This document shows, piece after piece, positions 1 to 64,000 of a stretch of DNA of 64,000 nt (position 1 is the first letter of the stretch; each line of letters opens with the position of its first letter). The stretch covers positions 1 through 64,000 of the forward strand of contig JAKRSH010000035.1 of the NCBI GenBank assembly GCA_022402465.1, written 5' to 3'. The stretch comes from Leptospiraceae bacterium. GTDB lineage: Bacteria > Spirochaetota > Leptospiria > Leptospirales > Leptospiraceae. The notes beneath the pieces are model-generated. The model saw nothing but the letters and a program-made list of their open reading frames with translations. It did no database searches and was not told the origin of the DNA. The position numbers and the translations under genes were made by a program.

Positions 1-79
1 TGGGGTATGCCAGTCAACCTGTCATTTGTTGCACTTATTGGTTTAATCCGCTAATATTTTTAATGAGGCTAAATCTAGG

Positions 80-1045
80 TTAGTTTTTTAACAATCTAAC
101 ATAATCCGCTACAGCATCCTGTATGCTTGTGAAACCATCGGAATAACCAGCCTTTATGAGTTTGTCTGTTGTTGCACAAGTATAGTATTGGTATTTTGCT
201 TTTAAATGTTCAGGCATAGCAATGTATTCAATACTCACTGGTTTGTGCATGGCTTCAAACAATGCTTTGGCGAGAGTATTCCATGTTTCTGCGACACCCC
301 TTCCTAGATTGTAAAGTCCGAATTTATCATTGAAGAGAAAGAAGATACTCATCTTAGCTGCATCTTTTACATAGAGGAAATCGCGCATCTGTTCTCCATC
401 TTTGTATTCATTTCGATACGATTTAAACAAGTTTAGTTTGCCAGTCTCAAATATTTGTTCATAACCTTTCAAAACCAAACTTCTCATCTCTGCCTTATGT
501 GCTTCACCAAAACCAAATACATTGAAATACTTAAGTCCAACAATACGCTCAGAAATTCCTTCTTTTAAAGCATACAAATCAAACATATGTTTAGAATATC
601 CATACATATTAAGCGGTTTTAGATTTTGAATGGGTGAATTATCATCGTAACCTTCTTCGCCTTCTCCATAAGTAGCTGCTGAAGATGCGTAAACAAATTT
701 GGCATCGTTTTGAAGAGCGGCATGGCAAAGAATTTTTGTATATTCATAGTTATTTGAAATCAAATAACTAGCGTCTTTTTCAGTAGTGGACGAACAGGCA
801 CCTAGATGAAGAATGTGTGATACTGAATTTAGAAAGCCATCTTCATGGATCACTCTTTCTATAAAGTCTTCTTTTTCAAAATAGTCTACGTAAGACAAAC
901 GTGTGAGATTCTTCCATTTTTCAGATTGACCGAGATTATCTACAATCCATATCTTATCTATTCCTCTTTGGTTTAATTCTTCAACGCAGGCTGAACCTAT
1001 AAGTCCTGCCCCTCCCGTTACCACTATTGTACTGTGCTTTTTCAA
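80..1045 (-). CDS. hldD: ADP-L-glycero-D-manno-heptose 6-epimerase (HldD/RfaD family)
   Basis: This 321-residue enzyme should interconvert ADP-D- and ADP-L-glycero-D-manno-heptose, the last step in making the heptose donor for LPS core. It is an extended SDR with the nucleotide-binding motif GGAGLIGS at residues 11-18, the HldD-typical LGACSSTTE at 81-89, and a YxxxK active site at Y148/K152. Length matches the family (about 310-330). The start is a TTG at 1045 with an AGGA ribosome-binding site about 9 bases upstream; no better ATG precedes the Rossmann motif. It lies 102 bases downstream of the UbiD-family gene on the same strand, at the locus flank. A UDP-sugar epimerase is the only real alternative and is less likely given the LGACSSTTE motif. 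Confidence 0.9.
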   Translation of the reverse strand: MKKHSTIVVTGGAGLIGSACVEELNQRGIDKIWIVDNLGQSEKWKNLTRLSYVDYFEKEDFIERVIHEDGFLNSVSHILHLGACSSTTEKDASYLISNNYEYTKILCHAALQNDAKFVYASSAATYGEGEEGYDDNSPIQNLKPLNMYGYSKHMFDLYALKEGISERIVGLKYFNVFGFGEAHKAEMRSLVLKGYEQIFETGKLNLFKSYRNEYKDGEQMRDFLYVKDAAKMSIFFLFNDKFGLYNLGRGVAETWNTLAKALFEAMHKPVSIEYIAMPEHLKAKYQYYTCATTDKLIKAGYSDGFTSIQDAVADYVRLLKN

Positions 1046-1147
1046 AAGAGTATCCTAATAAAATATTATCTTCTATCGATAACTAAGACTAATGATAAAT
1101 CTTAGCAAAATCTTATTTCATTCTTGGGAATACAAGCAATTTTGCAA

Positions 1148-2923
1148 CTAAGAAAACAAATGGCCAAATCTCTGATCCACTAATTCCACTGTTTGAGGAT
1201 GGGGTTCTGTCACAGGTGGAAACCAGGATTTTAATCTTGCATCTATAACTATGGGTGGATTTTGAACAACATGGTTTCTTAGGACATTGTGCTTAGAATA
1301 GATGTCACCTGCTGGTTCAAATCGAGTGAATAGATACCAAATAAAATCATGATCAGAAGAAACTGCCTCGGATGCATTGTCCGTAAGAATTGCAAATAAA
1401 CAGTTCGAAATTGCCTCTTCTTCCAGAAGGATTTCTGGAATACCATCTTTAGTTTGGTACTTAGTGGCTTCCACTAAGAGAACTCCTGGTAGATAGAATC
1501 TTGGATTTTTAAATCTTTCATCCTTGAAGTTCTTTTGGACTTGAGAAGAATACTTATCTGCTAGATTCCATTTCTTTTCTCCAACACCTAATAGAACCAT
1601 CTTAGATCCCTTATTTACTTCAGGACCTGTGTAATCTAAGGTGTCCTGGGAAATATTGACAAAGAGATGCAGATCAGTTCTTGGATCAAAGCGTTCTAAA
1701 ATTGTAGTAAAGGTTTCTTTAAAATTTTTCAAAGAAATTTCTTGGTTGGTCACAAGCAAACATTTAGTCAAAGAAAGCTGACCTTCTCCTAGGATACGAA
1801 GTGCACCCATAAAAGCTTCTTTTGGATATCTTTCTTTGACAATACATGCGGCAAGTGAGTGAACTCCGGACTCTTCGTACGCCCATACTGCTTTAACTTG
1901 AGGCATGACAATAGGAAAAACAGGAGATAATAAATCTTGCAGAAACTCAGCAATATAATGATCCTCTTGGGGAGGTCTTCCTACTACTGTAGCTGGCCAT
2001 ATTGCATCTTTTCTGTGAAAAATATTACTGAGTTCTAAGATGGGATAATCATGTTTTAATGCATAGTAACCATAATGGTCACCAAAAGGACCTTCTGGTT
2101 TACGAACCTTAGGTGGAATCTTTCCTACCAGTGTAAAATCTGCATCTGCAAAAAATGGCAAGGAAGATATCTTAGGATTGGAATGTGTTCGGATTTTTTC
2201 TCCACTGAGTAAACTAGCTAGCACTGTTTCTGGAATTTCTTCGGGCAAAGGTGCCACAGCAGAAATAGTCAAGGAAGGTGGACCACCAATTACAACATGA
2301 CAGGGCAAAGATTCAGATTGCAATTCAGCCTCATGGTAGTGAAATCCACCACCCCTGTGAATTTGTATGTGCATACCAACCGTTTTTTCATCATGGAATT
2401 GAATTCGATACATACCTAGATTTGGTTTTTTCGTGGATGGGCTTTCTGTATAAACCAAAGGAAGAGTTACAAAGGCACCTCCATCCATAGGCCAACTCAC
2501 CAATTGGGGAAGTTCTTTAGTATTAGGACCAGGAATATTGCCCTGAAGTATGGGTGGTTTATTGACTTTTTTCAGACCCAATTTCAAAAGAGTAAAGCCA
2601 ATTTCTCTGTATGACCAGAGCTTGGATGGTTTTGGTGGGATGGCATTTTTGGCAAAATCAGCGACTCGCTTAACAAACTCTAGAGGCTCTACCCCAAAGG
2701 CAAGACGGATACGGCTTTCGGAACCATAGAGATTTGTAGCCATAGAAAATCTGCTTCCTTTGACATTATGAAATAATAAAGCTGGTCCCTTTCTAGCTAC
2801 ATTACGTCTTTGGATTTCCGCGAGTTCCAAATATGGATCAACTTCCTCATGGATGTCTATGATTTCTTTTTTATCTCTAAGTAAATTTACAAAATCTCTA
2901 GTCGAACGTAGTGGTTTCATCAT
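1148..2923 (-). CDS. UbiD-family prenylated-FMN-dependent decarboxylase
   Basis: A 591-residue cytoplasmic UbiD-family protein. UbiD enzymes use prenylated FMN to decarboxylate aromatic acids in ubiquinone or menaquinone biosynthesis; in a spirochaete a menaquinone or futalosine-pathway role is the more likely one. The family signature GPFGDHYGYY is at residues 278-287, containing the acidic active-site position, and the upstream stretch around MYRIQFHDE also matches the family's cofactor-binding region. The start is one of two adjacent ATGs (2923 or 2920). Nothing ties it to polysaccharide synthesis, and it looks like chromosomal backbone next to the sugar locus. The family call is secure; the exact substrate is not. 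Confidence 0.88.
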   Translation of the reverse strand: MMKPLRSTRDFVNLLRDKKEIIDIHEEVDPYLELAEIQRRNVARKGPALLFHNVKGSRFSMATNLYGSESRIRLAFGVEPLEFVKRVADFAKNAIPPKPSKLWSYREIGFTLLKLGLKKVNKPPILQGNIPGPNTKELPQLVSWPMDGGAFVTLPLVYTESPSTKKPNLGMYRIQFHDEKTVGMHIQIHRGGGFHYHEAELQSESLPCHVVIGGPPSLTISAVAPLPEEIPETVLASLLSGEKIRTHSNPKISSLPFFADADFTLVGKIPPKVRKPEGPFGDHYGYYALKHDYPILELSNIFHRKDAIWPATVVGRPPQEDHYIAEFLQDLLSPVFPIVMPQVKAVWAYEESGVHSLAACIVKERYPKEAFMGALRILGEGQLSLTKCLLVTNQEISLKNFKETFTTILERFDPRTDLHLFVNISQDTLDYTGPEVNKGSKMVLLGVGEKKWNLADKYSSQVQKNFKDERFKNPRFYLPGVLLVEATKYQTKDGIPEILLEEEAISNCLFAILTDNASEAVSSDHDFIWYLFTRFEPAGDIYSKHNVLRNHVVQNPPIVIDARLKSWFPPVTEPHPQTVELVDQRFGHLFS

Positions 2924-3060
2924 TATTTAGACAGCTATAGGATTTGGATCTTAGGAAAGAAAAAAAAGATTTTTGGATAAAATGAATTGAATCGATTCAT
3001 AATCAGAACAAATTTATCCTTTAAGGATGTGTTTCCTGATTTCAATTTCTCAGAGGACAA

Positions 3061-4602
3061 ATGGCTGAAAAAAAAACTAAAATTGTAGATAAAAAGCGAA
3101 TAGCAGTATGTGGCGGAACTCTCGGAAGAGAGGATAAATCCTATGTTCGAGGTCAGGTTGTTGATGTTGGGATTGATGATATTACAAAAGCAGAAGAGAT
3201 TTGGGATTTATTAACTGGATTATTTAAAGGCGAGGAGGAGGAAGTAACTCCTTTCTTAGATTTTAGTTTAGCTCCCGTTAGAAAGCCTCTCCTAAGAATT
3301 GAAGTCTATGATGATTCCGAAAAGCTGATGTATACTTCAGAGACGGTAGTTGCAGATGAAGATGGTTTCTTTTCTCATGAAATTTCTAAAACCCTTGCAC
3401 CAGGTAAATATATATTTGAAGTTAATTTAGAAGGCTTGGATTCCTACCGTCAGTTCTCTAAGGATTTAGCGAATAATCGCAGTAGTAAGAAAGATTCTGA
3501 AATTAAAAAAAATCCAGTTCTAGGTAGAGGAAGACTCAGAATCCTTCCGAATGATTATTCAAATTATGTTGTAACTTCTGATATAGACCAAACCTATTTG
3601 GCTACTGATATTGCCTCCAAGGCAGGGAAGCTTTCGGCACTTTTTGAATCCGCAGCTCAGAAACGTGCCCTACCAGGAATGCCTGAGTTGTATAGAAGGC
3701 TTCGTAAAGATTTAAAGGATGCTCCACTTATATTTATTTCTGCAAGTCCTCACTTTTTTAGAAGAACACTATTTGCTACTATCAAGAAACACAATATTGA
3801 ATTTGAATCCATACACCTTAAGTATTTAGAAGGAACCATCAAAGGAGTCTTAGATAAGATTATAGGAACAACTGTTAATCCTATCAATTTATTATCTGGT
3901 GGATTTAGATCTGCACTTATGAGAACGAGTAAGTTTCTAGGTGCTTCTTACCAATCTCTTTTCGATCAAATGGCTTATAAATTATCTATTCTCTTGCAAG
4001 CGCGGACTTATATGCCAACCCATACCAAAGAAATACTTTTGGGAGATAATACTGAGTCAGATTTTATGATTTTTACTCTATACCAATTGATTCTCTTACA
4101 AGATTGGGATGGAGATGAACTGGAAGAGTATTTGTATAAATTAAACTTTCTTGGACGAGATGCAATAACAAGAGATAATGCAAAAAGCATCCGAAAGATA
4201 GCAGAAATGAACTGGAAAATCCACGGCAAGATAAATCCTGTTCAAATAGCAATTATTAACAAAACAGATCATGGACCTGACGAAAAAGAAATGCTCACCA
4301 AAGTTATGTTAGCCCTTCCTGGCGGAGGAAAAAGGGCAGAACAAACCTTAGGCGGGAAAGTCCCATTTCAGGCATCTGAAGGAGCCTTAGGACTTTCCGT
4401 TTTACTTCATGCTGCGGGTTTTATGGAATTTGAGTCTATCTTTCAAGTGACTCTGACTATGGTGGGGGAATGGTTGGAAGGTAAAGTTATAGATGATAAA
4501 TATTTATATGAACTTTCGAAGAGACTCACAGCAACTCAGGTTTCCGCAAGCGAGAAGAGAAAATTTGTAGAAGAAGTCTTTGAAAGAATGATGAAACTAT
4601 AG
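3061..4602 (+). CDS. App1-like DUF2183 phosphatase-domain protein
   Basis: A 513-residue plus-strand protein divergent from the UbiD-family gene. The middle of the protein holds the App1 (phosphatidate phosphatase) catalytic-domain signature, an HAD-type DxDxT motif at D174, D176 and T178, followed by typical segments such as FISASP. The N-terminal part resembles a small beta-rich domain that precedes this domain in bacterial members. There is no signal peptide, so it is probably cytoplasmic. By family it may dephosphorylate phosphatidate or a related lipid or sugar phosphate, but the bacterial function is not established. A GAGG ribosome-binding site lies 7-10 bases before the ATG. It has no evident connection to the sugar genes. 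Confidence 0.8.
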   Translation: MAEKKTKIVDKKRIAVCGGTLGREDKSYVRGQVVDVGIDDITKAEEIWDLLTGLFKGEEEEVTPFLDFSLAPVRKPLLRIEVYDDSEKLMYTSETVVADEDGFFSHEISKTLAPGKYIFEVNLEGLDSYRQFSKDLANNRSSKKDSEIKKNPVLGRGRLRILPNDYSNYVVTSDIDQTYLATDIASKAGKLSALFESAAQKRALPGMPELYRRLRKDLKDAPLIFISASPHFFRRTLFATIKKHNIEFESIHLKYLEGTIKGVLDKIIGTTVNPINLLSGGFRSALMRTSKFLGASYQSLFDQMAYKLSILLQARTYMPTHTKEILLGDNTESDFMIFTLYQLILLQDWDGDELEEYLYKLNFLGRDAITRDNAKSIRKIAEMNWKIHGKINPVQIAIINKTDHGPDEKEMLTKVMLALPGGGKRAEQTLGGKVPFQASEGALGLSVLLHAAGFMEFESIFQVTLTMVGEWLEGKVIDDKYLYELSKRLTATQVSASEKRKFVEEVFERMMKL

Positions 4603-4627
4603 AATTTGCTTATATTGCTATTTAAGA

Positions 4628-4709
4628 ATCTTATGAATTATAAGATAAAAGTTCTTTACAAGTTTTTAAAATATAATACACTTTAACCAAAGTTAATTAA
4701 AATAGGAGA
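4628..4709 (+). promoter_or_regulatory. dps upstream region: inverted repeat, -10-like box and RBS
   Basis: A 7-bp inverted repeat (ATCTTAT, 5-base spacer, ATAAGAT; 4628-4646) lies before a TATAAT box at 4672-4677 and an AGGAGA ribosome-binding site at 4704-4709 ahead of dps. No good -35 hexamer is at the right spacing. Dps genes are often under Fur-family (PerR) or other stress regulators, so the repeat could be an operator. It is a poor match to the published PerR consensus and could be a weak hairpin ending the upstream gene. Confidence 0.3.
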
Positions 4710-4715
4710 TAAAAT

Positions 4716-5195
4716 ATGGTTCAGAAAATAAATATATCTATTCCAGAAAAAGAAAGAGAATTAATTGCAAATGGCTTAATGAAACTGCTAGCAGATACCT
4801 ACACGCTCTATCTGAAAACACATAATTTTCACTGGAATGTAACTGGTCCTATGTTCCAAACTTTACATATCATGTTTATGGAACAATACACAGAATTGTG
4901 GAATGCCATAGATTTGATTGCAGAGAGAATTCGCTCCCTGGGATATTTTGCCCCTGGATCTTACAAGGAATTCACAAAGCTTTCTTCGATTTCAGAAGAG
5001 GATTCCGTACCAAAAGCAAAGGACATGGTGAGAAATTTGGTATTGGGTCATGAAATGACAATCAAGACAGCTCGTGATATCATTCAACCTGCAGAGGCGG
5101 GAAATGATGAATCAACCTTGGACTTAGTTACCCAAAGACTCACCATTCATGAGAAAACAGCGTGGATGCTTAGATCCTTATTAGAAGAGGAGTAG
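4716..5195 (+). CDS. dps: Dps-family DNA-binding ferritin-like protein
   Basis: A 159-residue Dps. Members form dodecamers that oxidise iron with peroxide, store it, and often coat DNA under starvation or oxidative stress. The ferroxidase signature is visible: [10 protein letters not shown] near residues 36-45, with the iron-ligand His, then the helix with the D-x-x-A-E-R pattern (DLIAER). Length is normal for the family. A strong AGGAGA site lies 7 bases before the ATG. Its stop is 2 bases from the stop of the convergent glycosyltransferase at 5198, so the two genes meet tail to tail with no terminator between them. It is a housekeeping or stress gene and marks the left boundary of the minus-strand sugar gene run. 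Confidence 0.93.
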
Positions 5196-5197
5196 AT

Positions 5198-6190
5198 TCA
5201 AGAATTTTTATATTCTGATATATTCATTGTATAATCAATCACATAGAGTGGCCGGTCTTTGATTTCTTCATAGATTCGTGCCACATACTCACCCAAAATA
5301 CCAATACTAATTAGAATGAATCCACCTGTTAGGCAAATCAAACCAACGATAGTAGCCCACCCAGGATTATATATTATAGAATGATCAAAGAAAAAATGCT
5401 CTAACTTTCTATACACTGCATAAATTCCTATTGCAAAACCAAAAAAAGCAACAATAATACCAACAAATAAACTAAAACGAAGCGGTAGTGGTGAAAAAGA
5501 AATAGCTGCATTTGTTGCCAATGAAAGCATTTTACTAAGAGGATAATTTGTTACTCCTGCTACTCTAGGGCTTCTCTTGTATTCTACAGCTGTTTGAGGC
5601 AGTCCTATCCAGACAAACATACCTCTAAGGAACCTATGCTTTTCTCGGAGTTGATTGATTCGATGGAGGCATTTAGATGAGATTAAACGAAAATCACCAG
5701 AATCGACTGGAAGATTTTTATGAATGAATTTTCTCATTGCTCTGTAAAATATCCAAGCAGATGCTAATTTAAAGAAAGATTCCCCTTCTCTTTCGGTTCT
5801 CTTTCCATAGACTACATCATAGCCTTCTTCATATTTCTTTATCATTTCCAATATGACCTCTGGTGGATCTTGCAAATCAGCATCGATGATGACTATAGCA
5901 TCGCCTTTTGCAAAATCTAATCCAGCAGTAACCGCCATTTGGTGTCCAAAATTGCGAGAAAAACTAATTACCTTAATTGACTTATTTTTACTGGCAAGTT
6001 CCAATAGAAAGCTAAGAGTATTATCCCTACTTCCATCATTTATAAAGATTAATTCAACATTACATTTTAAACTTGCTAAGGTATTTGAAATTTCTTTCTG
6101 AAAAAAAGGAAGAGAGTTCTCCTCATTATAACAAGGAATTATAATACTAAGAAGTTTGGGATATTTTTTAGGTTTTAGTATGTAATTCAT
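5198..6190 (-). CDS. GT2 polyprenyl-phosphate glycosyltransferase with two C-terminal TM helices (GtrB/ArnC-like)
   Basis: A 330-residue family 2 glycosyltransferase. The N-terminal catalytic domain has the IIPCYNEE opening near residue 17 and the DxD metal and nucleotide site at D103-D105 (IIDADLQDPPE). The C-terminal 90 residues hold two strongly hydrophobic segments followed by GEYVARIYEEIKDRP, typical of DPM1/GtrB/ArnC enzymes that load a sugar onto undecaprenyl phosphate at the membrane inner face. Such lipid-linked sugars feed periplasmic GT-C transferases. It is the most downstream minus-strand gene of this block, separated by 132 bases from the next GT2. Sugar identity cannot be read from the sequence. 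Confidence 0.85.
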   Translation of the reverse strand: MNYILKPKKYPKLLSIIIPCYNEENSLPFFQKEISNTLASLKCNVELIFINDGSRDNTLSFLLELASKNKSIKVISFSRNFGHQMAVTAGLDFAKGDAIVIIDADLQDPPEVILEMIKKYEEGYDVVYGKRTEREGESFFKLASAWIFYRAMRKFIHKNLPVDSGDFRLISSKCLHRINQLREKHRFLRGMFVWIGLPQTAVEYKRSPRVAGVTNYPLSKMLSLATNAAISFSPLPLRFSLFVGIIVAFFGFAIGIYAVYRKLEHFFFDHSIIYNPGWATIVGLICLTGGFILISIGILGEYVARIYEEIKDRPLYVIDYTMNISEYKNS

Positions 6191-6322
6191 AAATGCTTAG
6201 TGTATCAATATTTACTATCTTAGTTAATAAATTGAATCAAAAATGTTCTAAAGACTCAATTTTTAATAAATAAAAATTTTAGGTTCCTCTATACAAGTTT
6301 AAAAGACATTACGTAAATTATC

Positions 6323-7135
6323 TTACAACCAATGACCTGAACCTGGAATGTATTTCTCAGGAATGGTAGGTTTAAAGAAAGATTTCTTCGATGCGATAAT
6401 ATTAAAATACAATATGTGACGTAGTGCAGCTACACCATCTTTCCAAGTAATCTTTTTCCCTTCTAAATAATTTCTTGGATAATAGGAAATTGGAAATTCT
6501 TTAACTCGAAGTCGCAATCGAGCAATTTTTGCAGTGACTTCTGGTTCAAATCCGAATCGATTGGATTGTAAATTGATGTTCTGTATTATATCCGCTTTAA
6601 AGATTTTATAGCATGTTTCCATATCAGAAAGATACATACCGGAAAATAAATTGCTAAGTAAGGTAAGTAGCCTATTGATCAAATAATGGAAGGTTCTATG
6701 AACTTGGTGGACTTCTTTACGAAATCTAGAACCAAATACTGCATCAGCCTTATCTTCTATCACAGGTTGTATAAGTCCAGGTAGCTCTTCCATATCGTAT
6801 TCAAAATCAGCATCTTGAACAACCATGATGTCTCCATGTGCCTGCTCGAATCCTCTGCGAAGGGCTGCTCCTTTACCTTGATTCTTTTCTTGATTCAGAA
6901 TTAAATGTTTCGATTGAAATTTAAAGGAATTTAATATTTGCAAGGAATCGTCTTTGGATGCATCATTGATGAATACTAATTCTTTATTTAAAGGTAATTT
7001 TAATTTATCAATTTTTTCTAAAAAAGACTTTAGATGTCCCGCTTCATTGTAAATGGGAATGATGAGAGATATGAGTTTGTAGGAAGACGAAGGTGATGGA
7101 ATGGCTTTGGATTGTTTCTTTGCAATTGCTTTCAT
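6323..7135 (-). CDS. Family 2 glycosyltransferase, DPM1-like, without TM domain
   Basis: A 270-residue GT2 enzyme. The fold begins with LISLIIPIYNEAG near residue 21 and the DxD site is D108-D110 (VVQDADFEYD). Unlike its neighbour at 5198 it lacks the two C-terminal membrane helices, so it resembles soluble dolichol-phosphate-mannose-synthase-like proteins that may still act on polyprenyl phosphate. It lies 182 bases downstream of rfbA on the same strand. The gap holds only AT-rich sequence with no clear hairpin. Donor and acceptor are unknown. Confidence 0.8.
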   Translation of the reverse strand: MKAIAKKQSKAIPSPSSSYKLISLIIPIYNEAGHLKSFLEKIDKLKLPLNKELVFINDASKDDSLQILNSFKFQSKHLILNQEKNQGKGAALRRGFEQAHGDIMVVQDADFEYDMEELPGLIQPVIEDKADAVFGSRFRKEVHQVHRTFHYLINRLLTLLSNLFSGMYLSDMETCYKIFKADIIQNINLQSNRFGFEPEVTAKIARLRLRVKEFPISYYPRNYLEGKKITWKDGVAALRHILYFNIIASKKSFFKPTIPEKYIPGSGHWL

Positions 7136-7317
7136 GGGTTTAATTTCTAAATTTTGTTTATTTATCGTTAATAGAGAAAATTAAAGATAAATTTGAATAG
7201 AATAATTCATATTCAAATTTAATCAATCTAAGGAAAGAAAAAAAATAATACATGAAATAAACATTTTTAAGAATAAAAGATATTATTTAAAATTATTTAA
7301 AATCAATTCAAGTAAAC

Positions 7318-8202
7318 TTAAAAAATAGTTTCATCAATAATTCGAAGCAGGTATTGTCCATAATTGTTTTTCTTTAATGGTTCGGCCAATTCCTTCAAGT
7401 CTTTTGCTGAAATGTATCCTTTTCGAAAGCAGATTTCTTCAGGACAAGCGATTTTTAATCCTTGCCTCCGTTCTACTGTTTCGACAAAGGCAGAAGCTTC
7501 TAATAGAGATTCATGAGTTCCTGTATCTAACCAAGCATAACCTCTACCCATGAGTTGAACGTCTAAGGTTCCTTTTTCTAAATAAATTTTATTTAGATCG
7601 GTTATTTCTAATTCACCCCTTGTAGAAGGTTTTACAGATTTGGCATATTCTACAACATTCTCGTCATAAAAATACAAGCCTGTTACCGCATACCGAGATT
7701 TTGGCTTAACAGGTTTTTCTTCTATAGAAATTGCTTTTTGTTTGCTATCAAATTCAACGACTCCATAACGCTCTGGATCATTTACGTGATAGGCTAAAAC
7801 AGTTGCTCCTGATGATTTTTGTACAGAGGTATGTAATAAATGATCCATACCATGACCATAGAAAACGTTGTCCCCCAAAACCAAAGAACAGGCTTCCCCA
7901 CCATTTAAAAATTTATCGCCAATCAGAAAAGCCTGAGCCAATCCATCAGGTGAGGGTTGTACAGCATATTCTAACCTTATGCCCCATTGAGATCCATCAC
8001 CTAACATATCCTTGAACAAAGGGATAGCCTCTGGTGTAGAAATTATCAAAATTTCTCGAATTCCAGATAACAGCAAGGTAGAAAGCGGATAGTATATCAT
8101 TGGCTTATCATAGATGGGAAGCAATTGTTTGCATATTACTTTTGTTACAGGATAAAGTCTTGTGCCCGACCCCCCTGCAAGTATAATACCTTTCTTAATC
8201 AT
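7318..8202 (-). CDS. rfbA: Glucose-1-phosphate thymidylyltransferase
   Basis: A 294-residue RmlA/RfbA that makes dTDP-glucose from dTTP and glucose-1-phosphate, the entry step of dTDP-deoxysugar synthesis. The signature [14 protein letters not shown] is near residues 8-21 and the family run [11 protein letters not shown] is also present. Length is normal. Its ATG shares one base with the rfbB stop codon (TAATG), so translation is probably coupled. It is the last gene of the rfbC-...-rfbB-rfbA block and the product feeds RfbB directly. Confidence 0.95.
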
Positions 8203-9257
8203 TATCCAATTCCTTTGTATTGTTGCTCATAATAAGATTGATAGGAACCAGAAAGAATCTCACTCCACCATTCTTTGTTGTTCATATACCAATCAACTGT
8301 TTCTTCTATTGCTTGTTCAAATGAGTATTTAGGTGTCCATCCAAGTTCTTTTTCTATTTTTGATGGATCTATAGCATAACGAAAATCATGTCCCGGTCTA
8401 TCCGTTACAAAGGTTATAAGTTTTTTATGAGGTGCACCTTGGGGATGCCTTAAATCCATTAAGTTGCAGATTAATTCTACTATTTCAAGATTATTCTTTT
8501 CGTTCCTTGTTCCAATATTATAGGTTTCACCAAATTTCCCTTTATGTATTGCTAAATCTATGGCCAAACAATGGTCTTTTACATAAAGCCAATCTCGAAT
8601 ATTTTCTCCTTTGCCATAAACAGGAAGTTGTTTACCTTGAAGACAATTAAGAATCATCAGAGGAATTAATTTTTCTGGAAAATGAAATGGTCCATAATTA
8701 TTAGAACAGTTGGTTGTAATTACAGGCATACCATATGTATGGAAATAGGACCTAACTAAATGGTCAGAACCAGCTTTGGATGCCGAATAAGGTGAATTAG
8801 GTGCATATGATGTTGATTCCGTAAATGCTCCATCAGCTCCCAATGAACCAAACACCTCATCTGTAGACACATGAAGAAATACATTAAGTTTTCCTTTTTC
8901 ATGTAGATTTCTACCAATCTCAAGCATATAAAATGTTCCTAAAACATTTGTCTTGACAAATTCTTCAGGACCAGTAATTGATCTGTCTACGTGAGATTCT
9001 GCAGCAAAATGAACTATTTCATTGAAATCTATTCCATTCAAAGCAAGAGAAAGTTCCTCTTTATTAGCAATATCTGCCTTAATAAAATGAAATCTTTTTT
9101 CATCTTTCCATTTAGCAAGATTTCGCAAATTACCTGCATAAGTTAATTTATCTAACACGATTACTTGAATATCTTCATAGGATTCTAATATTGTGTGAAC
9201 AAAATTAGAACCAATGAATCCAGCGCCACCGGTAATAAGAAGTTTACGTTGTGTCAT
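8202..9257 (-). CDS. rfbB: dTDP-glucose 4,6-dehydratase
   Basis: A 351-residue extended SDR that converts dTDP-glucose to dTDP-4-keto-6-deoxy-glucose. NAD-binding GGAGFIG is at residues 10-16, the dehydratase triad STDEVFG at 131-137 (T132, D133, E134), and the catalytic pair is Y157/K161 (YSASK). All key residues are present and length is normal. It overlaps rfbA by one base. Upstream on the same strand are a membrane GT-C-like gene and a small gene, not rfbD as is usual in these blocks. It therefore supplies the 4-keto intermediate for RfbC and possibly other enzymes. Confidence 0.95.
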
Positions 9258-9267
9258 TTGATTATTA

Positions 9268-10578
9268 TTAATTATTCCTTAAGAATATCTTTTGAATTGA
9301 AATATTAAAATTTTCATTTTTAAAATAAATTACAAATAAATACAAAATAGATGGTAAAAGGACTATATTGATTCTACTATACGCAGTTTTTAATAACCAA
9401 GAAATATCAAGGCTAAATAAAAAAATTAGGTTCAAAAAAAGAAACAATAAAAATAAGTAAATACTAGCAAATCTATGTATAACGTTGCGAGATAAAATAA
9501 TATTTATAATAAGTGATATTACTATCAGGCCTTTTAATTCTATAATGTGATAATTAAAGAATTTATTAAAAAGTAAAATTAAATAATCATTTTGAATTAA
9601 ATTAAAAAATAAAAAAGAGATGCCTTTAAATGTAAAATCAGACTCAAATGATTCGATATTTAAATATACGAAGTATTTCCAAAATAAAAAAAGAAAAAAA
9701 ATAAAAATTAATGTAATTAGATATTTAAAAAGTTTGTAACTTTTATTTGTTCTATTAAAATATATTAAAATTAAAATAAGTAAGAAAAGAAATATAACAG
9801 AGAACATGAATCCTTCATTTTTTAGCAATGATAAGAAAATTAAAATTAATGCAATCATATTCCAATTATTATCAATTAATTTCAATTCGGTAACTTTATT
9901 AAAATTAATATTATTACTAATAACATACAACAGTATAAGTAAACTCATTGATAGAATATGATCAGCGCACAATTCAGAAATAATTGAAAGATAATTAAAA
10001 TTTAAAGTTAAAATCAACAATAGAATAAAAATAAGCCAAGAATTAGTTTTATTTACGCTACTTACAAAAATAGATATAGTTATTATAAAAAAGAGAACAT
10101 TTAAAAAAAGAGGAATATTTTGATTCCAAGAACCCCAAATCAAAGAAAGAGAAGATATTAATGCAGGTAATGTAAACGGATAATCCATATGATGCCAATT
10201 TACATCGAATAGCTTCACAGTTGAATTAAATATAATATTTAATGAATTTGTTTTAGCTTTTAAATTCCACATTGACCAAGAATCCCACATACCATAAGGC
10301 TCTAAATTCCACTTTAAGAATAGAAAGTATATTCCTATGAATGAAAATAATAAAAAGAAAAATATTTTTATGAAATTCAGTGAATTATACCATTCCAGGT
10401 AAGATTCTTTGAACATAATTCTATATTTCTTTATGCTTATCAAATATGAAACTATCAGAATATACGGAATTAAACATTTTAATAAAAATTCATTTCTACT
10501 TAAAAAAGGAAATAGGATGAATACAATTTGAGGTATTAAAGAGTAATAAATTATATTTAAAAAAATAAAAATTATCAA
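9268..10578 (-). CDS. Polytopic membrane protein, GT-C glycosyltransferase-like
   Basis: A 436-residue protein made largely of hydrophobic segments (about ten membrane helices). After the first few helices a periplasmic loop carries GMWDSWSMWNLKAK and, further on, MDYPFTLPA; acidic and aromatic motifs in such a first large loop are typical of GT-C enzymes that use polyprenyl-phosphate sugars. I cannot assign a named family. The start appears to be TTG at 10578, overlapping the upstream stop as TTGA; there is no ATG before the first helix. It lies between rfbC and rfbB, where rfbD normally sits, and is coupled to the small gene upstream. Coding is very AT-rich compared with rfbB. Confidence 0.6.
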   Translation of the reverse strand: MIIFIFLNIIYYSLIPQIVFILFPFLSRNEFLLKCLIPYILIVSYLISIKKYRIMFKESYLEWYNSLNFIKIFFFLLFSFIGIYFLFLKWNLEPYGMWDSWSMWNLKAKTNSLNIIFNSTVKLFDVNWHHMDYPFTLPALISSLSLIWGSWNQNIPLFLNVLFFIITISIFVSSVNKTNSWLIFILLLILTLNFNYLSIISELCADHILSMSLLILLYVISNNINFNKVTELKLIDNNWNMIALILIFLSLLKNEGFMFSVIFLFLLILILIYFNRTNKSYKLFKYLITLIFIFFLFLFWKYFVYLNIESFESDFTFKGISFLFFNLIQNDYLILLFNKFFNYHIIELKGLIVISLIINIILSRNVIHRFASIYLFLLFLFLNLIFLFSLDISWLLKTAYSRINIVLLPSILYLFVIYFKNENFNISIQKIFLRNN

Positions 10579-11015
10579 TTTTTATAACCATATACATCAT
10601 AGTTTGTAGTTTTAAATAATAATTCATAGTTCAAAGGCATAGTAATCTTATATTTATTATATATAACACTTAAATGATTTTTATTATTGGTTAAAATCAT
10701 TGATGCATTCTTAGAATTATTAATATCATAATCTAATGGAGCGAATGCATATTGAATTAATAAGTTCATATTGCCTATAGCAGGATCTAATATTTCTGGA
10801 TAAATGTATAGTTTCATTTCTCTATTTTCGTTAATATTATATCTAATTTCATGTAATTCATTGAGTATCAAGGTTGGATTTTGCACCTTACCAATTAATG
10901 CGCTAAAATCTTTTTTATAAAATTTTATAGCTTGATTGTAAACTTTATATTGAGAATACACAATAAAAAACAAATAGATTAGAGACAAAGCAAATAAGGA
11001 TCTTTTAATATTCAT
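10575..11015 (-). CDS. Small single-pass membrane protein of unknown function
   Basis: I do not recognise this protein. From the ATG at 11015 it has 146 residues: a short basic N-terminus (MNIKR), one hydrophobic segment at about residues 5-20, then a soluble, probably periplasmic, domain of about 120 residues with no cysteines or obvious catalytic motif. An ATG at 11051 would overlap rfbC by 17 bases; 11015 is preferred because it puts the membrane segment at the N-terminus and clears rfbC. It is translationally coupled (4-base overlap) to the GT-C-like gene at 9268 and may be its partner, similar to the soluble C-terminal domains that some GT-C enzymes carry. Confidence 0.5.
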   Translation of the reverse strand: MNIKRSLFALSLIYLFFIVYSQYKVYNQAIKFYKKDFSALIGKVQNPTLILNELHEIRYNINENREMKLYIYPEILDPAIGNMNLLIQYAFAPLDYDINNSKNASMILTNNKNHLSVIYNKYKITMPLNYELLFKTTNYDVYGYKN

Positions 11016-11034
11016 AATTAATAATTGATAAAAA

Positions 11035-11583
11035 TTAAAATGGACTTTCAAAATCTTTCCATTTTGGAAGAATCTTATCCTTGGGAGAGATAATACAGTC
11101 TTTGGAAGGAAGACCCCAATTGATTGCTAAATCTATATCATCAAATAAAATTCCTCCTTCACTTTCTTTCGAATATTCATTTGTAACTTTATAAAGAAAC
11201 TCTGTATCATCCTCTAAAGTTAGAAAGCCATGAGCAAAACCAGATGGAACCCAAAAGATTTCATGATTCTCTTCGGTGAGAACAACAGAAATATGTTGTC
11301 CATATGTTTTGGAATTCTTGCGAATATCCACTGCAACATCTAATACTGAACCTCTCGTTACTCTTACTAATTTACCCTGATCCATAGGAGGGGCTTGGTA
11401 GTGTAAACCACGGAGAACATTCTTAGCAGATTTGGAATGATTGTCTTGTCGAAATAGCTCAGGGATCCCAAGATCTTTGTATGTAGATGACTTAAAAGAT
11501 TCCATAAAGAATCCACGGGAATCCCCATGCACTTGAGGAAGGATTAATACAGGACCAGAAATTGGGAAAGTTTGGATGTTCAT
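11035..11583 (-). CDS. rfbC: dTDP-4-dehydrorhamnose 3,5-epimerase
   Basis: A 182-residue cupin-fold RmlC that epimerises C3 and C5 of dTDP-4-keto-6-deoxy-glucose to give dTDP-4-keto-L-rhamnose. The signature RGLHYQ contains the catalytic His61, and the later YKVTNEY segment (131-137) covers the tyrosine region of the active site. Length is normal. It is the first gene of the minus-strand dTDP-sugar block, with a 187-base region upstream shared with the divergent glycosyltransferase at 11771. No RfbD reductase follows it, so the final reduction must be encoded elsewhere or done by another enzyme. Confidence 0.93.
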   Translation of the reverse strand: MNIQTFPISGPVLILPQVHGDSRGFFMESFKSSTYKDLGIPELFRQDNHSKSAKNVLRGLHYQAPPMDQGKLVRVTRGSVLDVAVDIRKNSKTYGQHISVVLTEENHEIFWVPSGFAHGFLTLEDDTEFLYKVTNEYSKESEGGILFDDIDLAINWGLPSKDCIISPKDKILPKWKDFESPF

Positions 11584-11770
11584 CTTAGGTAAAAATCAAA
11601 ATATCTACAACATTTTTTTAGATATAGCTAGTATCAAGTAAAGATTGGTAGAATGCATTTCTATCTTTTTGTTTTTCAAGGATAGCTTTACTTTCAGATT
11701 TGTAGAAATAAGAATTTAATTAAATCTGGTCTTAAAAGATCGTTAACATTATGGAAAGTTGTAAACTTAA

Positions 11771-12562
11771 ATGGAAGTGAAACTCAAAATTTGTATTGTG
11801 GTTTATAATCACAGTTTCGATATCATAAAAACTAATATAGAGTCTATTCTTAAGCAAGAAATTACCTGCGTAATTATAATAGTAGATCATTCCCCTAATG
11901 ACTTTCTTGAATCAATCATTAGAAAAACTTATGATTCTAATGTTGTGCAATTTTATTCAAGAAGCAAATTTAATAAAGGTTATGGTGCAGGTAATAATTT
12001 TGGTTTCACTCAAGGAAAGTTAAGTGATTATTATCTAGTTTTGAACCCTGATGTAGTCTTACTACCTGGAGTTTTGACTAGTCTTATTGCAACATTAGAA
12101 AATAATCCAAAAATAGGTTTAAGCTTTCCTAAGGTTCTGAATGAAGATGGAACGATACAATACAACATCAAAAGAAAGCCCACACTATTTGCATTATTAG
12201 GTAGGAGATTTTCTGTAATAAGTAAATTGAATTTTATAAAGCAAGCTATGGATTCTTACGAATTCAGAGATTTTGATTATGAGAAAGATTCGATAGTAGA
12301 GTATGTTGGGGGTTGTTTTATGCTCTTCCCATCTAAAGTTTATCATGAGTTGAATGGTTTTGATGATAACTATTTTATGTATTTTGAAGATTATGATTTG
12401 TGTAATAAATTAAGATCAAGAGGACTTCTAATCCAATATTTATCTAAGGTTTCTATAATTCACTCATGGCAGAGAGGTTCTCATAAATCAATTAAGCTTT
12501 TCTCCATCTTTGTTAAAAGCATGATTCGATTTTTCTGGAAATGGGGCTTGAAATGGTATTAG
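11771..12562 (+). CDS. Family 2 glycosyltransferase, WbbL/rhamnosyltransferase-like
   Basis: A 263-residue GT2 on the plus strand, opposite to nearly all the locus. It opens with KICIVVYNHSFD, carries the NPDV motif in place of a classical DxD (LVLNPDVVLLPG), and then the segment GGCFMLFPSKVYHELNGFD followed by MYFEDYDLC. This arrangement is typical of dTDP-rhamnosyl and related transferases of the WbbL type, which transfer a sugar to the lipid-linked glycan in the cytoplasm. It is divergent from rfbC across 187 bases and overlaps or abuts the next plus-strand GT2. Its neighbours and family suggest a rhamnose or other dTDP-sugar donor. Confidence 0.75.
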   Translation: MEVKLKICIVVYNHSFDIIKTNIESILKQEITCVIIIVDHSPNDFLESIIRKTYDSNVVQFYSRSKFNKGYGAGNNFGFTQGKLSDYYLVLNPDVVLLPGVLTSLIATLENNPKIGLSFPKVLNEDGTIQYNIKRKPTLFALLGRRFSVISKLNFIKQAMDSYEFRDFDYEKDSIVEYVGGCFMLFPSKVYHELNGFDDNYFMYFEDYDLCNKLRSRGLLIQYLSKVSIIHSWQRGSHKSIKLFSIFVKSMIRFFWKWGLKWY

Positions 12563-13473
12563 GAATAATTGTAAGTTTTTATCCCAATACAAATGAATTA
12601 TTAGAGTCTCTAATTTCTTTAAATGGGGAAATTGATGAAATATGTTTGGTAGAAAATGGAAGTCCGATAAATATTCAAAATAAAATTAAAGATATTATTC
12701 AAAAAGAAAAAAAGAGAATCCCTTCTATAAAATGGATACAAATGGAATCCAATATAGGATTAGCTGCGGCACAAAATATAGCATTAGAATATGGCTTAAA
12801 AAAGAAATTTGATTTTTACTTGTTATTAGATGATGATTCTATACTACAAAAAGGCTCAGTAGCAAATTTACAAGAATATCTTATAGAAAATCCTAAGATT
12901 GGTCTAGTTGGTTCTGATATTAAACATCAAGGTTCCAACCGAACACAGAAATATCCAATTATTTCATCTAATGGTTGGATCTATAGAAAATATATAAACA
13001 TTAATGAAACTTCTTTGACTGATGTGTCTACCGTTATAGCATCTGGTAGTTTAATAAGATCGAATTGTTTAAAATCGACAGGCCTTATGAGGGCTGCTTA
13101 CTTTATTGATTATATAGACATTGAATTTTGTTTGAGAATAAGATCTTTAGGATGGAAAATTGCTGTAATTAAAAATTCAATAATTTATCATAAATTAGGT
13201 GAAGAGAAAGAAATCAATTTATCTTTAGGTAAAATTTATCCTACCAATCATAGCCCTCTGAGAAGATATTACATGACCAGAAATAGAATTTGGACTTGGA
13301 AATTATATGCTTTTACTTTTCCGAAATGGTTCATTTATGACTTTATCAATTTTTGCTTCGATATTGTACGATTCAGTATATTTGATCAAGAAAAATTAAG
13401 TAAATGGAAAATGTTCAGTAAGGGGATTATAGATGGAATATTAAAAAAGGAAGAAAGAAATTATATTTCTTAA
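12553..13473 (+). CDS. Family 2 glycosyltransferase, rhamnosyltransferase type
   Basis: A 306-residue GT2 with the features of bacterial rhamnosyltransferases: IIVSFYPN at the N-terminus, SNIGLAAAQN, the metal site LLLDDDS, VIASGSLI, and FIDYIDIEFCLR near the middle, with YYMTRNRIW toward the C-terminus. ATGs at 12541 and 12553 are both possible; 12553 gives the usual short lead-in to the first beta strand and has a GGGG stretch upstream. It forms a two-gene plus-strand unit with the preceding GT2, and its 3' end overlaps the convergent minus-strand GT2 by 33 bases. The donor is inferred to be dTDP-rhamnose or a related sugar. Confidence 0.8.
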   Translation: MVLGIIVSFYPNTNELLESLISLNGEIDEICLVENGSPINIQNKIKDIIQKEKKRIPSIKWIQMESNIGLAAAQNIALEYGLKKKFDFYLLLDDDSILQKGSVANLQEYLIENPKIGLVGSDIKHQGSNRTQKYPIISSNGWIYRKYININETSLTDVSTVIASGSLIRSNCLKSTGLMRAAYFIDYIDIEFCLRIRSLGWKIAVIKNSIIYHKLGEEKEINLSLGKIYPTNHSPLRRYYMTRNRIWTWKLYAFTFPKWFIYDFINFCFDIVRFSIFDQEKLSKWKMFSKGIIDGILKKEERNYIS

Positions 13474-14382
13474 TATTCCTTGCTGATGAAATTTAAATTT
13501 AAACTTAAAATAGATTCTTTTAATATAATGAAGATTTTTTAAATTTGCAAAATTTGTCAAAAGTATAATATCATTATTAGACAAAGACTTTGAATATATA
13601 TTTAGAAATTCTCCCGCTTGTAAAATTCTTTTCATATGGTTTCTTTTCCAATTTGTAATAAAAAGAATTGGCTTATTCAATAAAGTAATTAACCTATTAA
13701 GATTAATTACTTTAAAGCCTATAGCATTATCCGTATGAATTCTATAATTTATATAGGATTTCTTATCGGAAATAATAGTACCAAAAACCTTAGCTAATAT
13801 AGATAGCCAGTAGTCATGCATTGAGGAATCTTTAGGATAAATTTCAATTAATTTTAATAATGATTTATTAACCACTACAGTGCAACCGGTAACTGTTGGT
13901 TGGCACAAGAGATTATTTAGCTTTGTATAATTTGGATTTAAGCCTACAGATTGCCAAAATGTTTTTGTTTGTAATACTCCATCGTGTGATATTATTTTTA
14001 AGTCGGAATGATAAAGTATTGGATGAGAAGCTCCTAAATGTTCTTCCTTATTTTTAATTTTTTCTACAGCTGATTTTAGTTTATCAACTTCCCAAATATC
14101 ATCCTGATCAGAAAATGCTATATAATTATTCTTTCTACCAAATTTTTTAATTAGATAAAAGAAACTTTCTTGGGCACCTATATTTTTTCCAAGTATGATT
14201 TGACCATTAAGCTTTAATTTAATAAATAATTTTTTTATTAATTCTACTGAATTATCGGTTGAACCATCATCCCTAATGTAAAGTTCAAATGGATATGTTT
14301 GATTTTTAATTGAAATTAATTGTTCTTCTATAAATTTACTACCGTTATATGAAGATAATAAGATAGAAACTTTTTGAGTCAT
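13441..14382 (-). CDS. Family 2 glycosyltransferase (SDQDDIW type)
   Basis: A 313-residue GT2. The start VSILLSSYNG is followed by RDDGSTDNS and the catalytic metal motif FSDQDDIW, a pattern common in alpha-L-rhamnosyl and galactosyl transferases of O-antigen clusters. The C-terminal third is basic and hydrophobic, consistent with peripheral membrane association. It is coupled to the gene upstream at 14379 by an ATGA overlap. Its last 33 bases overlap the end of the plus-strand gene 12553-13473, so the two transcripts are antisense at their tails. Donor and acceptor are unknown. Confidence 0.82.
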   Translation of the reverse strand: MTQKVSILLSSYNGSKFIEEQLISIKNQTYPFELYIRDDGSTDNSVELIKKLFIKLKLNGQIILGKNIGAQESFFYLIKKFGRKNNYIAFSDQDDIWEVDKLKSAVEKIKNKEEHLGASHPILYHSDLKIISHDGVLQTKTFWQSVGLNPNYTKLNNLLCQPTVTGCTVVVNKSLLKLIEIYPKDSSMHDYWLSILAKVFGTIISDKKSYINYRIHTDNAIGFKVINLNRLITLLNKPILFITNWKRNHMKRILQAGEFLNIYSKSLSNNDIILLTNFANLKNLHYIKRIYFKFKFKFHQQGILRNIISFFLF

Positions 14383-16121
14383 GAATAATGTCTGATTTTA
14401 ATCAATACCTGATGTTTTTTTAATTTATACAAAAAATCATGAAATATTCCTCGAGGATACATATCCATTCCTAATAGATTGGCATTTTTTGAATAATTTT
14501 TATCATCATAAATATCTTCTGACCATTGAGCGTATAGATTCTTTACAAAAACAATATTTTTGGATGAAATTCTCAAATATTTAAATATCTCAGCCGTATT
14601 TGTAGTTAGAATACTAAAGGGATTACTTATCAATATATAATTAGATTTCAAAATTCTCAAGGACAGATCAACATCCCACAATTCATTGTTAAGGTGAATT
14701 TTTGATTTTTTATTCAATTTTTTCCATACTTTAGATTTTACAAAGAAACAATGTTTAGAAATTCCAGAAATTTCTTTTTCTATCCATTCGTTACACCAAA
14801 TTTTACTTCGATGTTTGGTTAATTTGTTACAAGATGTATCAATAAAACCGTTTTTACCGAAAATTAGACCTGAATATATCAACTTGTCTTTAGAATTCAA
14901 AACAATTGGAGTTACAGCAGCAACCTTTGATTCAATATTCAATTGAATTAATTCATAGAGAAAATTTATATTTTGAGGATATAAATTAGGATGCAAAAAA
15001 AAGAAATAATCTGCTTTGTTATATACTAAGATTTCTTCTAATTCTGAATTAGATGCATAATAAAAATAATCCTTCTTTTCTTTTAAATATCTTAAATCTC
15101 TGTTTATTGTTAATGAGAATATTTTAGGAATTAGAAATTGAATGGATATTGAATGAGAAATAGATTTTAAAATTTCTTTAATAAATAAATTAATATCTAC
15201 TGAGTGTTTATATTTTTCAGGAAGAGGAATAATAATTAATACTTTATTTTTCTCTTTAATTTGCCTTTGAACATGGTAAGTAAAGGGAAAGTTCCCTTTT
15301 TCAATATTAATTATATTTTCTTTCTTTGCTTTAAAATGTTCGTGAATAGCTTTAAGTGAACTGTCTATGCAGATTTGTTGCTTTTTATGAGAAAAACTTG
15401 ATCTATGCAATCTCCATTTGTATAAATGCTCGGGTATGAAATGTATAGAATCTGTGAACCGCGAAGCCCTGAGGGCAAATTCATGATCCTGACTACCATC
15501 GAAACCTTCTCTATAACCTCCCATTTTTTGCAAAAGATTACGAGAAACAATAACTTGATGACAAATATAATTATTTGCTAATAATTTAAATATTGAAAAT
15601 TTATTTTTAATTGAATAAGAAAAAATTCCTAGTCTTTCTGAATTATAAATCTCATCTGTATATATAAATTCAGGATAGTTATTTTGTTCTATGAAATTTA
15701 CAACTGATGAAAGTGAATAGTTTAACAATTCATCATCATGATCAAGAAATGTGATATAAACTCCTTTAGATGCATTAAATGCTAACTTAGTTGTTTTAGC
15801 AATACCTTGATTCTCTTCTGAAGAACGTAATAGTATTCGATCATCTTTTTCAATATCATAATTTAAATAATTATTTAAATTATCATCGGAAGACGCATCA
15901 TTCCATAAAATTAATTCCCAATTTTGGTAGGATTGCTTCCTGACTGATTCAATCATTTGTTTCAAATGATTAATATTAGTATTATATACTGGAACTAAAA
16001 TGCTAATTAAAGGATTGATAGTAATATCCTGCTTTAAGAAAGTTTTTAGCTTAAAGAAATTTCTTAACCTATAACTATATTGAAAACAAAGAAATATAAT
16101 TTTTCTAAATATTATTTTCAT
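14379..16121 (-). CDS. Large family 2 glycosyltransferase with a second C-terminal domain
   Basis: A 580-residue protein. The first about 280 residues are a GT2 domain: LISILVPVYNT, WNDASSDDN and the metal site FLDHDDEL. The second half (about 290-580) contains further GT-like pieces (DYFFFLHPNLYP, KAAVTPIVLNS) typical of two-domain glycosyltransferases that add two sugars or use a second domain for acceptor binding. It overlaps both the downstream GT2 (4 bases) and the upstream gene at 16118 (4 bases), so all three are probably translated as a coupled unit. The second domain's activity is uncertain because no clear DxD is seen there. Confidence 0.75.
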   Translation of the reverse strand: MKIIFRKIIFLCFQYSYRLRNFFKLKTFLKQDITINPLISILVPVYNTNINHLKQMIESVRKQSYQNWELILWNDASSDDNLNNYLNYDIEKDDRILLRSSEENQGIAKTTKLAFNASKGVYITFLDHDDELLNYSLSSVVNFIEQNNYPEFIYTDEIYNSERLGIFSYSIKNKFSIFKLLANNYICHQVIVSRNLLQKMGGYREGFDGSQDHEFALRASRFTDSIHFIPEHLYKWRLHRSSFSHKKQQICIDSSLKAIHEHFKAKKENIINIEKGNFPFTYHVQRQIKEKNKVLIIIPLPEKYKHSVDINLFIKEILKSISHSISIQFLIPKIFSLTINRDLRYLKEKKDYFYYASNSELEEILVYNKADYFFFLHPNLYPQNINFLYELIQLNIESKVAAVTPIVLNSKDKLIYSGLIFGKNGFIDTSCNKLTKHRSKIWCNEWIEKEISGISKHCFFVKSKVWKKLNKKSKIHLNNELWDVDLSLRILKSNYILISNPFSILTTNTAEIFKYLRISSKNIVFVKNLYAQWSEDIYDDKNYSKNANLLGMDMYPRGIFHDFLYKLKKHQVLIKIRHYS

Positions 16122-16960
16122 AGAAAAAATTTATTGAAAAGGTTTCTCAGGATAAGATAAATATATTTAATAATCTTAGGAACGACCATTGGTATAAAAT
16201 CATATTTGTTGATACCGCTGAGAATATCACTAGGAGGTTGAGTCCACTTATCTAAATGTTCTATAGAATGGAAATCTATAGAGTCATAGGATCTCCATAG
16301 TATAAAACAAGAATGAATGCTAGCAAAAGCTGAGTCCATTCCAGCATACAGATGTATATTTTTAATTTTAATATCTGAATTTTGAAATGCATATTTCAAT
16401 TTTTTCTGACTAAATATTGCAATACCTGAGTGTGGATTTAAAGCAGACCTAAATTCATGATTAAATATTAATTTTTGATTGTAATTCCAACCTGGAATAG
16501 ATTTTATATCTATACAAATATTTTTATTATTTAATGAATATTCAATTCGATTTGGATGTAGAATTTCATTAATCAATGAAATTCTATCAAATTTCACTAC
16601 TCGTTCAAAAGTAGCTTTTGTTAACAAAATATCATCTTCTATATTGATAAAATAATCAAAGTTATTAATATCTTTCTCCATTTCAGATAAACTTGCATAC
16701 ATTATTTCGGTAGGATTAGAAATCTGATCCAAAAAGTCAATATCTAAAGGTAATATAGATTTTTGGTCATAACCACATAAACGAATACTCACAGAATCTG
16801 AAAGGGTTTCAAGTGATGAAATTACTTTTGATAATTTTTCTTTTCTTACTAATTTCTTTTTATCATAATCTTTAGAATTATTTTTACCATATACTGAAGA
16901 TTTACCTTTAAAGTAACTATTTGACCCAAAAAAATGATTTATATGTACTAAAATTTTCAA
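16118..16960 (-). CDS. Putative glycosyltransferase, family not recognised
   Basis: A 280-residue protein that I cannot place in a named family. It begins MKILVHINHFFG and has a middle segment NFDYFINIEDDILLTKATF, in which EDD sits where GT-A enzymes carry their metal-binding acid motif. Later residues HSGIAIFSQ resemble the acceptor-side loop of such enzymes. The C-terminus is basic and hydrophobic, as in many peripheral membrane transferases. The start is a TTG at 16960; no ATG is available before the first strand. It is sandwiched between GT2 genes with overlaps of a few bases, which supports a transferase role in the same glycan. Confidence 0.5.
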   Translation of the reverse strand: MKILVHINHFFGSNSYFKGKSSVYGKNNSKDYDKKKLVRKEKLSKVISSLETLSDSVSIRLCGYDQKSILPLDIDFLDQISNPTEIMYASLSEMEKDINNFDYFINIEDDILLTKATFERVVKFDRISLINEILHPNRIEYSLNNKNICIDIKSIPGWNYNQKLIFNHEFRSALNPHSGIAIFSQKKLKYAFQNSDIKIKNIHLYAGMDSAFASIHSCFILWRSYDSIDFHSIEHLDKWTQPPSDILSGINKYDFIPMVVPKIIKYIYLILRNLFNKFFL

Positions 16961-16968
16961 TGTAATTT

Positions 16969-17799
16969 TTAAGAGTAAATAAACTGAAAGATTTTTCTAA
17001 CGATAGATTTCAATCCACTTAGTGACCTCAAATAATTTAAGATTTGTGGAAGGAAAAAATATGATAAAATTTGGTAGTTTTTATTTATTAAGTGAAATTT
17101 GTCAAGAAGTTGCAGTTGAGATTTATTTAATAAAGAATTTCTCATTCTTGTCCTTTCTTGCTCTAGAAGCAACAAATTATTAGGATTAGAACCGAATCCA
17201 AATGTATTGAACTGACTGATAGGCATAGGTATATAATATACACTTGCACCACCCACTCCGATTGCCTTAAGAAAAAACTCTACATCAGCTGCAATTTTAT
17301 AATCTAAATCATAAAGACCAAATTTTTTAAATAGAGAACGTTTAATAAAACTAACACAATGCCAAAGCACATTATATGATAAAAAATATAGATCTAAATC
17401 TTTAGGACTTACTCCATATTTAATTTTCTTGCCATTATCGATTAGCATATCTCCATAAATAATATCCTCACTGATTCGATTATCAGTCCAGACTTTATTT
17501 AAGACGTTCTCATCAACCAATAAATCACCTGAGTTTAGGAAAAGACAATATTCCCCTTTTGCATATTTGATACCTTTATTTTGTGCATCGTAAATTCCTT
17601 TATCTGACTCACTTACCCATTTAGAAAATCCATCTTTATATTTTTCGATAATAAATTTACTATCATCCTTAGATCCACCATCAATGATAATATGTTCATA
17701 ATTTGTGAATAATTGATTTCTGACTGATAAAATAGTTTTTTCTAAACCATTAGCATCATTAAAATTGATTGTAATAATTGATACTTTAGGTATTTTCAT
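16969..17799 (-). CDS. Family 2 glycosyltransferase (WcaA-like)
   Basis: A 276-residue GT2 with KVSIITINFND at the N-terminus, IIDGGSKDDS, the diagnostic SDKGIYDAQNKGI, and the acid motif region FLNSGDLL. The 'DKGIYDA' subgroup is common in colanic acid and O-antigen clusters. An AGGATG ribosome-binding site lies before the ATG. The 5' end overlaps the methyltransferase at 17786 by 14 bases. It is likely cytoplasmic and acts on the undecaprenyl-linked oligosaccharide; sugar not determinable. Confidence 0.82.
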   Translation of the reverse strand: MKIPKVSIITINFNDANGLEKTILSVRNQLFTNYEHIIIDGGSKDDSKFIIEKYKDGFSKWVSESDKGIYDAQNKGIKYAKGEYCLFLNSGDLLVDENVLNKVWTDNRISEDIIYGDMLIDNGKKIKYGVSPKDLDLYFLSYNVLWHCVSFIKRSLFKKFGLYDLDYKIAADVEFFLKAIGVGGASVYYIPMPISQFNTFGFGSNPNNLLLLEQERTRMRNSLLNKSQLQLLDKFHLINKNYQILSYFFLPQILNYLRSLSGLKSIVRKIFQFIYS

Positions 17800-18511
17800 T
17801 GTTCATCCTTTTTATTACCAAAATTATATTAGAAGGAAAACCTAACCAATATATATGTTTTAAAAAATAAAAAATTGATTTCTGCAAATTTAAATTAAGA
17901 ATAGCTTCAAGAGCAATTTTTTTCAATTCCTTGGAAGTAAATAAATTAAGATTTTCTTCATTAGAATAAAAATCTTTTCCTAATAATGTATATAATTTTC
18001 TATGAATTTTTTTTGGTAAAAAATGAAGTAAAGGCAATCCAGTATGAAACTCTAAAGGATGGCATCGATTTGGAGTAGTCAAAACGACTCCCTTTTTTGA
18101 AACTCTGATTAATTCTTGGATAAACGAAATTCTATTTTCATCATTACCAACATGCTCAACCACTGCATGAGAAAAAACCCAATCAAAACTAGAATCTTTG
18201 AATGGCAGTATTTTTCCATCGCCTTTTACATAAGTTATTCCTGAATAAAGAGATTCTAACTCTTTAAAATCACCAAGTCCTAAAGCAGTTAAGTTAGTTT
18301 TAAAAGGATAATACTGTTCAAAAAAATTGGAAGAGACATGGTCTTGCGCTGAAACACCTACATCTAAAATTTTATTGTCCTTTGTAAAATTAGTTTCATT
18401 ATGGAAGACATCAAATACTTTTTTTCGAATCTTAATTAATGAATTATTTGCAAATTTTGAAAAACCAAAATTAGAGAATTTAAAATATGAATCTTCTTTT
18501 CTAATTTTCAT
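17786..18511 (-). CDS. Class I SAM-dependent methyltransferase
   Basis: A 241-residue Methyltransf_11-type protein. SAM-binding motif I is a slightly unusual ILDVGVSAQDH, motif II/III are around YVKGDGKILPF and FDWVFSHAVVEHVG, followed by VVLTTPNR. It probably O-methylates a sugar or caps the glycan. It lies between the DPM1-like gene upstream (1 base gap) and a GT2 downstream (overlap 14 bases), so it belongs to the same transcription unit. Substrate is unknown. Confidence 0.75.
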   Translation of the reverse strand: MKIRKEDSYFKFSNFGFSKFANNSLIKIRKKVFDVFHNETNFTKDNKILDVGVSAQDHVSSNFFEQYYPFKTNLTALGLGDFKELESLYSGITYVKGDGKILPFKDSSFDWVFSHAVVEHVGNDENRISFIQELIRVSKKGVVLTTPNRCHPLEFHTGLPLLHFLPKKIHRKLYTLLGKDFYSNEENLNLFTSKELKKIALEAILNLNLQKSIFYFLKHIYWLGFPSNIILVIKRMNNENT

Positions 18512-18512
18512 T

Positions 18513-19454
18513 TTACTTATTTTTAAAATTTAACAATTTTTGTTCAAAATCAAAACGATGAAAACGCGAAATCGAATCCAAGATCAGACCTATAGCTAAG
18601 GATAATATTGAAGTAATCATTAATCCTGTGGATAATATAGCCAAGGGAATATGGTAAACATATTTAGCTTTAATATAGTCATTAATAACTGGATAAGCAG
18701 AAAAAATACTTAGTAGAAAAAGAACAAAAGAAATAAATCCAAAAAAATGAAAAGGTTTATAATATTTAAAGATCCAAATGATTGTTCTTAGAACTTTAAA
18801 GCCATCTATAAAGGTATTTAATTTAGAAAAACTTCCTTCAGGTCTATCAACATAGTTTATTCCATGTTCCACGATCTGAAACCTCTTATCAAGAGCATGT
18901 AAAGTAATTTCTGTTTCTAATTCAAATCCTTTGGAAAGTATAGGAAAATTTTTAACAAAACGCTTAGTCATCACTCTATATCCAGACATTATATCATTCA
19001 AATCAGTGTTAAATAATACATTTATAATGACTTTAACTAAAATATTTCCGAAGTTATGAAAATACCTTTTGTTCTCCTTTTGATAAGCCCCACTTAAGTG
19101 CCTATCTCCAACAACCATATCGACTTTTGAATTAGTAGCTATTTCTAACATTTTATCAAGATCTTTAGCCTTATAAGTAGTGTCGGCGTCTACTAAAACA
19201 TATAAATCTGCATCTATATTTTGAAATGCCAAACGAACAGCATTTGCCTTTCCTTGTCGATTTTCGGATAATATATTTCCTTTTATTCTAAACTCTGAAA
19301 ATGTTTCTTTCGTTACATTGAATGTATTATCATTAGAATTATTGTCTATAACTACTATTTGAAAATTTTTATCAAGTTTGTAAAAATCCAAAATTGTCTC
19401 TCTGATAGTAAGATCTTCATTAAATGCCGGAATTATAATAGCTATATTGTTCAT
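18513..19454 (-). CDS. DPM1/GtrB-like polyprenyl-phosphate glycosyltransferase
   Basis: A 313-residue GT2 with IAIIIPAFNED at the N-terminus, a DxD-type motif in LVDADTTYK (about residues 87-96) and two membrane helices in the last 80 residues. Proteins of this form charge undecaprenyl phosphate with one sugar on the inner face. The next gene upstream (19467) is a GT-C-like membrane protein 12 bases away, the standard partner that would use this lipid-linked sugar on the periplasmic side. There is no GtrA-type small flippase next to them. Confidence 0.8.
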   Translation of the reverse strand: MNNIAIIIPAFNEDLTIRETILDFYKLDKNFQIVVIDNNSNDNTFNVTKETFSEFRIKGNILSENRQGKANAVRLAFQNIDADLYVLVDADTTYKAKDLDKMLEIATNSKVDMVVGDRHLSGAYQKENKRYFHNFGNILVKVIINVLFNTDLNDIMSGYRVMTKRFVKNFPILSKGFELETEITLHALDKRFQIVEHGINYVDRPEGSFSKLNTFIDGFKVLRTIIWIFKYYKPFHFFGFISFVLFLLSIFSAYPVINDYIKAKYVYHIPLAILSTGLMITSILSLAIGLILDSISRFHRFDFEQKLLNFKNK

Positions 19455-19466
19455 TTTACCTACAAT

Positions 19467-21383
19467 TTATGGAATTTTTATTAAGAAATTACCATCTGTT
19501 CTTTCTAAAATAATACCATTTTTAATTATATATTCATCAAGCTGAATTAGATTATATAATCTAATTTTATCAGTATAATAAGAATCCTTTAGCCAATCTT
19601 TACGCCATGAAGTTGTAAGTTTATTAGTAATCCAGTAATTCTTAGAATTATTTCTCAAAATAGCCAGATCGGCCTGAATATCATCTGTGAGACCAAGATC
19701 CAATGAATAAGAATCTGATAAATTTTGATAGTCTTGATAATAACGTAAACCGTTTAATTGAAAAGGATAGACCGTATTTTTAGTAGATATTCCTCTTTGA
19801 TTCATAAATATTGCAGGTTCATAGTCATGTATATTTTTAAGATATTCTATATTGCCATTCGATGAAAAGTAAGATAAAATAGATTTAATTTTATTAAATT
19901 GATTCTGATATATAAAAAAAATAAGTAATAAAATTATTCCATGTTTTACATATTTATATTTACTTAAGTAACTAGAAGATAAGAAAAGGGAAGGAAATAT
20001 TGACAATATTAAAAAAGACGAAAGTATATACCGAGTCTGATGTGATCCGAAAAGGAAATTAAAACTGAAAGTTAAGAACAAAAATAATAGTCCCAATATG
20101 AATAGTTTCTTATACAAAATTTGTTTAAATAATAAAAATGTAATAAAAATAAAAAAAACACCTAATTCTATAGACTGATAATTTACATTTTCAATGAGAT
20201 CGTTAAATGTTTCTAACTTATAAGCTTCAAAATTTCCTGAAAATATTCTCAGCGGTAGTAAGAAATAAGAGGATAAAGTCTTAGTAAACGTAAACGAGTT
20301 TAAATTAGATATAGTTAACTGAAAGTAATCTAACTCAGACATTCCTTGGTGGCCAAAATAAAAAGGCCAAAAAGGATTCTTTAAATACAATAAATTCTTA
20401 CCATAATAAAGAAGAGGAAGTAAACTAAATAAAAATAAAGAATTTAAATCTTTAAACTTAAACTCTTTCAGTCTTATTCTTTCTTTGAAAATTATAAATA
20501 AAGATAAAAATACTAAAATAAAAGAAGTAGCCAGAGAAGTATATTTTATTGATACCGCAAATAGTAAGAAATTGATCATCCAAATTAAATAAAAAATATC
20601 CTTCCTAATCCAAAATAAATATAAAAAATATAATGCTAATATTTCGAGTGTACTGTTCCCAAAGTCAATATAACAAGATGCAGCATATTCTAAAGATATC
20701 CAATGATTTAATAAAAATATTACAGGGAGAATCCAAATACTTTTAAACCTATAATTGTTACTTAAATTAGAAACAAAAATTAATAAAATAAATAAAAATA
20801 TAAAGTGGAAAAACTTTGGCAAAAAATAATCCTTAGATAAGATATATCCAAACCAAAATAGAACATCTAAACCTTTAGGTAATGCATTATAAAAACTAAA
20901 ATTATTTGAAAATGAAATCTTCCTATTCGGCATTAATGGTAAATGATAAGCTAAAGCATCCCAAGTGATTTCAGGGAGAGATAACATGATTAAGTAATAA
21001 ATAAAGAACGGAATTAAAAGAATAAATAAGTAGTATTTTTTGAATAAACCAAAAATGGAATATTTATAAATAAATAAATTCTGAAAATAAGTTCTAAATT
21101 TAAAAATTTCAATTCTAATTTCTAAAGATATTGTAATTGATGATATTAATATAATAATTGCGACAGTTTGAATATTTAACTCATAAAAAAAATAAAAAAT
21201 AGTAATCAAGAGAGAAATAAAATATATTCCTGTTATAATATAAATACATGAATAAAATTTATATAAAATTTTACCTTCTAGACTAATTTGAAAGATTCTT
21301 AATACAGAAAATCCAAGAGCATACAAAAAAATACATAAGCCTATAAAATAAAATAGATTAAAGAATACGTTTAAAATGAACAT
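19467..21383 (-). CDS. GT-C-like polytopic membrane glycosyltransferase
   Basis: A 638-residue protein with about 12 hydrophobic segments. The first large external loop contains ITWDALAYHLPLMP, matching the acidic first-loop motif (W-D-x-x-x-YH) of bacterial GT-C enzymes. The C-terminal about 110 residues are soluble and probably periplasmic. It likely transfers a sugar from the lipid carrier made by the adjacent DPM1-like protein to the growing or finished O-antigen. The exact family is unknown. Codon use is extremely AT-rich. Confidence 0.65.
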   Translation of the reverse strand: MFILNVFFNLFYFIGLCIFLYALGFSVLRIFQISLEGKILYKFYSCIYIITGIYFISLLITIFYFFYELNIQTVAIIILISSITISLEIRIEIFKFRTYFQNLFIYKYSIFGLFKKYYLFILLIPFFIYYLIMLSLPEITWDALAYHLPLMPNRKISFSNNFSFYNALPKGLDVLFWFGYILSKDYFLPKFFHFIFLFILLIFVSNLSNNYRFKSIWILPVIFLLNHWISLEYAASCYIDFGNSTLEILALYFLYLFWIRKDIFYLIWMINFLLFAVSIKYTSLATSFILVFLSLFIIFKERIRLKEFKFKDLNSLFLFSLLPLLYYGKNLLYLKNPFWPFYFGHQGMSELDYFQLTISNLNSFTFTKTLSSYFLLPLRIFSGNFEAYKLETFNDLIENVNYQSIELGVFFIFITFLLFKQILYKKLFILGLLFLFLTFSFNFLFGSHQTRYILSSFLILSIFPSLFLSSSYLSKYKYVKHGIILLLIFFIYQNQFNKIKSILSYFSSNGNIEYLKNIHDYEPAIFMNQRGISTKNTVYPFQLNGLRYYQDYQNLSDSYSLDLGLTDDIQADLAILRNNSKNYWITNKLTTSWRKDWLKDSYYTDKIRLYNLIQLDEYIIKNGIILERTDGNFLIKIP

Positions 21384-21483
21384 ATTGTGTGGAATTAAAT
21401 TTTTAAGAAAGATATAAAAAAGATTAAATAAGCACTAATACGGAATTTGGATAATATCTAATTTTAATTTTTATAAATATAAA

Positions 21484-21927
21484 TCAAAAAGGAACAACTA
21501 ATATTTGCCTTATTTTACAGACATTCATCTGGTTAAAATCTTCTTTAATAGAAGGACTAAATATGACAATTTCACATTCTTCATTTTGCAATTTAGATTT
21601 ATCGAAGGGTAAAATTCCATACTCTTGAGAGCCATTTTCCGAAAAGGTTCTCATTGAATTTAAAAGAATATTAAAAAGTGAATTTGTAGAATTCTTATTA
21701 GTAACTAAGAGGAAGCTATCTTGATTAATATTATAGAAATTTAAGAAACGTTTAAAAGACAATAAAGGTTCTAAATCCCAACCCCGATTAATATATATTA
21801 TTCTGTTTGGTTTATTCTTTAAGGAAGTGTAGTTTTTTATAAAATTAAAAAATCTATTAGTCCTCTGAAAGTTTTCTTTTGAACTGATCTTTAAGTTTGA
21901 AAAATTAGAAGTTAAGGCATTTTTTTT
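21484..21927 (-). pseudogene. Start-less C-terminal fragment, probably of a GT-C-type protein
   Basis: An open frame of 147 codons plus stop runs from just inside a stop at 21928-21930 down to 21484 with no ATG or GTG; the only internal start is a TTG at 21762. The translated segment includes NRIIYINRGWDLEPL and ends in a soluble domain, similar in style to the periplasmic C-terminal domain of the neighbouring membrane protein at 23610. The frame begins within a few bases of a decayed IS30-family transposase on the other strand. The simplest reading is that the 5' part, with the membrane helices, was lost through insertion and deletion. A short TTG-started protein is possible but unlikely. 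Confidence 0.5.
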
Positions 21928-22150
21928 CTAATCCTTCTTCTTTTGGAGCAAAAGCTATAAATGAAAAAACTAAGGGTTTGATTCGAAAATATTTTCCCAA
22001 AAATAGAGATTTTCCAAAACTTATGGAAAAGGAAATTGAAAAGGTCGAAAATACATTATACAATAGACCTTGAGAAAAATTAAGGTTTTAAAACTCATAA
22101 TATAGTCTTTTGGAGAATGATCTGAATCGTTGCAATTATTGTTTGATTCT
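21924..22150 (+). mobile_element. IS30-family transposase C-terminal remnant
   Basis: Plus-strand translation shows the end of an IS30-type DDE transposase: NEKTKGLIRKYFPKNRDF, then EIEKVENTLYNRP. This matches the well-known NENTNGLIRQYFPKGTDF...LNNRPRK pattern of the family. In-frame stops interrupt it right after NRP, and weak similarity continues to about 22150 (ENDLNRC). The N-terminal and DDE parts and the left end are missing, so it is a dead remnant. No clean terminal inverted repeat was found. It sits between two GT-C genes and adjoins the truncated ORF 21484-21927. Confidence 0.7.
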
Positions 22151-22170
22151 GTACATCATTAAAGTTATAA

Positions 22171-23646
22171 TCAAATTTTAAAAATTGAAAAATGTTCATT
22201 TTTATAAACATTTTTTTTGGATTTTAAAAACTCTAACGTCTCAGTAGGATAATCAAAATATTTATAATAAACAAAATATTTCGCAGATGAATTCATTAAA
22301 TATTTTTTGGAGGTTACCATTATAGAACATCTATCAGTAAAAAAAGTTAAAACTCTTGGTTTATAAAATATAATAATATCTTCTTTCTGAGTATTTTTAT
22401 TTATAAAATCATAAGTGAGTTGAGAATATACAGAATTTGAATAAACACCTTCAAAATAATTTTCTTTTATAAAAAATTTATTAAAAATGTTTAATATATT
22501 AATGGCGATATTAAAAGTAAGGAAAAGAAAAATTAGTCCATTAAAAATATATTTATATTTAAAATTTAGTTTGTTTAAAGATTTAATAATAAAATACATA
22601 AAAAATGGTAATATTGAAATAATAAATCTAAGACCTTGTAGAGGAGGGTAAACTAAATATAATGATAATGTTAAAATAAAATAAATGATAAAAATATATT
22701 CTTTTTTAAAATTATCAATTACACCATATAAAAATAATAATATTCCAATAACAAAGAGAAAGTTTGAAATAATATGATCCCCTGTGTAAAAACTTTTAAT
22801 TATTTCATAATAATACGGTAAATTTACTTTTATTGTATTTATAGAATCAGAAAGAAGATTATGATTTTGTGAATAATCGCTTTTAAGAAATAAATTATCA
22901 AAAATATGATTTAATAATAAAGAAATTAATACTGAAAATGATAGATTCAGAACAGATTTAATATTCTTATTTTTAATTGAATTAATTAAAACAAAAAAGA
23001 TTAAAATATATAAAATTATTGATGCTGTTCTAGTATTAATTGAAGCTGATAGGAAAACTGTCAGAATTAATGAAATAAATATTTTTATTTTTCGACACTT
23101 CTCTAATAATGTAATTAAATATAAACAAAAAAGATTTAATGATGCTGAAATAATATCAGAGAGAATGTTTTGATTAAATTCTGTAATGAAACTAGATGAA
23201 GCAAAAAATGAAATTATTAAGAATAAATTCAATTTTGATATTTTCTTGAAAAACAATAAATATATGGATATATAAAATAAAAAAGAATATAAAAAATTAC
23301 ATATTTTCAATGAATAAATTAGATTGTTTGATAAAAATTGACCCGGTAATAGAAGTATAGGAAACATCCAAGGATAATAATTTGGACCAACTTGATGTTC
23401 AGATCTTAATAATCGAATATCACTACACTTAGATAATAAATCGAAATTCATATTCTTTAAAGATATAGATTGAGAAATATAATATGAAAAATCTCCTCCC
23501 CAATTATGAAATTCATGTATTAGTAAAAATTGAAATATAAGTATGATAATAATAATCAAAAACAAAAGTATATCAAAAATAAATGATTTTTTGCTCATTA
23601 CTAAATTTTTCAATACGGAACTTGTGTGATTTCTTGTTTTCGACAT
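22171..23646 (-). CDS. GT-C-like polytopic membrane glycosyltransferase
   Basis: A 491-residue membrane protein with about 11 hydrophobic segments. The first external loop has GGDFSYYISQ, followed by YYPWMFPILLLPG, both features of GT-C/ArnT-like transferases in which an acidic residue of the first loop is catalytic. The start is an ATG at 23646, overlapping the upstream gene by 37 bases; an in-frame ATG at 23598, 11 bases after the upstream stop and closer to the first helix, is an equal candidate. Neither has a clear ribosome-binding site. It belongs to the side-branch module with the GT2 at 25218. Confidence 0.6.
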   Translation of the reverse strand: MSKTRNHTSSVLKNLVMSKKSFIFDILLFLIIIIILIFQFLLIHEFHNWGGDFSYYISQSISLKNMNFDLLSKCSDIRLLRSEHQVGPNYYPWMFPILLLPGQFLSNNLIYSLKICNFLYSFLFYISIYLLFFKKISKLNLFLIISFFASSSFITEFNQNILSDIISASLNLFCLYLITLLEKCRKIKIFISLILTVFLSASINTRTASIILYILIFFVLINSIKNKNIKSVLNLSFSVLISLLLNHIFDNLFLKSDYSQNHNLLSDSINTIKVNLPYYYEIIKSFYTGDHIISNFLFVIGILLFLYGVIDNFKKEYIFIIYFILTLSLYLVYPPLQGLRFIISILPFFMYFIIKSLNKLNFKYKYIFNGLIFLFLTFNIAINILNIFNKFFIKENYFEGVYSNSVYSQLTYDFINKNTQKEDIIIFYKPRVLTFFTDRCSIMVTSKKYLMNSSAKYFVYYKYFDYPTETLEFLKSKKNVYKNEHFSIFKI

Positions 23647-25217
23647 AAATTAGTAATCTTACTCTTTATGTACTCTTGATTATTGAAATGTAGAACCTTA
23701 CAATCTTGAAGTTTTAATTTTGATAGTTCAAATTTAGTAAGTTTAGTTAGATTATTTCCATTTACAGAAAGATTATTCATATAATTAACTAACCCATTTT
23801 CCCAATTATTCTTACCGGAGTCTATAGCCATATAGATTGATTTATTATTATAAATATTATAAAAATTTATATAAGTTATTAAAGAGTCAACATGTTCAAA
23901 TTCCATTACATTGCTATAAACTATTATTAAATATTTTTCTTTAGGTAAATACTGTAAATCCTTAATAAAATTAGTAAACTTTTGAGTATTTATTGAATTA
24001 TAATTAGAAGTTTTATGTATCTTTTCGATAGTCTCAAAGCAAATAAAGTAATTAGCAATAAGAATTAAAAAAATTGGAACAAAATATTTTATAGCTAAAC
24101 GATATTTATACTTAAAATTAAATAGATATCTATTTATAGTTAAACCGAATATTATTATTATTATATAGAAACACAATATTCCAGGATAATCATACCGATT
24201 GTTGTTTGGGAAAATTCCATTATAAAATAAAATATTAAAAACTAAATAAATAAAGCTTAAAATCATAATATAAATTTTAATATATAGGTTATGTGACCTA
24301 ACTATCTTAAGAAATATTGTTGAAATTAAAAGAATTAGGATAGAAATAATAACATAATAATTTAATAGACTACTTTTTAATAGAATCAATCTTTCATTAA
24401 GCTCTACTGAATTTCCATAAATATCTGTTCTTCCCTTAGATAAAGATAATAATATACTACTTGCTATTAGTAATGAATATATAACTGGAATTATTAAAAC
24501 AATCCAATGTTTTAATTTATTAACTTTAAAATTTAATATGATAAGTATAAAAGGAAAAATTGCGAAGGGAAGAAAATTTTCCTTAGAACCCATAGCTATA
24601 ATCGAACCCAGAGAAATTCCGATATAATAATAAAATAATTTTAATTTCTTTCGATTATAAAGATAATAAGAAATCAGTATTATGGAAGTCCCAAGTATGC
24701 AATAAACTTCTCCTGCACCCAATCGAGAAAAAATATCAGAAAAGTAATTATCTGATAATATCACAATAGGTATTAATAATGATAAAGTAAAATTAAAATA
24801 TCGTTTAATCAATAATGAAATTGAAAAAAGAAAGAATATACAAACGAAGATTCTAAATCCATACCAAAGAATTGGAAGATCGAACCATAAAAATGTTTCA
24901 AGGATTCTAAAAAAATAATAGCTAGGTCTATACCTTGGATAAGTTCCAAATTGCCCTACTTCTGTTTGATTAATTAAGATATTTATAAATTCAGAAAATG
25001 GTCTTATTTCTAGATTATTTCCTAAAAATCGAAAAGTTTCATGGTCGTCAATTAACCACCATTTTGCATTAAGATTCTGTCCGAATAAATATAGTGTAAA
25101 TATGGAGAATACGATTAGTGAGCCGTATGATCCATATTTCTTGATGAAAAGTTTAAATCTCAATTCTGCAAAAAAAATAAACAAACTTATTGAAAATAAA
25201 ATAAAATTATAAATCAT
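23610..25217 (-). CDS. GT-C-like membrane protein with soluble C-terminal domain
   Basis: A 535-residue protein: about 11 membrane segments, then a soluble C-terminal domain of about 150 residues. The first external loop contains WLIDDHETFRF, with paired acidic residues as in GT-C active sites, and later RYRPSYYFFR. The C-terminal domain resembles the orphan fragment at 21484. It starts 1 base from the stop of the GT2 at 25218, so is coupled to the probable donor-making enzyme. Function is inferred as periplasmic sugar transfer; substrate unknown. Confidence 0.6.
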   Translation of the reverse strand: MIYNFILFSISLFIFFAELRFKLFIKKYGSYGSLIVFSIFTLYLFGQNLNAKWWLIDDHETFRFLGNNLEIRPFSEFINILINQTEVGQFGTYPRYRPSYYFFRILETFLWFDLPILWYGFRIFVCIFFLFSISLLIKRYFNFTLSLLIPIVILSDNYFSDIFSRLGAGEVYCILGTSIILISYYLYNRKKLKLFYYYIGISLGSIIAMGSKENFLPFAIFPFILIILNFKVNKLKHWIVLIIPVIYSLLIASSILLSLSKGRTDIYGNSVELNERLILLKSSLLNYYVIISILILLISTIFLKIVRSHNLYIKIYIMILSFIYLVFNILFYNGIFPNNNRYDYPGILCFYIIIIIFGLTINRYLFNFKYKYRLAIKYFVPIFLILIANYFICFETIEKIHKTSNYNSINTQKFTNFIKDLQYLPKEKYLIIVYSNVMEFEHVDSLITYINFYNIYNNKSIYMAIDSGKNNWENGLVNYMNNLSVNGNNLTKLTKFELSKLKLQDCKVLHFNNQEYIKSKITNLCRKQEITQVPY

Positions 25218-26159
25218 TTATTTAACTTTGGATTCTTTAATTATGTATGATGGTCTATTTTTTGTTTCTAAAAACATTTTGCCAACATACTCTCCTAGTA
25301 TACCCAAAACAGTTAATTGTATTCCTCCTAAAAGGAGAATACTCACTAATATGGATGTCCATCCAGTAATTGCTAAATCTGTAGTAAAAAAAATTAATAC
25401 TGCATATAGGGAATATATTATAGCGCAAAATGATATAAAGATTCCTAAGATAGTTGCAAAGTGAAGAGGTTTTATACTAAAAGATGTTATTCCATCTAAT
25501 GCAAACATATACATTTTTTTTAAGCTATATTTACTTTTTCCCCAGAACCTCTTTTCTGGTTCATACTCAATATAGCTTTTCTGAAAACCTACATCATTTA
25601 CCATTCCTCTAATAAAAAGATTTCTTTCATTGAACGATTTAAATACCTCGACAACTTTTTTATCCATTAGTCTAAAGTCGGCGGCTCCTTGTTCTAAAGC
25701 AAGTCCTGAAAGGGAATTTAGCAATCTATAGAATAAATTAGCAGTAATTTTTTTAAAAAAACTTACATTAGAGTTATCTAATCGTTTCGTATAAACTATA
25801 TCATCTCCTTTCTCCCATTTTAAAATCATTTCCGGTATTAATTCTGGAGGATGTTGCAAATCTGCATCCATAGATATAGCACAATCTCCATTAGAAATAT
25901 CTAAACCAGCCTTAAGCGCTATTTGGTGACCAAAATTTTTAGAAAATGAAAGATATTGAATAGAAAAACTTTTGTTTTTAATTTTCTTTATTTCATCCAA
26001 GGATCCATCGGAACTACCATCATCAATAAATATTAAATTATAATTATATTTTGTGGGTAAGGAGAAAGTTAATCGATCAACAAGTGTATTAATATTACCT
26101 TGCTCATTATAAGTGGGTATTAATATATCTATTGTCTTTGATTTATTTCTTTTTTTCAT
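25218..26159 (-). CDS. DPM1/GtrB-like polyprenyl-phosphate glycosyltransferase
   Basis: A 313-residue GT2 with IDILIPTYNEQGN, IDDGSSDGS, the metal site SMDADLQHPPE and two C-terminal membrane helices followed by GEYVGKMFLE. It closely resembles the gene at 5198 in layout and motifs but differs in sequence. It likely makes an undecaprenyl-phosphate sugar for the two GT-C-like proteins immediately downstream (23610 and 22171). It is the first sugar gene after the XRE/ImmA pair, 26 bases from it. Confidence 0.83.
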   Translation of the reverse strand: MKKRNKSKTIDILIPTYNEQGNINTLVDRLTFSLPTKYNYNLIFIDDGSSDGSLDEIKKIKNKSFSIQYLSFSKNFGHQIALKAGLDISNGDCAISMDADLQHPPELIPEMILKWEKGDDIVYTKRLDNSNVSFFKKITANLFYRLLNSLSGLALEQGAADFRLMDKKVVEVFKSFNERNLFIRGMVNDVGFQKSYIEYEPEKRFWGKSKYSLKKMYMFALDGITSFSIKPLHFATILGIFISFCAIIYSLYAVLIFFTTDLAITGWTSILVSILLLGGIQLTVLGILGEYVGKMFLETKNRPSYIIKESKVK

Positions 26160-26185
26160 AGAGGATTATCTCTTTTAAGTTCCGT

Positions 26186-26731
26186 TTAAATTCTCGGAAT
26201 CAATTTCAATTCATCTAAGCGTATTGCCATAGCAGACGTGCTTACTTCATATTTTTTGGCTAGCAATTCGATTCCGTCATCCTTATTCCAGTAATCCAGA
26301 TTTAAGCTTCCATTAATAAATAAATAGTTCTTCAACCAGTGTTCTGGCATGAGAAGTTCTGCAGCAAAACGGTTGGCTTCTCTTTCTTTTTTAGTATCTT
26401 CTTTATCTGTTTTATTCTTACGAAACAGTATTTTATTGTCTATGTGAATACCCGTAGCTACATGCTGGAGGCAAAAATGCCCTATCTCATGAGCTAAAGT
26501 AAATCGTTGCCTAGAAGCAGAATGTCCGGAATTTACTAAAATCAATGCATTCGATAAATCCCTAAGATCTAAGGCACCTGAGACCTCATCTGGAAGTGCG
26601 TGATACTTGACTTGAATCTTTAAAAATTCTGCAATTTTCATCAAATCAACAGGATCGGATGTAATATTCGCATGATTAAGCAACTCGCTTACCTTGGTTT
26701 GAATTGTATTATTGGTTAAGCTTCTTCTCAT
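26186..26731 (-). CDS. ImmA/IrrE-family metallopeptidase
   Basis: A 181-residue protein with the zinc-peptidase motif HEIGH at H81-H85 inside FTLAHEIGHFCLQH, and a downstream acidic residue in the helix with NRFAAELLMP. ImmA/IrrE peptidases cleave XRE-type repressors or act as toxin-like partners. The gene overlaps the XRE gene upstream by four bases (ATGA), the normal pairing. It probably regulates its own operon or acts as a two-gene stress or addiction module. It is intact. Confidence 0.85.
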   Translation of the reverse strand: MRRSLTNNTIQTKVSELLNHANITSDPVDLMKIAEFLKIQVKYHALPDEVSGALDLRDLSNALILVNSGHSASRQRFTLAHEIGHFCLQHVATGIHIDNKILFRKNKTDKEDTKKEREANRFAAELLMPEHWLKNYLFINGSLNLDYWNKDDGIELLAKKYEVSTSAMAIRLDELKLIPRI

Positions 26732-27045
26732 TTTGCAATTTTCCCTTTAAAACTATCCAAAACACTTAATACATCGCCCAAAACTTTATCTGAAAACTCT
26801 ATAATAGACGTCTGATCGATATCTTTACTTTGACCAGGTAGAAAATACTGCATGGGTACTTCCAAAATTTCAGAAATCTCATACAGACGCTCCACTGTGA
26901 TTTTCGTCTTTCCTATTTCTAATTGGTTGTATGCAGATCGACTCATAGCAAGTTTTTCAGATATTTCGAGCTGAGTAAGTCCTTTTCTATCTCGAAATTC
27001 CGATATTTTATTACCAATGAGTTGATTTATATCTTTATTCAACAT
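26728..27045 (-). CDS. XRE-family helix-turn-helix regulator
   Basis: A 105-residue DNA-binding protein. The HTH lies at about residues 10-65: GLTQLEISEKLAMSRSAYN is the recognition-helix region. The remaining 40 residues are a short tail that may be the ImmA-peptidase substrate or dimerisation part. It starts at an ATG at 27045 and faces the divergent HU-like gene across 194 bases of very AT-rich DNA with repeats. It likely autoregulates through that region. Confidence 0.87.
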   Translation of the reverse strand: MLNKDINQLIGNKISEFRDRKGLTQLEISEKLAMSRSAYNQLEIGKTKITVERLYEISEILEVPMQYFLPGQSKDIDQTSIIEFSDKVLGDVLSVLDSFKGKIAK

Positions 27046-27239
27046 TTGAAACCATATATAATTTGAAAGTAACTTTTTTGATTAAAATGATGATATTTTA
27101 TAATTTATTTTGTAGCGAAAATCAATCATTTTTTTTATTTTAAAAAATTTTTTGATTGAAAAATAACCTGACATAATTAAGTGTCGATTATTGGCGTATT
27201 AAGAGTTCGCTAAAATTTTAAAAAAGGAGAACAATACTA
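27046..27239. promoter_or_regulatory. AT-rich divergent intergenic region with repeats, candidate XRE operator
   Basis: This 194-base region separates the XRE/ImmA operon from the HU-like gene. It contains an inverted repeat TCAATCA (27122-27128) and TGATTGA (27153-27159), and the element TTTTTTGATT occurs twice as a direct repeat, near 27076 and 27150. A CTGACA hexamer (27168-27173) could be a -35 element for the plus-strand gene, but no -10 is at standard spacing. An AAGGAG ribosome-binding site precedes 27240. The operator role is inferred from position only. Confidence 0.35.
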
Positions 27240-27938
27240 ATGAATAACATTAAGTATTTTCTAATTCAGAACAAATTAAACACGAGTTCGGGGATAGCCT
27301 ACCTTCCGCGAACTGTGTTAAATGGTTCTCTATCAGGGAAATCTCTGGTAGAGACTATCTGTTGGGGGTCAACCATCACTCCCTCAGATTGTATGGCTGT
27401 GATGGAGAATTTGGAACGGGTGGTGGCTGAACAGCTATCCCAAGGCAGATCGGTGAATTTAGGATTTGTAATTCTAAAACCTACCGTTAAGGGAAGCTTC
27501 CAAAGTCCAGAGGAAACCTTTTCTTTGGAGAAACACCAGATCGCTGTTACTGTTACGGGATCTATGGAACTTCAAAGAAAAGTAAGTCGCGCGGTTCAAG
27601 CCATACGGATTGCTTCGAGCAAATCAGCTCCTTTGCTTACCTCATGGGCAAATATTTCAGATCGTGGTAACTCCAATGTGAGAATTGGGTCTTTGATCGA
27701 AATCCGAGGACAAAGGTTGAATTTTGCCGAGAAGGAAACCAACCAAGGAGTCTTCTTTACAAAGGAAGATGGAACAAACATTCGTGTAACTGAATATTCA
27801 AGAATCGCAAATGGTTTGGTTGGAATGAAGGTTCCAGAAGGATTGAATCCCGGAGAGAGCTACAATGTGGAAGTTCGCGCCCTCTTCGGAACCAATCTTC
27901 GTGTGGGAAAATTAGATGATTCTATTTTAATCGAATAG
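27240..27938 (+). CDS. HU-like DNA-binding protein with DUF4469 C-terminal domain
   Basis: A 232-residue protein on the plus strand. The N-terminal about 125 residues match the HU/IHF-like domain: the segment TICWGSTITPSDCMAVMENLERV, then GRSVNLGFVILKPTVKG, a beta-arm-like strand pair. The C-terminal about 90 residues (VRIGSLIEIRGQRLNF...) match the DUF4469 domain that follows this HU variant in Bacteroidetes and some spirochaetes. It may bend or bind DNA and affect expression of neighbours; its role is not known. The AAAAAAGGAGAA leader gives a strong ribosome-binding site. GC content looks higher than in the surrounding sugar genes. Confidence 0.75.
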   Translation: MNNIKYFLIQNKLNTSSGIAYLPRTVLNGSLSGKSLVETICWGSTITPSDCMAVMENLERVVAEQLSQGRSVNLGFVILKPTVKGSFQSPEETFSLEKHQIAVTVTGSMELQRKVSRAVQAIRIASSKSAPLLTSWANISDRGNSNVRIGSLIEIRGQRLNFAEKETNQGVFFTKEDGTNIRVTEYSRIANGLVGMKVPEGLNPGESYNVEVRALFGTNLRVGKLDDSILIE

Positions 27939-27950
27939 ATCATAAGTCAA

Positions 27951-28011
27951 TCAAAAATCTTCTCTTTGGTTTGGAAAAATGTAACTTAAGTCTGGAAAAG
28001 CCAAAGAGAAG
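27951..28011 (-). terminator. Rho-independent-like terminator between convergent genes
   Basis: Perfect 11-bp arms CTTCTCTTTGG (27959-27969) and CCAAAGAGAAG (28001-28011) flank a 31-base loop. Read on the minus strand, the hairpin is followed by an ATTTTTGATT stretch, a short U-run, so it fits termination of the minus-strand CDP-sugar genes that end at 28068. It could also act in reverse for the HU-like gene ending at 27938. The long loop makes it weaker than a standard terminator. Confidence 0.6.
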
Positions 28012-28067
28012 TTTAGGGAAATGTTAAGTTATGTTTTAATTAAAATTTCTTTTAAATTATAGTTTGA

Positions 28068-29003
28068 TTAGAATATTTTATGAGAAAATTTTAAAAGTTC
28101 TTCAATCTCTTCATTTAAAGGATCAAGAAAACTACCAAATCTTGAAGATAACTTCATTGATGAAAATGTTAGTGGTTTCCCTTCTATCCCTTCTTTTCCT
28201 AGTATGATAGGAATTGACTCACCATAGATTTTGTTATATTGTTCTTGAATTAGTTCAGCCATACCATAAAGGGATAGATTTGAATCACCACCTAAATTAA
28301 AAATTTCGAATGAATCTAAATCATCTTTAATTTTTATAGAACGTAATATTACATTTAAAATTTTTTTAATTGATACAAAATTTCTTTGTGCTAAACCATT
28401 GGAAGATAAAATAAGATTCTTTTTCTTTACTGCATTCATGCATAAGTTATTACAGAAAAGTTCCCAACAATCCGTTTCTTTTGATAAAGGTCGACCCACA
28501 GCATTGGATAATCTAAATACTAAACTTTTACAAATATTAATTGAAGAAAAATATTTAAGAACATCTTCAACTGTTTTTCGAGTTGTCGAGTATGGATGTG
28601 TATTGTTTGGAATATTAGACTCATCAATATAACCTTCTAAAGGTGAATTATAGACATGAGCAGTTGAGAAATATATGAAAAGAGTTTTTTGGGATGGATT
28701 AATATTTTGCAAAATTCTTATAGAATTATTTACGTTGACTTCATAAGCATCCAGAATATTCTCTTGGCATTCTCTAGCATTCATAGAAGCTAAGTGAATT
28801 ATTACATCTACATCTTTTAAAATTTCCTTAATATCGCTATCTTGTAAGTTAAAAAAGGTAACCTTAGTGTTTAAGTTATACTCAATTGGTAATTTTTTTT
28901 TTCTTGACGATAGGATTATTTGGAATTCGTTATTTAATTGTTGATATATTCTACCACCTAAGTAACCTGTTGCTCCAGTAATTAATATTTTCGTATCAAC
29001 CAT
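28068..29003 (-). CDS. NAD(P)-dependent sugar epimerase/reductase, SDR (CDP-sugar branch)
   Basis: From the ATG at 29003 this is a 311-residue extended SDR: ILITGATGYLGGR at about residues 6-18 and a catalytic tyrosine in YSTTRK at Y138. The position four after the tyrosine is Arg142, with Lys143 one further on, so the usual YxxxK spacing is shifted. It is the last gene of the RfbF-RfbG-cupin run and so probably reduces the C4 keto group of a CDP-4-keto-6-deoxyhexose after epimerisation. A TTG at 29015 overlaps the cupin stop but the ATG is preferred. A ten-base A run lies in its fourth decile (28893-28902 on the plus strand), at codons 34-37. Confidence 0.65.
   Translation of the reverse strand: MVDTKILITGATGYLGGRIYQQLNNEFQIILSSRKKKLPIEYNLNTKVTFFNLQDSDIKEILKDVDVIIHLASMNARECQENILDAYEVNVNNSIRILQNINPSQKTLFIYFSTAHVYNSPLEGYIDESNIPNNTHPYSTTRKTVEDVLKYFSSINICKSLVFRLSNAVGRPLSKETDCWELFCNNLCMNAVKKKNLILSSNGLAQRNFVSIKKILNVILRSIKIKDDLDSFEIFNLGGDSNLSLYGMAELIQEQYNKIYGESIPIILGKEGIEGKPLTFSSMKLSSRFGSFLDPLNEEIEELLKFSHKIF
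28893..28902. repeat. Homopolymer tract of ten bases inside the SDR gene
   Basis: Ten consecutive T on the plus strand, read as A10 in the minus-strand gene 28068-29003 (codons AGA AAA AAA AAA). In this AT-rich locus such tracts are expected, but this is among the longest in a coding region and is near the 5' end, where slippage would abolish the protein. Confidence 0.9.
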
Positions 29004-29011
29004 AATTGTAA

Positions 29012-29443
29012 TCAAAAGCTATAAAATGGTAAATCTTTTTCATACAGAGGTATTTGTTCTTTTGGATCATGTGGAATATCTGGAGCATTTGCTATCAAAG
29101 ATGGAGTATTAGATAAACATTTATAACCATAAGCTATCCCTGTAGGAATATAAAGTAGACTATGGTTTACACTTCTACCCAATATAAAATCATCAATTTT
29201 TTTATATGTAAGTGACTCTTCTCTTAAATCAATTAAGCAAACTTTAACTAAACCTATAGGTATACAAATTCTTTGGCTCTGCATTTTATGAAGTTTCCAT
29301 GCTTTTGTGCAACCAGGTAAAATTTCCGAAAAATAAACTTCTCCAATTTCTGGGTAAAGTAAATCATCTAATTTTATAAAATGTAATATATTCCCATTTG
29401 GATTTTGAATTTCTTTTAAAGGAATTAAAAATACTCCATCCAT
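29012..29443 (-). CDS. RmlC-like cupin epimerase (CDP-sugar branch)
   Basis: A 143-residue cupin, shorter than RfbC (182). It has the His-containing segment WKLHKMQSQR in the place of RmlC's catalytic RGLHYQ, then VKVCLIDLR and YIPTGIAYGY, which follows the RmlC pattern with PxGxAHG changed to PTGIAYG. It lies next to RfbG and a reductase, so it likely epimerises C3 and/or C5 of CDP-4-keto-6-deoxyglucose. In other bacteria such cupins make CDP-6-deoxy sugars other than the 3,6-dideoxyhexoses. Coordinates abut RfbG (9-base gap). Confidence 0.7.
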   Translation of the reverse strand: MDGVFLIPLKEIQNPNGNILHFIKLDDLLYPEIGEVYFSEILPGCTKAWKLHKMQSQRICIPIGLVKVCLIDLREESLTYKKIDDFILGRSVNHSLLYIPTGIAYGYKCLSNTPSLIANAPDIPHDPKEQIPLYEKDLPFYSF

Positions 29444-29452
29444 ATGAATACT

Positions 29453-30544
29453 TTAGTCTTTTGACCAAGATATCTTTTTAGAAGAACCAATTTTCTCATA
29501 TTGTGAAATTTGTTTAAATGTAAACGCTTGAATTGATTCACTTTTCTCTAACCAGTTCTTAAACCATGATACTGTAAAATCTATTGTTTCATCAATACTC
29601 AATATAGCGCACCAATTTAAGTAATGTAACGCTTTGTCACAAGAGAGCTTTAATAAATTAGCTTCTTTATTATTACTATTTTGATTTTCAATTTTCCAAT
29701 TTGCTATAGACCATTTTTGTTTTATTTTTTGTAAAAGTTCAAGGACGGTTTCATTTACATTTGAATCTGGTCCAAAATTAAATGCTTCCCCATTTATATT
29801 TGGATAATTATTTCCAAGCTTTTCTCCCAAGGAAAGATAACCGCTAAGTGGTTCTAAAACATGCTGCCAAGGTCTAGTCGAATTAGGACTGCGAATAATA
29901 ACTTGTTCTGAATTTGTCCAAGAGCGAATACAATCTGGTATGATTCGATCTTTAGCCCAATCACCCCCACCAATAACATTTCCAGCTCTTGCAATTCCTA
30001 ATTTCAAACTTCTTTCCTGAAAAAAAGTATAATAATAAGAGGAGGCAATGATATCTGCACAACTCTTGGAAGCACTATAAGGATCATGACCAGCTAGTGC
30101 ATCAAATTCTCTATAACCATAAACCCATTCTTTGTTTTCATAAGCTTTATCACTCGTAATCAAGACCACAACTTCGACACTATCATTTTTATGAATTGCA
30201 GATAAAATATTAACCATACCGATCGCATTCGTTTCAAATGTATAGATAGGGTCATTAATCGAATCTTTAACCAAGGCTTGAGCGGCTAAATGAAAAATGA
30301 TTTGAGGTTTATATTCTGTTATTACTTTTTCTATATCGTCTTTATTTCTGATATCTCCAATATAATTACGGACTGAAGATTCTAAGTTTAAAAGTTTCCA
30401 ATGACTCGGTTCAGTTGGTATTTTATTAGAAAAACCTGCGACTTCAGCACCTAATGATAAAAGCCAACTAACGATCCAGGATCCTTTAAATCCAGTATGG
30501 CCAGTTACTAAGACACGTTTTCGGTTATAATAATTATTGAACAT
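29453..30544 (-). CDS. rfbG: CDP-glucose 4,6-dehydratase
   Basis: A 363-residue extended SDR carrying the CDP-glucose dehydratase hallmark TGHTGFKG at residues 14-21. The SDR active site is in YSASKSCAD, with the Tyr and Lys spaced correctly. It turns CDP-glucose, made by the next gene upstream, into CDP-4-keto-6-deoxyglucose. Its product would be taken by the cupin and SDR genes downstream. There is no PLP-dependent C3 dehydrase (DdhC/RfbH type) in the window, so a 3,6-dideoxyhexose is unlikely. Confidence 0.93.
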   Translation of the reverse strand: MFNNYYNRKRVLVTGHTGFKGSWIVSWLLSLGAEVAGFSNKIPTEPSHWKLLNLESSVRNYIGDIRNKDDIEKVITEYKPQIIFHLAAQALVKDSINDPIYTFETNAIGMVNILSAIHKNDSVEVVVLITSDKAYENKEWVYGYREFDALAGHDPYSASKSCADIIASSYYYTFFQERSLKLGIARAGNVIGGGDWAKDRIIPDCIRSWTNSEQVIIRSPNSTRPWQHVLEPLSGYLSLGEKLGNNYPNINGEAFNFGPDSNVNETVLELLQKIKQKWSIANWKIENQNSNNKEANLLKLSCDKALHYLNWCAILSIDETIDFTVSWFKNWLEKSESIQAFTFKQISQYEKIGSSKKISWSKD

Positions 30545-30558
30545 ATGCTAAGTAATTT

Positions 30559-31329
30559 TTAATTTCTCATCCAAGGAGGATTTCCAGATTTCCAATGATC
30601 TTCTAAGGTTTGTTTATCTCTTAGAGTATCCATGCACTGCCAGAATCCATTATGCTCGTAAGCCATTAATTCCCCGTTTTGTACAAGATTCTCCAATGGT
30701 TCTCGTTCTAACATAGTTTCGCTATTAGCTATATAGTTAAAAATTTTAGGTGAAAATACAAAAAAACCTCCATTTATCCAACCTTCACCAGCTTGAGGTT
30801 TTTCTTGAAAATCAATTACTTTATTATCCAATATTTTTAATTCACCAAATCTTACTGGAGGTCTCACAACAGTGACAGTTGCTATTTTTCCATGTGATCT
30901 ATGAAAATTTACTAAATTTGCAATATTTATATTTGCTATACCATCTCCATACGTTAAGCAAAAATATTCCTCATTTTCTAAATAAGGTTTTAAATTGAGT
31001 AATCTTCCACCAGTCATACTTAGTGGTCCAGTATCTATACAACTAACTTTCCAATCTTCTGAAGATTGATTATAATAAGAGACTTCACCTGAAAGTAGAT
31101 TTACTGTTATATTGCTATTTCTTGCATGATAATTCAAAAAATAATCTTTGATGTATTCTCCTTTATAACCTAAAGCTAAAATAAAATCTTTGTAATTGTA
31201 TTTATCATAAATTTTCATTATATGCCATAAAATAGGTTTAGATCCAATCTCAACCATAGGTTTTGGTTTGATAGTTGTTTCTTCACTGAGTCTAGTTCCG
31301 AAACCACCACAAAGTATTACTGTTTTCAT
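30559..31329 (-). CDS. rfbF: Glucose-1-phosphate cytidylyltransferase
   Basis: A 256-residue RfbF/DdhA that makes CDP-glucose from CTP and glucose-1-phosphate. The signature LCGGFGTRLSEET is near residues 6-18, and PKPMVEIGSKPILWHIM follows, exactly the family order. It precedes rfbG by 14 bases on the same strand. Length is normal (about 257). The family makes no other common product. Confidence 0.94.
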   Translation of the reverse strand: MKTVILCGGFGTRLSEETTIKPKPMVEIGSKPILWHIMKIYDKYNYKDFILALGYKGEYIKDYFLNYHARNSNITVNLLSGEVSYYNQSSEDWKVSCIDTGPLSMTGGRLLNLKPYLENEEYFCLTYGDGIANINIANLVNFHRSHGKIATVTVVRPPVRFGELKILDNKVIDFQEKPQAGEGWINGGFFVFSPKIFNYIANSETMLEREPLENLVQNGELMAYEHNGFWQCMDTLRDKQTLEDHWKSGNPPWMRN

Positions 31330-31378
31330 TTAGAGATTCCTTTTTTGTAAAATTTTAAAAAAAAAGCATAAATTTTGT

Positions 31379-32203
31379 TTAATTTCGTTTATTCAAAATT
31401 TCTTTCATATGCAAATGGTCACTAAAAGTTTTGGAAGAGTATAATTTTGAAATTTTTGAAAAGTTTTTTTCAAATTTTATTATGAATTTTTGTAATTTAT
31501 TCACATCTATTGATACTTTGGAAAAAATATGAAAATCAGGTAGGATTGAATAAAACTTATAATCGATTTTTTCTGCAAGTATCTTAAGAGTTACATTATT
31601 GTAAAACGATACATGTTGTCCAGTCTCGAAAGAATAATACCACCATTCTTTATTTGGATAATTTCCTTCATATAGTAGTGTAGAAAATATTATTGTTTCA
31701 GGTGTATAGGATTTGACTAATTTTAAAAGTTCTTCTGTTGGATATTCTAAATGCTCAAAGAGTTCAAAGGCAAGTAAACAATTAATTTTAATATTTTGGT
31801 TATGTTCAAATCCTTGAGCAAATAAATTTTGAGTATATTTATCATAAAAATATGCATCAAATCCAATATCCCTTAACATTCGAACTAGAATACCATAACC
31901 AGCTCCGTAATCTAATACATTAAATGTATAAGGTTTTAATTTTGAAAAAAATGAAAATGAATTATTTAAAAATGTTAAAATTATTACGATTCTTTGTTTA
32001 TTTATTTCATTCCTTAAGATTATTCCTGTATCTGTTAAAGCAATACTAGAATTGTAAGCTTCTTCTATCCAATAAACGGGTTCTGTATGAATTAATTCAC
32101 AAGATGTACATCGAAAATATTTTACTTCATATTTATTTAAAATCAACGCAGAAAATATTTGATTTGTGGAAGACTTGCAAAGATTACATAATTTAGAATT
32201 CAT
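31379..32203 (-). CDS. Class I SAM methyltransferase with N-terminal zinc-like CxxC pair
   Basis: A 274-residue protein. The N-terminus holds two CxxC pairs (C6/C9 and C32/C35) like the zinc-binding domain of sugar C-methyltransferases, followed by a Methyltransf_23-type SAM domain with motif I as DYGAGYG. It is shorter than classical NDP-sugar C-methyltransferases (about 400 residues) and lacks their C-terminal domain. Position before rfbF suggests it methylates the CDP-linked or a nearby sugar. It overlaps the upstream GT by 11 bases. Confidence 0.65.
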   Translation of the reverse strand: MNSKLCNLCKSSTNQIFSALILNKYEVKYFRCTSCELIHTEPVYWIEEAYNSSIALTDTGIILRNEINKQRIVIILTFLNNSFSFFSKLKPYTFNVLDYGAGYGILVRMLRDIGFDAYFYDKYTQNLFAQGFEHNQNIKINCLLAFELFEHLEYPTEELLKLVKSYTPETIIFSTLLYEGNYPNKEWWYYSFETGQHVSFYNNVTLKILAEKIDYKFYSILPDFHIFSKVSIDVNKLQKFIIKFEKNFSKISKLYSSKTFSDHLHMKEILNKRN

Positions 32204-33107
32204 TAATTTTAGTTTTAATTTTCCTAATTATCGATATTAATGAAAAAGTAGTATCTTTAAGATTTAATAAAATTTTAGAGTAAGCATCACTTTTAATATC
32301 TTGTTTAATTTCTATGGGATGAAGAAGAGGAAATTTTAATTTTTCTTTTTTCAAATTTTTATATACTCCTGCTTCATGGGTGTGAGAGGCATCCTTACCA
32401 AATCCAAGATTTTCAATCAAATTGACGGAAGGCATAATATTCAATCTTTTGAATTTCATATTATGGAAAACCCATTGAAAATCCCAAGTGTTAAAATCTT
32501 GATATGCTACCTTATCAAACATATTATACCAAAAGTTTATTTCATTTCTATCGTTTATAATAGGTTCTAATATATTTTTGTCTCTAAATTCCTTGTAGTC
32601 CTTCATGTCTACATCATAACCTTGCCAAGCTCGACTCCATGAAGCCCAACCCCAAATATGTGAATATATAGAAAAATAATAACTCGTATCGATTTTATTA
32701 TTTCCAAATGAAAAATTATTAGCTGAAATCATTCCAATCTTTTCATTATCTTTATATCTAATTAAAAGTTCTTCACAGAAAGGAAAAAATGAAGAATCTG
32801 GAACTATATCATCCTCTAAAATGATACCCATCTCTTCATTTTCGAAAAACCAAGATATAGATGAACTTACTGAATACTTCAACAGAAGATGTTCTTTTCT
32901 AAAAAGTGTGAAAACTTCACATTTCCAATCTATTTCATCAATTAAGGCTTTAACTGACTCAACTTTATTGAATTCTTGATTGTAATTTTCTCTAGCAGAG
33001 TTAACAGCGAAGTATAAACGGTCAGGTTTATATGATCTTATTGCGTCAATAACTTGTTTTGTTAAAGAAGGTCGATTAAAAGCAATGATTAATACGGGAA
33101 CTTTCAT
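32193..33107 (-). CDS. GT-A glycosyltransferase, GNT-I/nucleotide-diphospho-sugar-transferase-like
   Basis: A 304-residue enzyme of the type that opens with VPVLIIAFNRPSL and carries ILEDDIVP as the metal-binding motif, followed by SHIWGWASWSRAW. This pattern is found in bacterial relatives of N-acetylglucosaminyltransferase I and in several O-antigen and capsule clusters. It is cytoplasmic. Donor unknown. It overlaps the upstream GT4 gene by 4 bases and the downstream methyltransferase by 11, so belongs to one operon with rfbF and rfbG. Confidence 0.75.
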   Translation of the reverse strand: MKVPVLIIAFNRPSLTKQVIDAIRSYKPDRLYFAVNSARENYNQEFNKVESVKALIDEIDWKCEVFTLFRKEHLLLKYSVSSSISWFFENEEMGIILEDDIVPDSSFFPFCEELLIRYKDNEKIGMISANNFSFGNNKIDTSYYFSIYSHIWGWASWSRAWQGYDVDMKDYKEFRDKNILEPIINDRNEINFWYNMFDKVAYQDFNTWDFQWVFHNMKFKRLNIMPSVNLIENLGFGKDASHTHEAGVYKNLKKEKLKFPLLHPIEIKQDIKSDAYSKILLNLKDTTFSLISIIRKIKTKINEF

Positions 33108-34282
33108 TTTACAATTAAATCAATGTATATTTTTTTAGTTTTATTAAATGTTTTAGATCTTGAAAATTTATTGATATGAGTTATCATATTTTTTTTATAA
33201 AATGAAATTAAATTTTGATTAGATAGTGCATCCTGAATTGCCTTAAGTATTGAATCATGATTTGTCGGATCAAAATAAAAAGCACAATCACCTGCAACCT
33301 CAGGAAAAGAAGAAGTGTTGCTACAAGCTATTGTACAATTATAGTTCATAGCTTCTAATAAAGGAATTCCAAAACCTTCGTATAAAGATGGAAAAATAAA
33401 TACCTTGGCATTAGAGTAAAAACTGCTGAGTTTATAGTTCGAATTGATAGGAAAATATTTAATTTTTTTTAAAAGTTTTAATTTAGTTATAAATTTTAAT
33501 TCTTCTAAAGTGAATTCACCACCACCTACGCAATATAAGTATAAATTTTCATCTTCTCTAAGTATATTGACGATTGATTTTAACATAAAATTAAAGTTTT
33601 TATAAATTGATCGATTTCCTACAAAAAGCAGGAATGCTTCTGTATTAAAAATATTTTTATTATTTTCATTTTTATAATATTTATCGTTTAAACTACTATG
33701 AAGATGCACCACCTCTATTTTGTTATCTGGTATTTTATAAATATTTTTTAAATCTTTTTTAGTATTTTCCGAAATGCATATAATTTTGTCCGCAGAAAGA
33801 ATACTATTTTTCTTTTCTTCAATTATTTTATTAGAATCATGGAAATATTCAGGATATTTTTCATGAATCATATCATAAACTGTTAATACCATAGGTAAAT
33901 TTTTATTGAATTTTAAATCTAATAAATAGTTAGAATAATAAGTTGGATGTATAAGATCAATTCTCTCATTCTTAATTATTTCTAAACTTTTTAATTTATT
34001 TAGTTTTTCGGCATCCTTAAATACTCCTAATTTTCTTAAAAAATTGAATAATTTACTTTTACCTTTAAAATTTATATTATAAAAAAAATCTTTAAATTCA
34101 ATATAAGGGTGAATTTTAATATTTGGAATTTCTTTTAAATTTTCATTATTAGAATAATATTTAGGAAAAATTAATTTTAGATTATTCTCGGAATCAAATT
34201 CTTTAATTAAATCAACAAAGTATCTAGATATTCCTCCGTATTTTTGTTCTGTAAATATTTGATGATCATAAAATATATTCAT
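33104..34282 (-). CDS. Family 4 (GT-B) glycosyltransferase
   Basis: A 392-residue GT-B enzyme. The N-terminal domain has the segment YGGISRYFVDL; the C-terminal donor domain shows FVGNRSIYKNF and the GT4 E-x7-E motif in SLYEGFGIPLLEAM. These retaining transferases add mannose, glucose or galactose-type residues in LPS. It is 24 bases from the Wzx gene and overlaps the next gene by 4 bases. Sugar unknown. Confidence 0.85.
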   Translation of the reverse strand: MNIFYDHQIFTEQKYGGISRYFVDLIKEFDSENNLKLIFPKYYSNNENLKEIPNIKIHPYIEFKDFFYNINFKGKSKLFNFLRKLGVFKDAEKLNKLKSLEIIKNERIDLIHPTYYSNYLLDLKFNKNLPMVLTVYDMIHEKYPEYFHDSNKIIEEKKNSILSADKIICISENTKKDLKNIYKIPDNKIEVVHLHSSLNDKYYKNENNKNIFNTEAFLLFVGNRSIYKNFNFMLKSIVNILREDENLYLYCVGGGEFTLEELKFITKLKLLKKIKYFPINSNYKLSSFYSNAKVFIFPSLYEGFGIPLLEAMNYNCTIACSNTSSFPEVAGDCAFYFDPTNHDSILKAIQDALSNQNLISFYKKNMITHINKFSRSKTFNKTKKIYIDLIVK

Positions 34283-34306
34283 ATAGAGAAAAAGTCTTAA
34301 AGAAAA

Positions 34307-35590
34307 TCAAGGATTAATAAAACGAGGCCAGTTCCAAAAAAATAAACTTCGGAATTGAATTATAAAGAGAATACGAGTATGTTTAATAAAAAAAATAAAC
34401 AAACTACTTGCAATCATTTGAGAGAATAAAGTTGCTAAGGCTGCACCAATAATTCCATAGACAGGAATCATCAAAAAATTAAGTATGATGTTAGAAATTA
34501 AACCCACTAAGCTCTTATAAAATGAATACTTCTGAATATTTCCTATAATAAAATGATTTCCTCCAGCTACTCCTAAAAAAACAAAAATCCCAGACCATAC
34601 ATGTAGTTTTAGTATATAAGCTGACTCTATAAACATATCACCATAGAGAAAACTAATTGCCCAATCAGCTATTATTTGAACACAAATTGCTACACAAAAC
34701 GCAATTGCAAATAAGATTACATGCAATCTTTGTAATTCAAACCAATACCTTTCTTTATTGGTCTCATATAATCCAATTAGAAGTGGATAGAATGAACTGG
34801 AAATAGCCATAGGTACAAAATACCAAAGTTCACTTAATCGAACTGCTACACTATAGAATCCAAGATCTTTATCTCCCAACATATTCCCTATCATTATTTG
34901 ATCTACTTTCATATATAGAATAATGGCAAGAGAAGAAAGGAAAAGGGGGAAAGAGGAACTAACAATAGATTTAGTTCTTATCCAAGAGAAATACTTAAAT
35001 TTAATAGAAATCTTTTTAAAATTATAAGAAATAAAAACTGTTATAGATATTAAAATGCCTTCTAGAGAAAAACACCAAATAAAATATATAAACGGATATG
35101 AAAAAACTAATAATAATATTTTAATAAAGGTAAAAAATATAAGAAAAGTATTTTCTATTACAACAATTCTTTTTATTGATAAATTCGATTCATAAAAATA
35201 TCTAGGAACTGTCAAGCATCTAAGAAAATAAGGGATTGAGAGAATCCAAACCAAAGAAAAAATTTCTAAATCATTTGGTTTCGAAAGTATAACGAGACCT
35301 ATACTTAAACTTGTAAATAGCAAACCTGTAAAAAAATATAATACAAAAGTAGAAGAAAGAATGGTATCTTTGTTATCTGAATCTTGAACTAAATTAGCAA
35401 CTATTATACTTTCTGTACCAAGAGGAACCATAGCAGCCATTAAAGTTAACCATGCTGTCACATAATTGAATTTCCCAAAATATTCTGGTCCAAAATATCT
35501 TACTATCCAAATACCAACGATTAAAGAAATTGACATCTTTAGTAATCGATCTGAAAATAGCCAAAGAAAATTGTGTAATATTTGCTTCAA
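34307..35590 (-). CDS. wzx: O-antigen flippase (Wzx)
   Basis: A 427-residue MATE/MOP-type protein with about 12 membrane helices. The first stretch (LHNFLWLFSDRLLKMSISLIVG) and the next two helices are typical of Wzx flippases that move undecaprenyl-diphosphate repeat units to the periplasm. The start is a TTG at 35590; there is no ATG before the first helix. It is followed by a GT4 gene and preceded by the polymerase-like gene at 35621. It is the only Wzx in the window. Confidence 0.87.
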   Translation of the reverse strand: MKQILHNFLWLFSDRLLKMSISLIVGIWIVRYFGPEYFGKFNYVTAWLTLMAAMVPLGTESIIVANLVQDSDNKDTILSSTFVLYFFTGLLFTSLSIGLVILSKPNDLEIFSLVWILSIPYFLRCLTVPRYFYESNLSIKRIVVIENTFLIFFTFIKILLLVFSYPFIYFIWCFSLEGILISITVFISYNFKKISIKFKYFSWIRTKSIVSSSFPLFLSSLAIILYMKVDQIMIGNMLGDKDLGFYSVAVRLSELWYFVPMAISSSFYPLLIGLYETNKERYWFELQRLHVILFAIAFCVAICVQIIADWAISFLYGDMFIESAYILKLHVWSGIFVFLGVAGGNHFIIGNIQKYSFYKSLVGLISNIILNFLMIPVYGIIGAALATLFSQMIASSLFIFFIKHTRILFIIQFRSLFFWNWPRFINP

Positions 35591-35620
35591 TATTATGATA
35601 TAATTTAATTTATTTAAGTA

Positions 35621-36913
35621 TTAAAATTTTCTATGCATACATAAAATAGTTATGGAAATTGCAATAGCTTGAAGAATTGGACCTGACGTAAACGGTTGAA
35701 ATAAACCATATATTAGTATAAAAATAATAGAGATATGAAAAATTTGAAATATCATATTTTTATTTGGTATTTTGTTGGCAGTTATACCTAACAAGTAACC
35801 AAAAAAAATACCATAAAGGATAATTGCTAAAAAGCCACCATCTCTATACATACTAAAAAAAATCGTTCCAAATGCATTATTATAAAATGGTTGTGATTTA
35901 TTATTAAATCCTACTAAACGATTATTATGTAAATAACCTCCCATTAAATCACCCTCACCAACCCAAGAAAAACCTAAAATATTAGCTGATATAAATCTAG
36001 GAAAGTTCATTAATCCGGTCCAAAACGAGGACCCTAAAGTTTTATCTAAAATTATAGATTGTGGATTATTTAACTCTTGATCTAAAATTGTCAATGAAGA
36101 TGTATGATATCCTATTATATAAATATCAAAAACATATTTAAAATCTTTACCTAATCTAATTGAAAACATTAATATAATAATTAAAAATACACCTAAAATA
36201 GTTAGAGTAACTTTTCGATAATTTAATTTAACTGAATTAGTTGACCATTTTATAGATACTAAAATAATTAAAGTAAAGATAATATAATGAAGACTAAATC
36301 GTCCCACTGTTGTTAAGGAATCAATAATAAAAAGTAAAAAAGATAATAATAATAACTTAGCTTGATTGTATTTTAAGTAATATACTATTCCTAGAAGCAA
36401 ACTAGCCCAGTAAAGAGGTATGATTGCATTCCAGTAAATTCCAGCTAAGATGTTAGAATTTAAAAATAAATCAGAAGTTCCAGTATTTAGACCAAATACT
36501 TCAGAACGATAATAAGATTGACTGTATTTTGTGGCAAGTAGGTAAAATGTTCTAGATAATCCCATTAAAGATAAAGGTAAAATGAAAACTATTAAGAATT
36601 TATAAAATTTCTCTTCTATATTTAATTCCTTGATTTTTAAATTTTTTAATTTAAATAGAGGTAAAATTATTATTTTATCTTTTAGGTATATTCCTACACA
36701 TAAACTTATAAAAAATAGAACAATCAAAGATATAGTTTTAATACCTGGTTTAAAATAACCAGAAATTGAAATAGTAGAAAATATTAACCAATTAAACCAC
36801 CATGTTATAGAAACAATTATAAGTATTCCTGACTTTTCTAATTTCTGGTAAACATAGTATATCAATATAAAATATAACAATAATAAGATAATGACAAGAA
36901 AAGGTATATTCAT
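35621..36913 (-). CDS. wzy: O-antigen polymerase (Wzy candidate)
   Basis: A 430-residue protein with about 11 helices and one larger external loop (about residues 265-345), including NNRLVGFNN and FYNNAFGTIFF. Layout, length and place next to Wzx and the initiating transferase match Wzy polymerases, which join repeat units in the periplasm. Sequence conservation in this family is too low for certainty; an O-antigen ligase is the alternative, but the single loop and position favour Wzy. Confidence 0.75.
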   Translation of the reverse strand: MNIPFLVIILLLLYFILIYYVYQKLEKSGILIIVSITWWFNWLIFSTISISGYFKPGIKTISLIVLFFISLCVGIYLKDKIIILPLFKLKNLKIKELNIEEKFYKFLIVFILPLSLMGLSRTFYLLATKYSQSYYRSEVFGLNTGTSDLFLNSNILAGIYWNAIIPLYWASLLLGIVYYLKYNQAKLLLLSFLLFIIDSLTTVGRFSLHYIIFTLIILVSIKWSTNSVKLNYRKVTLTILGVFLIIILMFSIRLGKDFKYVFDIYIIGYHTSSLTILDQELNNPQSIILDKTLGSSFWTGLMNFPRFISANILGFSWVGEGDLMGGYLHNNRLVGFNNKSQPFYNNAFGTIFFSMYRDGGFLAIILYGIFFGYLLGITANKIPNKNMIFQIFHISIIFILIYGLFQPFTSGPILQAIAISITILCMHRKF

Positions 36914-36940
36914 ATATTCTTTAAATTTGGTTTACCATTT

Positions 36941-38233
36941 TTACCTAGCTCCAAAGCCCGTGAGAATCGTTTTAATAGTTTTGAATGTGATCAAAAGATC
37001 CAACCAAAATGAGAAATTCTTAATATAATAAAAATCATATTCCAATTTGACTTTCATTCCATCTACCTCCGCAGCATACCCTTGCTCTACTTGTGCCCAG
37101 CCAGAAATTCCAGGTCTGACAACATGTCTATACGCAAAGAAGGGAACATCTTTTTCATACCACTTAGAAAGTTCGTAGGATTCAGGTCTCGGACCGATAA
37201 ATGACATCTGCCCAAAAAAAACATTAAACACTTGAGGCAGTTCATCGATTCGAAATTTTCGAATGAATTGCCCTACTCTTGTAATTCTTGGATCATTTTT
37301 GGGATTTGTAAAACCACCGCCATCCCGATCAATATACATACTTCGAAATTTTAACATTCGGAAGACACGACCGCGATAACCCATTCTTGGCTGAATAAAC
37401 AAAACTGATCCTCTTGATTCAATGCGAATGCAGATAGCTATAACTATAAAGAATGGTAAGAGAATAGGAATAACGAGTATAGATGTTACAATATCTATGC
37501 ATCGTTTGATAAATTCATAGAATTGCGAGGGAAGAAGTGATCCAAATACATTCTCAGATAGATGATTGATCTTAACTCTCCCTGTCACAGTTTCTCGAAT
37601 TTTTGTTTCAGAATAAACTGGAATTCCAGCGAGCGTACACTGAGCAAGAAATTTCTCCCATTCTGGGTTTATAGTCGGGCTATTGAAATCAGCAACAATT
37701 GCATTATAGCGCTGGCCTTCTAAATCAGGTTTTGATAAGATCTTAAATAAAGCTCCATGACTAGTTTCTAATTCTTTGCTTCCTTTAAATGGCAACATTG
37801 CATAGCGAGTCAAGCGATATCTACGTCCTAGGAAAAATCCTGCAAAACACCAAAGTAATGTTATACAAAAACCAATTAAAAATATTTGGATAGAATAAGT
37901 AGTTCTAAAAAATAAGATTAATCCAATGGGTATAGCATAGCAAACGAATGTGATCGGAAGAATATAGGAGACTGATTCTGATCCAGGTAAACGAAAAAGT
38001 TTACGAAGGCTAAAAGTTGAAACAAAAAAAGCAAACAAACTTGCAGATAATGATGTAAAAAGATTAGGGTCTTGAGATTTCCAAAATTCAAACCCCCATA
38101 TCGGTACAGCAGACAAACCTAGTAAAACAAATCCTCCAGACAAAAATTGAAATAGGTAGCTTAATAGTATTAATTCATACCATCTTGAATGTCTTCTAGT
38201 GTAATTTTGCTCAAGTGAATTGGATTCCTTCAT
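36941..38233 (-). CDS. Undecaprenyl-phosphate glycosyl-1-phosphate transferase (WbaP/WcaJ-like)
   Basis: A 430-residue polyprenyl glycosylphosphotransferase. The N-terminal half has four to five membrane helices and a CoA-binding-like domain; the C-terminal half is the bacterial sugar-transferase domain with KFRSM, the KxRxDELPQ variant (KFRIDELPQ) and GPRPE. It starts O-antigen synthesis by moving a sugar phosphate onto undecaprenyl phosphate, possibly FucNAc-type or hexose given the genes next to it. A TTG at 38248 is an alternative start; the ATG at 38233 is preferred. Confidence 0.9.
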   Translation of the reverse strand: MKESNSLEQNYTRRHSRWYELILLSYLFQFLSGGFVLLGLSAVPIWGFEFWKSQDPNLFTSLSASLFAFFVSTFSLRKLFRLPGSESVSYILPITFVCYAIPIGLILFFRTTYSIQIFLIGFCITLLWCFAGFFLGRRYRLTRYAMLPFKGSKELETSHGALFKILSKPDLEGQRYNAIVADFNSPTINPEWEKFLAQCTLAGIPVYSETKIRETVTGRVKINHLSENVFGSLLPSQFYEFIKRCIDIVTSILVIPILLPFFIVIAICIRIESRGSVLFIQPRMGYRGRVFRMLKFRSMYIDRDGGGFTNPKNDPRITRVGQFIRKFRIDELPQVFNVFFGQMSFIGPRPESYELSKWYEKDVPFFAYRHVVRPGISGWAQVEQGYAAEVDGMKVKLEYDFYYIKNFSFWLDLLITFKTIKTILTGFGAR

Positions 38234-38254
38234 AAATAATCTAATCAATAATTG

Positions 38255-39451
38255 TTAGTTAACAATTTTCAGAATAGTTTTGCTTGCGTTTTTGACTGAA
38301 AATTTCTGATTCAATAATTTTCTACAATTCATAGCACAATTATCCCGAACCTCAGAGTCCAGCAACTGAATGGCTGCATTTAAGAATACTTGATCATCGC
38401 CTGATTCAACGACGAAACCAGATTTCGCTGATTCTATAACTTCTTTTAAATCATTACCAGGATTCACACTTCCAAGAACTGGCATTGATTGCACTAGATA
38501 ACCCAAAATTTTACCTGGGAAATTATGCGTCTTATGATTGCGATTGAGACAGAATAAACCTATATCGAATTCGGACATTGTATTCTTAAATTCTGTTTGG
38601 GAGACAGGGTCTAGAAGAACCATATTTGTTAAAGATTCACTTTGGATAGAATTCCGAACCAATTCAACTTCATCACCTGATCCAACTAACACAAAGAATG
38701 CATTCTTTTTACGCAATAGGTTTTTAGCTAATCTGATGATCTGGCTCATGTCTTGCGCATGACCAATGTTTCCTCCATAGAAGAAAACAATTTTATCTTC
38801 AATTCCTAGTCTTTTTCTAACTGGAAAGTCCTTGATCACAATCGGTTGATCAGAAACCCAATTATAAAGGACTTCTAGATGCGCTTTCCCTTTATAATAA
38901 TTTTGAAACCATGCGAGATTTCCCTCTGACATAAGTCCAATTGTGTCTGCAGAATTATAATTTAATCTTTCTATAAACAAAAAGAATTTTGTTAACGGAT
39001 TATTATATTGTAATATCCCATTGTCTATTGCCCATTGAGGAAAAAAATCTCGAAGAATCAGGTAAGATCTAGCTTTCCATTTTTGTTTTAATTTATGAAC
39101 TAGATATCCCCAAAAAATAGATGGAGAGTAATAAATGATCAGATCACTTTTCCAAGTTTTGAATATATTGCGACCATGGAATAAGGCTCGAAATGGTAAC
39201 AAACATTCATTGATTAACCGAATTGGTTTAGATATATTTTTTAATCTACCTGATGGAAATCGAAAGATTGTAATTCCGTCCAATACCTCAATTTGATTTT
39301 CTAAATTCTGGTATTTTTTATAACTATCAGGTGTAACGACATAGACTTCATGACCTTGGCTTTTGTATTCAATTGCCAATTCATGCATCATTTTAGCCGC
39401 TATCTTCGTGCTATCTGGAAGATAGTCATCGACTATTATACAGAGTTTCAT
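38255..39451 (-). CDS. Glycosyltransferase, WbuB-like (L-fucosamine transferase type)
   Basis: A 398-residue GT4 protein whose N-terminus (IVDDYLPDSTKIAAKMMHELA) and middle segment (LRDFFPQWAIDNGIL) match WbuB-type proteins that follow fnlABC in other bacteria. It probably transfers N-acetyl-L-fucosamine. It overlaps fnlC by 4 bases. The function inference is strong from gene order fnlA-fnlB-fnlC-wbuB, which is shared with other O-antigen clusters. Confidence 0.8.
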   Translation of the reverse strand: MKLCIIVDDYLPDSTKIAAKMMHELAIEYKSQGHEVYVVTPDSYKKYQNLENQIEVLDGITIFRFPSGRLKNISKPIRLINECLLPFRALFHGRNIFKTWKSDLIIYYSPSIFWGYLVHKLKQKWKARSYLILRDFFPQWAIDNGILQYNNPLTKFFLFIERLNYNSADTIGLMSEGNLAWFQNYYKGKAHLEVLYNWVSDQPIVIKDFPVRKRLGIEDKIVFFYGGNIGHAQDMSQIIRLAKNLLRKKNAFFVLVGSGDEVELVRNSIQSESLTNMVLLDPVSQTEFKNTMSEFDIGLFCLNRNHKTHNFPGKILGYLVQSMPVLGSVNPGNDLKEVIESAKSGFVVESGDDQVFLNAAIQLLDSEVRDNCAMNCRKLLNQKFSVKNASKTILKIVN

Positions 39452-40575
39452 TTTTTCCAGACGGTACGATTGATATAATCTGTGTAGCTTTGGATTATAC
39501 GAACTACTTTATCAGAGACATTGGGCATCGAATAATCTGTCACTTGCCTCAAAAATCTTTCTTCACCAGAAGGTTGAGATTCTAAAATGGTAAGTGCCTG
39601 CATTACCCTTTCTAAAGACATGCCGACCATCATAACACTGCCTTCCTCCATTCCTTCAGGTCTTTCATGTGCTTCTCGGATATTCAATGCAGGGAAATTC
39701 AGAATAGAAGATTCTTCATTTATTGTTCCGCTATCGGATAAAACAACTTTCGAGTTCATCTGAAGCTTAACATAATCAAAAAATCCAAGAGGTTTTAAAA
39801 GTTGTATTTTTTTATGAAAAGAAATTCCAGAAGTATCAAATTTTTTCTTTGTTCTTGGATGAGTTGAAACGATGATTGGATATTGGTAAGTTTCGGCGAT
39901 TCTATTCAAGATTAGAATTAAATTCAAAAAATTTTTCTCAGAATCAATATTTTCTTCACGATGCGCACTTACTACAAAGTATTCCTTGGGACTTAGACCC
40001 AAATGATTTATCACATTGGAATCCAAAATCTGACTTCGATAGTAAGTAAGAACTTCAAGCATTGGACTTCCTGTTTTTATAATAGTATCAGGAGCCAATC
40101 CTTCTCTGAGCAGATATTCGCGTGCAATACTACTGTATGTCATATTAATATCTGCCGTATGATCAACAATGCGTCTATTGATCTCTTCAGGAACTCTCTG
40201 ATCGAAACACCTGTTACCTGCTTCCATGTGAAATATTGGAATTTTCCTTCGCTTTGCTGGAATTACAGATAAGCAACTGTTTGTATCACCTAATACCAGA
40301 AGCGCTTCAGGTTTAATTTCTTCCAATGCAGAATCTACCGAAATAATTACTTTACCAATCGTTTCTGCGCCTGTTCCACCTGCTGAATTCAAAAAATAAT
40401 CGGGTTTACGAATTCCTAAATCATCAAAAAATATTTGATTCAATTCATAATCATAATTCTGTCCCGTATGAATTAAAGTATGATCAAAATATTTGTCTAA
40501 TTTCGATAGAACTCGAGACAAGCGAATAATTTCAGGACGGGTTCCCACTACAGTAGCGATTTTTAGTTTATTCAT
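39448..40575 (-). CDS. fnlC: UDP-N-acetylglucosamine 2-epimerase-type, UDP-L-FucNAc synthesis (FnlC)
   Basis: A 375-residue WecB-family enzyme: VGTRPEIIRL at the N-terminus, VLGDTNS, HMEAGNRC and SDSGTINEES are the standard motifs. In this gene context (fnlA, fnlB upstream) it catalyses the last C2 epimerisation that gives UDP-N-acetyl-L-fucosamine. It overlaps FnlB and WbuB-like genes by 4 bases each. WecB proper would make UDP-ManNAc, but the cassette argues for FnlC. Confidence 0.9.
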   Translation of the reverse strand: MNKLKIATVVGTRPEIIRLSRVLSKLDKYFDHTLIHTGQNYDYELNQIFFDDLGIRKPDYFLNSAGGTGAETIGKVIISVDSALEEIKPEALLVLGDTNSCLSVIPAKRRKIPIFHMEAGNRCFDQRVPEEINRRIVDHTADINMTYSSIAREYLLREGLAPDTIIKTGSPMLEVLTYYRSQILDSNVINHLGLSPKEYFVVSAHREENIDSEKNFLNLILILNRIAETYQYPIIVSTHPRTKKKFDTSGISFHKKIQLLKPLGFFDYVKLQMNSKVVLSDSGTINEESSILNFPALNIREAHERPEGMEEGSVMMVGMSLERVMQALTILESQPSGEERFLRQVTDYSMPNVSDKVVRIIQSYTDYINRTVWKK

Positions 40576-41702
40576 AATACTATCGAAGAGAATGTATCAG
40601 GATTGTTGCGATCAAAAACTTCATTAGCCCATAGCATAACAATCATCTGTTCAGTACCTATATTTGTAATGTCATGAGCCCAACCTGGGATGCTATCTAC
40701 AATTGTAGGATTTTCGCCAAATATTTCTAGTTGGTGGAATTCATTCGTTACTTTGTTACGAAATCGAAAAAGAGCCTTTCCTTTGATCACAAGAAACTTT
40801 TCTGTTTTTGTATGGTGGTAGTGCTCTCCTCTAGTGATACCAGGGGCAGCAGTGAAGTAGGAAAACTGACCAGATTCATTTGTCTTTAGCATTTCTACGA
40901 ATACACCTCGAGAATCAGAGTATTTTGGGATCGCATAGGACCATGATTCATTAGGAAGATAGCTGATAAAGGTGGAATATAGGGCTCTATGAAAACCTAC
41001 GCCTACTTTGTCTATAGATAAGTCTGAACGAGATTTTTCATAAGAATACAGAGTATCTGCAATCTCTCCTAACGTAACTTTGTAAGTTGGCTTTATAATA
41101 TAAAGAAGCTCCGATTTGGATTCGTTAACCGAAGCAGGAGATTGTATAAAATCATAAATCTTACTAACTACAGTATCCACATGGATAAGTTCAATCTCTT
41201 TGGTTCTATCAGAGATTTTAATTTCCAATCCTCTTGCGATATTGTAACAAAAAGTTGCCACAACGGAATTGTAGTTAGGTTTGCTGAATTTTCCAAATAC
41301 ACCAGGAAGTCTATAGACAGCAACAGGAGCTCCGGTTCTTTTCGCGTAATCCCAAATGAATTCTTCGGCTTTTTGTTTGGATTTACCGTAAGGATTGTCC
41401 AACTCAGCTTGCGAGGAAGAGGATAGATAAATAGGAGTTTTTTTTTGGTTTTGGATTAAAAAGTCAAGAATATTCTTGGTGAGGTTTACATTTGTATCTG
41501 TAAAGGCAGATTCTTCTTTTGGACGATTGACACCTGCTAGATGAATTATAAAATCCGCACTAAGCAAATTATATTCTAGATCAGATTGAGAGGACCTTCT
41601 ATTTATTCGAAGAATCTCTATTTCTTTCTTTTCAGAAAGGAATAGACAAAGATTTTTTCCAATGAAACCTTCGGAACCTGTTATGAGGATTTTTTTTCTC
41701 AA
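40572..41702 (-). CDS. fnlB: FnlB/WbjC/CapF bifunctional epimerase-reductase
   Basis: A 376-residue protein with an N-terminal SDR (residues 1-250; GSEGFIG at 9-15, YGKSK at Y105/K109) and a C-terminal cupin (about 260-376; RGEHYHHTKTEKF with H294, H296, H297). This fusion is typical of CapF/FnlB, which epimerises and reduces the UDP-4-keto sugar to UDP-N-acetyl-L-talosamine. The start is TTG at 41702, overlapping the fnlA stop as TTGA. Runs of eight and nine A lie near the 5' end. Confidence 0.93.
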   Translation of the reverse strand: MRKKILITGSEGFIGKNLCLFLSEKKEIEILRINRRSSQSDLEYNLLSADFIIHLAGVNRPKEESAFTDTNVNLTKNILDFLIQNQKKTPIYLSSSSQAELDNPYGKSKQKAEEFIWDYAKRTGAPVAVYRLPGVFGKFSKPNYNSVVATFCYNIARGLEIKISDRTKEIELIHVDTVVSKIYDFIQSPASVNESKSELLYIIKPTYKVTLGEIADTLYSYEKSRSDLSIDKVGVGFHRALYSTFISYLPNESWSYAIPKYSDSRGVFVEMLKTNESGQFSYFTAAPGITRGEHYHHTKTEKFLVIKGKALFRFRNKVTNEFHQLEIFGENPTIVDSIPGWAHDITNIGTEQMIVMLWANEVFDRNNPDTFSSIVL

Positions 41703-42733
41703 TCAAAAAGCTCCGGAGTTTTTCCGTCTTTTAAGTCTCGAATGAAGGATAATTTTAAAAGCAACTTCTTCATTCCTTCTAAATCCAGTCGAGTAGTGTT
41801 GTGAGAGTTATAATCCTCTGCATGTGAGACTTCTTCCTGACCCTCTTCAAAAAACTTTCCATAGTTTAAGTCTCGAAGATCAGGTGGGATTCTATAATAA
41901 TCGCCGAGGTCTTCCGCGAATGCTTTCTCTTCTCGACTGAGGAGGGTCTCATACAATTTCTCTCCATGCCTTGTTCCAATAATTTGGATAGGATGGTTTT
42001 TCTTATCAAAAAGTTCTAAAATTGATTTAGCTAAAACCTCTATCGTTGCGGCTGGAGCTTTTTGCACAAAAATGTCCCCATTATTTCCATGTTGAAAAGC
42101 ATAGAGTACTAAATCTACAGCATCATCTAAGGTCATCATGAAGCGGGTCATATTGGGATCAGTGATCGTAAAAGGAATCCCAGATTTCATTTGATCGATG
42201 AAGAGTGGGATTACTGAACCACGAGATGCCATCACATTTCCATAACGAGTGCCACAGACTATCATTTTAGAATCATTTAAAGTTCTAGATTTTGCCACCA
42301 TGACTTTTTCCATCATCGCCTTGGAAATTCCCATTGCATTTATAGGATAGACAGCCTTGTCTGTACTGAGACAAATTACTTTTTTAACACCTGCTTGTTC
42401 TGATGTTTGCAAAACATTTTCCGTTCCAATGACATTAGTTTTTACTGCTTCCATAGGATAAAACTCACAGGAAGGGACTTGTTTCAATGCAGCGGCATGA
42501 AAAATATAATCTACACCTTTGAATGCATCGTAGAGGGAGGTGGAGTCTCTTACATCTCCAATGTAAAACTTTATCTTGGAGTTTTTGTAATATTTACGGA
42601 GGTCATCCTGTTTTTTTTCGTCTCGACTGAGGATGCGAATCTCTTGGATGTCAGTGTTTAGAAAACGGTTGAGGACGGCTTTTCCAAAAGAGCCAGTGCC
42701 GCCAGTGATTAGTAATATATTGTTTTTGAACAT
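41699..42733 (-). CDS. fnlA: UDP-GlcNAc 4,6-dehydratase (5-inverting), FnlA/WbjB
   Basis: A 344-residue SDR. TGGTGSFG is at residues 10-17 and STDKAVYPINAMGISKAMMEK holds the variant active site (Met in place of Tyr, then Lys) typical of the FnlA/WbjB/CapE group. It is the first enzyme of UDP-L-FucNAc synthesis and the first gene of the cassette fnlA-fnlB-fnlC-wbuB. GC looks higher than in neighbouring GT-C genes. Upstream is a 105-base gap holding a strong hairpin at 42823-42859. Confidence 0.93.
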   Translation of the reverse strand: MFKNNILLITGGTGSFGKAVLNRFLNTDIQEIRILSRDEKKQDDLRKYYKNSKIKFYIGDVRDSTSLYDAFKGVDYIFHAAALKQVPSCEFYPMEAVKTNVIGTENVLQTSEQAGVKKVICLSTDKAVYPINAMGISKAMMEKVMVAKSRTLNDSKMIVCGTRYGNVMASRGSVIPLFIDQMKSGIPFTITDPNMTRFMMTLDDAVDLVLYAFQHGNNGDIFVQKAPAATIEVLAKSILELFDKKNHPIQIIGTRHGEKLYETLLSREEKAFAEDLGDYYRIPPDLRDLNYGKFFEEGQEEVSHAEDYNSHNTTRLDLEGMKKLLLKLSFIRDLKDGKTPELFD

Positions 42734-42822
42734 GGTTTTATTTAAGGAGTTAGTTAGTTAATCGGTTGTTAGGTTTGAGGGTTGATGATTTGATTGTTTT
42801 TCATTAAATTGGTAAATGAGGC

Positions 42823-42859
42823 GAGAACTCGAAAGAAATCAAGAGTCTTTCGAGTTCTC
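42823..42859 (-). terminator. Perfect 14-bp hairpin at the end of the GT4 gene, upstream of fnlA
   Basis: GAGAACTCGAAAGA (42823-42836) and TCTTTCGAGTTCTC (42846-42859) are perfectly complementary across a 9-base loop. The stem spans the last codons and stop of the gene 42839-43990. On the minus strand the hairpin is followed by GCCTCATTTACC with no clear U-run, so it is either a weak terminator, a processing site, or an operator or recombination site. It has the strongest local dyad I found in the window. Confidence 0.65.
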
Positions 42860-43990
42860 ATACATTGAGTAGAGAAAATCAAAGGTTCTATCAGCACAAA
42901 GTTTCCATGAGTATTTTTTAGATTTTTCATGAGCATTAAAGGAAAGCTTTTCTCTCAATTTTTTGTCCTTCAGAAATATTTCCAGTTTCTGTGAAATATC
43001 ATTAGGACTTTCTGGATTAAAGTATATGGCATCTTCACCAAGTATTTCAAACATAGAAGATAATTTTGAGCAAGCTATTGGCAATGCAGATGCCATGGCT
43101 TCGGTAACAATTTGACCAAAAGTTTCACAAGACGAAGCAAATAAAAATATATCAGCATCTTTATATTTTTGTTCAATTTCTTCATACGACACTTTGTCAT
43201 AATACTTTATAAATTTATTATCAGTATCCACTTCTTGAATTGATTTAGTAAATTTTTTAAAAGCCTTTTTTTCAATAGGATATCCTACGAAAGAGATTTG
43301 AACAGGATATTCTACTTGATTCAAAAGTCCAATTGCTTTAACTACATTCCATTGGTGCTTGTATTCTCCTATAAATGAAACATACAAAATTTTCGCAGGA
43401 TTATTAGTAGTGAAATCTTTTAAATCCTTTTGGGGACGAGGAGATCTGTAAAACATAGAATTGATTCCATGGTTTATGATTGTAGTTTTTTCTAATGGCA
43501 TAGGAAATTGCTCTAAAACTCTGCGTCTTGCAAATTCAGTTAAAAAGATGGTTCCTTGGGCTTTTTGAAAAGTTTGCGATTGAATAAATCTAAGTAAAAC
43601 TAATCTCATTGCATGCATGGAAAATCCATATCTTCGAATTTCACTCCATTCAAATGGCAATAAATTCTGACTCATAGTAACAAATGGGTGAAAATTTCCT
43701 GAATACGAACCTCCTGGAACAAAAAGTAAATCACATTTTGATTCGGTAAGCCTTTTAGGCAGAAGGAATCTTTGCCAGAATGTTCGGAATACTAGTGATT
43801 TATCCAATAAAGGTTCTAAAGATTTTTCTAGCCATTTTTGTTCACTAATTTTAGATAATGTGTCACTTCCTGCCCAAACGATAACTTTTTTAAATTGAAA
43901 CTTCTCTGGTTCAGCTGCCTTGAGTAATTCAACTAAGTGTGTAACACCTCCCCCTCCTCTTATATTAGATGCATCAATACCAAGAATCAT
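42839..43990 (-). CDS. Family 4 (GT-B) glycosyltransferase
   Basis: A 383-residue GT4. It starts MILGIDASNIRGGGGVTHL, a GG-rich N-terminal binding loop common to GT4, and the donor domain contains YVSFIGEYKHQWN and the E-x7-E motif in SSCETFGQIVTEAM. It is the last gene before fnlA and coupled to the GT2 upstream (4-base overlap). Donor not known. Confidence 0.85.
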   Translation of the reverse strand: MILGIDASNIRGGGGVTHLVELLKAAEPEKFQFKKVIVWAGSDTLSKISEQKWLEKSLEPLLDKSLVFRTFWQRFLLPKRLTESKCDLLFVPGGSYSGNFHPFVTMSQNLLPFEWSEIRRYGFSMHAMRLVLLRFIQSQTFQKAQGTIFLTEFARRRVLEQFPMPLEKTTIINHGINSMFYRSPRPQKDLKDFTTNNPAKILYVSFIGEYKHQWNVVKAIGLLNQVEYPVQISFVGYPIEKKAFKKFTKSIQEVDTDNKFIKYYDKVSYEEIEQKYKDADIFLFASSCETFGQIVTEAMASALPIACSKLSSMFEILGEDAIYFNPESPNDISQKLEIFLKDKKLREKLSFNAHEKSKKYSWKLCADRTFDFLYSMYENSKDS

Positions 43991-44880
43991 GAATTTAAAG
44001 AAAAAAGTTGTAAGAGTCTACCCAATTCAAAATATTTATCCTTTTTAAAAATTCTACGAAATATATTAAGTAAAGAACTAACAATAGTAGCGATCATAAA
44101 ACGAGTTTTACTTAATTCAGGATTTTGTTTTACAAATTCATAGGTCCATTTCGAAAGAATTTTTCCTCTTAAAATCGCATCATATCTTTTATGAAAAATC
44201 ACATTATCATCATGTATCACTTTAGCTTCTTTACATACCCATAGATCAAATTTCTGACCAATTGGATAGCTAAACATAAGATCTTCACAAGGAGCCCAAG
44301 TAGAATCAATATTTTTCTTGTGAATTCCTTCTACTAAAATCTCTTGTCGCCAAGAAGATGAACCTCCATTCAACCAATTTGTATGTATATCACTTTCTAC
44401 ATTGCACAAAGATGTTGTATAGCCACTCAATAAAACCTTTCCTGGATCCTTACTACTCAAAAAAAAGAATTCTTTAAATCTTGAATAGGAATGACGTTTC
44501 ATGTTAGTTAAATTCAATCCTACTCCAACAGTATTGACATTCTTAGAATTCCAAAATTTGATTAGATTTTCAATTGCATCTGATTCGAGTATTATATCAT
44601 CATCTAAGGTAGCGACTAACTTAGTTTTATTATTTAATTTAGATACCCCCAACTTTCTTTGGCGTATCTGACCTGCTATTTCAGAATGGTAGTATTCAAT
44701 AGGTAGTTTTGATTTATATGGTTCAATTAGAGACTCTATGTTTTCTCCACTACCAACCACAATAAATCGACCGATTTTTTGGGTTTGTTTAACTAGAGAA
44801 TTCAAGAGATTCACAATTTTATGAGGCCTATCTTTAGTAGGAGTAAGTACACAGATGTCTTTCGAAACAAAATTGTTCAT
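43987..44880 (-). CDS. Family 2 glycosyltransferase
   Basis: A 297-residue GT2 with ICVLTPTKDRPHKI at the N-terminus and the acidic metal motif VATLDDDIILES. Downstream pieces LNGGSSSWR and WAPCEDLMFSYP are typical of the GT2 acceptor domain. The C-terminus is basic. It is coupled by 4-base overlaps both to the KdsC-like gene upstream and to the GT4 gene downstream, so the phosphatase and the transferases are likely one operon. Substrate unknown. Confidence 0.8.
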   Translation of the reverse strand: MNNFVSKDICVLTPTKDRPHKIVNLLNSLVKQTQKIGRFIVVGSGENIESLIEPYKSKLPIEYYHSEIAGQIRQRKLGVSKLNNKTKLVATLDDDIILESDAIENLIKFWNSKNVNTVGVGLNLTNMKRHSYSRFKEFFFLSSKDPGKVLLSGYTTSLCNVESDIHTNWLNGGSSSWRQEILVEGIHKKNIDSTWAPCEDLMFSYPIGQKFDLWVCKEAKVIHDDNVIFHKRYDAILRGKILSKWTYEFVKQNPELSKTRFMIATIVSSLLNIFRRIFKKDKYFELGRLLQLFSLNS

Positions 44881-45389
44881 ACGTTAGAGATCTTGATTCC
44901 TTTATCGAATTCTGCCTTCATACCTTTTGCTTCCAACATAGCATCAATAAACTCTCTTACAGCACCATCTCCACCTTTTGCTTGTAAGTGGTAATTTGAT
45001 CTAGCAAGGACACTGGCATGAGCATTCTTGGGACAAGCAAAGATTCCTACTAATTCTGATACAACCAAATCGTTTAGATCATCACCAATGTAAGCTATAT
45101 GCTGCTTGGATAATTGAAGGTGGTGACTAAGGGTCGAAAGGCAAGACGCCTTGTCTTCTATTCCTAGAAATACATGCACTATTCCTAATACAGAGGCTCT
45201 TTTGGCAATGATTGGTGAAGTATTTCCTGATATGATGGCTATTGAGATTATTTGGTTAGCAATTCTAATGCCTAAACCGTCTTTTACATCGAAGATCTTG
45301 AACGACTCTCCTTCTTGTGTATAGTATAGCTTACCATCCGTCAACACACCATCAACATCGATAACAAGCAGTTTTATATTTTCTAACAT
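44877..45389 (-). CDS. KdsC-like HAD phosphatase (3-deoxy-ulosonate-8/9-phosphate type)
   Basis: A 170-residue HAD C0-type phosphatase. Catalytic D11 and D13 are in IDVDGVLTDG, and GDDLND (D103, D104, N106, D107) is the second acidic site. The C-terminal loop is GGDGAVRE (139-146) where E. coli KdsC has GGRGAVRE, and the second loop is SGN (54-56) where KdsC has TGR. KdsC removes the 8-phosphate from Kdo-8-phosphate; relatives act on nonulosonate phosphates. The two changes suggest a different substrate. It is the first gene of a GT operon, well away from the kdsA homologue. Confidence 0.8.
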   Translation of the reverse strand: MLENIKLLVIDVDGVLTDGKLYYTQEGESFKIFDVKDGLGIRIANQIISIAIISGNTSPIIAKRASVLGIVHVFLGIEDKASCLSTLSHHLQLSKQHIAYIGDDLNDLVVSELVGIFACPKNAHASVLARSNYHLQAKGGDGAVREFIDAMLEAKGMKAEFDKGIKISNV

Positions 45390-45399
45390 TACTAATTAA

Positions 45400-47145
45400 T
45401 TAGGAAATAAGTTCTTGCGCTAACTTTTTTAATTCGTCGTCTTTGTATGGTTGCATATACTGAAAAACATATTCTTGTAATTTTTCTTTTTGTTCATTAA
45501 AAACTTGTTGATCCATATCTTTAAAATACTGAATACCTTCTAAGAGCTCTTCGGAAGTTGAAAATTCCTTTTTTAAATAGTTGCAATTGTGCAAAGGATC
45601 ATCAGATGCCCACCATTCATCTTGAAATCGTATTAGAGGTATACCCATATATGCAGCGTAAAGAGCAGATGTGGAACCTTTATAGATTACTAAATCAGCT
45701 GATTGTAAATCTTCTTGTAAGCTAGTATTTTCGGTTATTTGGAGTTGATTGTAATATTTATGATTGCGAATCTCTGAAAATTCAGGTTTATCTATAGGGT
45801 AAACAGGATGGCAGCGAACACTTAAATTAAAATTTAAATCTCCAAGTGAATTCAATATCAATTTTAATAAATTTGGCATCGTGTTTAATCCTTCTAATAA
45901 TATTAGAATATTTTTCATTTCAGCAGAGATAATGTTTCTTTGAGGTATTTGATATAGATTGGGTCCTCTTAAATCGTAACCAATTATAATTTTATTGACA
46001 GGATAATTCCCTCTTTTAATTAGAATATCCTTAGCTACTGGACCCGTTACTAAAATTTTATCAGGGCTAGGTTTTAAATTCCACTCATCCTTCCATAATG
46101 TATATTTAAGATGAGATTCAAGTATTGAACAATGAAGGAAACCTATATTTTTCTGTATTATATTTTTAGAGTTATTACAAACTTTATCAATAGATCGTTC
46201 CCACCAATTATTTTCGAAAGTATGAATTACAAGCTTAGGTCTATGAAATTTAATAAAGTTGCCAAATGCAAACTCATATGCTTTGGCTAATACTCTATTC
46301 CTATAGTATTTTTTTAATTCTTGATTTATTTGAGCATTAAGACCAAAAATTTCAAATTTAAGATTAGCAGGTAAAGAAGGGGGAAATAAAAATTCTTTAA
46401 TTGTGCAATAAATTAATTTAAATAAATCTTTATACTTTAAGTATCTCAAAAGGAAGGTAACTTGTAATTTTTCCTTTTTAAATACAACACTAGTGTAATC
46501 TAAATTATCGGCTAAACCAAGGATGAAAACGTTATAGTTTAATTTTGTAAATTGATGAGGAAGTTCTCCAAAATATCTATCAAAAAAATTATCATTAACC
46601 AGTCTTACATCTTGACCATGTAACGGGCAAATAAATAAAACATCACAATTGTCTTTGTTACCTTTATTTTTAATTGATCTTAAACATAATTTAAAAAAGA
46701 GAAAAACTAAGGTAAAAATAGATTTTATATTTTTTAAGGTAAGAATAATATCTATAGAAAATAGTGAAAAATAGCCTAACCCAGTATATTTAATCTTATA
46801 ACCAAGGATTCGGCATAAACCTGAAATAATACGATATTCAAAAGTTGAAGAAACAGGTAAAGAAAATTCTTGACTAATATTTTGAGAGATGTATTCAAAA
46901 ATTGTAGCATAATACTGATATTTTTTTTGTATTTCACTATTATACCATTCTCTTGATGAAAGGGGAGTATACCACCATGAAGAGCGTTTATCAAATATTA
47001 AGTTAATTGTATATATATCTTCTATGTATTTTTCTTTAAGTAGATTTTTATTTAAAATTAGTTTACTAAATCTATTAACTCTCTTTTTAGTATCTTTAAT
47101 TATTATAATATCAATTTTCTTCAATTCAGAAAAACTTTTTAACAA
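45400..47145 (-). CDS. Surface carbohydrate biosynthesis protein, GT-B-like
   Basis: A 581-residue protein. The C-terminal half looks like a GT-B donor domain: KILVTGPVAKDILIKRG, ILILLEGLNTMPN and the loop LVIYKGSTSALYAAYMGIPLI (a GST..EA-like pattern). Related long proteins in Leptospira LPS loci are annotated only as surface carbohydrate biosynthesis proteins. Because CMP-ulosonate genes surround it, it may be a transferase for an ulosonic acid. The start is uncertain: a TTG at 47145 overlaps the upstream stop, and another TTG lies a few codons on. I cannot assign a family name with certainty. Confidence 0.55.
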   Translation of the reverse strand: MLKSFSELKKIDIIIIKDTKKRVNRFSKLILNKNLLKEKYIEDIYTINLIFDKRSSWWYTPLSSREWYNSEIQKKYQYYATIFEYISQNISQEFSLPVSSTFEYRIISGLCRILGYKIKYTGLGYFSLFSIDIILTLKNIKSIFTLVFLFFKLCLRSIKNKGNKDNCDVLFICPLHGQDVRLVNDNFFDRYFGELPHQFTKLNYNVFILGLADNLDYTSVVFKKEKLQVTFLLRYLKYKDLFKLIYCTIKEFLFPPSLPANLKFEIFGLNAQINQELKKYYRNRVLAKAYEFAFGNFIKFHRPKLVIHTFENNWWERSIDKVCNNSKNIIQKNIGFLHCSILESHLKYTLWKDEWNLKPSPDKILVTGPVAKDILIKRGNYPVNKIIIGYDLRGPNLYQIPQRNIISAEMKNILILLEGLNTMPNLLKLILNSLGDLNFNLSVRCHPVYPIDKPEFSEIRNHKYYNQLQITENTSLQEDLQSADLVIYKGSTSALYAAYMGIPLIRFQDEWWASDDPLHNCNYLKKEFSTSEELLEGIQYFKDMDQQVFNEQKEKLQEYVFQYMQPYKDDELKKLAQELIS

Positions 47146-48128
47146 TTATCAGTATCTCCTAAAGAAATATGAAGATCGATTTTATTATTTTTAAAATTGA
47201 TTAAAGAATCGTTTTTAAATACGATAATATTAACTTTTTTTACTTTTTTAAACTTACTTTTTAAAAGTAATTTTTCAACTAAGGTTTCTGTGTAAGCCCA
47301 AATACGAATCCTTACAAAAAATGACTTATACTTACTTAACATTTTTTTTATTATCAATAGTTCGTCATCAACCTTTGTGCCTATAACATCACAAATATCA
47401 ATATTAGTGAAAAAAAATTTTTTACTTATTTTAGCAATCATATAGGCACTAGAATCTCTAAATTGATCGTCTTCTAAAGATAAAATCGAATAAGATTCTG
47501 TAGAATTAAGATATCTCCAAATAACCCATTTTTCTGATTTTTCAATTAAAGATATTTTATTTTTATAACTATTTTGCCATAATTTATTTACTAGTGATAA
47601 TATCTCAGATTTGTTTTCAATAATTCTTAATTTTATATTTTTAAACGATGGAAAACTAAACTTCCAAGACAATGAATACTCATAAATTCCAACCTCAGTT
47701 AAAAGCTCACATTTACACCGAGTCTGCCATCCTCTGACAGCATTATCATTTGGAATTCCATAGATAAATGCTTTTCCATTGAATTTATCGCTATACTGAT
47801 TTATGACGAAGGATCCAATCTCCCCAAAATGACCTTGCTTTTGAAAATCAGGATGAGTATGGGAATCTCCCAACTCTCCGCATGTAATTCCAAGGTTGAT
47901 TCTTGGATTCAAAGGTTTTGAAACTATACTTGTATGCGCAACGTCCGAATTATCAACATACCTGAGAGCTCCGAAGCTTACTTCAAAAGGATTCTGTTTA
48001 AGTTTCCAAGAAAAATAATTCCGTGAATAAAGTGATGGAAAAGTCCAATTCCCCATTTTCAAAAAAGAAAGAAAGTTAAAGCTTTGTTCTTCATCAGCTA
48101 TTTTATTTTTATATTGTAATTTATCCAT
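47139..48128 (-). CDS. GNAT-family N-acyltransferase
   Basis: A 329-residue GNAT-type protein. The acyl-CoA-binding region is clear in the segment CGELGDSHTHPDFQKQGHF (about residues 83-101), with R/Q-x-x-G-x-G-like spacing. The following IYGIPNDNAVRGWQ is a substrate-facing region common to such proteins in polysaccharide loci. It probably acylates an amino sugar. It lies next to a MaoC hydratase, which could supply an acyl-CoA. It overlaps the gene downstream by 7 bases. Confidence 0.7.
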   Translation of the reverse strand: MDKLQYKNKIADEEQSFNFLSFLKMGNWTFPSLYSRNYFSWKLKQNPFEVSFGALRYVDNSDVAHTSIVSKPLNPRINLGITCGELGDSHTHPDFQKQGHFGEIGSFVINQYSDKFNGKAFIYGIPNDNAVRGWQTRCKCELLTEVGIYEYSLSWKFSFPSFKNIKLRIIENKSEILSLVNKLWQNSYKNKISLIEKSEKWVIWRYLNSTESYSILSLEDDQFRDSSAYMIAKISKKFFFTNIDICDVIGTKVDDELLIIKKMLSKYKSFFVRIRIWAYTETLVEKLLLKSKFKKVKKVNIIVFKNDSLINFKNNKIDLHISLGDTDNC

Positions 48129-48129
48129 G

Positions 48130-48531
48130 CTAATCTTTAAAAATATTATGATATACTACAGCTTCTCCAGAAATTATAATATTCTCATGTTCGTCTTTTA
48201 TAAGGGTCGAAAGAAGTGCACTTCCTTTATTTTTATCTATGTCTAAAATTTTAATTTCAATTGTATAATCTGTTTCTACGTAGGCCGGCAAGCTAAAGCT
48301 TAAAGTTTGTTTCCGATAAATAGTACCTTCTCCAGGAAAATTATTACCTAGTATTTTTGAAATTCTCGATGCTAAAAACAATCCATGAACAATAGGTCGT
48401 TCAAAATGAGTTTTTTTTGCATAAACTTCATCAAAATGAATGGGGTTTTTATCTTTAGATAATTCCGAATAAAGATTTACCTCATTTTGAGATATTTTAA
48501 ATATTTCTTTAAATTTATCACCAATATTCAT
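48130..48531 (-). CDS. MaoC-like (R)-enoyl-CoA hydratase
   Basis: A 133-residue hot-dog protein. The catalytic pair D27 and H32 is in the sequence SKDKNPIHFD, and ERPIVHGLF follows, both diagnostic for R-specific MaoC hydratases. These convert trans-2-enoyl-CoA to (R)-3-hydroxyacyl-CoA. The gene is flanked by GNAT (1-base gap) and deacetylase (7-base gap) genes in an LPS locus, an unusual place. It may supply a 3-hydroxyacyl group, for example 3-hydroxybutyryl, for sugar N-acylation. Confidence 0.8.
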   Translation of the reverse strand: MNIGDKFKEIFKISQNEVNLYSELSKDKNPIHFDEVYAKKTHFERPIVHGLFLASRISKILGNNFPGEGTIYRKQTLSFSLPAYVETDYTIEIKILDIDKNKGSALLSTLIKDEHENIIISGEAVVYHNIFKD

Positions 48532-48538
48532 TTTTTGT

Positions 48539-49366
48539 TTAGAAATAAGAAAGATAAGATGTAGTTAATTTTCTGATTATTTTCTTATGTAAGTAATTAG
48601 CTCTGTGAATTTGATCAATAAAATCTGTATAATAATCTGGATTAATTAAAGAGTAACGATTAATCACCCTATCATTTGATCTGAAATTACCAGGATTTAT
48701 TGTAAATAGATAATCATAATTATTTAACGCTATTTTTTTTGCTTTTTTTGTATATAGTCCATTCGGAAAAGCAAAATGATTTAATTTTTTATGAATTAAA
48801 TCCATAAATTCCTTAGATTTTTGAAATTCTCGTTCAAAATATTTAGTTGATTTAAAAGTAAATGGTTGGTGATAAAATCCATGATAACCAAAATAAACAT
48901 TCTTATCTTCACCTAATTTGTTTATTTCCTCTAATGTAAACGGTCTATGAACAACATTTTCCGATAAAAATGATGATTGTTCAATATTTTCATAAATTTT
49001 CTGATAATCCATATTCCAGTATTGTAAATTTGATTGATCATATGCTACCCTATCCCATATAAAAGGCTGACCATTAAGTATATTATATCCAACAAGAAAT
49101 ATTATGAAAGGAAGATTGAATTCATGGGCAATTTTTTGAAATAAAGCATTATTATAATATCCGTCATCAAAAGTTATAATGCAGTTCTTTTGACCAATTT
49201 TAACATTTTCAGGTAAACAAAACTTATATTCTTTTTCTTGCAGAGACGTTAAAAATTTTTTTAAATATTGAATACTTATAAATAGTTCCTTATTTACAAG
49301 TGGTTTTTCACCTTCTTCATCGAACAGACAATGAAGCGTTAAGCATAAATTATCAGGAATCTTCAT
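48539..49366 (-). CDS. Polysaccharide deacetylase (NodB-like)
   Basis: A 275-residue carbohydrate esterase 4 (NodB) domain. The catalytic ITFDDGY motif lies at residues 64-70 (D67, D68), followed by the family helix PFIIFLVG. The metal-binding His pair is in the region YFGYHGFYHQP, where two His are seen. No signal peptide is visible, so it may act on a nucleotide sugar or lipid-linked sugar in the cytoplasm. Removal of an acetyl group would allow the GNAT neighbour to add a different acyl group. A second member starts beyond the right edge (63751). Confidence 0.78.
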   Translation of the reverse strand: MKIPDNLCLTLHCLFDEEGEKPLVNKELFISIQYLKKFLTSLQEKEYKFCLPENVKIGQKNCIITFDDGYYNNALFQKIAHEFNLPFIIFLVGYNILNGQPFIWDRVAYDQSNLQYWNMDYQKIYENIEQSSFLSENVVHRPFTLEEINKLGEDKNVYFGYHGFYHQPFTFKSTKYFEREFQKSKEFMDLIHKKLNHFAFPNGLYTKKAKKIALNNYDYLFTINPGNFRSNDRVINRYSLINPDYYTDFIDQIHRANYLHKKIIRKLTTSYLSYF

Positions 49367-49369
49367 TGT

Positions 49370-50149
49370 TTATGAGTTTATAATCTTGTCCAAATAACTT
49401 TGCTGTTTACTATCTTTTAATTTATTCATAACTTCTTTAACCTCACAAGGTTCATTGATAGATGGGAAAGTACGATCTAAACTTACGGACTTCAAGGAAT
49501 ATTCATTTTCGAGAATTCGCATCTGTTCAATGAACTCTATCGTCTCAAAAGGTGTAGGTGGTGATGAAGCGATTTTAATAAGAAATTCTTTAGTGTATCC
49601 TATAATACCTAAAATCTTTCTTATATATTTAGTTGAGTCTTCAAATTTGCCGTAGGCAGGAGATCTTCTAAAGCAAAAGAGGATTCGATTTTTTTCATTC
49701 ACAAAACATTTCACAAAGGAATGCCGATCTAGTTCTTCTATATGTTCGATAGGACCCGTAGCATTCCAGCTAACTGTATCAGATTGATCTTCTTTGATAA
49801 AATTGGTAAAGTATTCTAAATCTTCAGGCAAAAGCAATGGTTCATCTGCTTGCAATAAAACAACATGGGAACATTCTACATTTTGAACGGCTTCCGCAAT
49901 TCTACTTGTACCATTTTTATGTGTATTTGCTGTACGGATTACTTTCCCACCATGCTTTTCGATCAAATTTTGTATTTCATCATCACAAGTAGCCACGATT
50001 ACGTCATCAAAGACTCCCGACAACAATGCTCTTCTACGAACATGCTCAATCATAGGCACTCCATGGATTTCATAGAGAACTTTACGAGGGAAACGTACTG
50101 AGGCTAAATGTGCTGGAATTAAGGCTACTATCTTTAAATTTAAAATCAT
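49370..50149 (-). CDS. KdsB-like CMP-ulosonate cytidylyltransferase
   Basis: A 259-residue nucleotidyltransferase that should activate a 3-deoxy-ulosonic acid with CTP. From the ATG at 50149 (ribosome-binding site GAGGA) the first loop reads PAHLASVRFPRK (residues 12-23); in E. coli KdsB it is PARYASTRLPGK. The donor site QADEP replaces QGDEP. The fold order and the E-Q-x-R helix (EFIEQMRILEN) are conserved. The deviations suggest a substrate that is not ordinary Kdo. A longer frame starting at 50248 overlaps the upstream gene and looks spurious. Confidence 0.82.
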   Translation of the reverse strand: MILNLKIVALIPAHLASVRFPRKVLYEIHGVPMIEHVRRRALLSGVFDDVIVATCDDEIQNLIEKHGGKVIRTANTHKNGTSRIAEAVQNVECSHVVLLQADEPLLLPEDLEYFTNFIKEDQSDTVSWNATGPIEHIEELDRHSFVKCFVNEKNRILFCFRRSPAYGKFEDSTKYIRKILGIIGYTKEFLIKIASSPPTPFETIEFIEQMRILENEYSLKSVSLDRTFPSINEPCEVKEVMNKLKDSKQQSYLDKIINS

Positions 50150-50157
50150 AATATTCC

Positions 50158-51264
50158 TCAAATCCTTTTTTGCTTTTTTAGAAGAGTAACAAATTGAAAA
50201 AAATGTATATTTAGCATCAAAGATACTGGAAGTAATTGTCTTGTCCATTCATCTGTAAAACCAGAAACATATAAACCAACTAAAGCTGTACTATAAAAAC
50301 CCACAAAAAGAAAAATAGTAAATTTACCTCTATTTTTTATAAAAAAATAATACCTCCTTAAAATTGCGACTAAATTGAACTTCATATAATATAATGATAA
50401 CAGGAATGGAAATATTATACTCAATATGGATATATTAAAAGTCATTTTTATTAAAAAAAATAATGTATTTCTTGAGCCATAAATTTCATAAAGAGCATCA
50501 AAGTTTTTTCCTAAAGAAACCCAGTGAACGGAGTCGTGTCTATACGATAAAATTAAACCAATAAATATAGAAATAATAGAAGCAAGAAAAGCTAATATAC
50601 CTAAATTATTAAAGGCTTTACTAAGTTTTAATTTAGAAGTAGAAAAAAAAATTAAATATGCTGAAATAGAAAAAGCGATACCAGTATTTTCCATTATAAT
50701 TGTACCTGCAATTCCAATAATCAAAAATATAATTGGTTTAGACTTAGCCTTTGATAGAATTAATTTCTTTATGTTCATACTTATTATAAACCAAAAGAAA
50801 AGAATTAGAAAATCGTATTGGACTAAACCAACATTTTGAAGAAGCAATGGTGTAAGAATAAAGGAGAGCTGTGAAAAAACACCAATCAATAAAGAATCAT
50901 TAAATATTCCTAAACCTATAAATACAGAAACTAGGTAGAAAGATATTAATATTTGACTGGCTAGATTTAATGTATTTATAGAAGGTGAATCTCCTAAATT
51001 AAATATTCTAAAAAGAGGATCTATAATAATATAATGAAATCCATTTATTGTTAAAAAAACTCCAGGTCTAAGGCATTGTGGTAAACTATGACAATAAGTA
51101 GATTCATTAGTTTTTGCTTCATATTTAACTACAGTATTCGTATCATTTGTATTAATATTAATTCCTCTAAAGTTTATTGGAGTAGTAGAATAAACTGACC
51201 ACCATAAAAATAAACCAATAAGAGATATAAATAAATGAAATAGAATTCTATATGGATTAGTCAC
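50158..51264 (-). CDS. Polytopic membrane protein of unknown function
   Basis: A 368-residue protein with about nine hydrophobic segments. The external loop between the first helices includes YCHSLPQCLRPG, containing two cysteines that may pair. I recognise no domain; the general layout is compatible with an O-antigen acylase, polymerase or GT-C protein. The start is GTG at 51264. It is 8 bases upstream of the KdsB-like gene on the same strand, so the two are probably cotranscribed. Confidence 0.5.
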   Translation of the reverse strand: MTNPYRILFHLFISLIGLFLWWSVYSTTPINFRGININTNDTNTVVKYEAKTNESTYCHSLPQCLRPGVFLTINGFHYIIIDPLFRIFNLGDSPSINTLNLASQILISFYLVSVFIGLGIFNDSLLIGVFSQLSFILTPLLLQNVGLVQYDFLILFFWFIISMNIKKLILSKAKSKPIIFLIIGIAGTIIMENTGIAFSISAYLIFFSTSKLKLSKAFNNLGILAFLASIISIFIGLILSYRHDSVHWVSLGKNFDALYEIYGSRNTLFFLIKMTFNISILSIIFPFLLSLYYMKFNLVAILRRYYFFIKNRGKFTIFLFVGFYSTALVGLYVSGFTDEWTRQLLPVSLMLNIHFFQFVTLLKKQKRI

Positions 51265-51498
51265 TTCAGATTTCCTAGGTCACTTTTTGAAGATATTTTC
51301 ATTACGTAAAGACAAAACATAAAAATCACAACATTTACATTTTTTTTAAAGCTTAGAAACTCTTTTTTCTATACCCAAATAATATCGGAAATTAGATTAC
51401 AAAAGAATTACTTTTTGAAGTTAAATATACAATCTCAAAAAAAATATCCTTATTATTAAATCTTGCCATCAATTAATTTTAACAAAGGCTTGTTATAA

Positions 51499-51654
51499 AA
51501 CGCTCTAAAAGAAACAGTAGATTTTTTAAGTTTAGTGGATAAAAGATTCTTAACTAAAAAATTGGCAAATTTAAAAAAAGATTTCCTTATGAATCTCTAC
51601 TCTAGACCTGATCCTGATACAAATCTTGATCCAATCACAAAATCAAGTGCTTAA
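51499..51654 (+). other. Orphan 51-codon plus-strand open frame, unidentified
   Basis: Within the 470-base gap 51265-51734 the plus strand has a 51-codon frame that lacks a good start and ends at a TAA at 51652-51654. The translated tail, SRPDPDTNLDPITKSSA, has a composition of ordinary protein and not random AT-rich translation. It may be the end of a lost gene at a deletion junction. I do not recognise it. The rest of the gap, 51265-51498 and 51655-51690, is AT-rich with no visible feature. Confidence 0.2.
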
Positions 51655-51690
51655 GATATTTTTATATTTTCAGGTATGTAAATCAAATTA

Positions 51691-51998
51691 AAAAAAATCA
51701 GCATCCATTTGTTACTAACGTATCATAAATATTTTCAAATGTTAATTGTAAGTCGCATAGCATGTTGATGAGTAGCACCAACACCTAATTTTCTATCTCT
51801 ATGAAGTACATTTAGTGACTTTTGACTTTTTGCTGATTTTACAAGTATCATACTTGTGCGATCTAGAGAATTATCATCAAAAACCAATTTATCAGAATTT
51901 GAGAAAAACTTAACTTTATTTATAATTAATCCGTCAATATTTTCGGATTCATTATAAATAGCACTGAAAATTACTGTTCTAATAATTTCTATTTTCAT
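51691..51998 (-). pseudogene. Frameshifted, truncated DPM1-like GT2 glycosyltransferase
   Basis: From the ATG at 51998 the frame encodes an intact N-terminus of a GT2: FSAIYNESENI and FDDNSLDRTS, then LNVLHRDRKLGVG. It stops at 51735. In another frame, just downstream, the catalytic MDADF motif is present at 51698-51709, so one extra base near 51710 breaks the gene, and the rest is missing. It would have been a dolichol-phosphate-mannose-synthase-like enzyme. Deletion probably removed the rest; the remaining gap holds no further GT2 sequence. Confidence 0.7.
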
Positions 51999-52006
51999 TT
52001 TATGGT

Positions 52007-52750
52007 TCATTGAGGAAATACTCCACAATCTACATTTATATTTTGACCTGTAATAGCAGAAGCCATTTCAGATGAAAGTAAGACACACATATCACCCACC
52101 TCTTTGGATGTTGGCATTCGCCCAAGAGCCGAGTTGCCTTTTGTAAAATCTGCTATAAATTGTTCTGGGTTTCCTTTCGCAGGTGAATATTCTTCCATTA
52201 AAGCTTCCTGTAAGCCTTCCGTTAGAATCAGCACAGGGCACAATCCATTTACTCGAATTCCTCTCGGACCAAGTTCTTTTGCGAGGGATTGGGTAAGTCC
52301 GTTCATCCCAAATTTGGAGGCAACATACATAGAGTTATTGGAACTTCCCCTTTTGCCTGCTATACTGGAAATATTAATAATACTACCACCAAACTTTAAA
52401 TACTCCGCAGCAACTTTACAACCCCAAAAGGCACCTTTTAAATTCGTATTTATAATGTTATCAAAAAAAGTCTCATCAATTTTCTCGATTGGCTTCCACT
52501 GAGAGAATCCAGCATTGTTTACATACACATCTAAAGCACCAGTCCAATCCAATGCGGTCTTTACTAGCTTTCTATGATCTTCTTCCTTCTTTACATCCAT
52601 ACTTACAAATCTAACTCGATCACCAAACTTAGATAGATCAGTTTCTTTTCTTGAGCCAACAACTACCGAGTAGCCAGATTTTACGAATGACTCCGTAATA
52701 CCTAGCCCAATTCCTTTGTTTCCGCCTGTAATGATAGCTGTTTTAGACAA
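52007..52750 (-). CDS. SDR-family oxidoreductase
   Basis: A 247-residue classical SDR. NAD(P) binding is TGGNKGIG (8-15), NNAG is at 78-81, and the active site is S128-S129, Y142 and K146 (YVASK). It resembles FabG-like or gluconate 5-dehydrogenase-like enzymes. The start is a TTG at 52750 with an AAGGAAA ribosome-binding site. It starts 11 bases after the PhyH gene and is followed by the GT2 pseudogene. Its target may be a sugar intermediate of the ulosonate pathway. Confidence 0.82.
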   Translation of the reverse strand: MSKTAIITGGNKGIGLGITESFVKSGYSVVVGSRKETDLSKFGDRVRFVSMDVKKEEDHRKLVKTALDWTGALDVYVNNAGFSQWKPIEKIDETFFDNIINTNLKGAFWGCKVAAEYLKFGGSIINISSIAGKRGSSNNSMYVASKFGMNGLTQSLAKELGPRGIRVNGLCPVLILTEGLQEALMEEYSPAKGNPEQFIADFTKGNSALGRMPTSKEVGDMCVLLSSEMASAITGQNINVDCGVFPQ

Positions 52751-52761
52751 ATGTAATTTCC

Positions 52762-53706
52762 TTACTGAATATTTTGCTTAGGTATAAATGATTTTTGGTA
52801 ACTAGTCAAAGAGGAATAGGTTTCTTTATCTACTCTATACAAAGGTTCCAAAGGTTTTGAAAATCTTGACAAGGGCATAAACACAGCAAATCCCAAATCC
52901 CTAAATCCTTCCTGAGGTATTGTCGCTCGATGTAAGCCCCTTGTGTCTTCTAAAATAACAGTACCTGCCTTAACGATAGATTGTATCCTCTGTGGAGATC
53001 CTTCAGGATACAATCTGTCCACATCTTCATCAGAATAATAAGGTTTACCATCTAAACTTCGATCGGAAATACTGCCAGAAACATACTCATGTGGACCATT
53101 TGTGACTTTACAATCCGATAAAAAGATAAATGCTTTTACTAAGAATTCTGGATGATTGGTATCCCTATGCCAAAAGTGATTCATAACTTTGTATTTTGCA
53201 GGAAAATTTCTACGTAGATATGCCTCTACAAGATGTGGTCTTAAACCCATATAACCTTCAATTATATTTAATAAAGTTTCATTTAACCACAATATATAGA
53301 AATCTTGGATATCTGAGAGGTATGTTTTTAAAGTAGAAGGTTTAAAATTGTCTAAACATTCCTTATAATTAGAAAAGTCGCTCTTTTCAAAAGTTACACC
53401 ATATTCAACTAATTGATTAGGCTTATATCGAAAGTAATTATCAATTAATTGCTTATGAGCGTTTCCATCTATTTTAGCTTGCGACAAACAAGGAGTTTCA
53501 AATAAGTGCTTTGATTCAATCGCATCTTTATATTTTTTTTGAGCAGATTGGAGAAGTTCTTCATTTATAAAGTTTTCTAAAATTAAATATCCATTATTCT
53601 TCAGAAGTGATACTTTGTGATAAATAGAATCATCCTTTAAAAAACTCAAAGATTTGAAACGGTTAAAATACTTAAGACTATACTTCAACTTTGATTTATA
53701 TTCCAT
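52762..53706 (-). CDS. Phytanoyl-CoA dioxygenase (PhyH)-family 2OG-Fe(II) oxygenase
   Basis: A 314-residue non-haem iron oxygenase. The metal-binding triad is H180, D182 (NHFWHRDTNH) and H259 (RGLHRA). Other conserved parts are KVTNGPHEYVSGS and GTVILEDTRG. PhyH enzymes hydroxylate using 2-oxoglutarate and oxygen. Here it probably hydroxylates a sugar or acyl group, and this requires aerobic conditions. It is 6 bases from the FkbM gene and in one operon with SDR and kdsA-like genes. Confidence 0.82.
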   Translation of the reverse strand: MEYKSKLKYSLKYFNRFKSLSFLKDDSIYHKVSLLKNNGYLILENFINEELLQSAQKKYKDAIESKHLFETPCLSQAKIDGNAHKQLIDNYFRYKPNQLVEYGVTFEKSDFSNYKECLDNFKPSTLKTYLSDIQDFYILWLNETLLNIIEGYMGLRPHLVEAYLRRNFPAKYKVMNHFWHRDTNHPEFLVKAFIFLSDCKVTNGPHEYVSGSISDRSLDGKPYYSDEDVDRLYPEGSPQRIQSIVKAGTVILEDTRGLHRATIPQEGFRDLGFAVFMPLSRFSKPLEPLYRVDKETYSSLTSYQKSFIPKQNIQ

Positions 53707-53712
53707 AAAGTT

Positions 53713-54513
53713 TTAATTACTCTTATTAACCCATATTTGATTGGCAATATTTATTTTAGGATGATGATAATCGCCTTTATTTTTTAATGTAAAACCGCAA
53801 GAAGTTAAGATTTCGAAAGCAGAATTGCTTTGCTCATTAAAGTCTTCATTGATTTCAAGTAGAATTTGTTTCGCATATTTTATGGAATTTACTCCACCTT
53901 CTAAAATTAAATGCTCTATTCCATCAACATCAATCTTGATATAATCTGGTAATGGGATCTTTAGTTCTGAAACAACAAAATCTAAAGTTAAGCCTAGAGT
54001 ATTATATGAAAATAAATTTAAAATTGATTTCCCATCATAACCGTATTCTTTATCGAAAGCTGAAAGTGCTCCTCCCCAAGCAGTGCTAGAATGTTTCATC
54101 ATATTGAATCCAATTCTATTATTTAAAGCAACTGGTAAAATGAATATTTTTTCATTTAATTTGTTCAGGTTAATATTTCGGGAAAGAAATTCGATATTAA
54201 AAACGGAAGGTTCAAATGCCCAAACTGTTGCATTTTTTGCTTTAGCAGCGTATAAAGAATAAACACCTATATTTGCACCTATATCCCAGAAAATACAATT
54301 ATCATTAAATGATTCAATCCAACGCAAGGTATCTGGTTCTTTAGTTGAGAATGATCTAGCTCTATAATCACATAAATCATTGGGAATTGCGAAATGAAGA
54401 GATACTCCTTTGTGCTTAATTAACCTTGTTGAGTTAATAATTTTATTAATGATCCATTCTTTGATCTTAAAAAGCCTTCTCAATCTATTGTATATTTTTT
54501 TTAGTATATTCAT
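53713..54513 (-). CDS. FkbM-family SAM methyltransferase
   Basis: A 266-residue FkbM-type methyltransferase. Motif I is WDIGANIGVYS and motif II AFEPSVFN; DYIKIDVDGIEHLIL is the usual FkbM core. It likely O-methylates a hydroxyl, perhaps one created by the PhyH enzyme next to it. The ATG at 54513 overlaps the SDR stop (ATGA). The longer frame from TTG 54525 adds four residues and is not preferred. Confidence 0.85.
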   Translation of the reverse strand: MNILKKIYNRLRRLFKIKEWIINKIINSTRLIKHKGVSLHFAIPNDLCDYRARSFSTKEPDTLRWIESFNDNCIFWDIGANIGVYSLYAAKAKNATVWAFEPSVFNIEFLSRNINLNKLNEKIFILPVALNNRIGFNMMKHSSTAWGGALSAFDKEYGYDGKSILNLFSYNTLGLTLDFVVSELKIPLPDYIKIDVDGIEHLILEGGVNSIKYAKQILLEINEDFNEQSNSAFEILTSCGFTLKNKGDYHHPKINIANQIWVNKSN

Positions 54514-55292
54514 ATAGTCATACAACTGAAGCCACCATCAACCTCAATCTCTGCACCTGTCACGAAACTTGCAGCATCAGAAGCTAGCCAGAGAATGGCA
54601 CCTATCAATTCGGAGGGTTCTCCATATCGATTCATAGGAGTGTGTCCAAGAATAGCTTTCTCTCTTTCTGGTGTGATGAAGTTTTTTCTGTTCCATTCGG
54701 TAGGAAAGAACCCTGGGCGAATCGCATTCACTCGAACACCTTTGGTGCCCCATTCTCTTCCTAGGTTCTGAGTCAGATTCTTAATACCTGCTTTGGCAAC
54801 AGAATAGGTAAAGGCTTTAGACAAAGGTGGTCCTGAAGATGCTGAAGAGATATTGATAATAGAGCCTTTGCCTTGGTTTACTAAATACTTTCCATAGACT
54901 TGGCAACCCAGAAATGTTCCGGTTATCTGAGAATCCAATATGGATTGCCACTCTTCTAGGGAAATATCAAAGAAAGGGCTAGGTCCATTGATTCCAGCTC
55001 CATTGATTACAATGTCTAAGTCCTTATATTCATCTAATATTTTAGCAAGAATAGACTCATGTTCCTCTTTCTTCGTTACATCTAGAGCCAGAGCAAGCGG
55101 TCTTGGATAGCCTTCCGATTCAATTTCTTCCGCTACTTTTTCAGCTTTTTCTAAACGGAGATCTAAAATTACTACCTTACAACCTGCACGCGCAAGACCT
55201 TTTGCCATCTCTCCACATAGGTGACCACCAGCTCCTGTGATTGCCGCTACTTTGTTTTCAAGATTGAATAGTTTGTCAATATATCCTTTCAA
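54510..55292 (-). CDS. SDR-family oxidoreductase
   Basis: A 260-residue SDR. TGAGGHLCGE is at 19-28, the catalytic S150 region INISSAS precedes Y163 and K167 (YSVAK). The C-terminus ends DGGFSCMTI, as in gluconate 5-dehydrogenase-like proteins. TTG start at 55292 has an AGGG ribosome-binding site 9 bases upstream. It follows the HpcH aldolase gene and overlaps the FkbM gene. It may oxidise or reduce the intermediate handled by the aldolase. Confidence 0.82.
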   Translation of the reverse strand: MKGYIDKLFNLENKVAAITGAGGHLCGEMAKGLARAGCKVVILDLRLEKAEKVAEEIESEGYPRPLALALDVTKKEEHESILAKILDEYKDLDIVINGAGINGPSPFFDISLEEWQSILDSQITGTFLGCQVYGKYLVNQGKGSIINISSASSGPPLSKAFTYSVAKAGIKNLTQNLGREWGTKGVRVNAIRPGFFPTEWNRKNFITPEREKAILGHTPMNRYGEPSELIGAILWLASDAASFVTGAEIEVDGGFSCMTI

Positions 55293-55301
55293 AATCTAAC
55301 C

Positions 55302-56087
55302 CTACTTAAAACTTTCCATAAGTTTCTTCATATTTTCCGCCCATTTCCAAAGCACAAAAAGATCAGATCCAAGTATACAATATGTATATCCTTGGTCAAA
55401 ATGTTTCTTTATGGCTTCTTCAGTAACATCTGCTATCTGAGATCCACAGCTTTTGCCATATTTTTCACAAGCAAGAATTACTTTTTTGGATGCTTCTAAT
55501 ACTAAAGGATGAGTCGTTTGACCTGGAACACCTAAGGAACCTGACATATCATACGGACCTACCATTACACCATCTACTTCAGGAAAGGACAGCAAGGATT
55601 CTATGTTGTCAACTGCTGCAATGGATTCAATTTGTAAAATCAAAGATGATGAAGAATTCCAAGTCTTTACATACTCGTCAAATGAAAATCCGTAATTTTG
55701 CGCTCTATTCACTCCAAAGCTTCGTTTACCTTCTGAAGGATACTTATTAATATCGATTAAATTTCGAACTTCTTCTTTTGTCTGAACCATTGGATATAGC
55801 ATTCCATCAGCACCAGAATCTAAGAGTGGCTTTGTCCAATCATTAGAATGAGATACGGGTCTTGGTAGACACAAACTACCCTCAGACTGTGCTGAGGCTA
55901 TGATTCGTTGTGCTTGTTCCAATGAAACGGTTCCATGCTCCATATCTATTGCAATGAAATCAAAACCAGCTCCCGCAAATGTCTCAGTAATAGATGGATG
56001 AGCATAAGAAACCCAGCCTGCAAAAAGACGTTCCCGGTTCTTTAATTTTGATTTAAGAATTTTTCTTCGTTCAAATATTGAATTCAT
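55302..56087 (-). CDS. HpcH/HpaI-family aldolase
   Basis: A 261-residue class II aldolase. AIDMEHG carries a metal-binding Glu, GVMVGPYDMSG is the substrate loop (GPxD), and RSFGVNRAQNY precedes. Family members make or cleave 2-keto-3-deoxy acids using pyruvate. In a cluster with KdsA-like synthase and sugar dehydrogenases, it may supply or remodel a 2-keto-3-deoxy sugar acid. It starts 12 bases downstream of the CBS gene and ends 9 bases before the SDR. Confidence 0.85.
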   Translation of the reverse strand: MNSIFERRKILKSKLKNRERLFAGWVSYAHPSITETFAGAGFDFIAIDMEHGTVSLEQAQRIIASAQSEGSLCLPRPVSHSNDWTKPLLDSGADGMLYPMVQTKEEVRNLIDINKYPSEGKRSFGVNRAQNYGFSFDEYVKTWNSSSSLILQIESIAAVDNIESLLSFPEVDGVMVGPYDMSGSLGVPGQTTHPLVLEASKKVILACEKYGKSCGSQIADVTEEAIKKHFDQGYTYCILGSDLFVLWKWAENMKKLMESFK

Positions 56088-56099
56088 TTGTTGTAATAG

Positions 56100-56516
56100 T
56101 TACGACAGTATAGCTTTTACAGCAGGATGTAAATGCATGAGACCTATTAATTTTCCTGAACTATCAACTACAGGAAGATCCCAAACATGCTTGGCTTCCA
56201 TTACTTCCACAGCATCGATTAGTTTTGAATCTTGAGAAATAGTTACTGGTGATTTAATACAATGATCTAGGGCATCATCTACGAAGAGTGCAGAAAATGG
56301 CTTTTGAATTTTTAATAACTTCCGCCTAACGTCTCCATCCGTAACAATACCTAGAAGTTTACTATTTGAATCTATTATGCAAGCTATTCCCAAATTGAAT
56401 TTGCTCATAGCTTCCAGGGCTTCTTTGAAAATCGTATTTTCTTTAAGAACTGGAAATTTATCCAATGGAATCATTACATCTTGAACGGGTTTATTTCGAT
56501 TAATCTCTGTGGACAT
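56100..56516 (-). CDS. Stand-alone CBS-pair protein resembling the KdsD C-terminus
   Basis: From the ATG at 56516 this is a 138-residue protein of two CBS domains only. GIVTDGDVRRKL and DLPVVDSSGKLIGLMHL closely match the tail of arabinose-5-phosphate isomerase KdsD (GIFTDGDLRR and PVVDENGKLTGAINL in E. coli), but the SIS isomerase domain is absent. It cannot be the isomerase itself. It overlaps the kdsA-like stop by 17 bases, so its product is coupled to that synthase and may regulate it by nucleotide binding. An upstream ATG-like start at 56585 lies inside kdsA. Confidence 0.8.
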   Translation of the reverse strand: MSTEINRNKPVQDVMIPLDKFPVLKENTIFKEALEAMSKFNLGIACIIDSNSKLLGIVTDGDVRRKLLKIQKPFSALFVDDALDHCIKSPVTISQDSKLIDAVEVMEAKHVWDLPVVDSSGKLIGLMHLHPAVKAILS

Positions 56517-57378
56517 TGTCTTCTCCAAATTTTTCAAGTAACTCCAATCTTTGTTCGTGCATGAATTTTGCTTGAGAAAGCACATTTTCCAAATATTTGA
56601 TATCCATTACAGTATTCGCATCACTCATCGCATTAGGTGGATCATTGTGCACTTCCATAAATAAGGCATTGATTCCAACAGCACAGGCTCCCCTCACCAA
56701 GTGAGGGATGTATTCTCTCTGACCACCTGAGATATTTCCCATGGAAGTTGGTAACTGAATGGAATGAGTTGCATCAAAGCAGACTGGATATCCAGTCTCA
56801 GCCATGATTGGAAAGCATTTAAAATCATTTACTAACATGTTATAACCAAAGAATGTACCACGATCCGTAAGTACTACCGCTTTGCATCCATGAGCCTCTA
56901 ACTTACGAACAGAGTTCTTCATATTCCAAGGACTCATAAATTGACCCTTTTTAAGATGAACAGGTCTACCAGTTTCTGCCGCTGCTCGCAATATGGAAGT
57001 CTGTCTGCATAGATAAGCTGGAACTTGGACGAGATCACAAACCTCACCAGTTGCAGCTCCCCAAGACGGATCTGAAAAATCAGAAGTAACAGGTATACCG
57101 AATTCTTCTCTAACATCAGAAAGGATCTTGAGCCCACCTTCTACACCCAATCCATGAAAGCTATCTGGAGCCGATCTACAGTCCTTGTCATAGCATGCTT
57201 TAAATATCCATGGAATTCCAATTCGATCGCAAATTTCTTTGATACGCTTTGCCATCATAAAAGTGTGTTCTTTAGATTCTATAGCACAAGGACCACCTAT
57301 AAATGCTAGAGGGAGTTTGTGTCCTATCTTTACCTTGGATACATTTCCGTATCCGACTTCAATTGTTTTGGGTGTCAT
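56500..57378 (-). CDS. KdsA-like 3-deoxy-octulosonate-8-phosphate synthase with altered substrate loop
   Basis: A 292-residue enzyme of the KDO8P synthase family (PEP plus aldose-phosphate aldol condensation). GGPCAIES includes C31, the marker of metal-dependent KdsA. The loop that is KANRS in ordinary KdsA is KDCRS here (65-69), replacing the Asn that contacts A5P. LCRQTS, KKGQF, TDRG and FDATHS are otherwise as in the family. It overlaps upstream and downstream genes (PFTS protein 20 bases, CBS 17 bases). It may use a modified aldose-phosphate. Confidence 0.87.
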   Translation of the reverse strand: MTPKTIEVGYGNVSKVKIGHKLPLAFIGGPCAIESKEHTFMMAKRIKEICDRIGIPWIFKACYDKDCRSAPDSFHGLGVEGGLKILSDVREEFGIPVTSDFSDPSWGAATGEVCDLVQVPAYLCRQTSILRAAAETGRPVHLKKGQFMSPWNMKNSVRKLEAHGCKAVVLTDRGTFFGYNMLVNDFKCFPIMAETGYPVCFDATHSIQLPTSMGNISGGQREYIPHLVRGACAVGINALFMEVHNDPPNAMSDANTVMDIKYLENVLSQAKFMHEQRLELLEKFGEDNVHRD

Positions 57379-59071
57379 AAGTTTCCTTTGGTGTTATATA
57401 TTTTTCTTCTTTATAATTTTCTAAAACCCACTTCTTTAAAGCAGTTTTTCCTTGGATTAAGGGTATTCCATGAGAAGCTCTGTCAGTGGGGTCTACCCAT
57501 CCTGTAGGGTCATAGTAGATACTCAAAAAATTCTCATCTCTTCGAAAAAGTCCCGTGGACGTGAATGGTAACGAAATAGTTCCTATTGTTCTTTCTATCA
57601 AATACAATGCTGGTATTTCCGCATCTGCTAAAATTACATTTTCCAATTTCTCAAGTTTTTTCATCAAGTTAAGATATCGTGTTTCTGCTCTCTTTCCCAA
57701 ATCGCGTTTTTTTTTAAAAATAAGATAAATTCCATTTTCATTAAGTACTTCTTGTATATCATTTAAAAATCTAATATTAAGATCTGGGTGAGTGTTAAAG
57801 AAAACCGAAGATGGCGAAACCCCTAAATGAAAAGCTTTTCTATGTTGTTGATAATCGAATACTGAAATTGAACGTTTTGGAATTGAAAGAGTTTTCACAC
57901 TAGTCTCAAATAAAATAGGTCCAACAACTTGAAATTTTGAGGATGGGTTTATTAGTTCTCTGCTCACAAGCTCCTTCTGCCATTCATCCCAGACTAAATA
58001 AAATGGCCAATTCGTCCTCCCAAATTCCCATTTTTGATCAGCATAGCCCTCTGGGAGTTTTAAGAATTCATATCCTGAATAAAAATATGAAACCACTTTA
58101 GCACCCTTTGATTCAACTTCGTAGGTCCATAATGGTCGATAAATATTAAGTGAATAATGAAATAAATATTCTTTAGAGATTTCTTCTTTCTCTTTAAATT
58201 GAAAAATTTTTAAACGAGCAAATTCACCAAGAAGAATAACATTCCACCATCTAAAAATACATAGATTCCAAAAAGTTAAAGGAATCGCTATAATTAACCA
58301 AGCTAAATATTGAAAAAAAATCTTCCAAGAAGTTAAATAAAAGAGACTCTTTCCAATGTAGGATATTGTTTTATCTAAAAAAAATATATCAGGAACCGGA
58401 GCTATAGAATGATAACAGACGTTTATAGAGTTCTCAGGATATTGTTTTATATACCAAGTGAAAATATCATAATTCTTAGTACTATCTTGTGGTAAATTTG
58501 ATGAACGGAGACCATGGAAATATGCACTACTAGGGTCAATTTTTTTTTTATCAGATAGTGACAAAAGATAAATTAACGAATCAAGGATTATCTTCCCAAT
58601 AATTATTATCCCAAATATCCATTGCTTGATTATCCAGTATGCCCAATTTAATTTCGATTTTAAAAAGGATATTGATATTTCGTATGAACTTAGGACGTTA
58701 AGATATTCTTTTGGCAAAGGGTGAACGAGTTTTTTCCCTTCTTTCCCATAAGCAAGAATGATTTTTTCTTCAAAGTCATTCAAGAATAAATGTTGCAATA
58801 GAAACTGAATTGTTGCCAATTCGGCCCCAATAGAAGCAACTCCAAACAAATATTTACTTGCATATTTATTTATTTGTTTGAAGGAAATCTCTGTACATTT
58901 TCCTTTTACAATTCTAATGATCCCAAGTTGATTTTTGTTTTTTAATTTATTGTAAGCCCTAACCTTATCATCTAACCTTCGATTAAAACATTTTATTTTT
59001 ATTCTTTCACACAAACTCAATATTGGATTGTATGAAGAAATTTTTATTCTATTAAATACCTTAATCCTCAT
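57359..59071 (-). CDS. Polysaccharide biosynthesis PFTS-motif protein
   Basis: A 570-residue protein with the characteristic motif LPFTSTG at residues 501-507. This motif names a family annotated as 'polysaccharide biosynthesis PFTS motif protein', often near nonulosonate genes. Membrane-like helices occur at about 145-190 and 240-280. The C-terminal half is soluble with GT-B-like features (VVGPILFE, IFKKKRDLGKR). I suggest a transferase or helper for the ulosonic acid made by the kdsA-like gene, with which it overlaps by 20 bases. The exact activity is not known. Confidence 0.6.
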   Translation of the reverse strand: MRIKVFNRIKISSYNPILSLCERIKIKCFNRRLDDKVRAYNKLKNKNQLGIIRIVKGKCTEISFKQINKYASKYLFGVASIGAELATIQFLLQHLFLNDFEEKIILAYGKEGKKLVHPLPKEYLNVLSSYEISISFLKSKLNWAYWIIKQWIFGIIIIGKIILDSLIYLLSLSDKKKIDPSSAYFHGLRSSNLPQDSTKNYDIFTWYIKQYPENSINVCYHSIAPVPDIFFLDKTISYIGKSLFYLTSWKIFFQYLAWLIIAIPLTFWNLCIFRWWNVILLGEFARLKIFQFKEKEEISKEYLFHYSLNIYRPLWTYEVESKGAKVVSYFYSGYEFLKLPEGYADQKWEFGRTNWPFYLVWDEWQKELVSRELINPSSKFQVVGPILFETSVKTLSIPKRSISVFDYQQHRKAFHLGVSPSSVFFNTHPDLNIRFLNDIQEVLNENGIYLIFKKKRDLGKRAETRYLNLMKKLEKLENVILADAEIPALYLIERTIGTISLPFTSTGLFRRDENFLSIYYDPTGWVDPTDRASHGIPLIQGKTALKKWVLENYKEEKYITPKETYDTQNN

Positions 59072-59189
59072 GATTTATTGAAATTAATGTTAGCAATTTT
59101 ATATTTTATAAAAAGTAAATTTATTTCTAATTCAAATAAACATAAGACTTTAGTTTAATATTTTATTAAATTAAGAAATCTCCTCTTGT

Positions 59190-60242
59190 TTACTTCCTTA
59201 AGTGTCCTGAAAAAGAATTATCAGTTGTTACGTAATGCTCGCATTTAGTACATGGAAAGAATTTGCCATTTTTAAAATCATTAAACATGCCTTCATCATT
59301 TTCAATTTTTTTATATAGATCAGCAAGGGTTTCTGTCTTTAAATCTCCAACTATGTAATCTAGATTATAATCCTGACAGCATAAGGCGACCTTCCCATTT
59401 GGCAACAGAACTCCCTGGTTAAGCCTTCTATAACTACAATAATATTGAATATTGTTTTTCATACCGTCCTGATCTCGTTGAAATTCACGCATTGTTACAT
59501 TCTCAAGATTTAATTTATTCAATTCGATGTTTGAATTTCTAGTATTTAAAACTTCCGCTTTGTGTATCTGAACAGGTTTCAATTTTCCATTTTTTAAAAA
59601 TTCATCTATGATCTCTTTGACTTGAGGATGAAAATCATCTCCAATTAAAAACAGAACCATGCGACTATCGTCCCAACCAAATGAGAAAGAATGTTCTAAG
59701 GTATCCCGAAATACCGATAGATAAAGCTCGTTAACATTACATTTCATAAGCTTTTTATTATCTGGTAAATGAAGAGTGATTCGATTAAATAAATTTACAT
59801 TTTTACTGAACCAAATTTGAGACTCTTTAGCACCAGATAAAGTAGTGCTTATATCTTGAATATAACCTTTTTTAGCTAAAGATTCTACAAATGTTGGAAA
59901 CTCGGGTATACCCATAGGCTCAGTAAAACCAGTCCACTTAATTAAAGTTGAATTGGGAACATTCTGAAAAACTTTTTCAAAGGTTTCAGGAGTAAGTATT
60001 CTTTCCTGGTTTTGATAATTCTCTTTAAAATTCTTAATGTACGAATCCTGAGGACAATAATCACAATACATTCCACATCCAACTTTCACTGAAATTTCTA
60101 AACTATCAACTTCAGCTTTTGAAAGTTCGATACTTTCCTTACCAGGAGTTAGACTTTTTAACTTTTTATAATATAGATACTTTGTATAATACTTAGTTTT
60201 AACCTTATCAAAGCTTTGTGAAATTTTCCTTATGAGATTCAT
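59190..60242 (-). CDS. Radical SAM/SPASM-domain protein
   Basis: A 350-residue radical SAM enzyme. The [4Fe-4S] site is C56-x3-C60-x2-C63 (CGMYCDYC). The C-terminal domain has the SPASM-type cysteines (YYCSYRR, ALCCQD, FFPCTKCEHY), which bind auxiliary clusters. Such enzymes do radical epimerisation, dehydrogenation or other carbon chemistry. In a sugar locus it may modify a sugar or a lipid-linked intermediate. An AAGGAAA ribosome-binding site precedes the ATG. The gap of 118 bases downstream has no visible feature. Confidence 0.83.
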   Translation of the reverse strand: MNLIRKISQSFDKVKTKYYTKYLYYKKLKSLTPGKESIELSKAEVDSLEISVKVGCGMYCDYCPQDSYIKNFKENYQNQERILTPETFEKVFQNVPNSTLIKWTGFTEPMGIPEFPTFVESLAKKGYIQDISTTLSGAKESQIWFSKNVNLFNRITLHLPDNKKLMKCNVNELYLSVFRDTLEHSFSFGWDDSRMVLFLIGDDFHPQVKEIIDEFLKNGKLKPVQIHKAEVLNTRNSNIELNKLNLENVTMREFQRDQDGMKNNIQYYCSYRRLNQGVLLPNGKVALCCQDYNLDYIVGDLKTETLADLYKKIENDEGMFNDFKNGKFFPCTKCEHYVTTDNSFSGHLRK

Positions 60243-60286
60243 ATTTTTTCCTTATTGTTCATTATTTTAAATTTAATTGCAGAAAA

Positions 60287-61084
60287 TTACCAAATTCCCC
60301 AGCCTCCATCAACCGAGATATTTTGCCCAGTTACATATTCAGAAAGATCGGATGCTAAAAAAGCAATTACACCTTTAAAATCTTTTTCTGTTGCCATTCG
60401 ATTCAATGGTGTATTCTCAATATATTTAGTTACAAATGAATCTGGCTGATTACGAAATATTCCTCCAGGAGAAACACAATTTACTCTAACTTTAGGAGCT
60501 AAAGTAGTTGCCAACCATCTTGAATATTGAATAAGCCCTGCCTTCGATGTAGCATAAGCTGCTGGATTGGACATATTTGTTCCTTCATAAAGTGCCCATT
60601 TTGGTGCATATTGTCCGTAAATGGAAGCAATATTTATTATATTAGCTCCTTGAGAACCTTGCATTAAAGTTGAGATTCCTTGAGTCAACTCGAATATAGA
60701 AGTAAGGTTTACTTCTACTGCCCTTCTCCAAGTCTCAACAGTCTGCTCCAAGAAAGACACAGCCCAGCCTTCCAATTCGGCTGTCCCAACAAAAGCTGCA
60801 TTATTGACCAAAACATTAATATTGGTAAATTTGTTTAAATAGAGTATGAGTTCTTTTCTTTCAGAGCTAGATTCTAAATTAGATTGAAAATAATGAATTT
60901 TTACGTTATAATTTTTTAGATCTAATGATAGTTTTTCTAAACTTGAATTTTCTCGATCGATTAAAATTAGATTAGCACCTAATTCTGCTAGAGTTTCAGA
61001 AATTACTTTCCCTAAATGTCCTGCGGCACCCGTGACAATAGCATTCCGTCCTTTCATATTAACTAAAGATTTAATCGATGTCAT
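60287..61084 (-). CDS. SDR-family oxidoreductase (PtmA-like position)
   Basis: A 265-residue SDR. TGAAGHLGK is at 18-26, NNAA at 94-97, and the active site is S154, Y177, K181 (YATSK). The C-terminus DGGWGIW is that of the classical family. It follows the CMP-sugar synthetase by 11 bases, in the order Gfo/Idh - cytidylyltransferase - SDR, the same as in ptmF-ptmB-ptmA of Campylobacter legionaminate clusters. I infer a role in amino-sugar or nonulosonate supply; other substrates are possible. Confidence 0.8.
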   Translation of the reverse strand: MTSIKSLVNMKGRNAIVTGAAGHLGKVISETLAELGANLILIDRENSSLEKLSLDLKNYNVKIHYFQSNLESSSERKELILYLNKFTNINVLVNNAAFVGTAELEGWAVSFLEQTVETWRRAVEVNLTSIFELTQGISTLMQGSQGANIINIASIYGQYAPKWALYEGTNMSNPAAYATSKAGLIQYSRWLATTLAPKVRVNCVSPGGIFRNQPDSFVTKYIENTPLNRMATEKDFKGVIAFLASDLSEYVTGQNISVDGGWGIW

Positions 61085-61095
61085 TATAAAATTTT

Positions 61096-61803
61096 CTAAC
61101 TTAAACTAGATTTATTTAAAAGGAATTCTGCAAACTCAAAATCAAGATAAGTATCTATGTCAATTGCCCTTTCAGGGGGAATCCAAATTGATTTTACCTT
61201 GCCGTCAAATATACGTTCGTGTGTTAAAACAAATTCTGGTCGGGAAATATATGCAACTGTGGTCATATCATAAACAATTGGTGCATCTTGTCGCCTAAAG
61301 ATAGTTTTCTTTTCTGGTGGGATGACCAACTTTGCTAGACCACTAGTATCTTTCTCAATCATGTTAAAATATGGACTCCTATGGGCATCTGTTACTGTAA
61401 CAACAACATCTGGTTTATTTTTTTCAAATTCAAATAAACAATTTTCAACGTCTTCCTTAATTCTCAAAGGAGCAGTAACTGGCAACACGACTAACCCATC
61501 TGGTAGCTTACCCTCATCTTCATAAATGAAGTTAAGAGCATGTCTCCAAACTAACCATTCCGAACTATCATCCTGTGCAAGAGTCTCTGGTCGTAAAAAT
61601 GGAATCTCTGCACCATATTTACGAGCAACATCTGCAATTTCTTTGGAATCTGTAGATACAATAACTCTTCTCAGTGAGGGTATTTTGAGAGCTATCTCAA
61701 TCGCCCAGGCGATTAATGGTTTACCATTTAATATCCGAATATTTTTACCTGGTAAACCTTTTGATCCCCCTCGAGCACATATGAGCGCAATATAGTCATT
61801 CAT
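61096..61803 (-). CDS. Acylneuraminate cytidylyltransferase-type CMP-sugar synthetase
   Basis: A 235-residue NeuA/PtmB-like enzyme activating a nonulosonic acid with CTP. The N-terminus carries ICARGGSKGLPGKN, the CTP-binding loop, and SEWLVWRHAL follows. The C-terminus has DIDTYLDFEFAE. The ATG at 61803 is preferred over the TTG at 61815. It is a second CMP-ulosonate-type enzyme in the window besides the KdsB-like one, so two distinct ulosonic acids may be made. It is coupled to the Gfo/Idh gene upstream. Confidence 0.87.
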   Translation of the reverse strand: MNDYIALICARGGSKGLPGKNIRILNGKPLIAWAIEIALKIPSLRRVIVSTDSKEIADVARKYGAEIPFLRPETLAQDDSSEWLVWRHALNFIYEDEGKLPDGLVVLPVTAPLRIKEDVENCLFEFEKNKPDVVVTVTDAHRSPYFNMIEKDTSGLAKLVIPPEKKTIFRRQDAPIVYDMTTVAYISRPEFVLTHERIFDGKVKSIWIPPERAIDIDTYLDFEFAEFLLNKSSLS

Positions 61804-61811
61804 AATTAGTA

Positions 61812-62801
61812 TCAATTTTGTGAAAATTCAACATTTTCAAGTTTATTTGTTTGGGCAAGCAGAGATATTGCGATATTTAATGTTTCAATCCCTTCGCTTA
61901 GAGTATTTTTCTTAACCTGACCATTCTTAAGAGAATCTTGAAATGATTCCCATTGTTTTCTATAGGTAAAATCTTTATCAATATTTTCATGATATAACAG
62001 AATTGATTCATTTTTATTCTTATCGAACGAAATCTTATTTTCAAGAAAATTGAAATAGAGAGTTCCCAAATCTCCGATTATAGTACAATCTCGTACTGGT
62101 TTTCGTCTTAAAAAATCCATGTTAATATGAACGGGAATGTTATTTTTTTCACTACTGTGGAACTCAAGATTAATCATGGCGACATCTTCTGTATCTATGT
62201 CAAAATTACCCACCCTATTCTTATAAGAAGACATGCCCACAATTCTTCCAAATAAAAATTGAAGATAGTGTAGTTCGTGACTTAATTCTAATATCACACC
62301 ACCACCCATTGCTCTATTTCCACTTATACCCTCTCTATAGTCTTGTGAAGGTCGCCAATCAGGTAAGTATTGTCCCACGTTAGATATTACATATAAAATC
62401 CTACCAATCATACCTTGTTGGATAATTTCTATTAATCTAACTAATCCTGGATGGAACTGCAAGTTATAACCAATTTGAACGATTTGACCTCGTCTTGATT
62501 CGACATTTTTAAAATTGATTAAATCGATTTCAGAACAACCAAGAGGTTTTTCAATAAAACATGAGTAACCTAATTTCCAAAAACGATCGAAAGTTTCAAA
62601 ATGCTTCGAAGCAGGATTGCAGATTGCTACAAACCTAGGATTTAGATCTACAGCTTGTTCGATAGTCCATATGTGATTTTTCTCGTTACTGGGTAATGAT
62701 CTATAGAAAAATATTTCAATAGAAGGATCTATCTGGTTTAATATCCTTGCGTGCCTTTCTCCGATACTACCCTTTCCAACAATAATGACATTATTCGCCA
62801 T
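61812..62801 (-). CDS. Gfo/Idh/MocA-family oxidoreductase
   Basis: A 329-residue NAD(P)-dependent sugar oxidoreductase. GKGSIGERHA is the dinucleotide fold near residue 9, EKPLG carries the catalytic Lys region, and later GGVILELSHELHYLQFLFG has the active-site His. The gene order with a CMP-ulosonate synthetase and an SDR resembles legionaminic acid clusters. It may oxidise or reduce an amino-sugar precursor. It is 11 bases from the gene upstream. Confidence 0.85.
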   Translation of the reverse strand: MANNVIIVGKGSIGERHARILNQIDPSIEIFFYRSLPSNEKNHIWTIEQAVDLNPRFVAICNPASKHFETFDRFWKLGYSCFIEKPLGCSEIDLINFKNVESRRGQIVQIGYNLQFHPGLVRLIEIIQQGMIGRILYVISNVGQYLPDWRPSQDYREGISGNRAMGGGVILELSHELHYLQFLFGRIVGMSSYKNRVGNFDIDTEDVAMINLEFHSSEKNNIPVHINMDFLRRKPVRDCTIIGDLGTLYFNFLENKISFDKNKNESILLYHENIDKDFTYRKQWESFQDSLKNGQVKKNTLSEGIETLNIAISLLAQTNKLENVEFSQN

Positions 62802-62812
62802 GAATTATTAAG

Positions 62813-63751
62813 TTATTTTATTGGTTTGATCTGCCCTAAGGGATTACCAGATACAGGTTTTGATAAATAATTAAAAAAATCAGAATTCTCGGACAACCAA
62901 GACGAATTCATTTCAAAAGAATCATACATCTTACTCTCATACCAGGAACCAGCGAAATGTAGAAAGTATGATGTAGAAAGTGAAGATTCAATACAATTTT
63001 GTATTTCTTTGTTATATTCGGAACGATATTTATATAAGTATGAGTATTTCCAAGCCATATCATAAGACCAAATTGTCTGGAACCGATAATCCAACCACGC
63101 CACATGACCATAGTTCTGAATCTCAAAGTTAAAATGAGTTTGGTCACCACCTCCCGTTAAAGAATCTATCTCCCTGTCATACTTATAGAACCAAGATTTC
63201 ATTAAATCGCTATGCTGTTCTATGGAAAATACAAATAAACCCATACATGCTTCATCATCTTGAGGAACTAAATTATGCCATTTATATAGCTCTTCTAGCG
63301 ATATAAATATTACTGAATCAAGAGGATAAGATTCACTATAGTATTTATTTCGAAAATAGCTGATTCTTCTAAGAGTTTCCTCATAAGGATAAGGTAGTCT
63401 ATACCGTAATGATACTAAGTAAAAATTTTCGAGATTTGTACAATGTGTAAAAATATCCGGTGCTTCAGGATTGACTAAAATATCAGCATCAACATAACAC
63501 ACTTGATCTATTGTAAGATCAGAGGCTAAGATAGCTTCTCCTAATAACATTTTTTGCCAGGTTGCTTTCTTCCAATATTTATGATTTTTATCTATCAAAT
63601 CCGTATCAAAAATAATCAAACCATGGCCATATTTTTTACAATAACGCGTTAAATAAGGTAGGGATTGTTTCTCCCATTTCTCTCGGTAATTATCTCCAAT
63701 TACAATCGAAACAAGCGCCTTCCCTGAATTTGATGGAATCAATTGTTGCAT
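62813..63751 (-). CDS. Putative GT-A glycosyltransferase, family unclear
   Basis: A 312-residue protein with a DxD motif at D88-D90 (CYVDADILVNPEAPDIF), the usual metal site of GT-A/GT8-like transferases, and GGGDQTHFNFEI further on. The fold start ALVSIVIGDNYREKW is also transferase-like. I cannot name a family. It lies next to the Gfo/Idh gene and its ATG overlaps the stop of the deacetylase upstream by one base. A role in sugar transfer is likely, substrate unknown. Confidence 0.6.
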   Translation of the reverse strand: MQQLIPSNSGKALVSIVIGDNYREKWEKQSLPYLTRYCKKYGHGLIIFDTDLIDKNHKYWKKATWQKMLLGEAILASDLTIDQVCYVDADILVNPEAPDIFTHCTNLENFYLVSLRYRLPYPYEETLRRISYFRNKYYSESYPLDSVIFISLEELYKWHNLVPQDDEACMGLFVFSIEQHSDLMKSWFYKYDREIDSLTGGGDQTHFNFEIQNYGHVAWLDYRFQTIWSYDMAWKYSYLYKYRSEYNKEIQNCIESSLSTSYFLHFAGSWYESKMYDSFEMNSSWLSENSDFFNYLSKPVSGNPLGQIKPIK

Positions 63752-63999
63752 TATTTTACTTCCTTTAACAAAACTGCTCCATCAATACGTGGTAATTCTA
63801 AAGTGCTACTAACAGGCATTGTATTATCTGATCTGAATCCTAACTTAATTTCCATTTTCTTTAATATATCGAGAGTCTCATGATTGTATGAACCGAGTGG
63901 GTGAGCGACAGTATCAGGTTTTTTTCCGATGAGTTTAGAGATTAAATTAAGATTTTTAGAATATTCAAAATTTTGAAATTCCCTATTCATTTTTCCCAT
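63751..63999 (-). CDS. Polysaccharide deacetylase, C-terminal part (runs off window)
   Basis: The last 82 codons of a minus-strand gene whose 5' part lies beyond 64000. The segment AHPLGSYNHETLDILKKM matches the C-terminal motif of NodB-type deacetylases (HP-x-G-x-x), followed by LGFRSDNTMP. The displayed Met at 63999 is probably internal. It is coupled (TAATG) to the GT gene downstream. It should be the second deacetylase of the locus. Confidence 0.65.
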   Translation of the reverse strand: MGKMNREFQNFEYSKNLNLISKLIGKKPDTVAHPLGSYNHETLDILKKMEIKLGFRSDNTMPVSSTLELPRIDGAVLLKEVK

Positions 64000-64000
64000 T

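Follow-up and report, generated by a model that had tools for sequence, protein, structure and literature searches.

What has become of the terminal reductase of dTDP-L-rhamnose synthesis in this Leptospiraceae bacterium, and what might the two membrane proteins encoded in its usual place do? The window, the whole 64,000-nt stretch of DNA analysed here, carries on its minus strand rfbC, a small ORF, a polytopic ORF, rfbB, rfbA and two genes for GT2 glycosyltransferases, in this order (Table 1). A first-pass annotation had described RfbC, RfbB and RfbA as intact and rfbD as absent from its usual position, with two membrane-protein genes there instead. Both descriptions hold: the three Rfb proteins all exceed their NCBIfam cut-offs, and exactly two ORFs, which overlap by TTGA, fill the interval between RfbB and RfbC. 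The spacers of only 10 nt to rfbB and 19 nt to rfbC rule out an rfbD remnant, and a family scan found no RmlD above the TIGR01214 cut-off within the window.

Table 1. Features of the rfb block and its GT2 genes, with coordinates in the window.
Feature	Position	Strand	Basis
RfbC (RmlC), dTDP-4-dehydrorhamnose 3,5-epimerase	11035..11583	-	TIGR01221 220.5 bits, cut-off 155.75
Small bitopic partner	10575..11015	-	matches no Pfam/NCBIfam family; homologues adjoin GT-C-like homologues
Polytopic GT-C-like protein	9268..10578	-	matches no Pfam/NCBIfam family; 12 TM segments
RfbB (RmlB), dTDP-glucose 4,6-dehydratase	8202..9257	-	TIGR01181 481.5 bits, cut-off 365.1
RfbA (RmlA), glucose-1-phosphate thymidylyltransferase	7318..8202	-	TIGR01207 501.8 bits, cut-off 360.65
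DPM1-like GT2, no TM segments	6323..7135	-	PF00535 97.3 bits
GtrB/PgfS/ArnC-type GT2, two C-terminal TM segments	5198..6190	-	NF047588 268.6 bits, below cut-off 500
Rhamnosyltransferase-like GT2	12541..13473	+	TIGR01556 173.4 bits, positions 1-281 of 281, below cut-off 200.55

The glycan locus also holds a Peptidase_M78 (IrrE-like) protein (26186-26731) and a MaoC-like protein (48130-48531).

Location of the RmlD reductase

The genome (3,990,365 bases in 45 contigs, 100% complete) encodes a single protein above the TIGR01214 cut-off, at C29:101957-102838, which scores 315 bits against a cut-off of 224.05 and matches positions 1-282 of 285. Among proteins of solved structure it comes closest to RmlDs (1vl0, phmmer E 1.9e-61), and its YGLSK stretch, corresponding to the catalytic YxxxK motif of SDR enzymes, aligns to YGKTK of 1vl0. 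The gene shares the contig of the window and lies about 90 kb from rfbC. The genome-wide search for RfbD that the first-pass annotation had proposed thus ends on the same contig: loss of RfbD from the genome is ruled out, and the suggestion that a reductase is encoded elsewhere is borne out. Because RmlD is encoded elsewhere on the contig, there is no call for another end product, and the alternative suggestion of a pathway ending in a different dTDP-sugar becomes needless. As judged from homology, RmlA, RmlB and RmlC together with this RmlD make up a complete predicted route to dTDP-L-rhamnose, in which RmlD is displaced rather than missing, and the rhamnosyltransferase-like GT2 of the window is a possible user of its product. 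The same locus contains a second RmlD-like SDR (C29:94197-95069, L010:10197-11069), which at 155 bits stays under the TIGR01214 cut-off and may make another deoxysugar.

The rfb locus of pathogenic Leptospira has fcl at one end and rfbC, rfbD, rfbB and rfbA at the other, as described in PMC10958091, and the rfbC-rfbD-rfbB-rfbA order is also given in PMC9736851. In the present genome the gene at L010:16190-17146, fcl-like by eye and by blastp labels, not by a family scan, sits 0.8 kb from RmlD. Compared with the Leptospira layout, both ends of the rfb locus are therefore recognisable, with rfbC, rfbB and rfbA keeping their order at one of them and fcl near the other, yet here the pair of membrane proteins takes the place of rfbD and RmlD lies at the fcl end.

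Among relatives, RmlC occurs in seven of the eight genomes of the family, and RmlD above its cut-off in 7/8 genomes of the family and 9/30 of the order. RmlD adjoins RmlC only in G003 (L046), G017 (L096, order C, D, B) and G018 (L093, order A, C, D, B); in G002, G004, G005, G006 and G007 it lies on another contig, none being seen in the surroundings of rfbA-rfbC. With the present genome (G000) counted, RmlD is apart from RmlC in six of the seven RmlC-bearing family genomes. The RmlC tree (support 97/96) and the RmlA tree (97/95) join G000 with G003 and G017. The RmlD tree instead groups G003 with G017 (90/91) and then with five others, at moderate support (84/91), leaving G000 outside, its placement relative to G018 not settled. 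Because the RmlC and RmlA trees join G000 with genomes in which rmlC and rmlD adjoin, whereas the RmlD tree does not, we infer that the rmlD beside rmlC was replaced in G000: on this phylogenetic evidence, an rmlD once next to rmlC has likely been lost here, with a differently related RmlD now in use.

A polytopic protein and its small upstream partner

The polytopic protein has 436 residues from a TTG start, its TM segments being counted by hydropathy, and residues G96, D99, W101, W104, Y133, A205 and G256 are invariant in its alignment (A5). Like the protein itself, nine scanned homologues gave no Pfam match above cut-off, one of them having two sub-threshold chance matches, and a profile search against PDB sequences found no GT-C, its one chance match being presenilin (E 0.1). 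A GT-C identity is thus unsupported by sequence in the Pfam scans and the PDB search. AlphaFold2 models were built from six sequences, and that of the polytopic protein is poor (pLDDT 47); Foldseek returned nothing for it at E <= 0.001. Its structural matches include ALG3 at Z 7.7 (rmsd 7.1, 268 aligned) and the unrelated SMG7 at Z 7.9, while PIGU, AftA, AglB, an oligosaccharyltransferase subunit and EmbC match at Z 5.4-6.7; unrelated chains score level with all these GT-C structures, and by the search tool's own caution such Z values may be meaningless. The model leans towards a GT-C fold. The first-pass label "GT-C-like" is accordingly plausible and agrees with the genomic context, although neither the sequence nor a confident model shows the fold.

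The small protein measures 146 residues from its ATG, or 158 from an upstream TTG, and consists of an N-terminal TM segment followed by about 110 residues predicted to lie outside. Its AlphaFold2 model (pLDDT 53) shows an N-terminal helix and then an alpha/beta part, and the fold is uninformative, the best structural match (Z 5.5) being to unrelated chains. The protein carries a [YF]x[LFM]xP motif in the form YAFAP. This motif, fixed after viewing on eight aligned small proteins, recurs in four of seven further small proteins that had also been seen beforehand (expected 0.42, P = 3e-4), one of the four, YKFYP in L119, being differently placed within its protein. Used by itself as a query, a profile built from four small proteins matches beside the GT-C-like homologue in G011 and G008. 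For the more distant small proteins, profile homology is mostly not significant: among six compared with their own shuffles, only L066 beats all of them and L117 is marginal, while L071, L064, L065 and the C-terminus of L119 do not rise above theirs.

What ties the two proteins together is their gene order. Searched alone, the polytopic protein has relatives in 3/8 genomes of the family, this one included, and its profile finds relatives in 9/30 genomes of the order and 12/392 of the phylum; a scan across named genomes yielded five loci, of which a Leptospiraceae MAG holds two and Bacteroidetes 47-18, an Elusimicrobia MAG and a Mucilaginibacter MAG have one apiece. A protein of the one-TM type is encoded directly upstream of the polytopic homologue in 12 of 15 loci, against 2 of 28 control polytopic ORFs. 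The rule was mechanical: the ORF directly upstream had to lie on the same strand, encode 100-235 aa and show one or two hydrophobic segments; the controls were other polytopic ORFs from the same stretches, and any ORF whose start fell within 600 nt of a stretch end was skipped. The 15-locus count omits L072 of G017 for its internal stops and L073 of G003 for its position at a contig end, both of which enter the 17-locus count of supply genes below. The three misses are variants of the arrangement: in L117 the upstream ORF (199 aa) has four segments, in L119 the upstream gene joins a GT2 to a TM segment plus outer domain, and in L118 a 140-aa ORF with YYLTP is present at 1237-1659 and the rule fails since the start of the GT-C-like ORF is set too far upstream. 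In 8 of the 15 loci the gap from the small ORF to the GT-C-like homologue is exactly -4 nt. By this conserved neighbourhood the two proteins are a predicted conserved pair, kept together in distant bacteria, a pairing that the first-pass annotation missed; no paper was recognised as describing it in the literature searched, a scope that left subscription journals largely outside. Three GT-C-like homologues, in the genomes G006 (C161), G002 and G017 and at the loci L040:6580-7644, L039:6999-8117 and L072, look decayed, with stops inside the homologous stretch, and it seems that the pair decays often, or that these are draft errors.

Donor-supply genes beside the pair

A donor-supply gene lies nearby in 8 of the 17 loci (the window, L040/L063, L068, L070, L071, L073, L117 and L119), a count in which L068, L070 and L071 are not fully independent because they belong to one genus (g9). 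No such gene was seen near L038, L039, L067, L069, L064, L065 and L066, whose neighbours are partly annotated. GtrA, in a Pfam scan of chosen neighbours, adjoins or is near the pair in L063, L068 and L070. A DPM1-like profile run on the 17 loci (E <= 1e-10) reaches E < 1e-80 only in the window, L071, L073 and L119, and picks up a weak GT2 in L117 (E 1.1e-11).

Several of these neighbourhoods are compact. In L071 (G012), a GtrA domain fused to a methyltransferase domain (L071:3578-4738) stands ahead of a DPM1-like GT2, the small protein and the GT-C-like homologue, all in one overlapping run. In L073 (G003), a GT2 that is 67% identical to the window's 6323-7135 protein starts 88 nt after the GT-C-like gene. 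In L119 (G053), a single ORF (6815-7933) directly before the GT-C-like homologue joins a DPM1-like GT2, 45% identical to the 6323-7135 protein over 227 aa, to a TM segment and a further domain, which would be outside if the GT2 part is cytosolic, as expected of an enzyme using nucleotide sugars. In L117 (G214), one run (3935-7982) comprises a UbiA protein, an ArnF-like SMR protein, a HAD protein, the four-segment small protein and the GT-C-like homologue. The first three pass Pfam cut-offs, their NCBIfam scores staying below cut-off save for one general HAD model, and the closest NCBIfam models of the UbiA protein are decaprenyl-phosphate phosphoribosyltransferases; this run is likely a pentofuranose variant of the pair's system. 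No GtrA was found on the window's contig, and the genome's only GtrA domain belongs to a GT2-GtrA protein on C17 (L120:1741-5903), flanked by polytopic proteins of 490 and 473 aa.

Proposed role of the pair and relation to known systems

Our preferred reading, which we hold to be fairly probable as a joint claim, is that dTDP-L-rhamnose synthesis is completed by the displaced RmlD and that the pair is a GT-C-like transferase with a dedicated subunit. Outside the inner membrane, the pair probably transfers a lipid-carried sugar to a surface polysaccharide. A cytosolic DPM1-like GT2, probably the 6323-7135 protein, would load the sugar onto undecaprenyl phosphate, a flippase would turn the loaded carrier outward, and the GT-C-like enzyme would move the sugar to the O-polysaccharide or another acceptor on the periplasmic side; the bitopic protein would act as the dedicated subunit of this enzyme, its outward domain positioning acceptor or donor. 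By homology, the 6323-7135 GT2 is likely a cytosolic polyprenyl-phosphate-sugar synthase that supplies the pair, and the 5198-6190 GT2 is a candidate alternative donor synthase. We put forward more tentatively, as a possibility open to real doubt, that the bitopic protein is a dedicated subunit of an unrecognised GT-C clan, and that the two genes form a module, present in several phyla, which docks onto whichever supply module is available (DPM1-like GT2, GtrA or UbiA/ArnF-like pentofuranose) and, outside the membrane, links the delivery of the donor with the selection of the acceptor.

The main rival, which we consider unlikely, is that the small protein anchors the soluble DPM1-like synthase to the membrane, or activates it, rather than being a GT-C subunit. 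Dpm2 and Dpm3 are anchor or activator proteins of their GT2 partner, and an anchor would suit a 6323-7135 GT2 devoid of TM segments, the fusion of a TM segment and an outer domain to such a GT2 in L119, and the overlapping order GT2, small protein, GT-C-like homologue in L071. The GacI/GacJ/GacL system of Streptococcus pyogenes, as outlined in parts of PMC8035078, likewise includes a small membrane protein in a GT-C glycosylation system, and there GacJ helps GacI; yet GacJ has three TM segments and serves a GT2, whereas the small protein of the pair has one TM segment plus an outer domain and is encoded beside the GT-C-like gene. The constant neighbour of the small protein is the GT-C-like homologue, strong DPM1-like matches being confined to 4 of the 17 loci. 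Moreover, the supply enzyme of L117 is likely a UbiA-type membrane protein, and an anchor would have no need of a conserved outer domain some 100 aa long.

It is improbable that the pair is unrelated mobile cargo that was inserted into the rfb block and plays no part in O-antigen. The pair does occur near a PAS-domain/GGDEF-like protein and an ArsR-like regulator (named by eye) in L062, and near a metallo-beta-lactamase-fold protein and a DNA methylase in L039, but in G017 it lies behind rfbA and two GT2s, one of which resembles the window's 11771-12562 by eye, and donor-supply genes are found at 8 or more of the 17 loci. Base composition also speaks against recent arrival. The pair was described in the first-pass annotation as very AT-rich, which its GC contents of 20.3% and 22.4% confirm against 33-37% for rfbA, rfbB and rfbC, and the contrast was taken to suggest a later insertion. 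That argument fails: the low GC is confined to codon positions 1 and 2, GC3 is 0.192 and 0.190 in the pair and 0.190 in rfbB, and GC at fourfold sites (22/136 in the pair, 69/336 in rfbA/B/C) does not differ significantly (Fisher p = 0.30). Because GC3 and fourfold sites match the neighbours, the AT contrast reflects the amino-acid composition of membrane proteins, not a newcomer, and AT content gives no evidence of a later insertion. Other polytopic genes of the locus, at 19467-25217, are equally AT-rich (19-23% GC). They encode three polytopic proteins (19467-21383, 22171-23646 and 23610-25217) with no Pfam match, possibly further GT-C or Wzy-type proteins. The first-pass reading therefore stands in part: a reductase is encoded elsewhere, the insertion inferred from AT content falls, and replacement of rfbD is still likely, on the evidence of the trees.

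That the large protein polymerises O-antigen, as Wzy does, or ligates it, and is not a polyprenyl-phosphate-sugar-dependent transferase, we regard as quite improbable; it is polytopic, belongs to an O-antigen locus and matches no family, but several relatives lie outside O-antigen loci, and relatives stand beside GtrA, DPM1-like or UbiA/ArnF-like donor genes, which neither Wzy nor WaaL needs. Very improbable is a pathway ending in another dTDP-sugar, such as dTDP-6-deoxy-L-talose, with no L-rhamnose made, for the lack of rfbD in the block and the sub-cut-off SDR, which could give a different product, are set against a full-strength RmlD in the genome and a rhamnosyltransferase-like GT2 in the window.

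Our preferred reading, a GT-C-like transferase with a dedicated subunit, can be compared with known multi-component glycosylation systems. Like the Gtr-type three-component systems (GtrA/GtrB/Gtr*, CsbB/GtcA/YfhO) treated in parts of PMC8035078, L071 groups a synthase, a GtrA-type flippase and a polytopic transferase; unlike the systems described there, the polytopic protein of the pair matches no Pfam or NCBIfam family and has a bitopic partner. As to the components of such systems, a putative synthase, by homology only, is present as the DPM1-like GT2 of the window and is adjacent or fused in L071, L073 and L119, while for the flippase, which in such systems is of GtrA, SMR or Wzx type, candidates near the pair are GtrA in L063, L068, L070 and L071 and the ArnF-like protein in L117. 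Transferases of these systems have 8-13 TM helices and a (modified) DxD in an outer loop; the polytopic protein has 12 by hydropathy and an invariant D99-x-W101 rather than DxD. In the Citrobacter youngae pentofuranose system, as presented in parts of PMC11127046, a polyprenyl phosphoribose synthase and a flippase serve a GT136 GT-C, and L117 resembles it in having UbiA-type, HAD phosphatase-like and SMR flippase-like genes before the GT-C-like gene. By that account, however, the Citrobacter flippase belongs to the MATE family whereas the candidate in L117 is SMR-like, and the Citrobacter GT-C has a carbohydrate-binding domain of its own, whereas the pair's loci encode a separate protein before the GT-C-like homologue.

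The puzzle of the missing rfbD is thereby solved, with an ordinary outcome, and it is the pair in its place that carries wider meaning. Kept across phyla and sometimes beside a complete donor pathway, the pair would name proteins covered by no Pfam or NCBIfam model. The review PMC8035078 raises, as a speculation, the possibility that small GT-Cs depend on a second protein to recognise the acceptor, and the bitopic protein is a candidate for such a partner.
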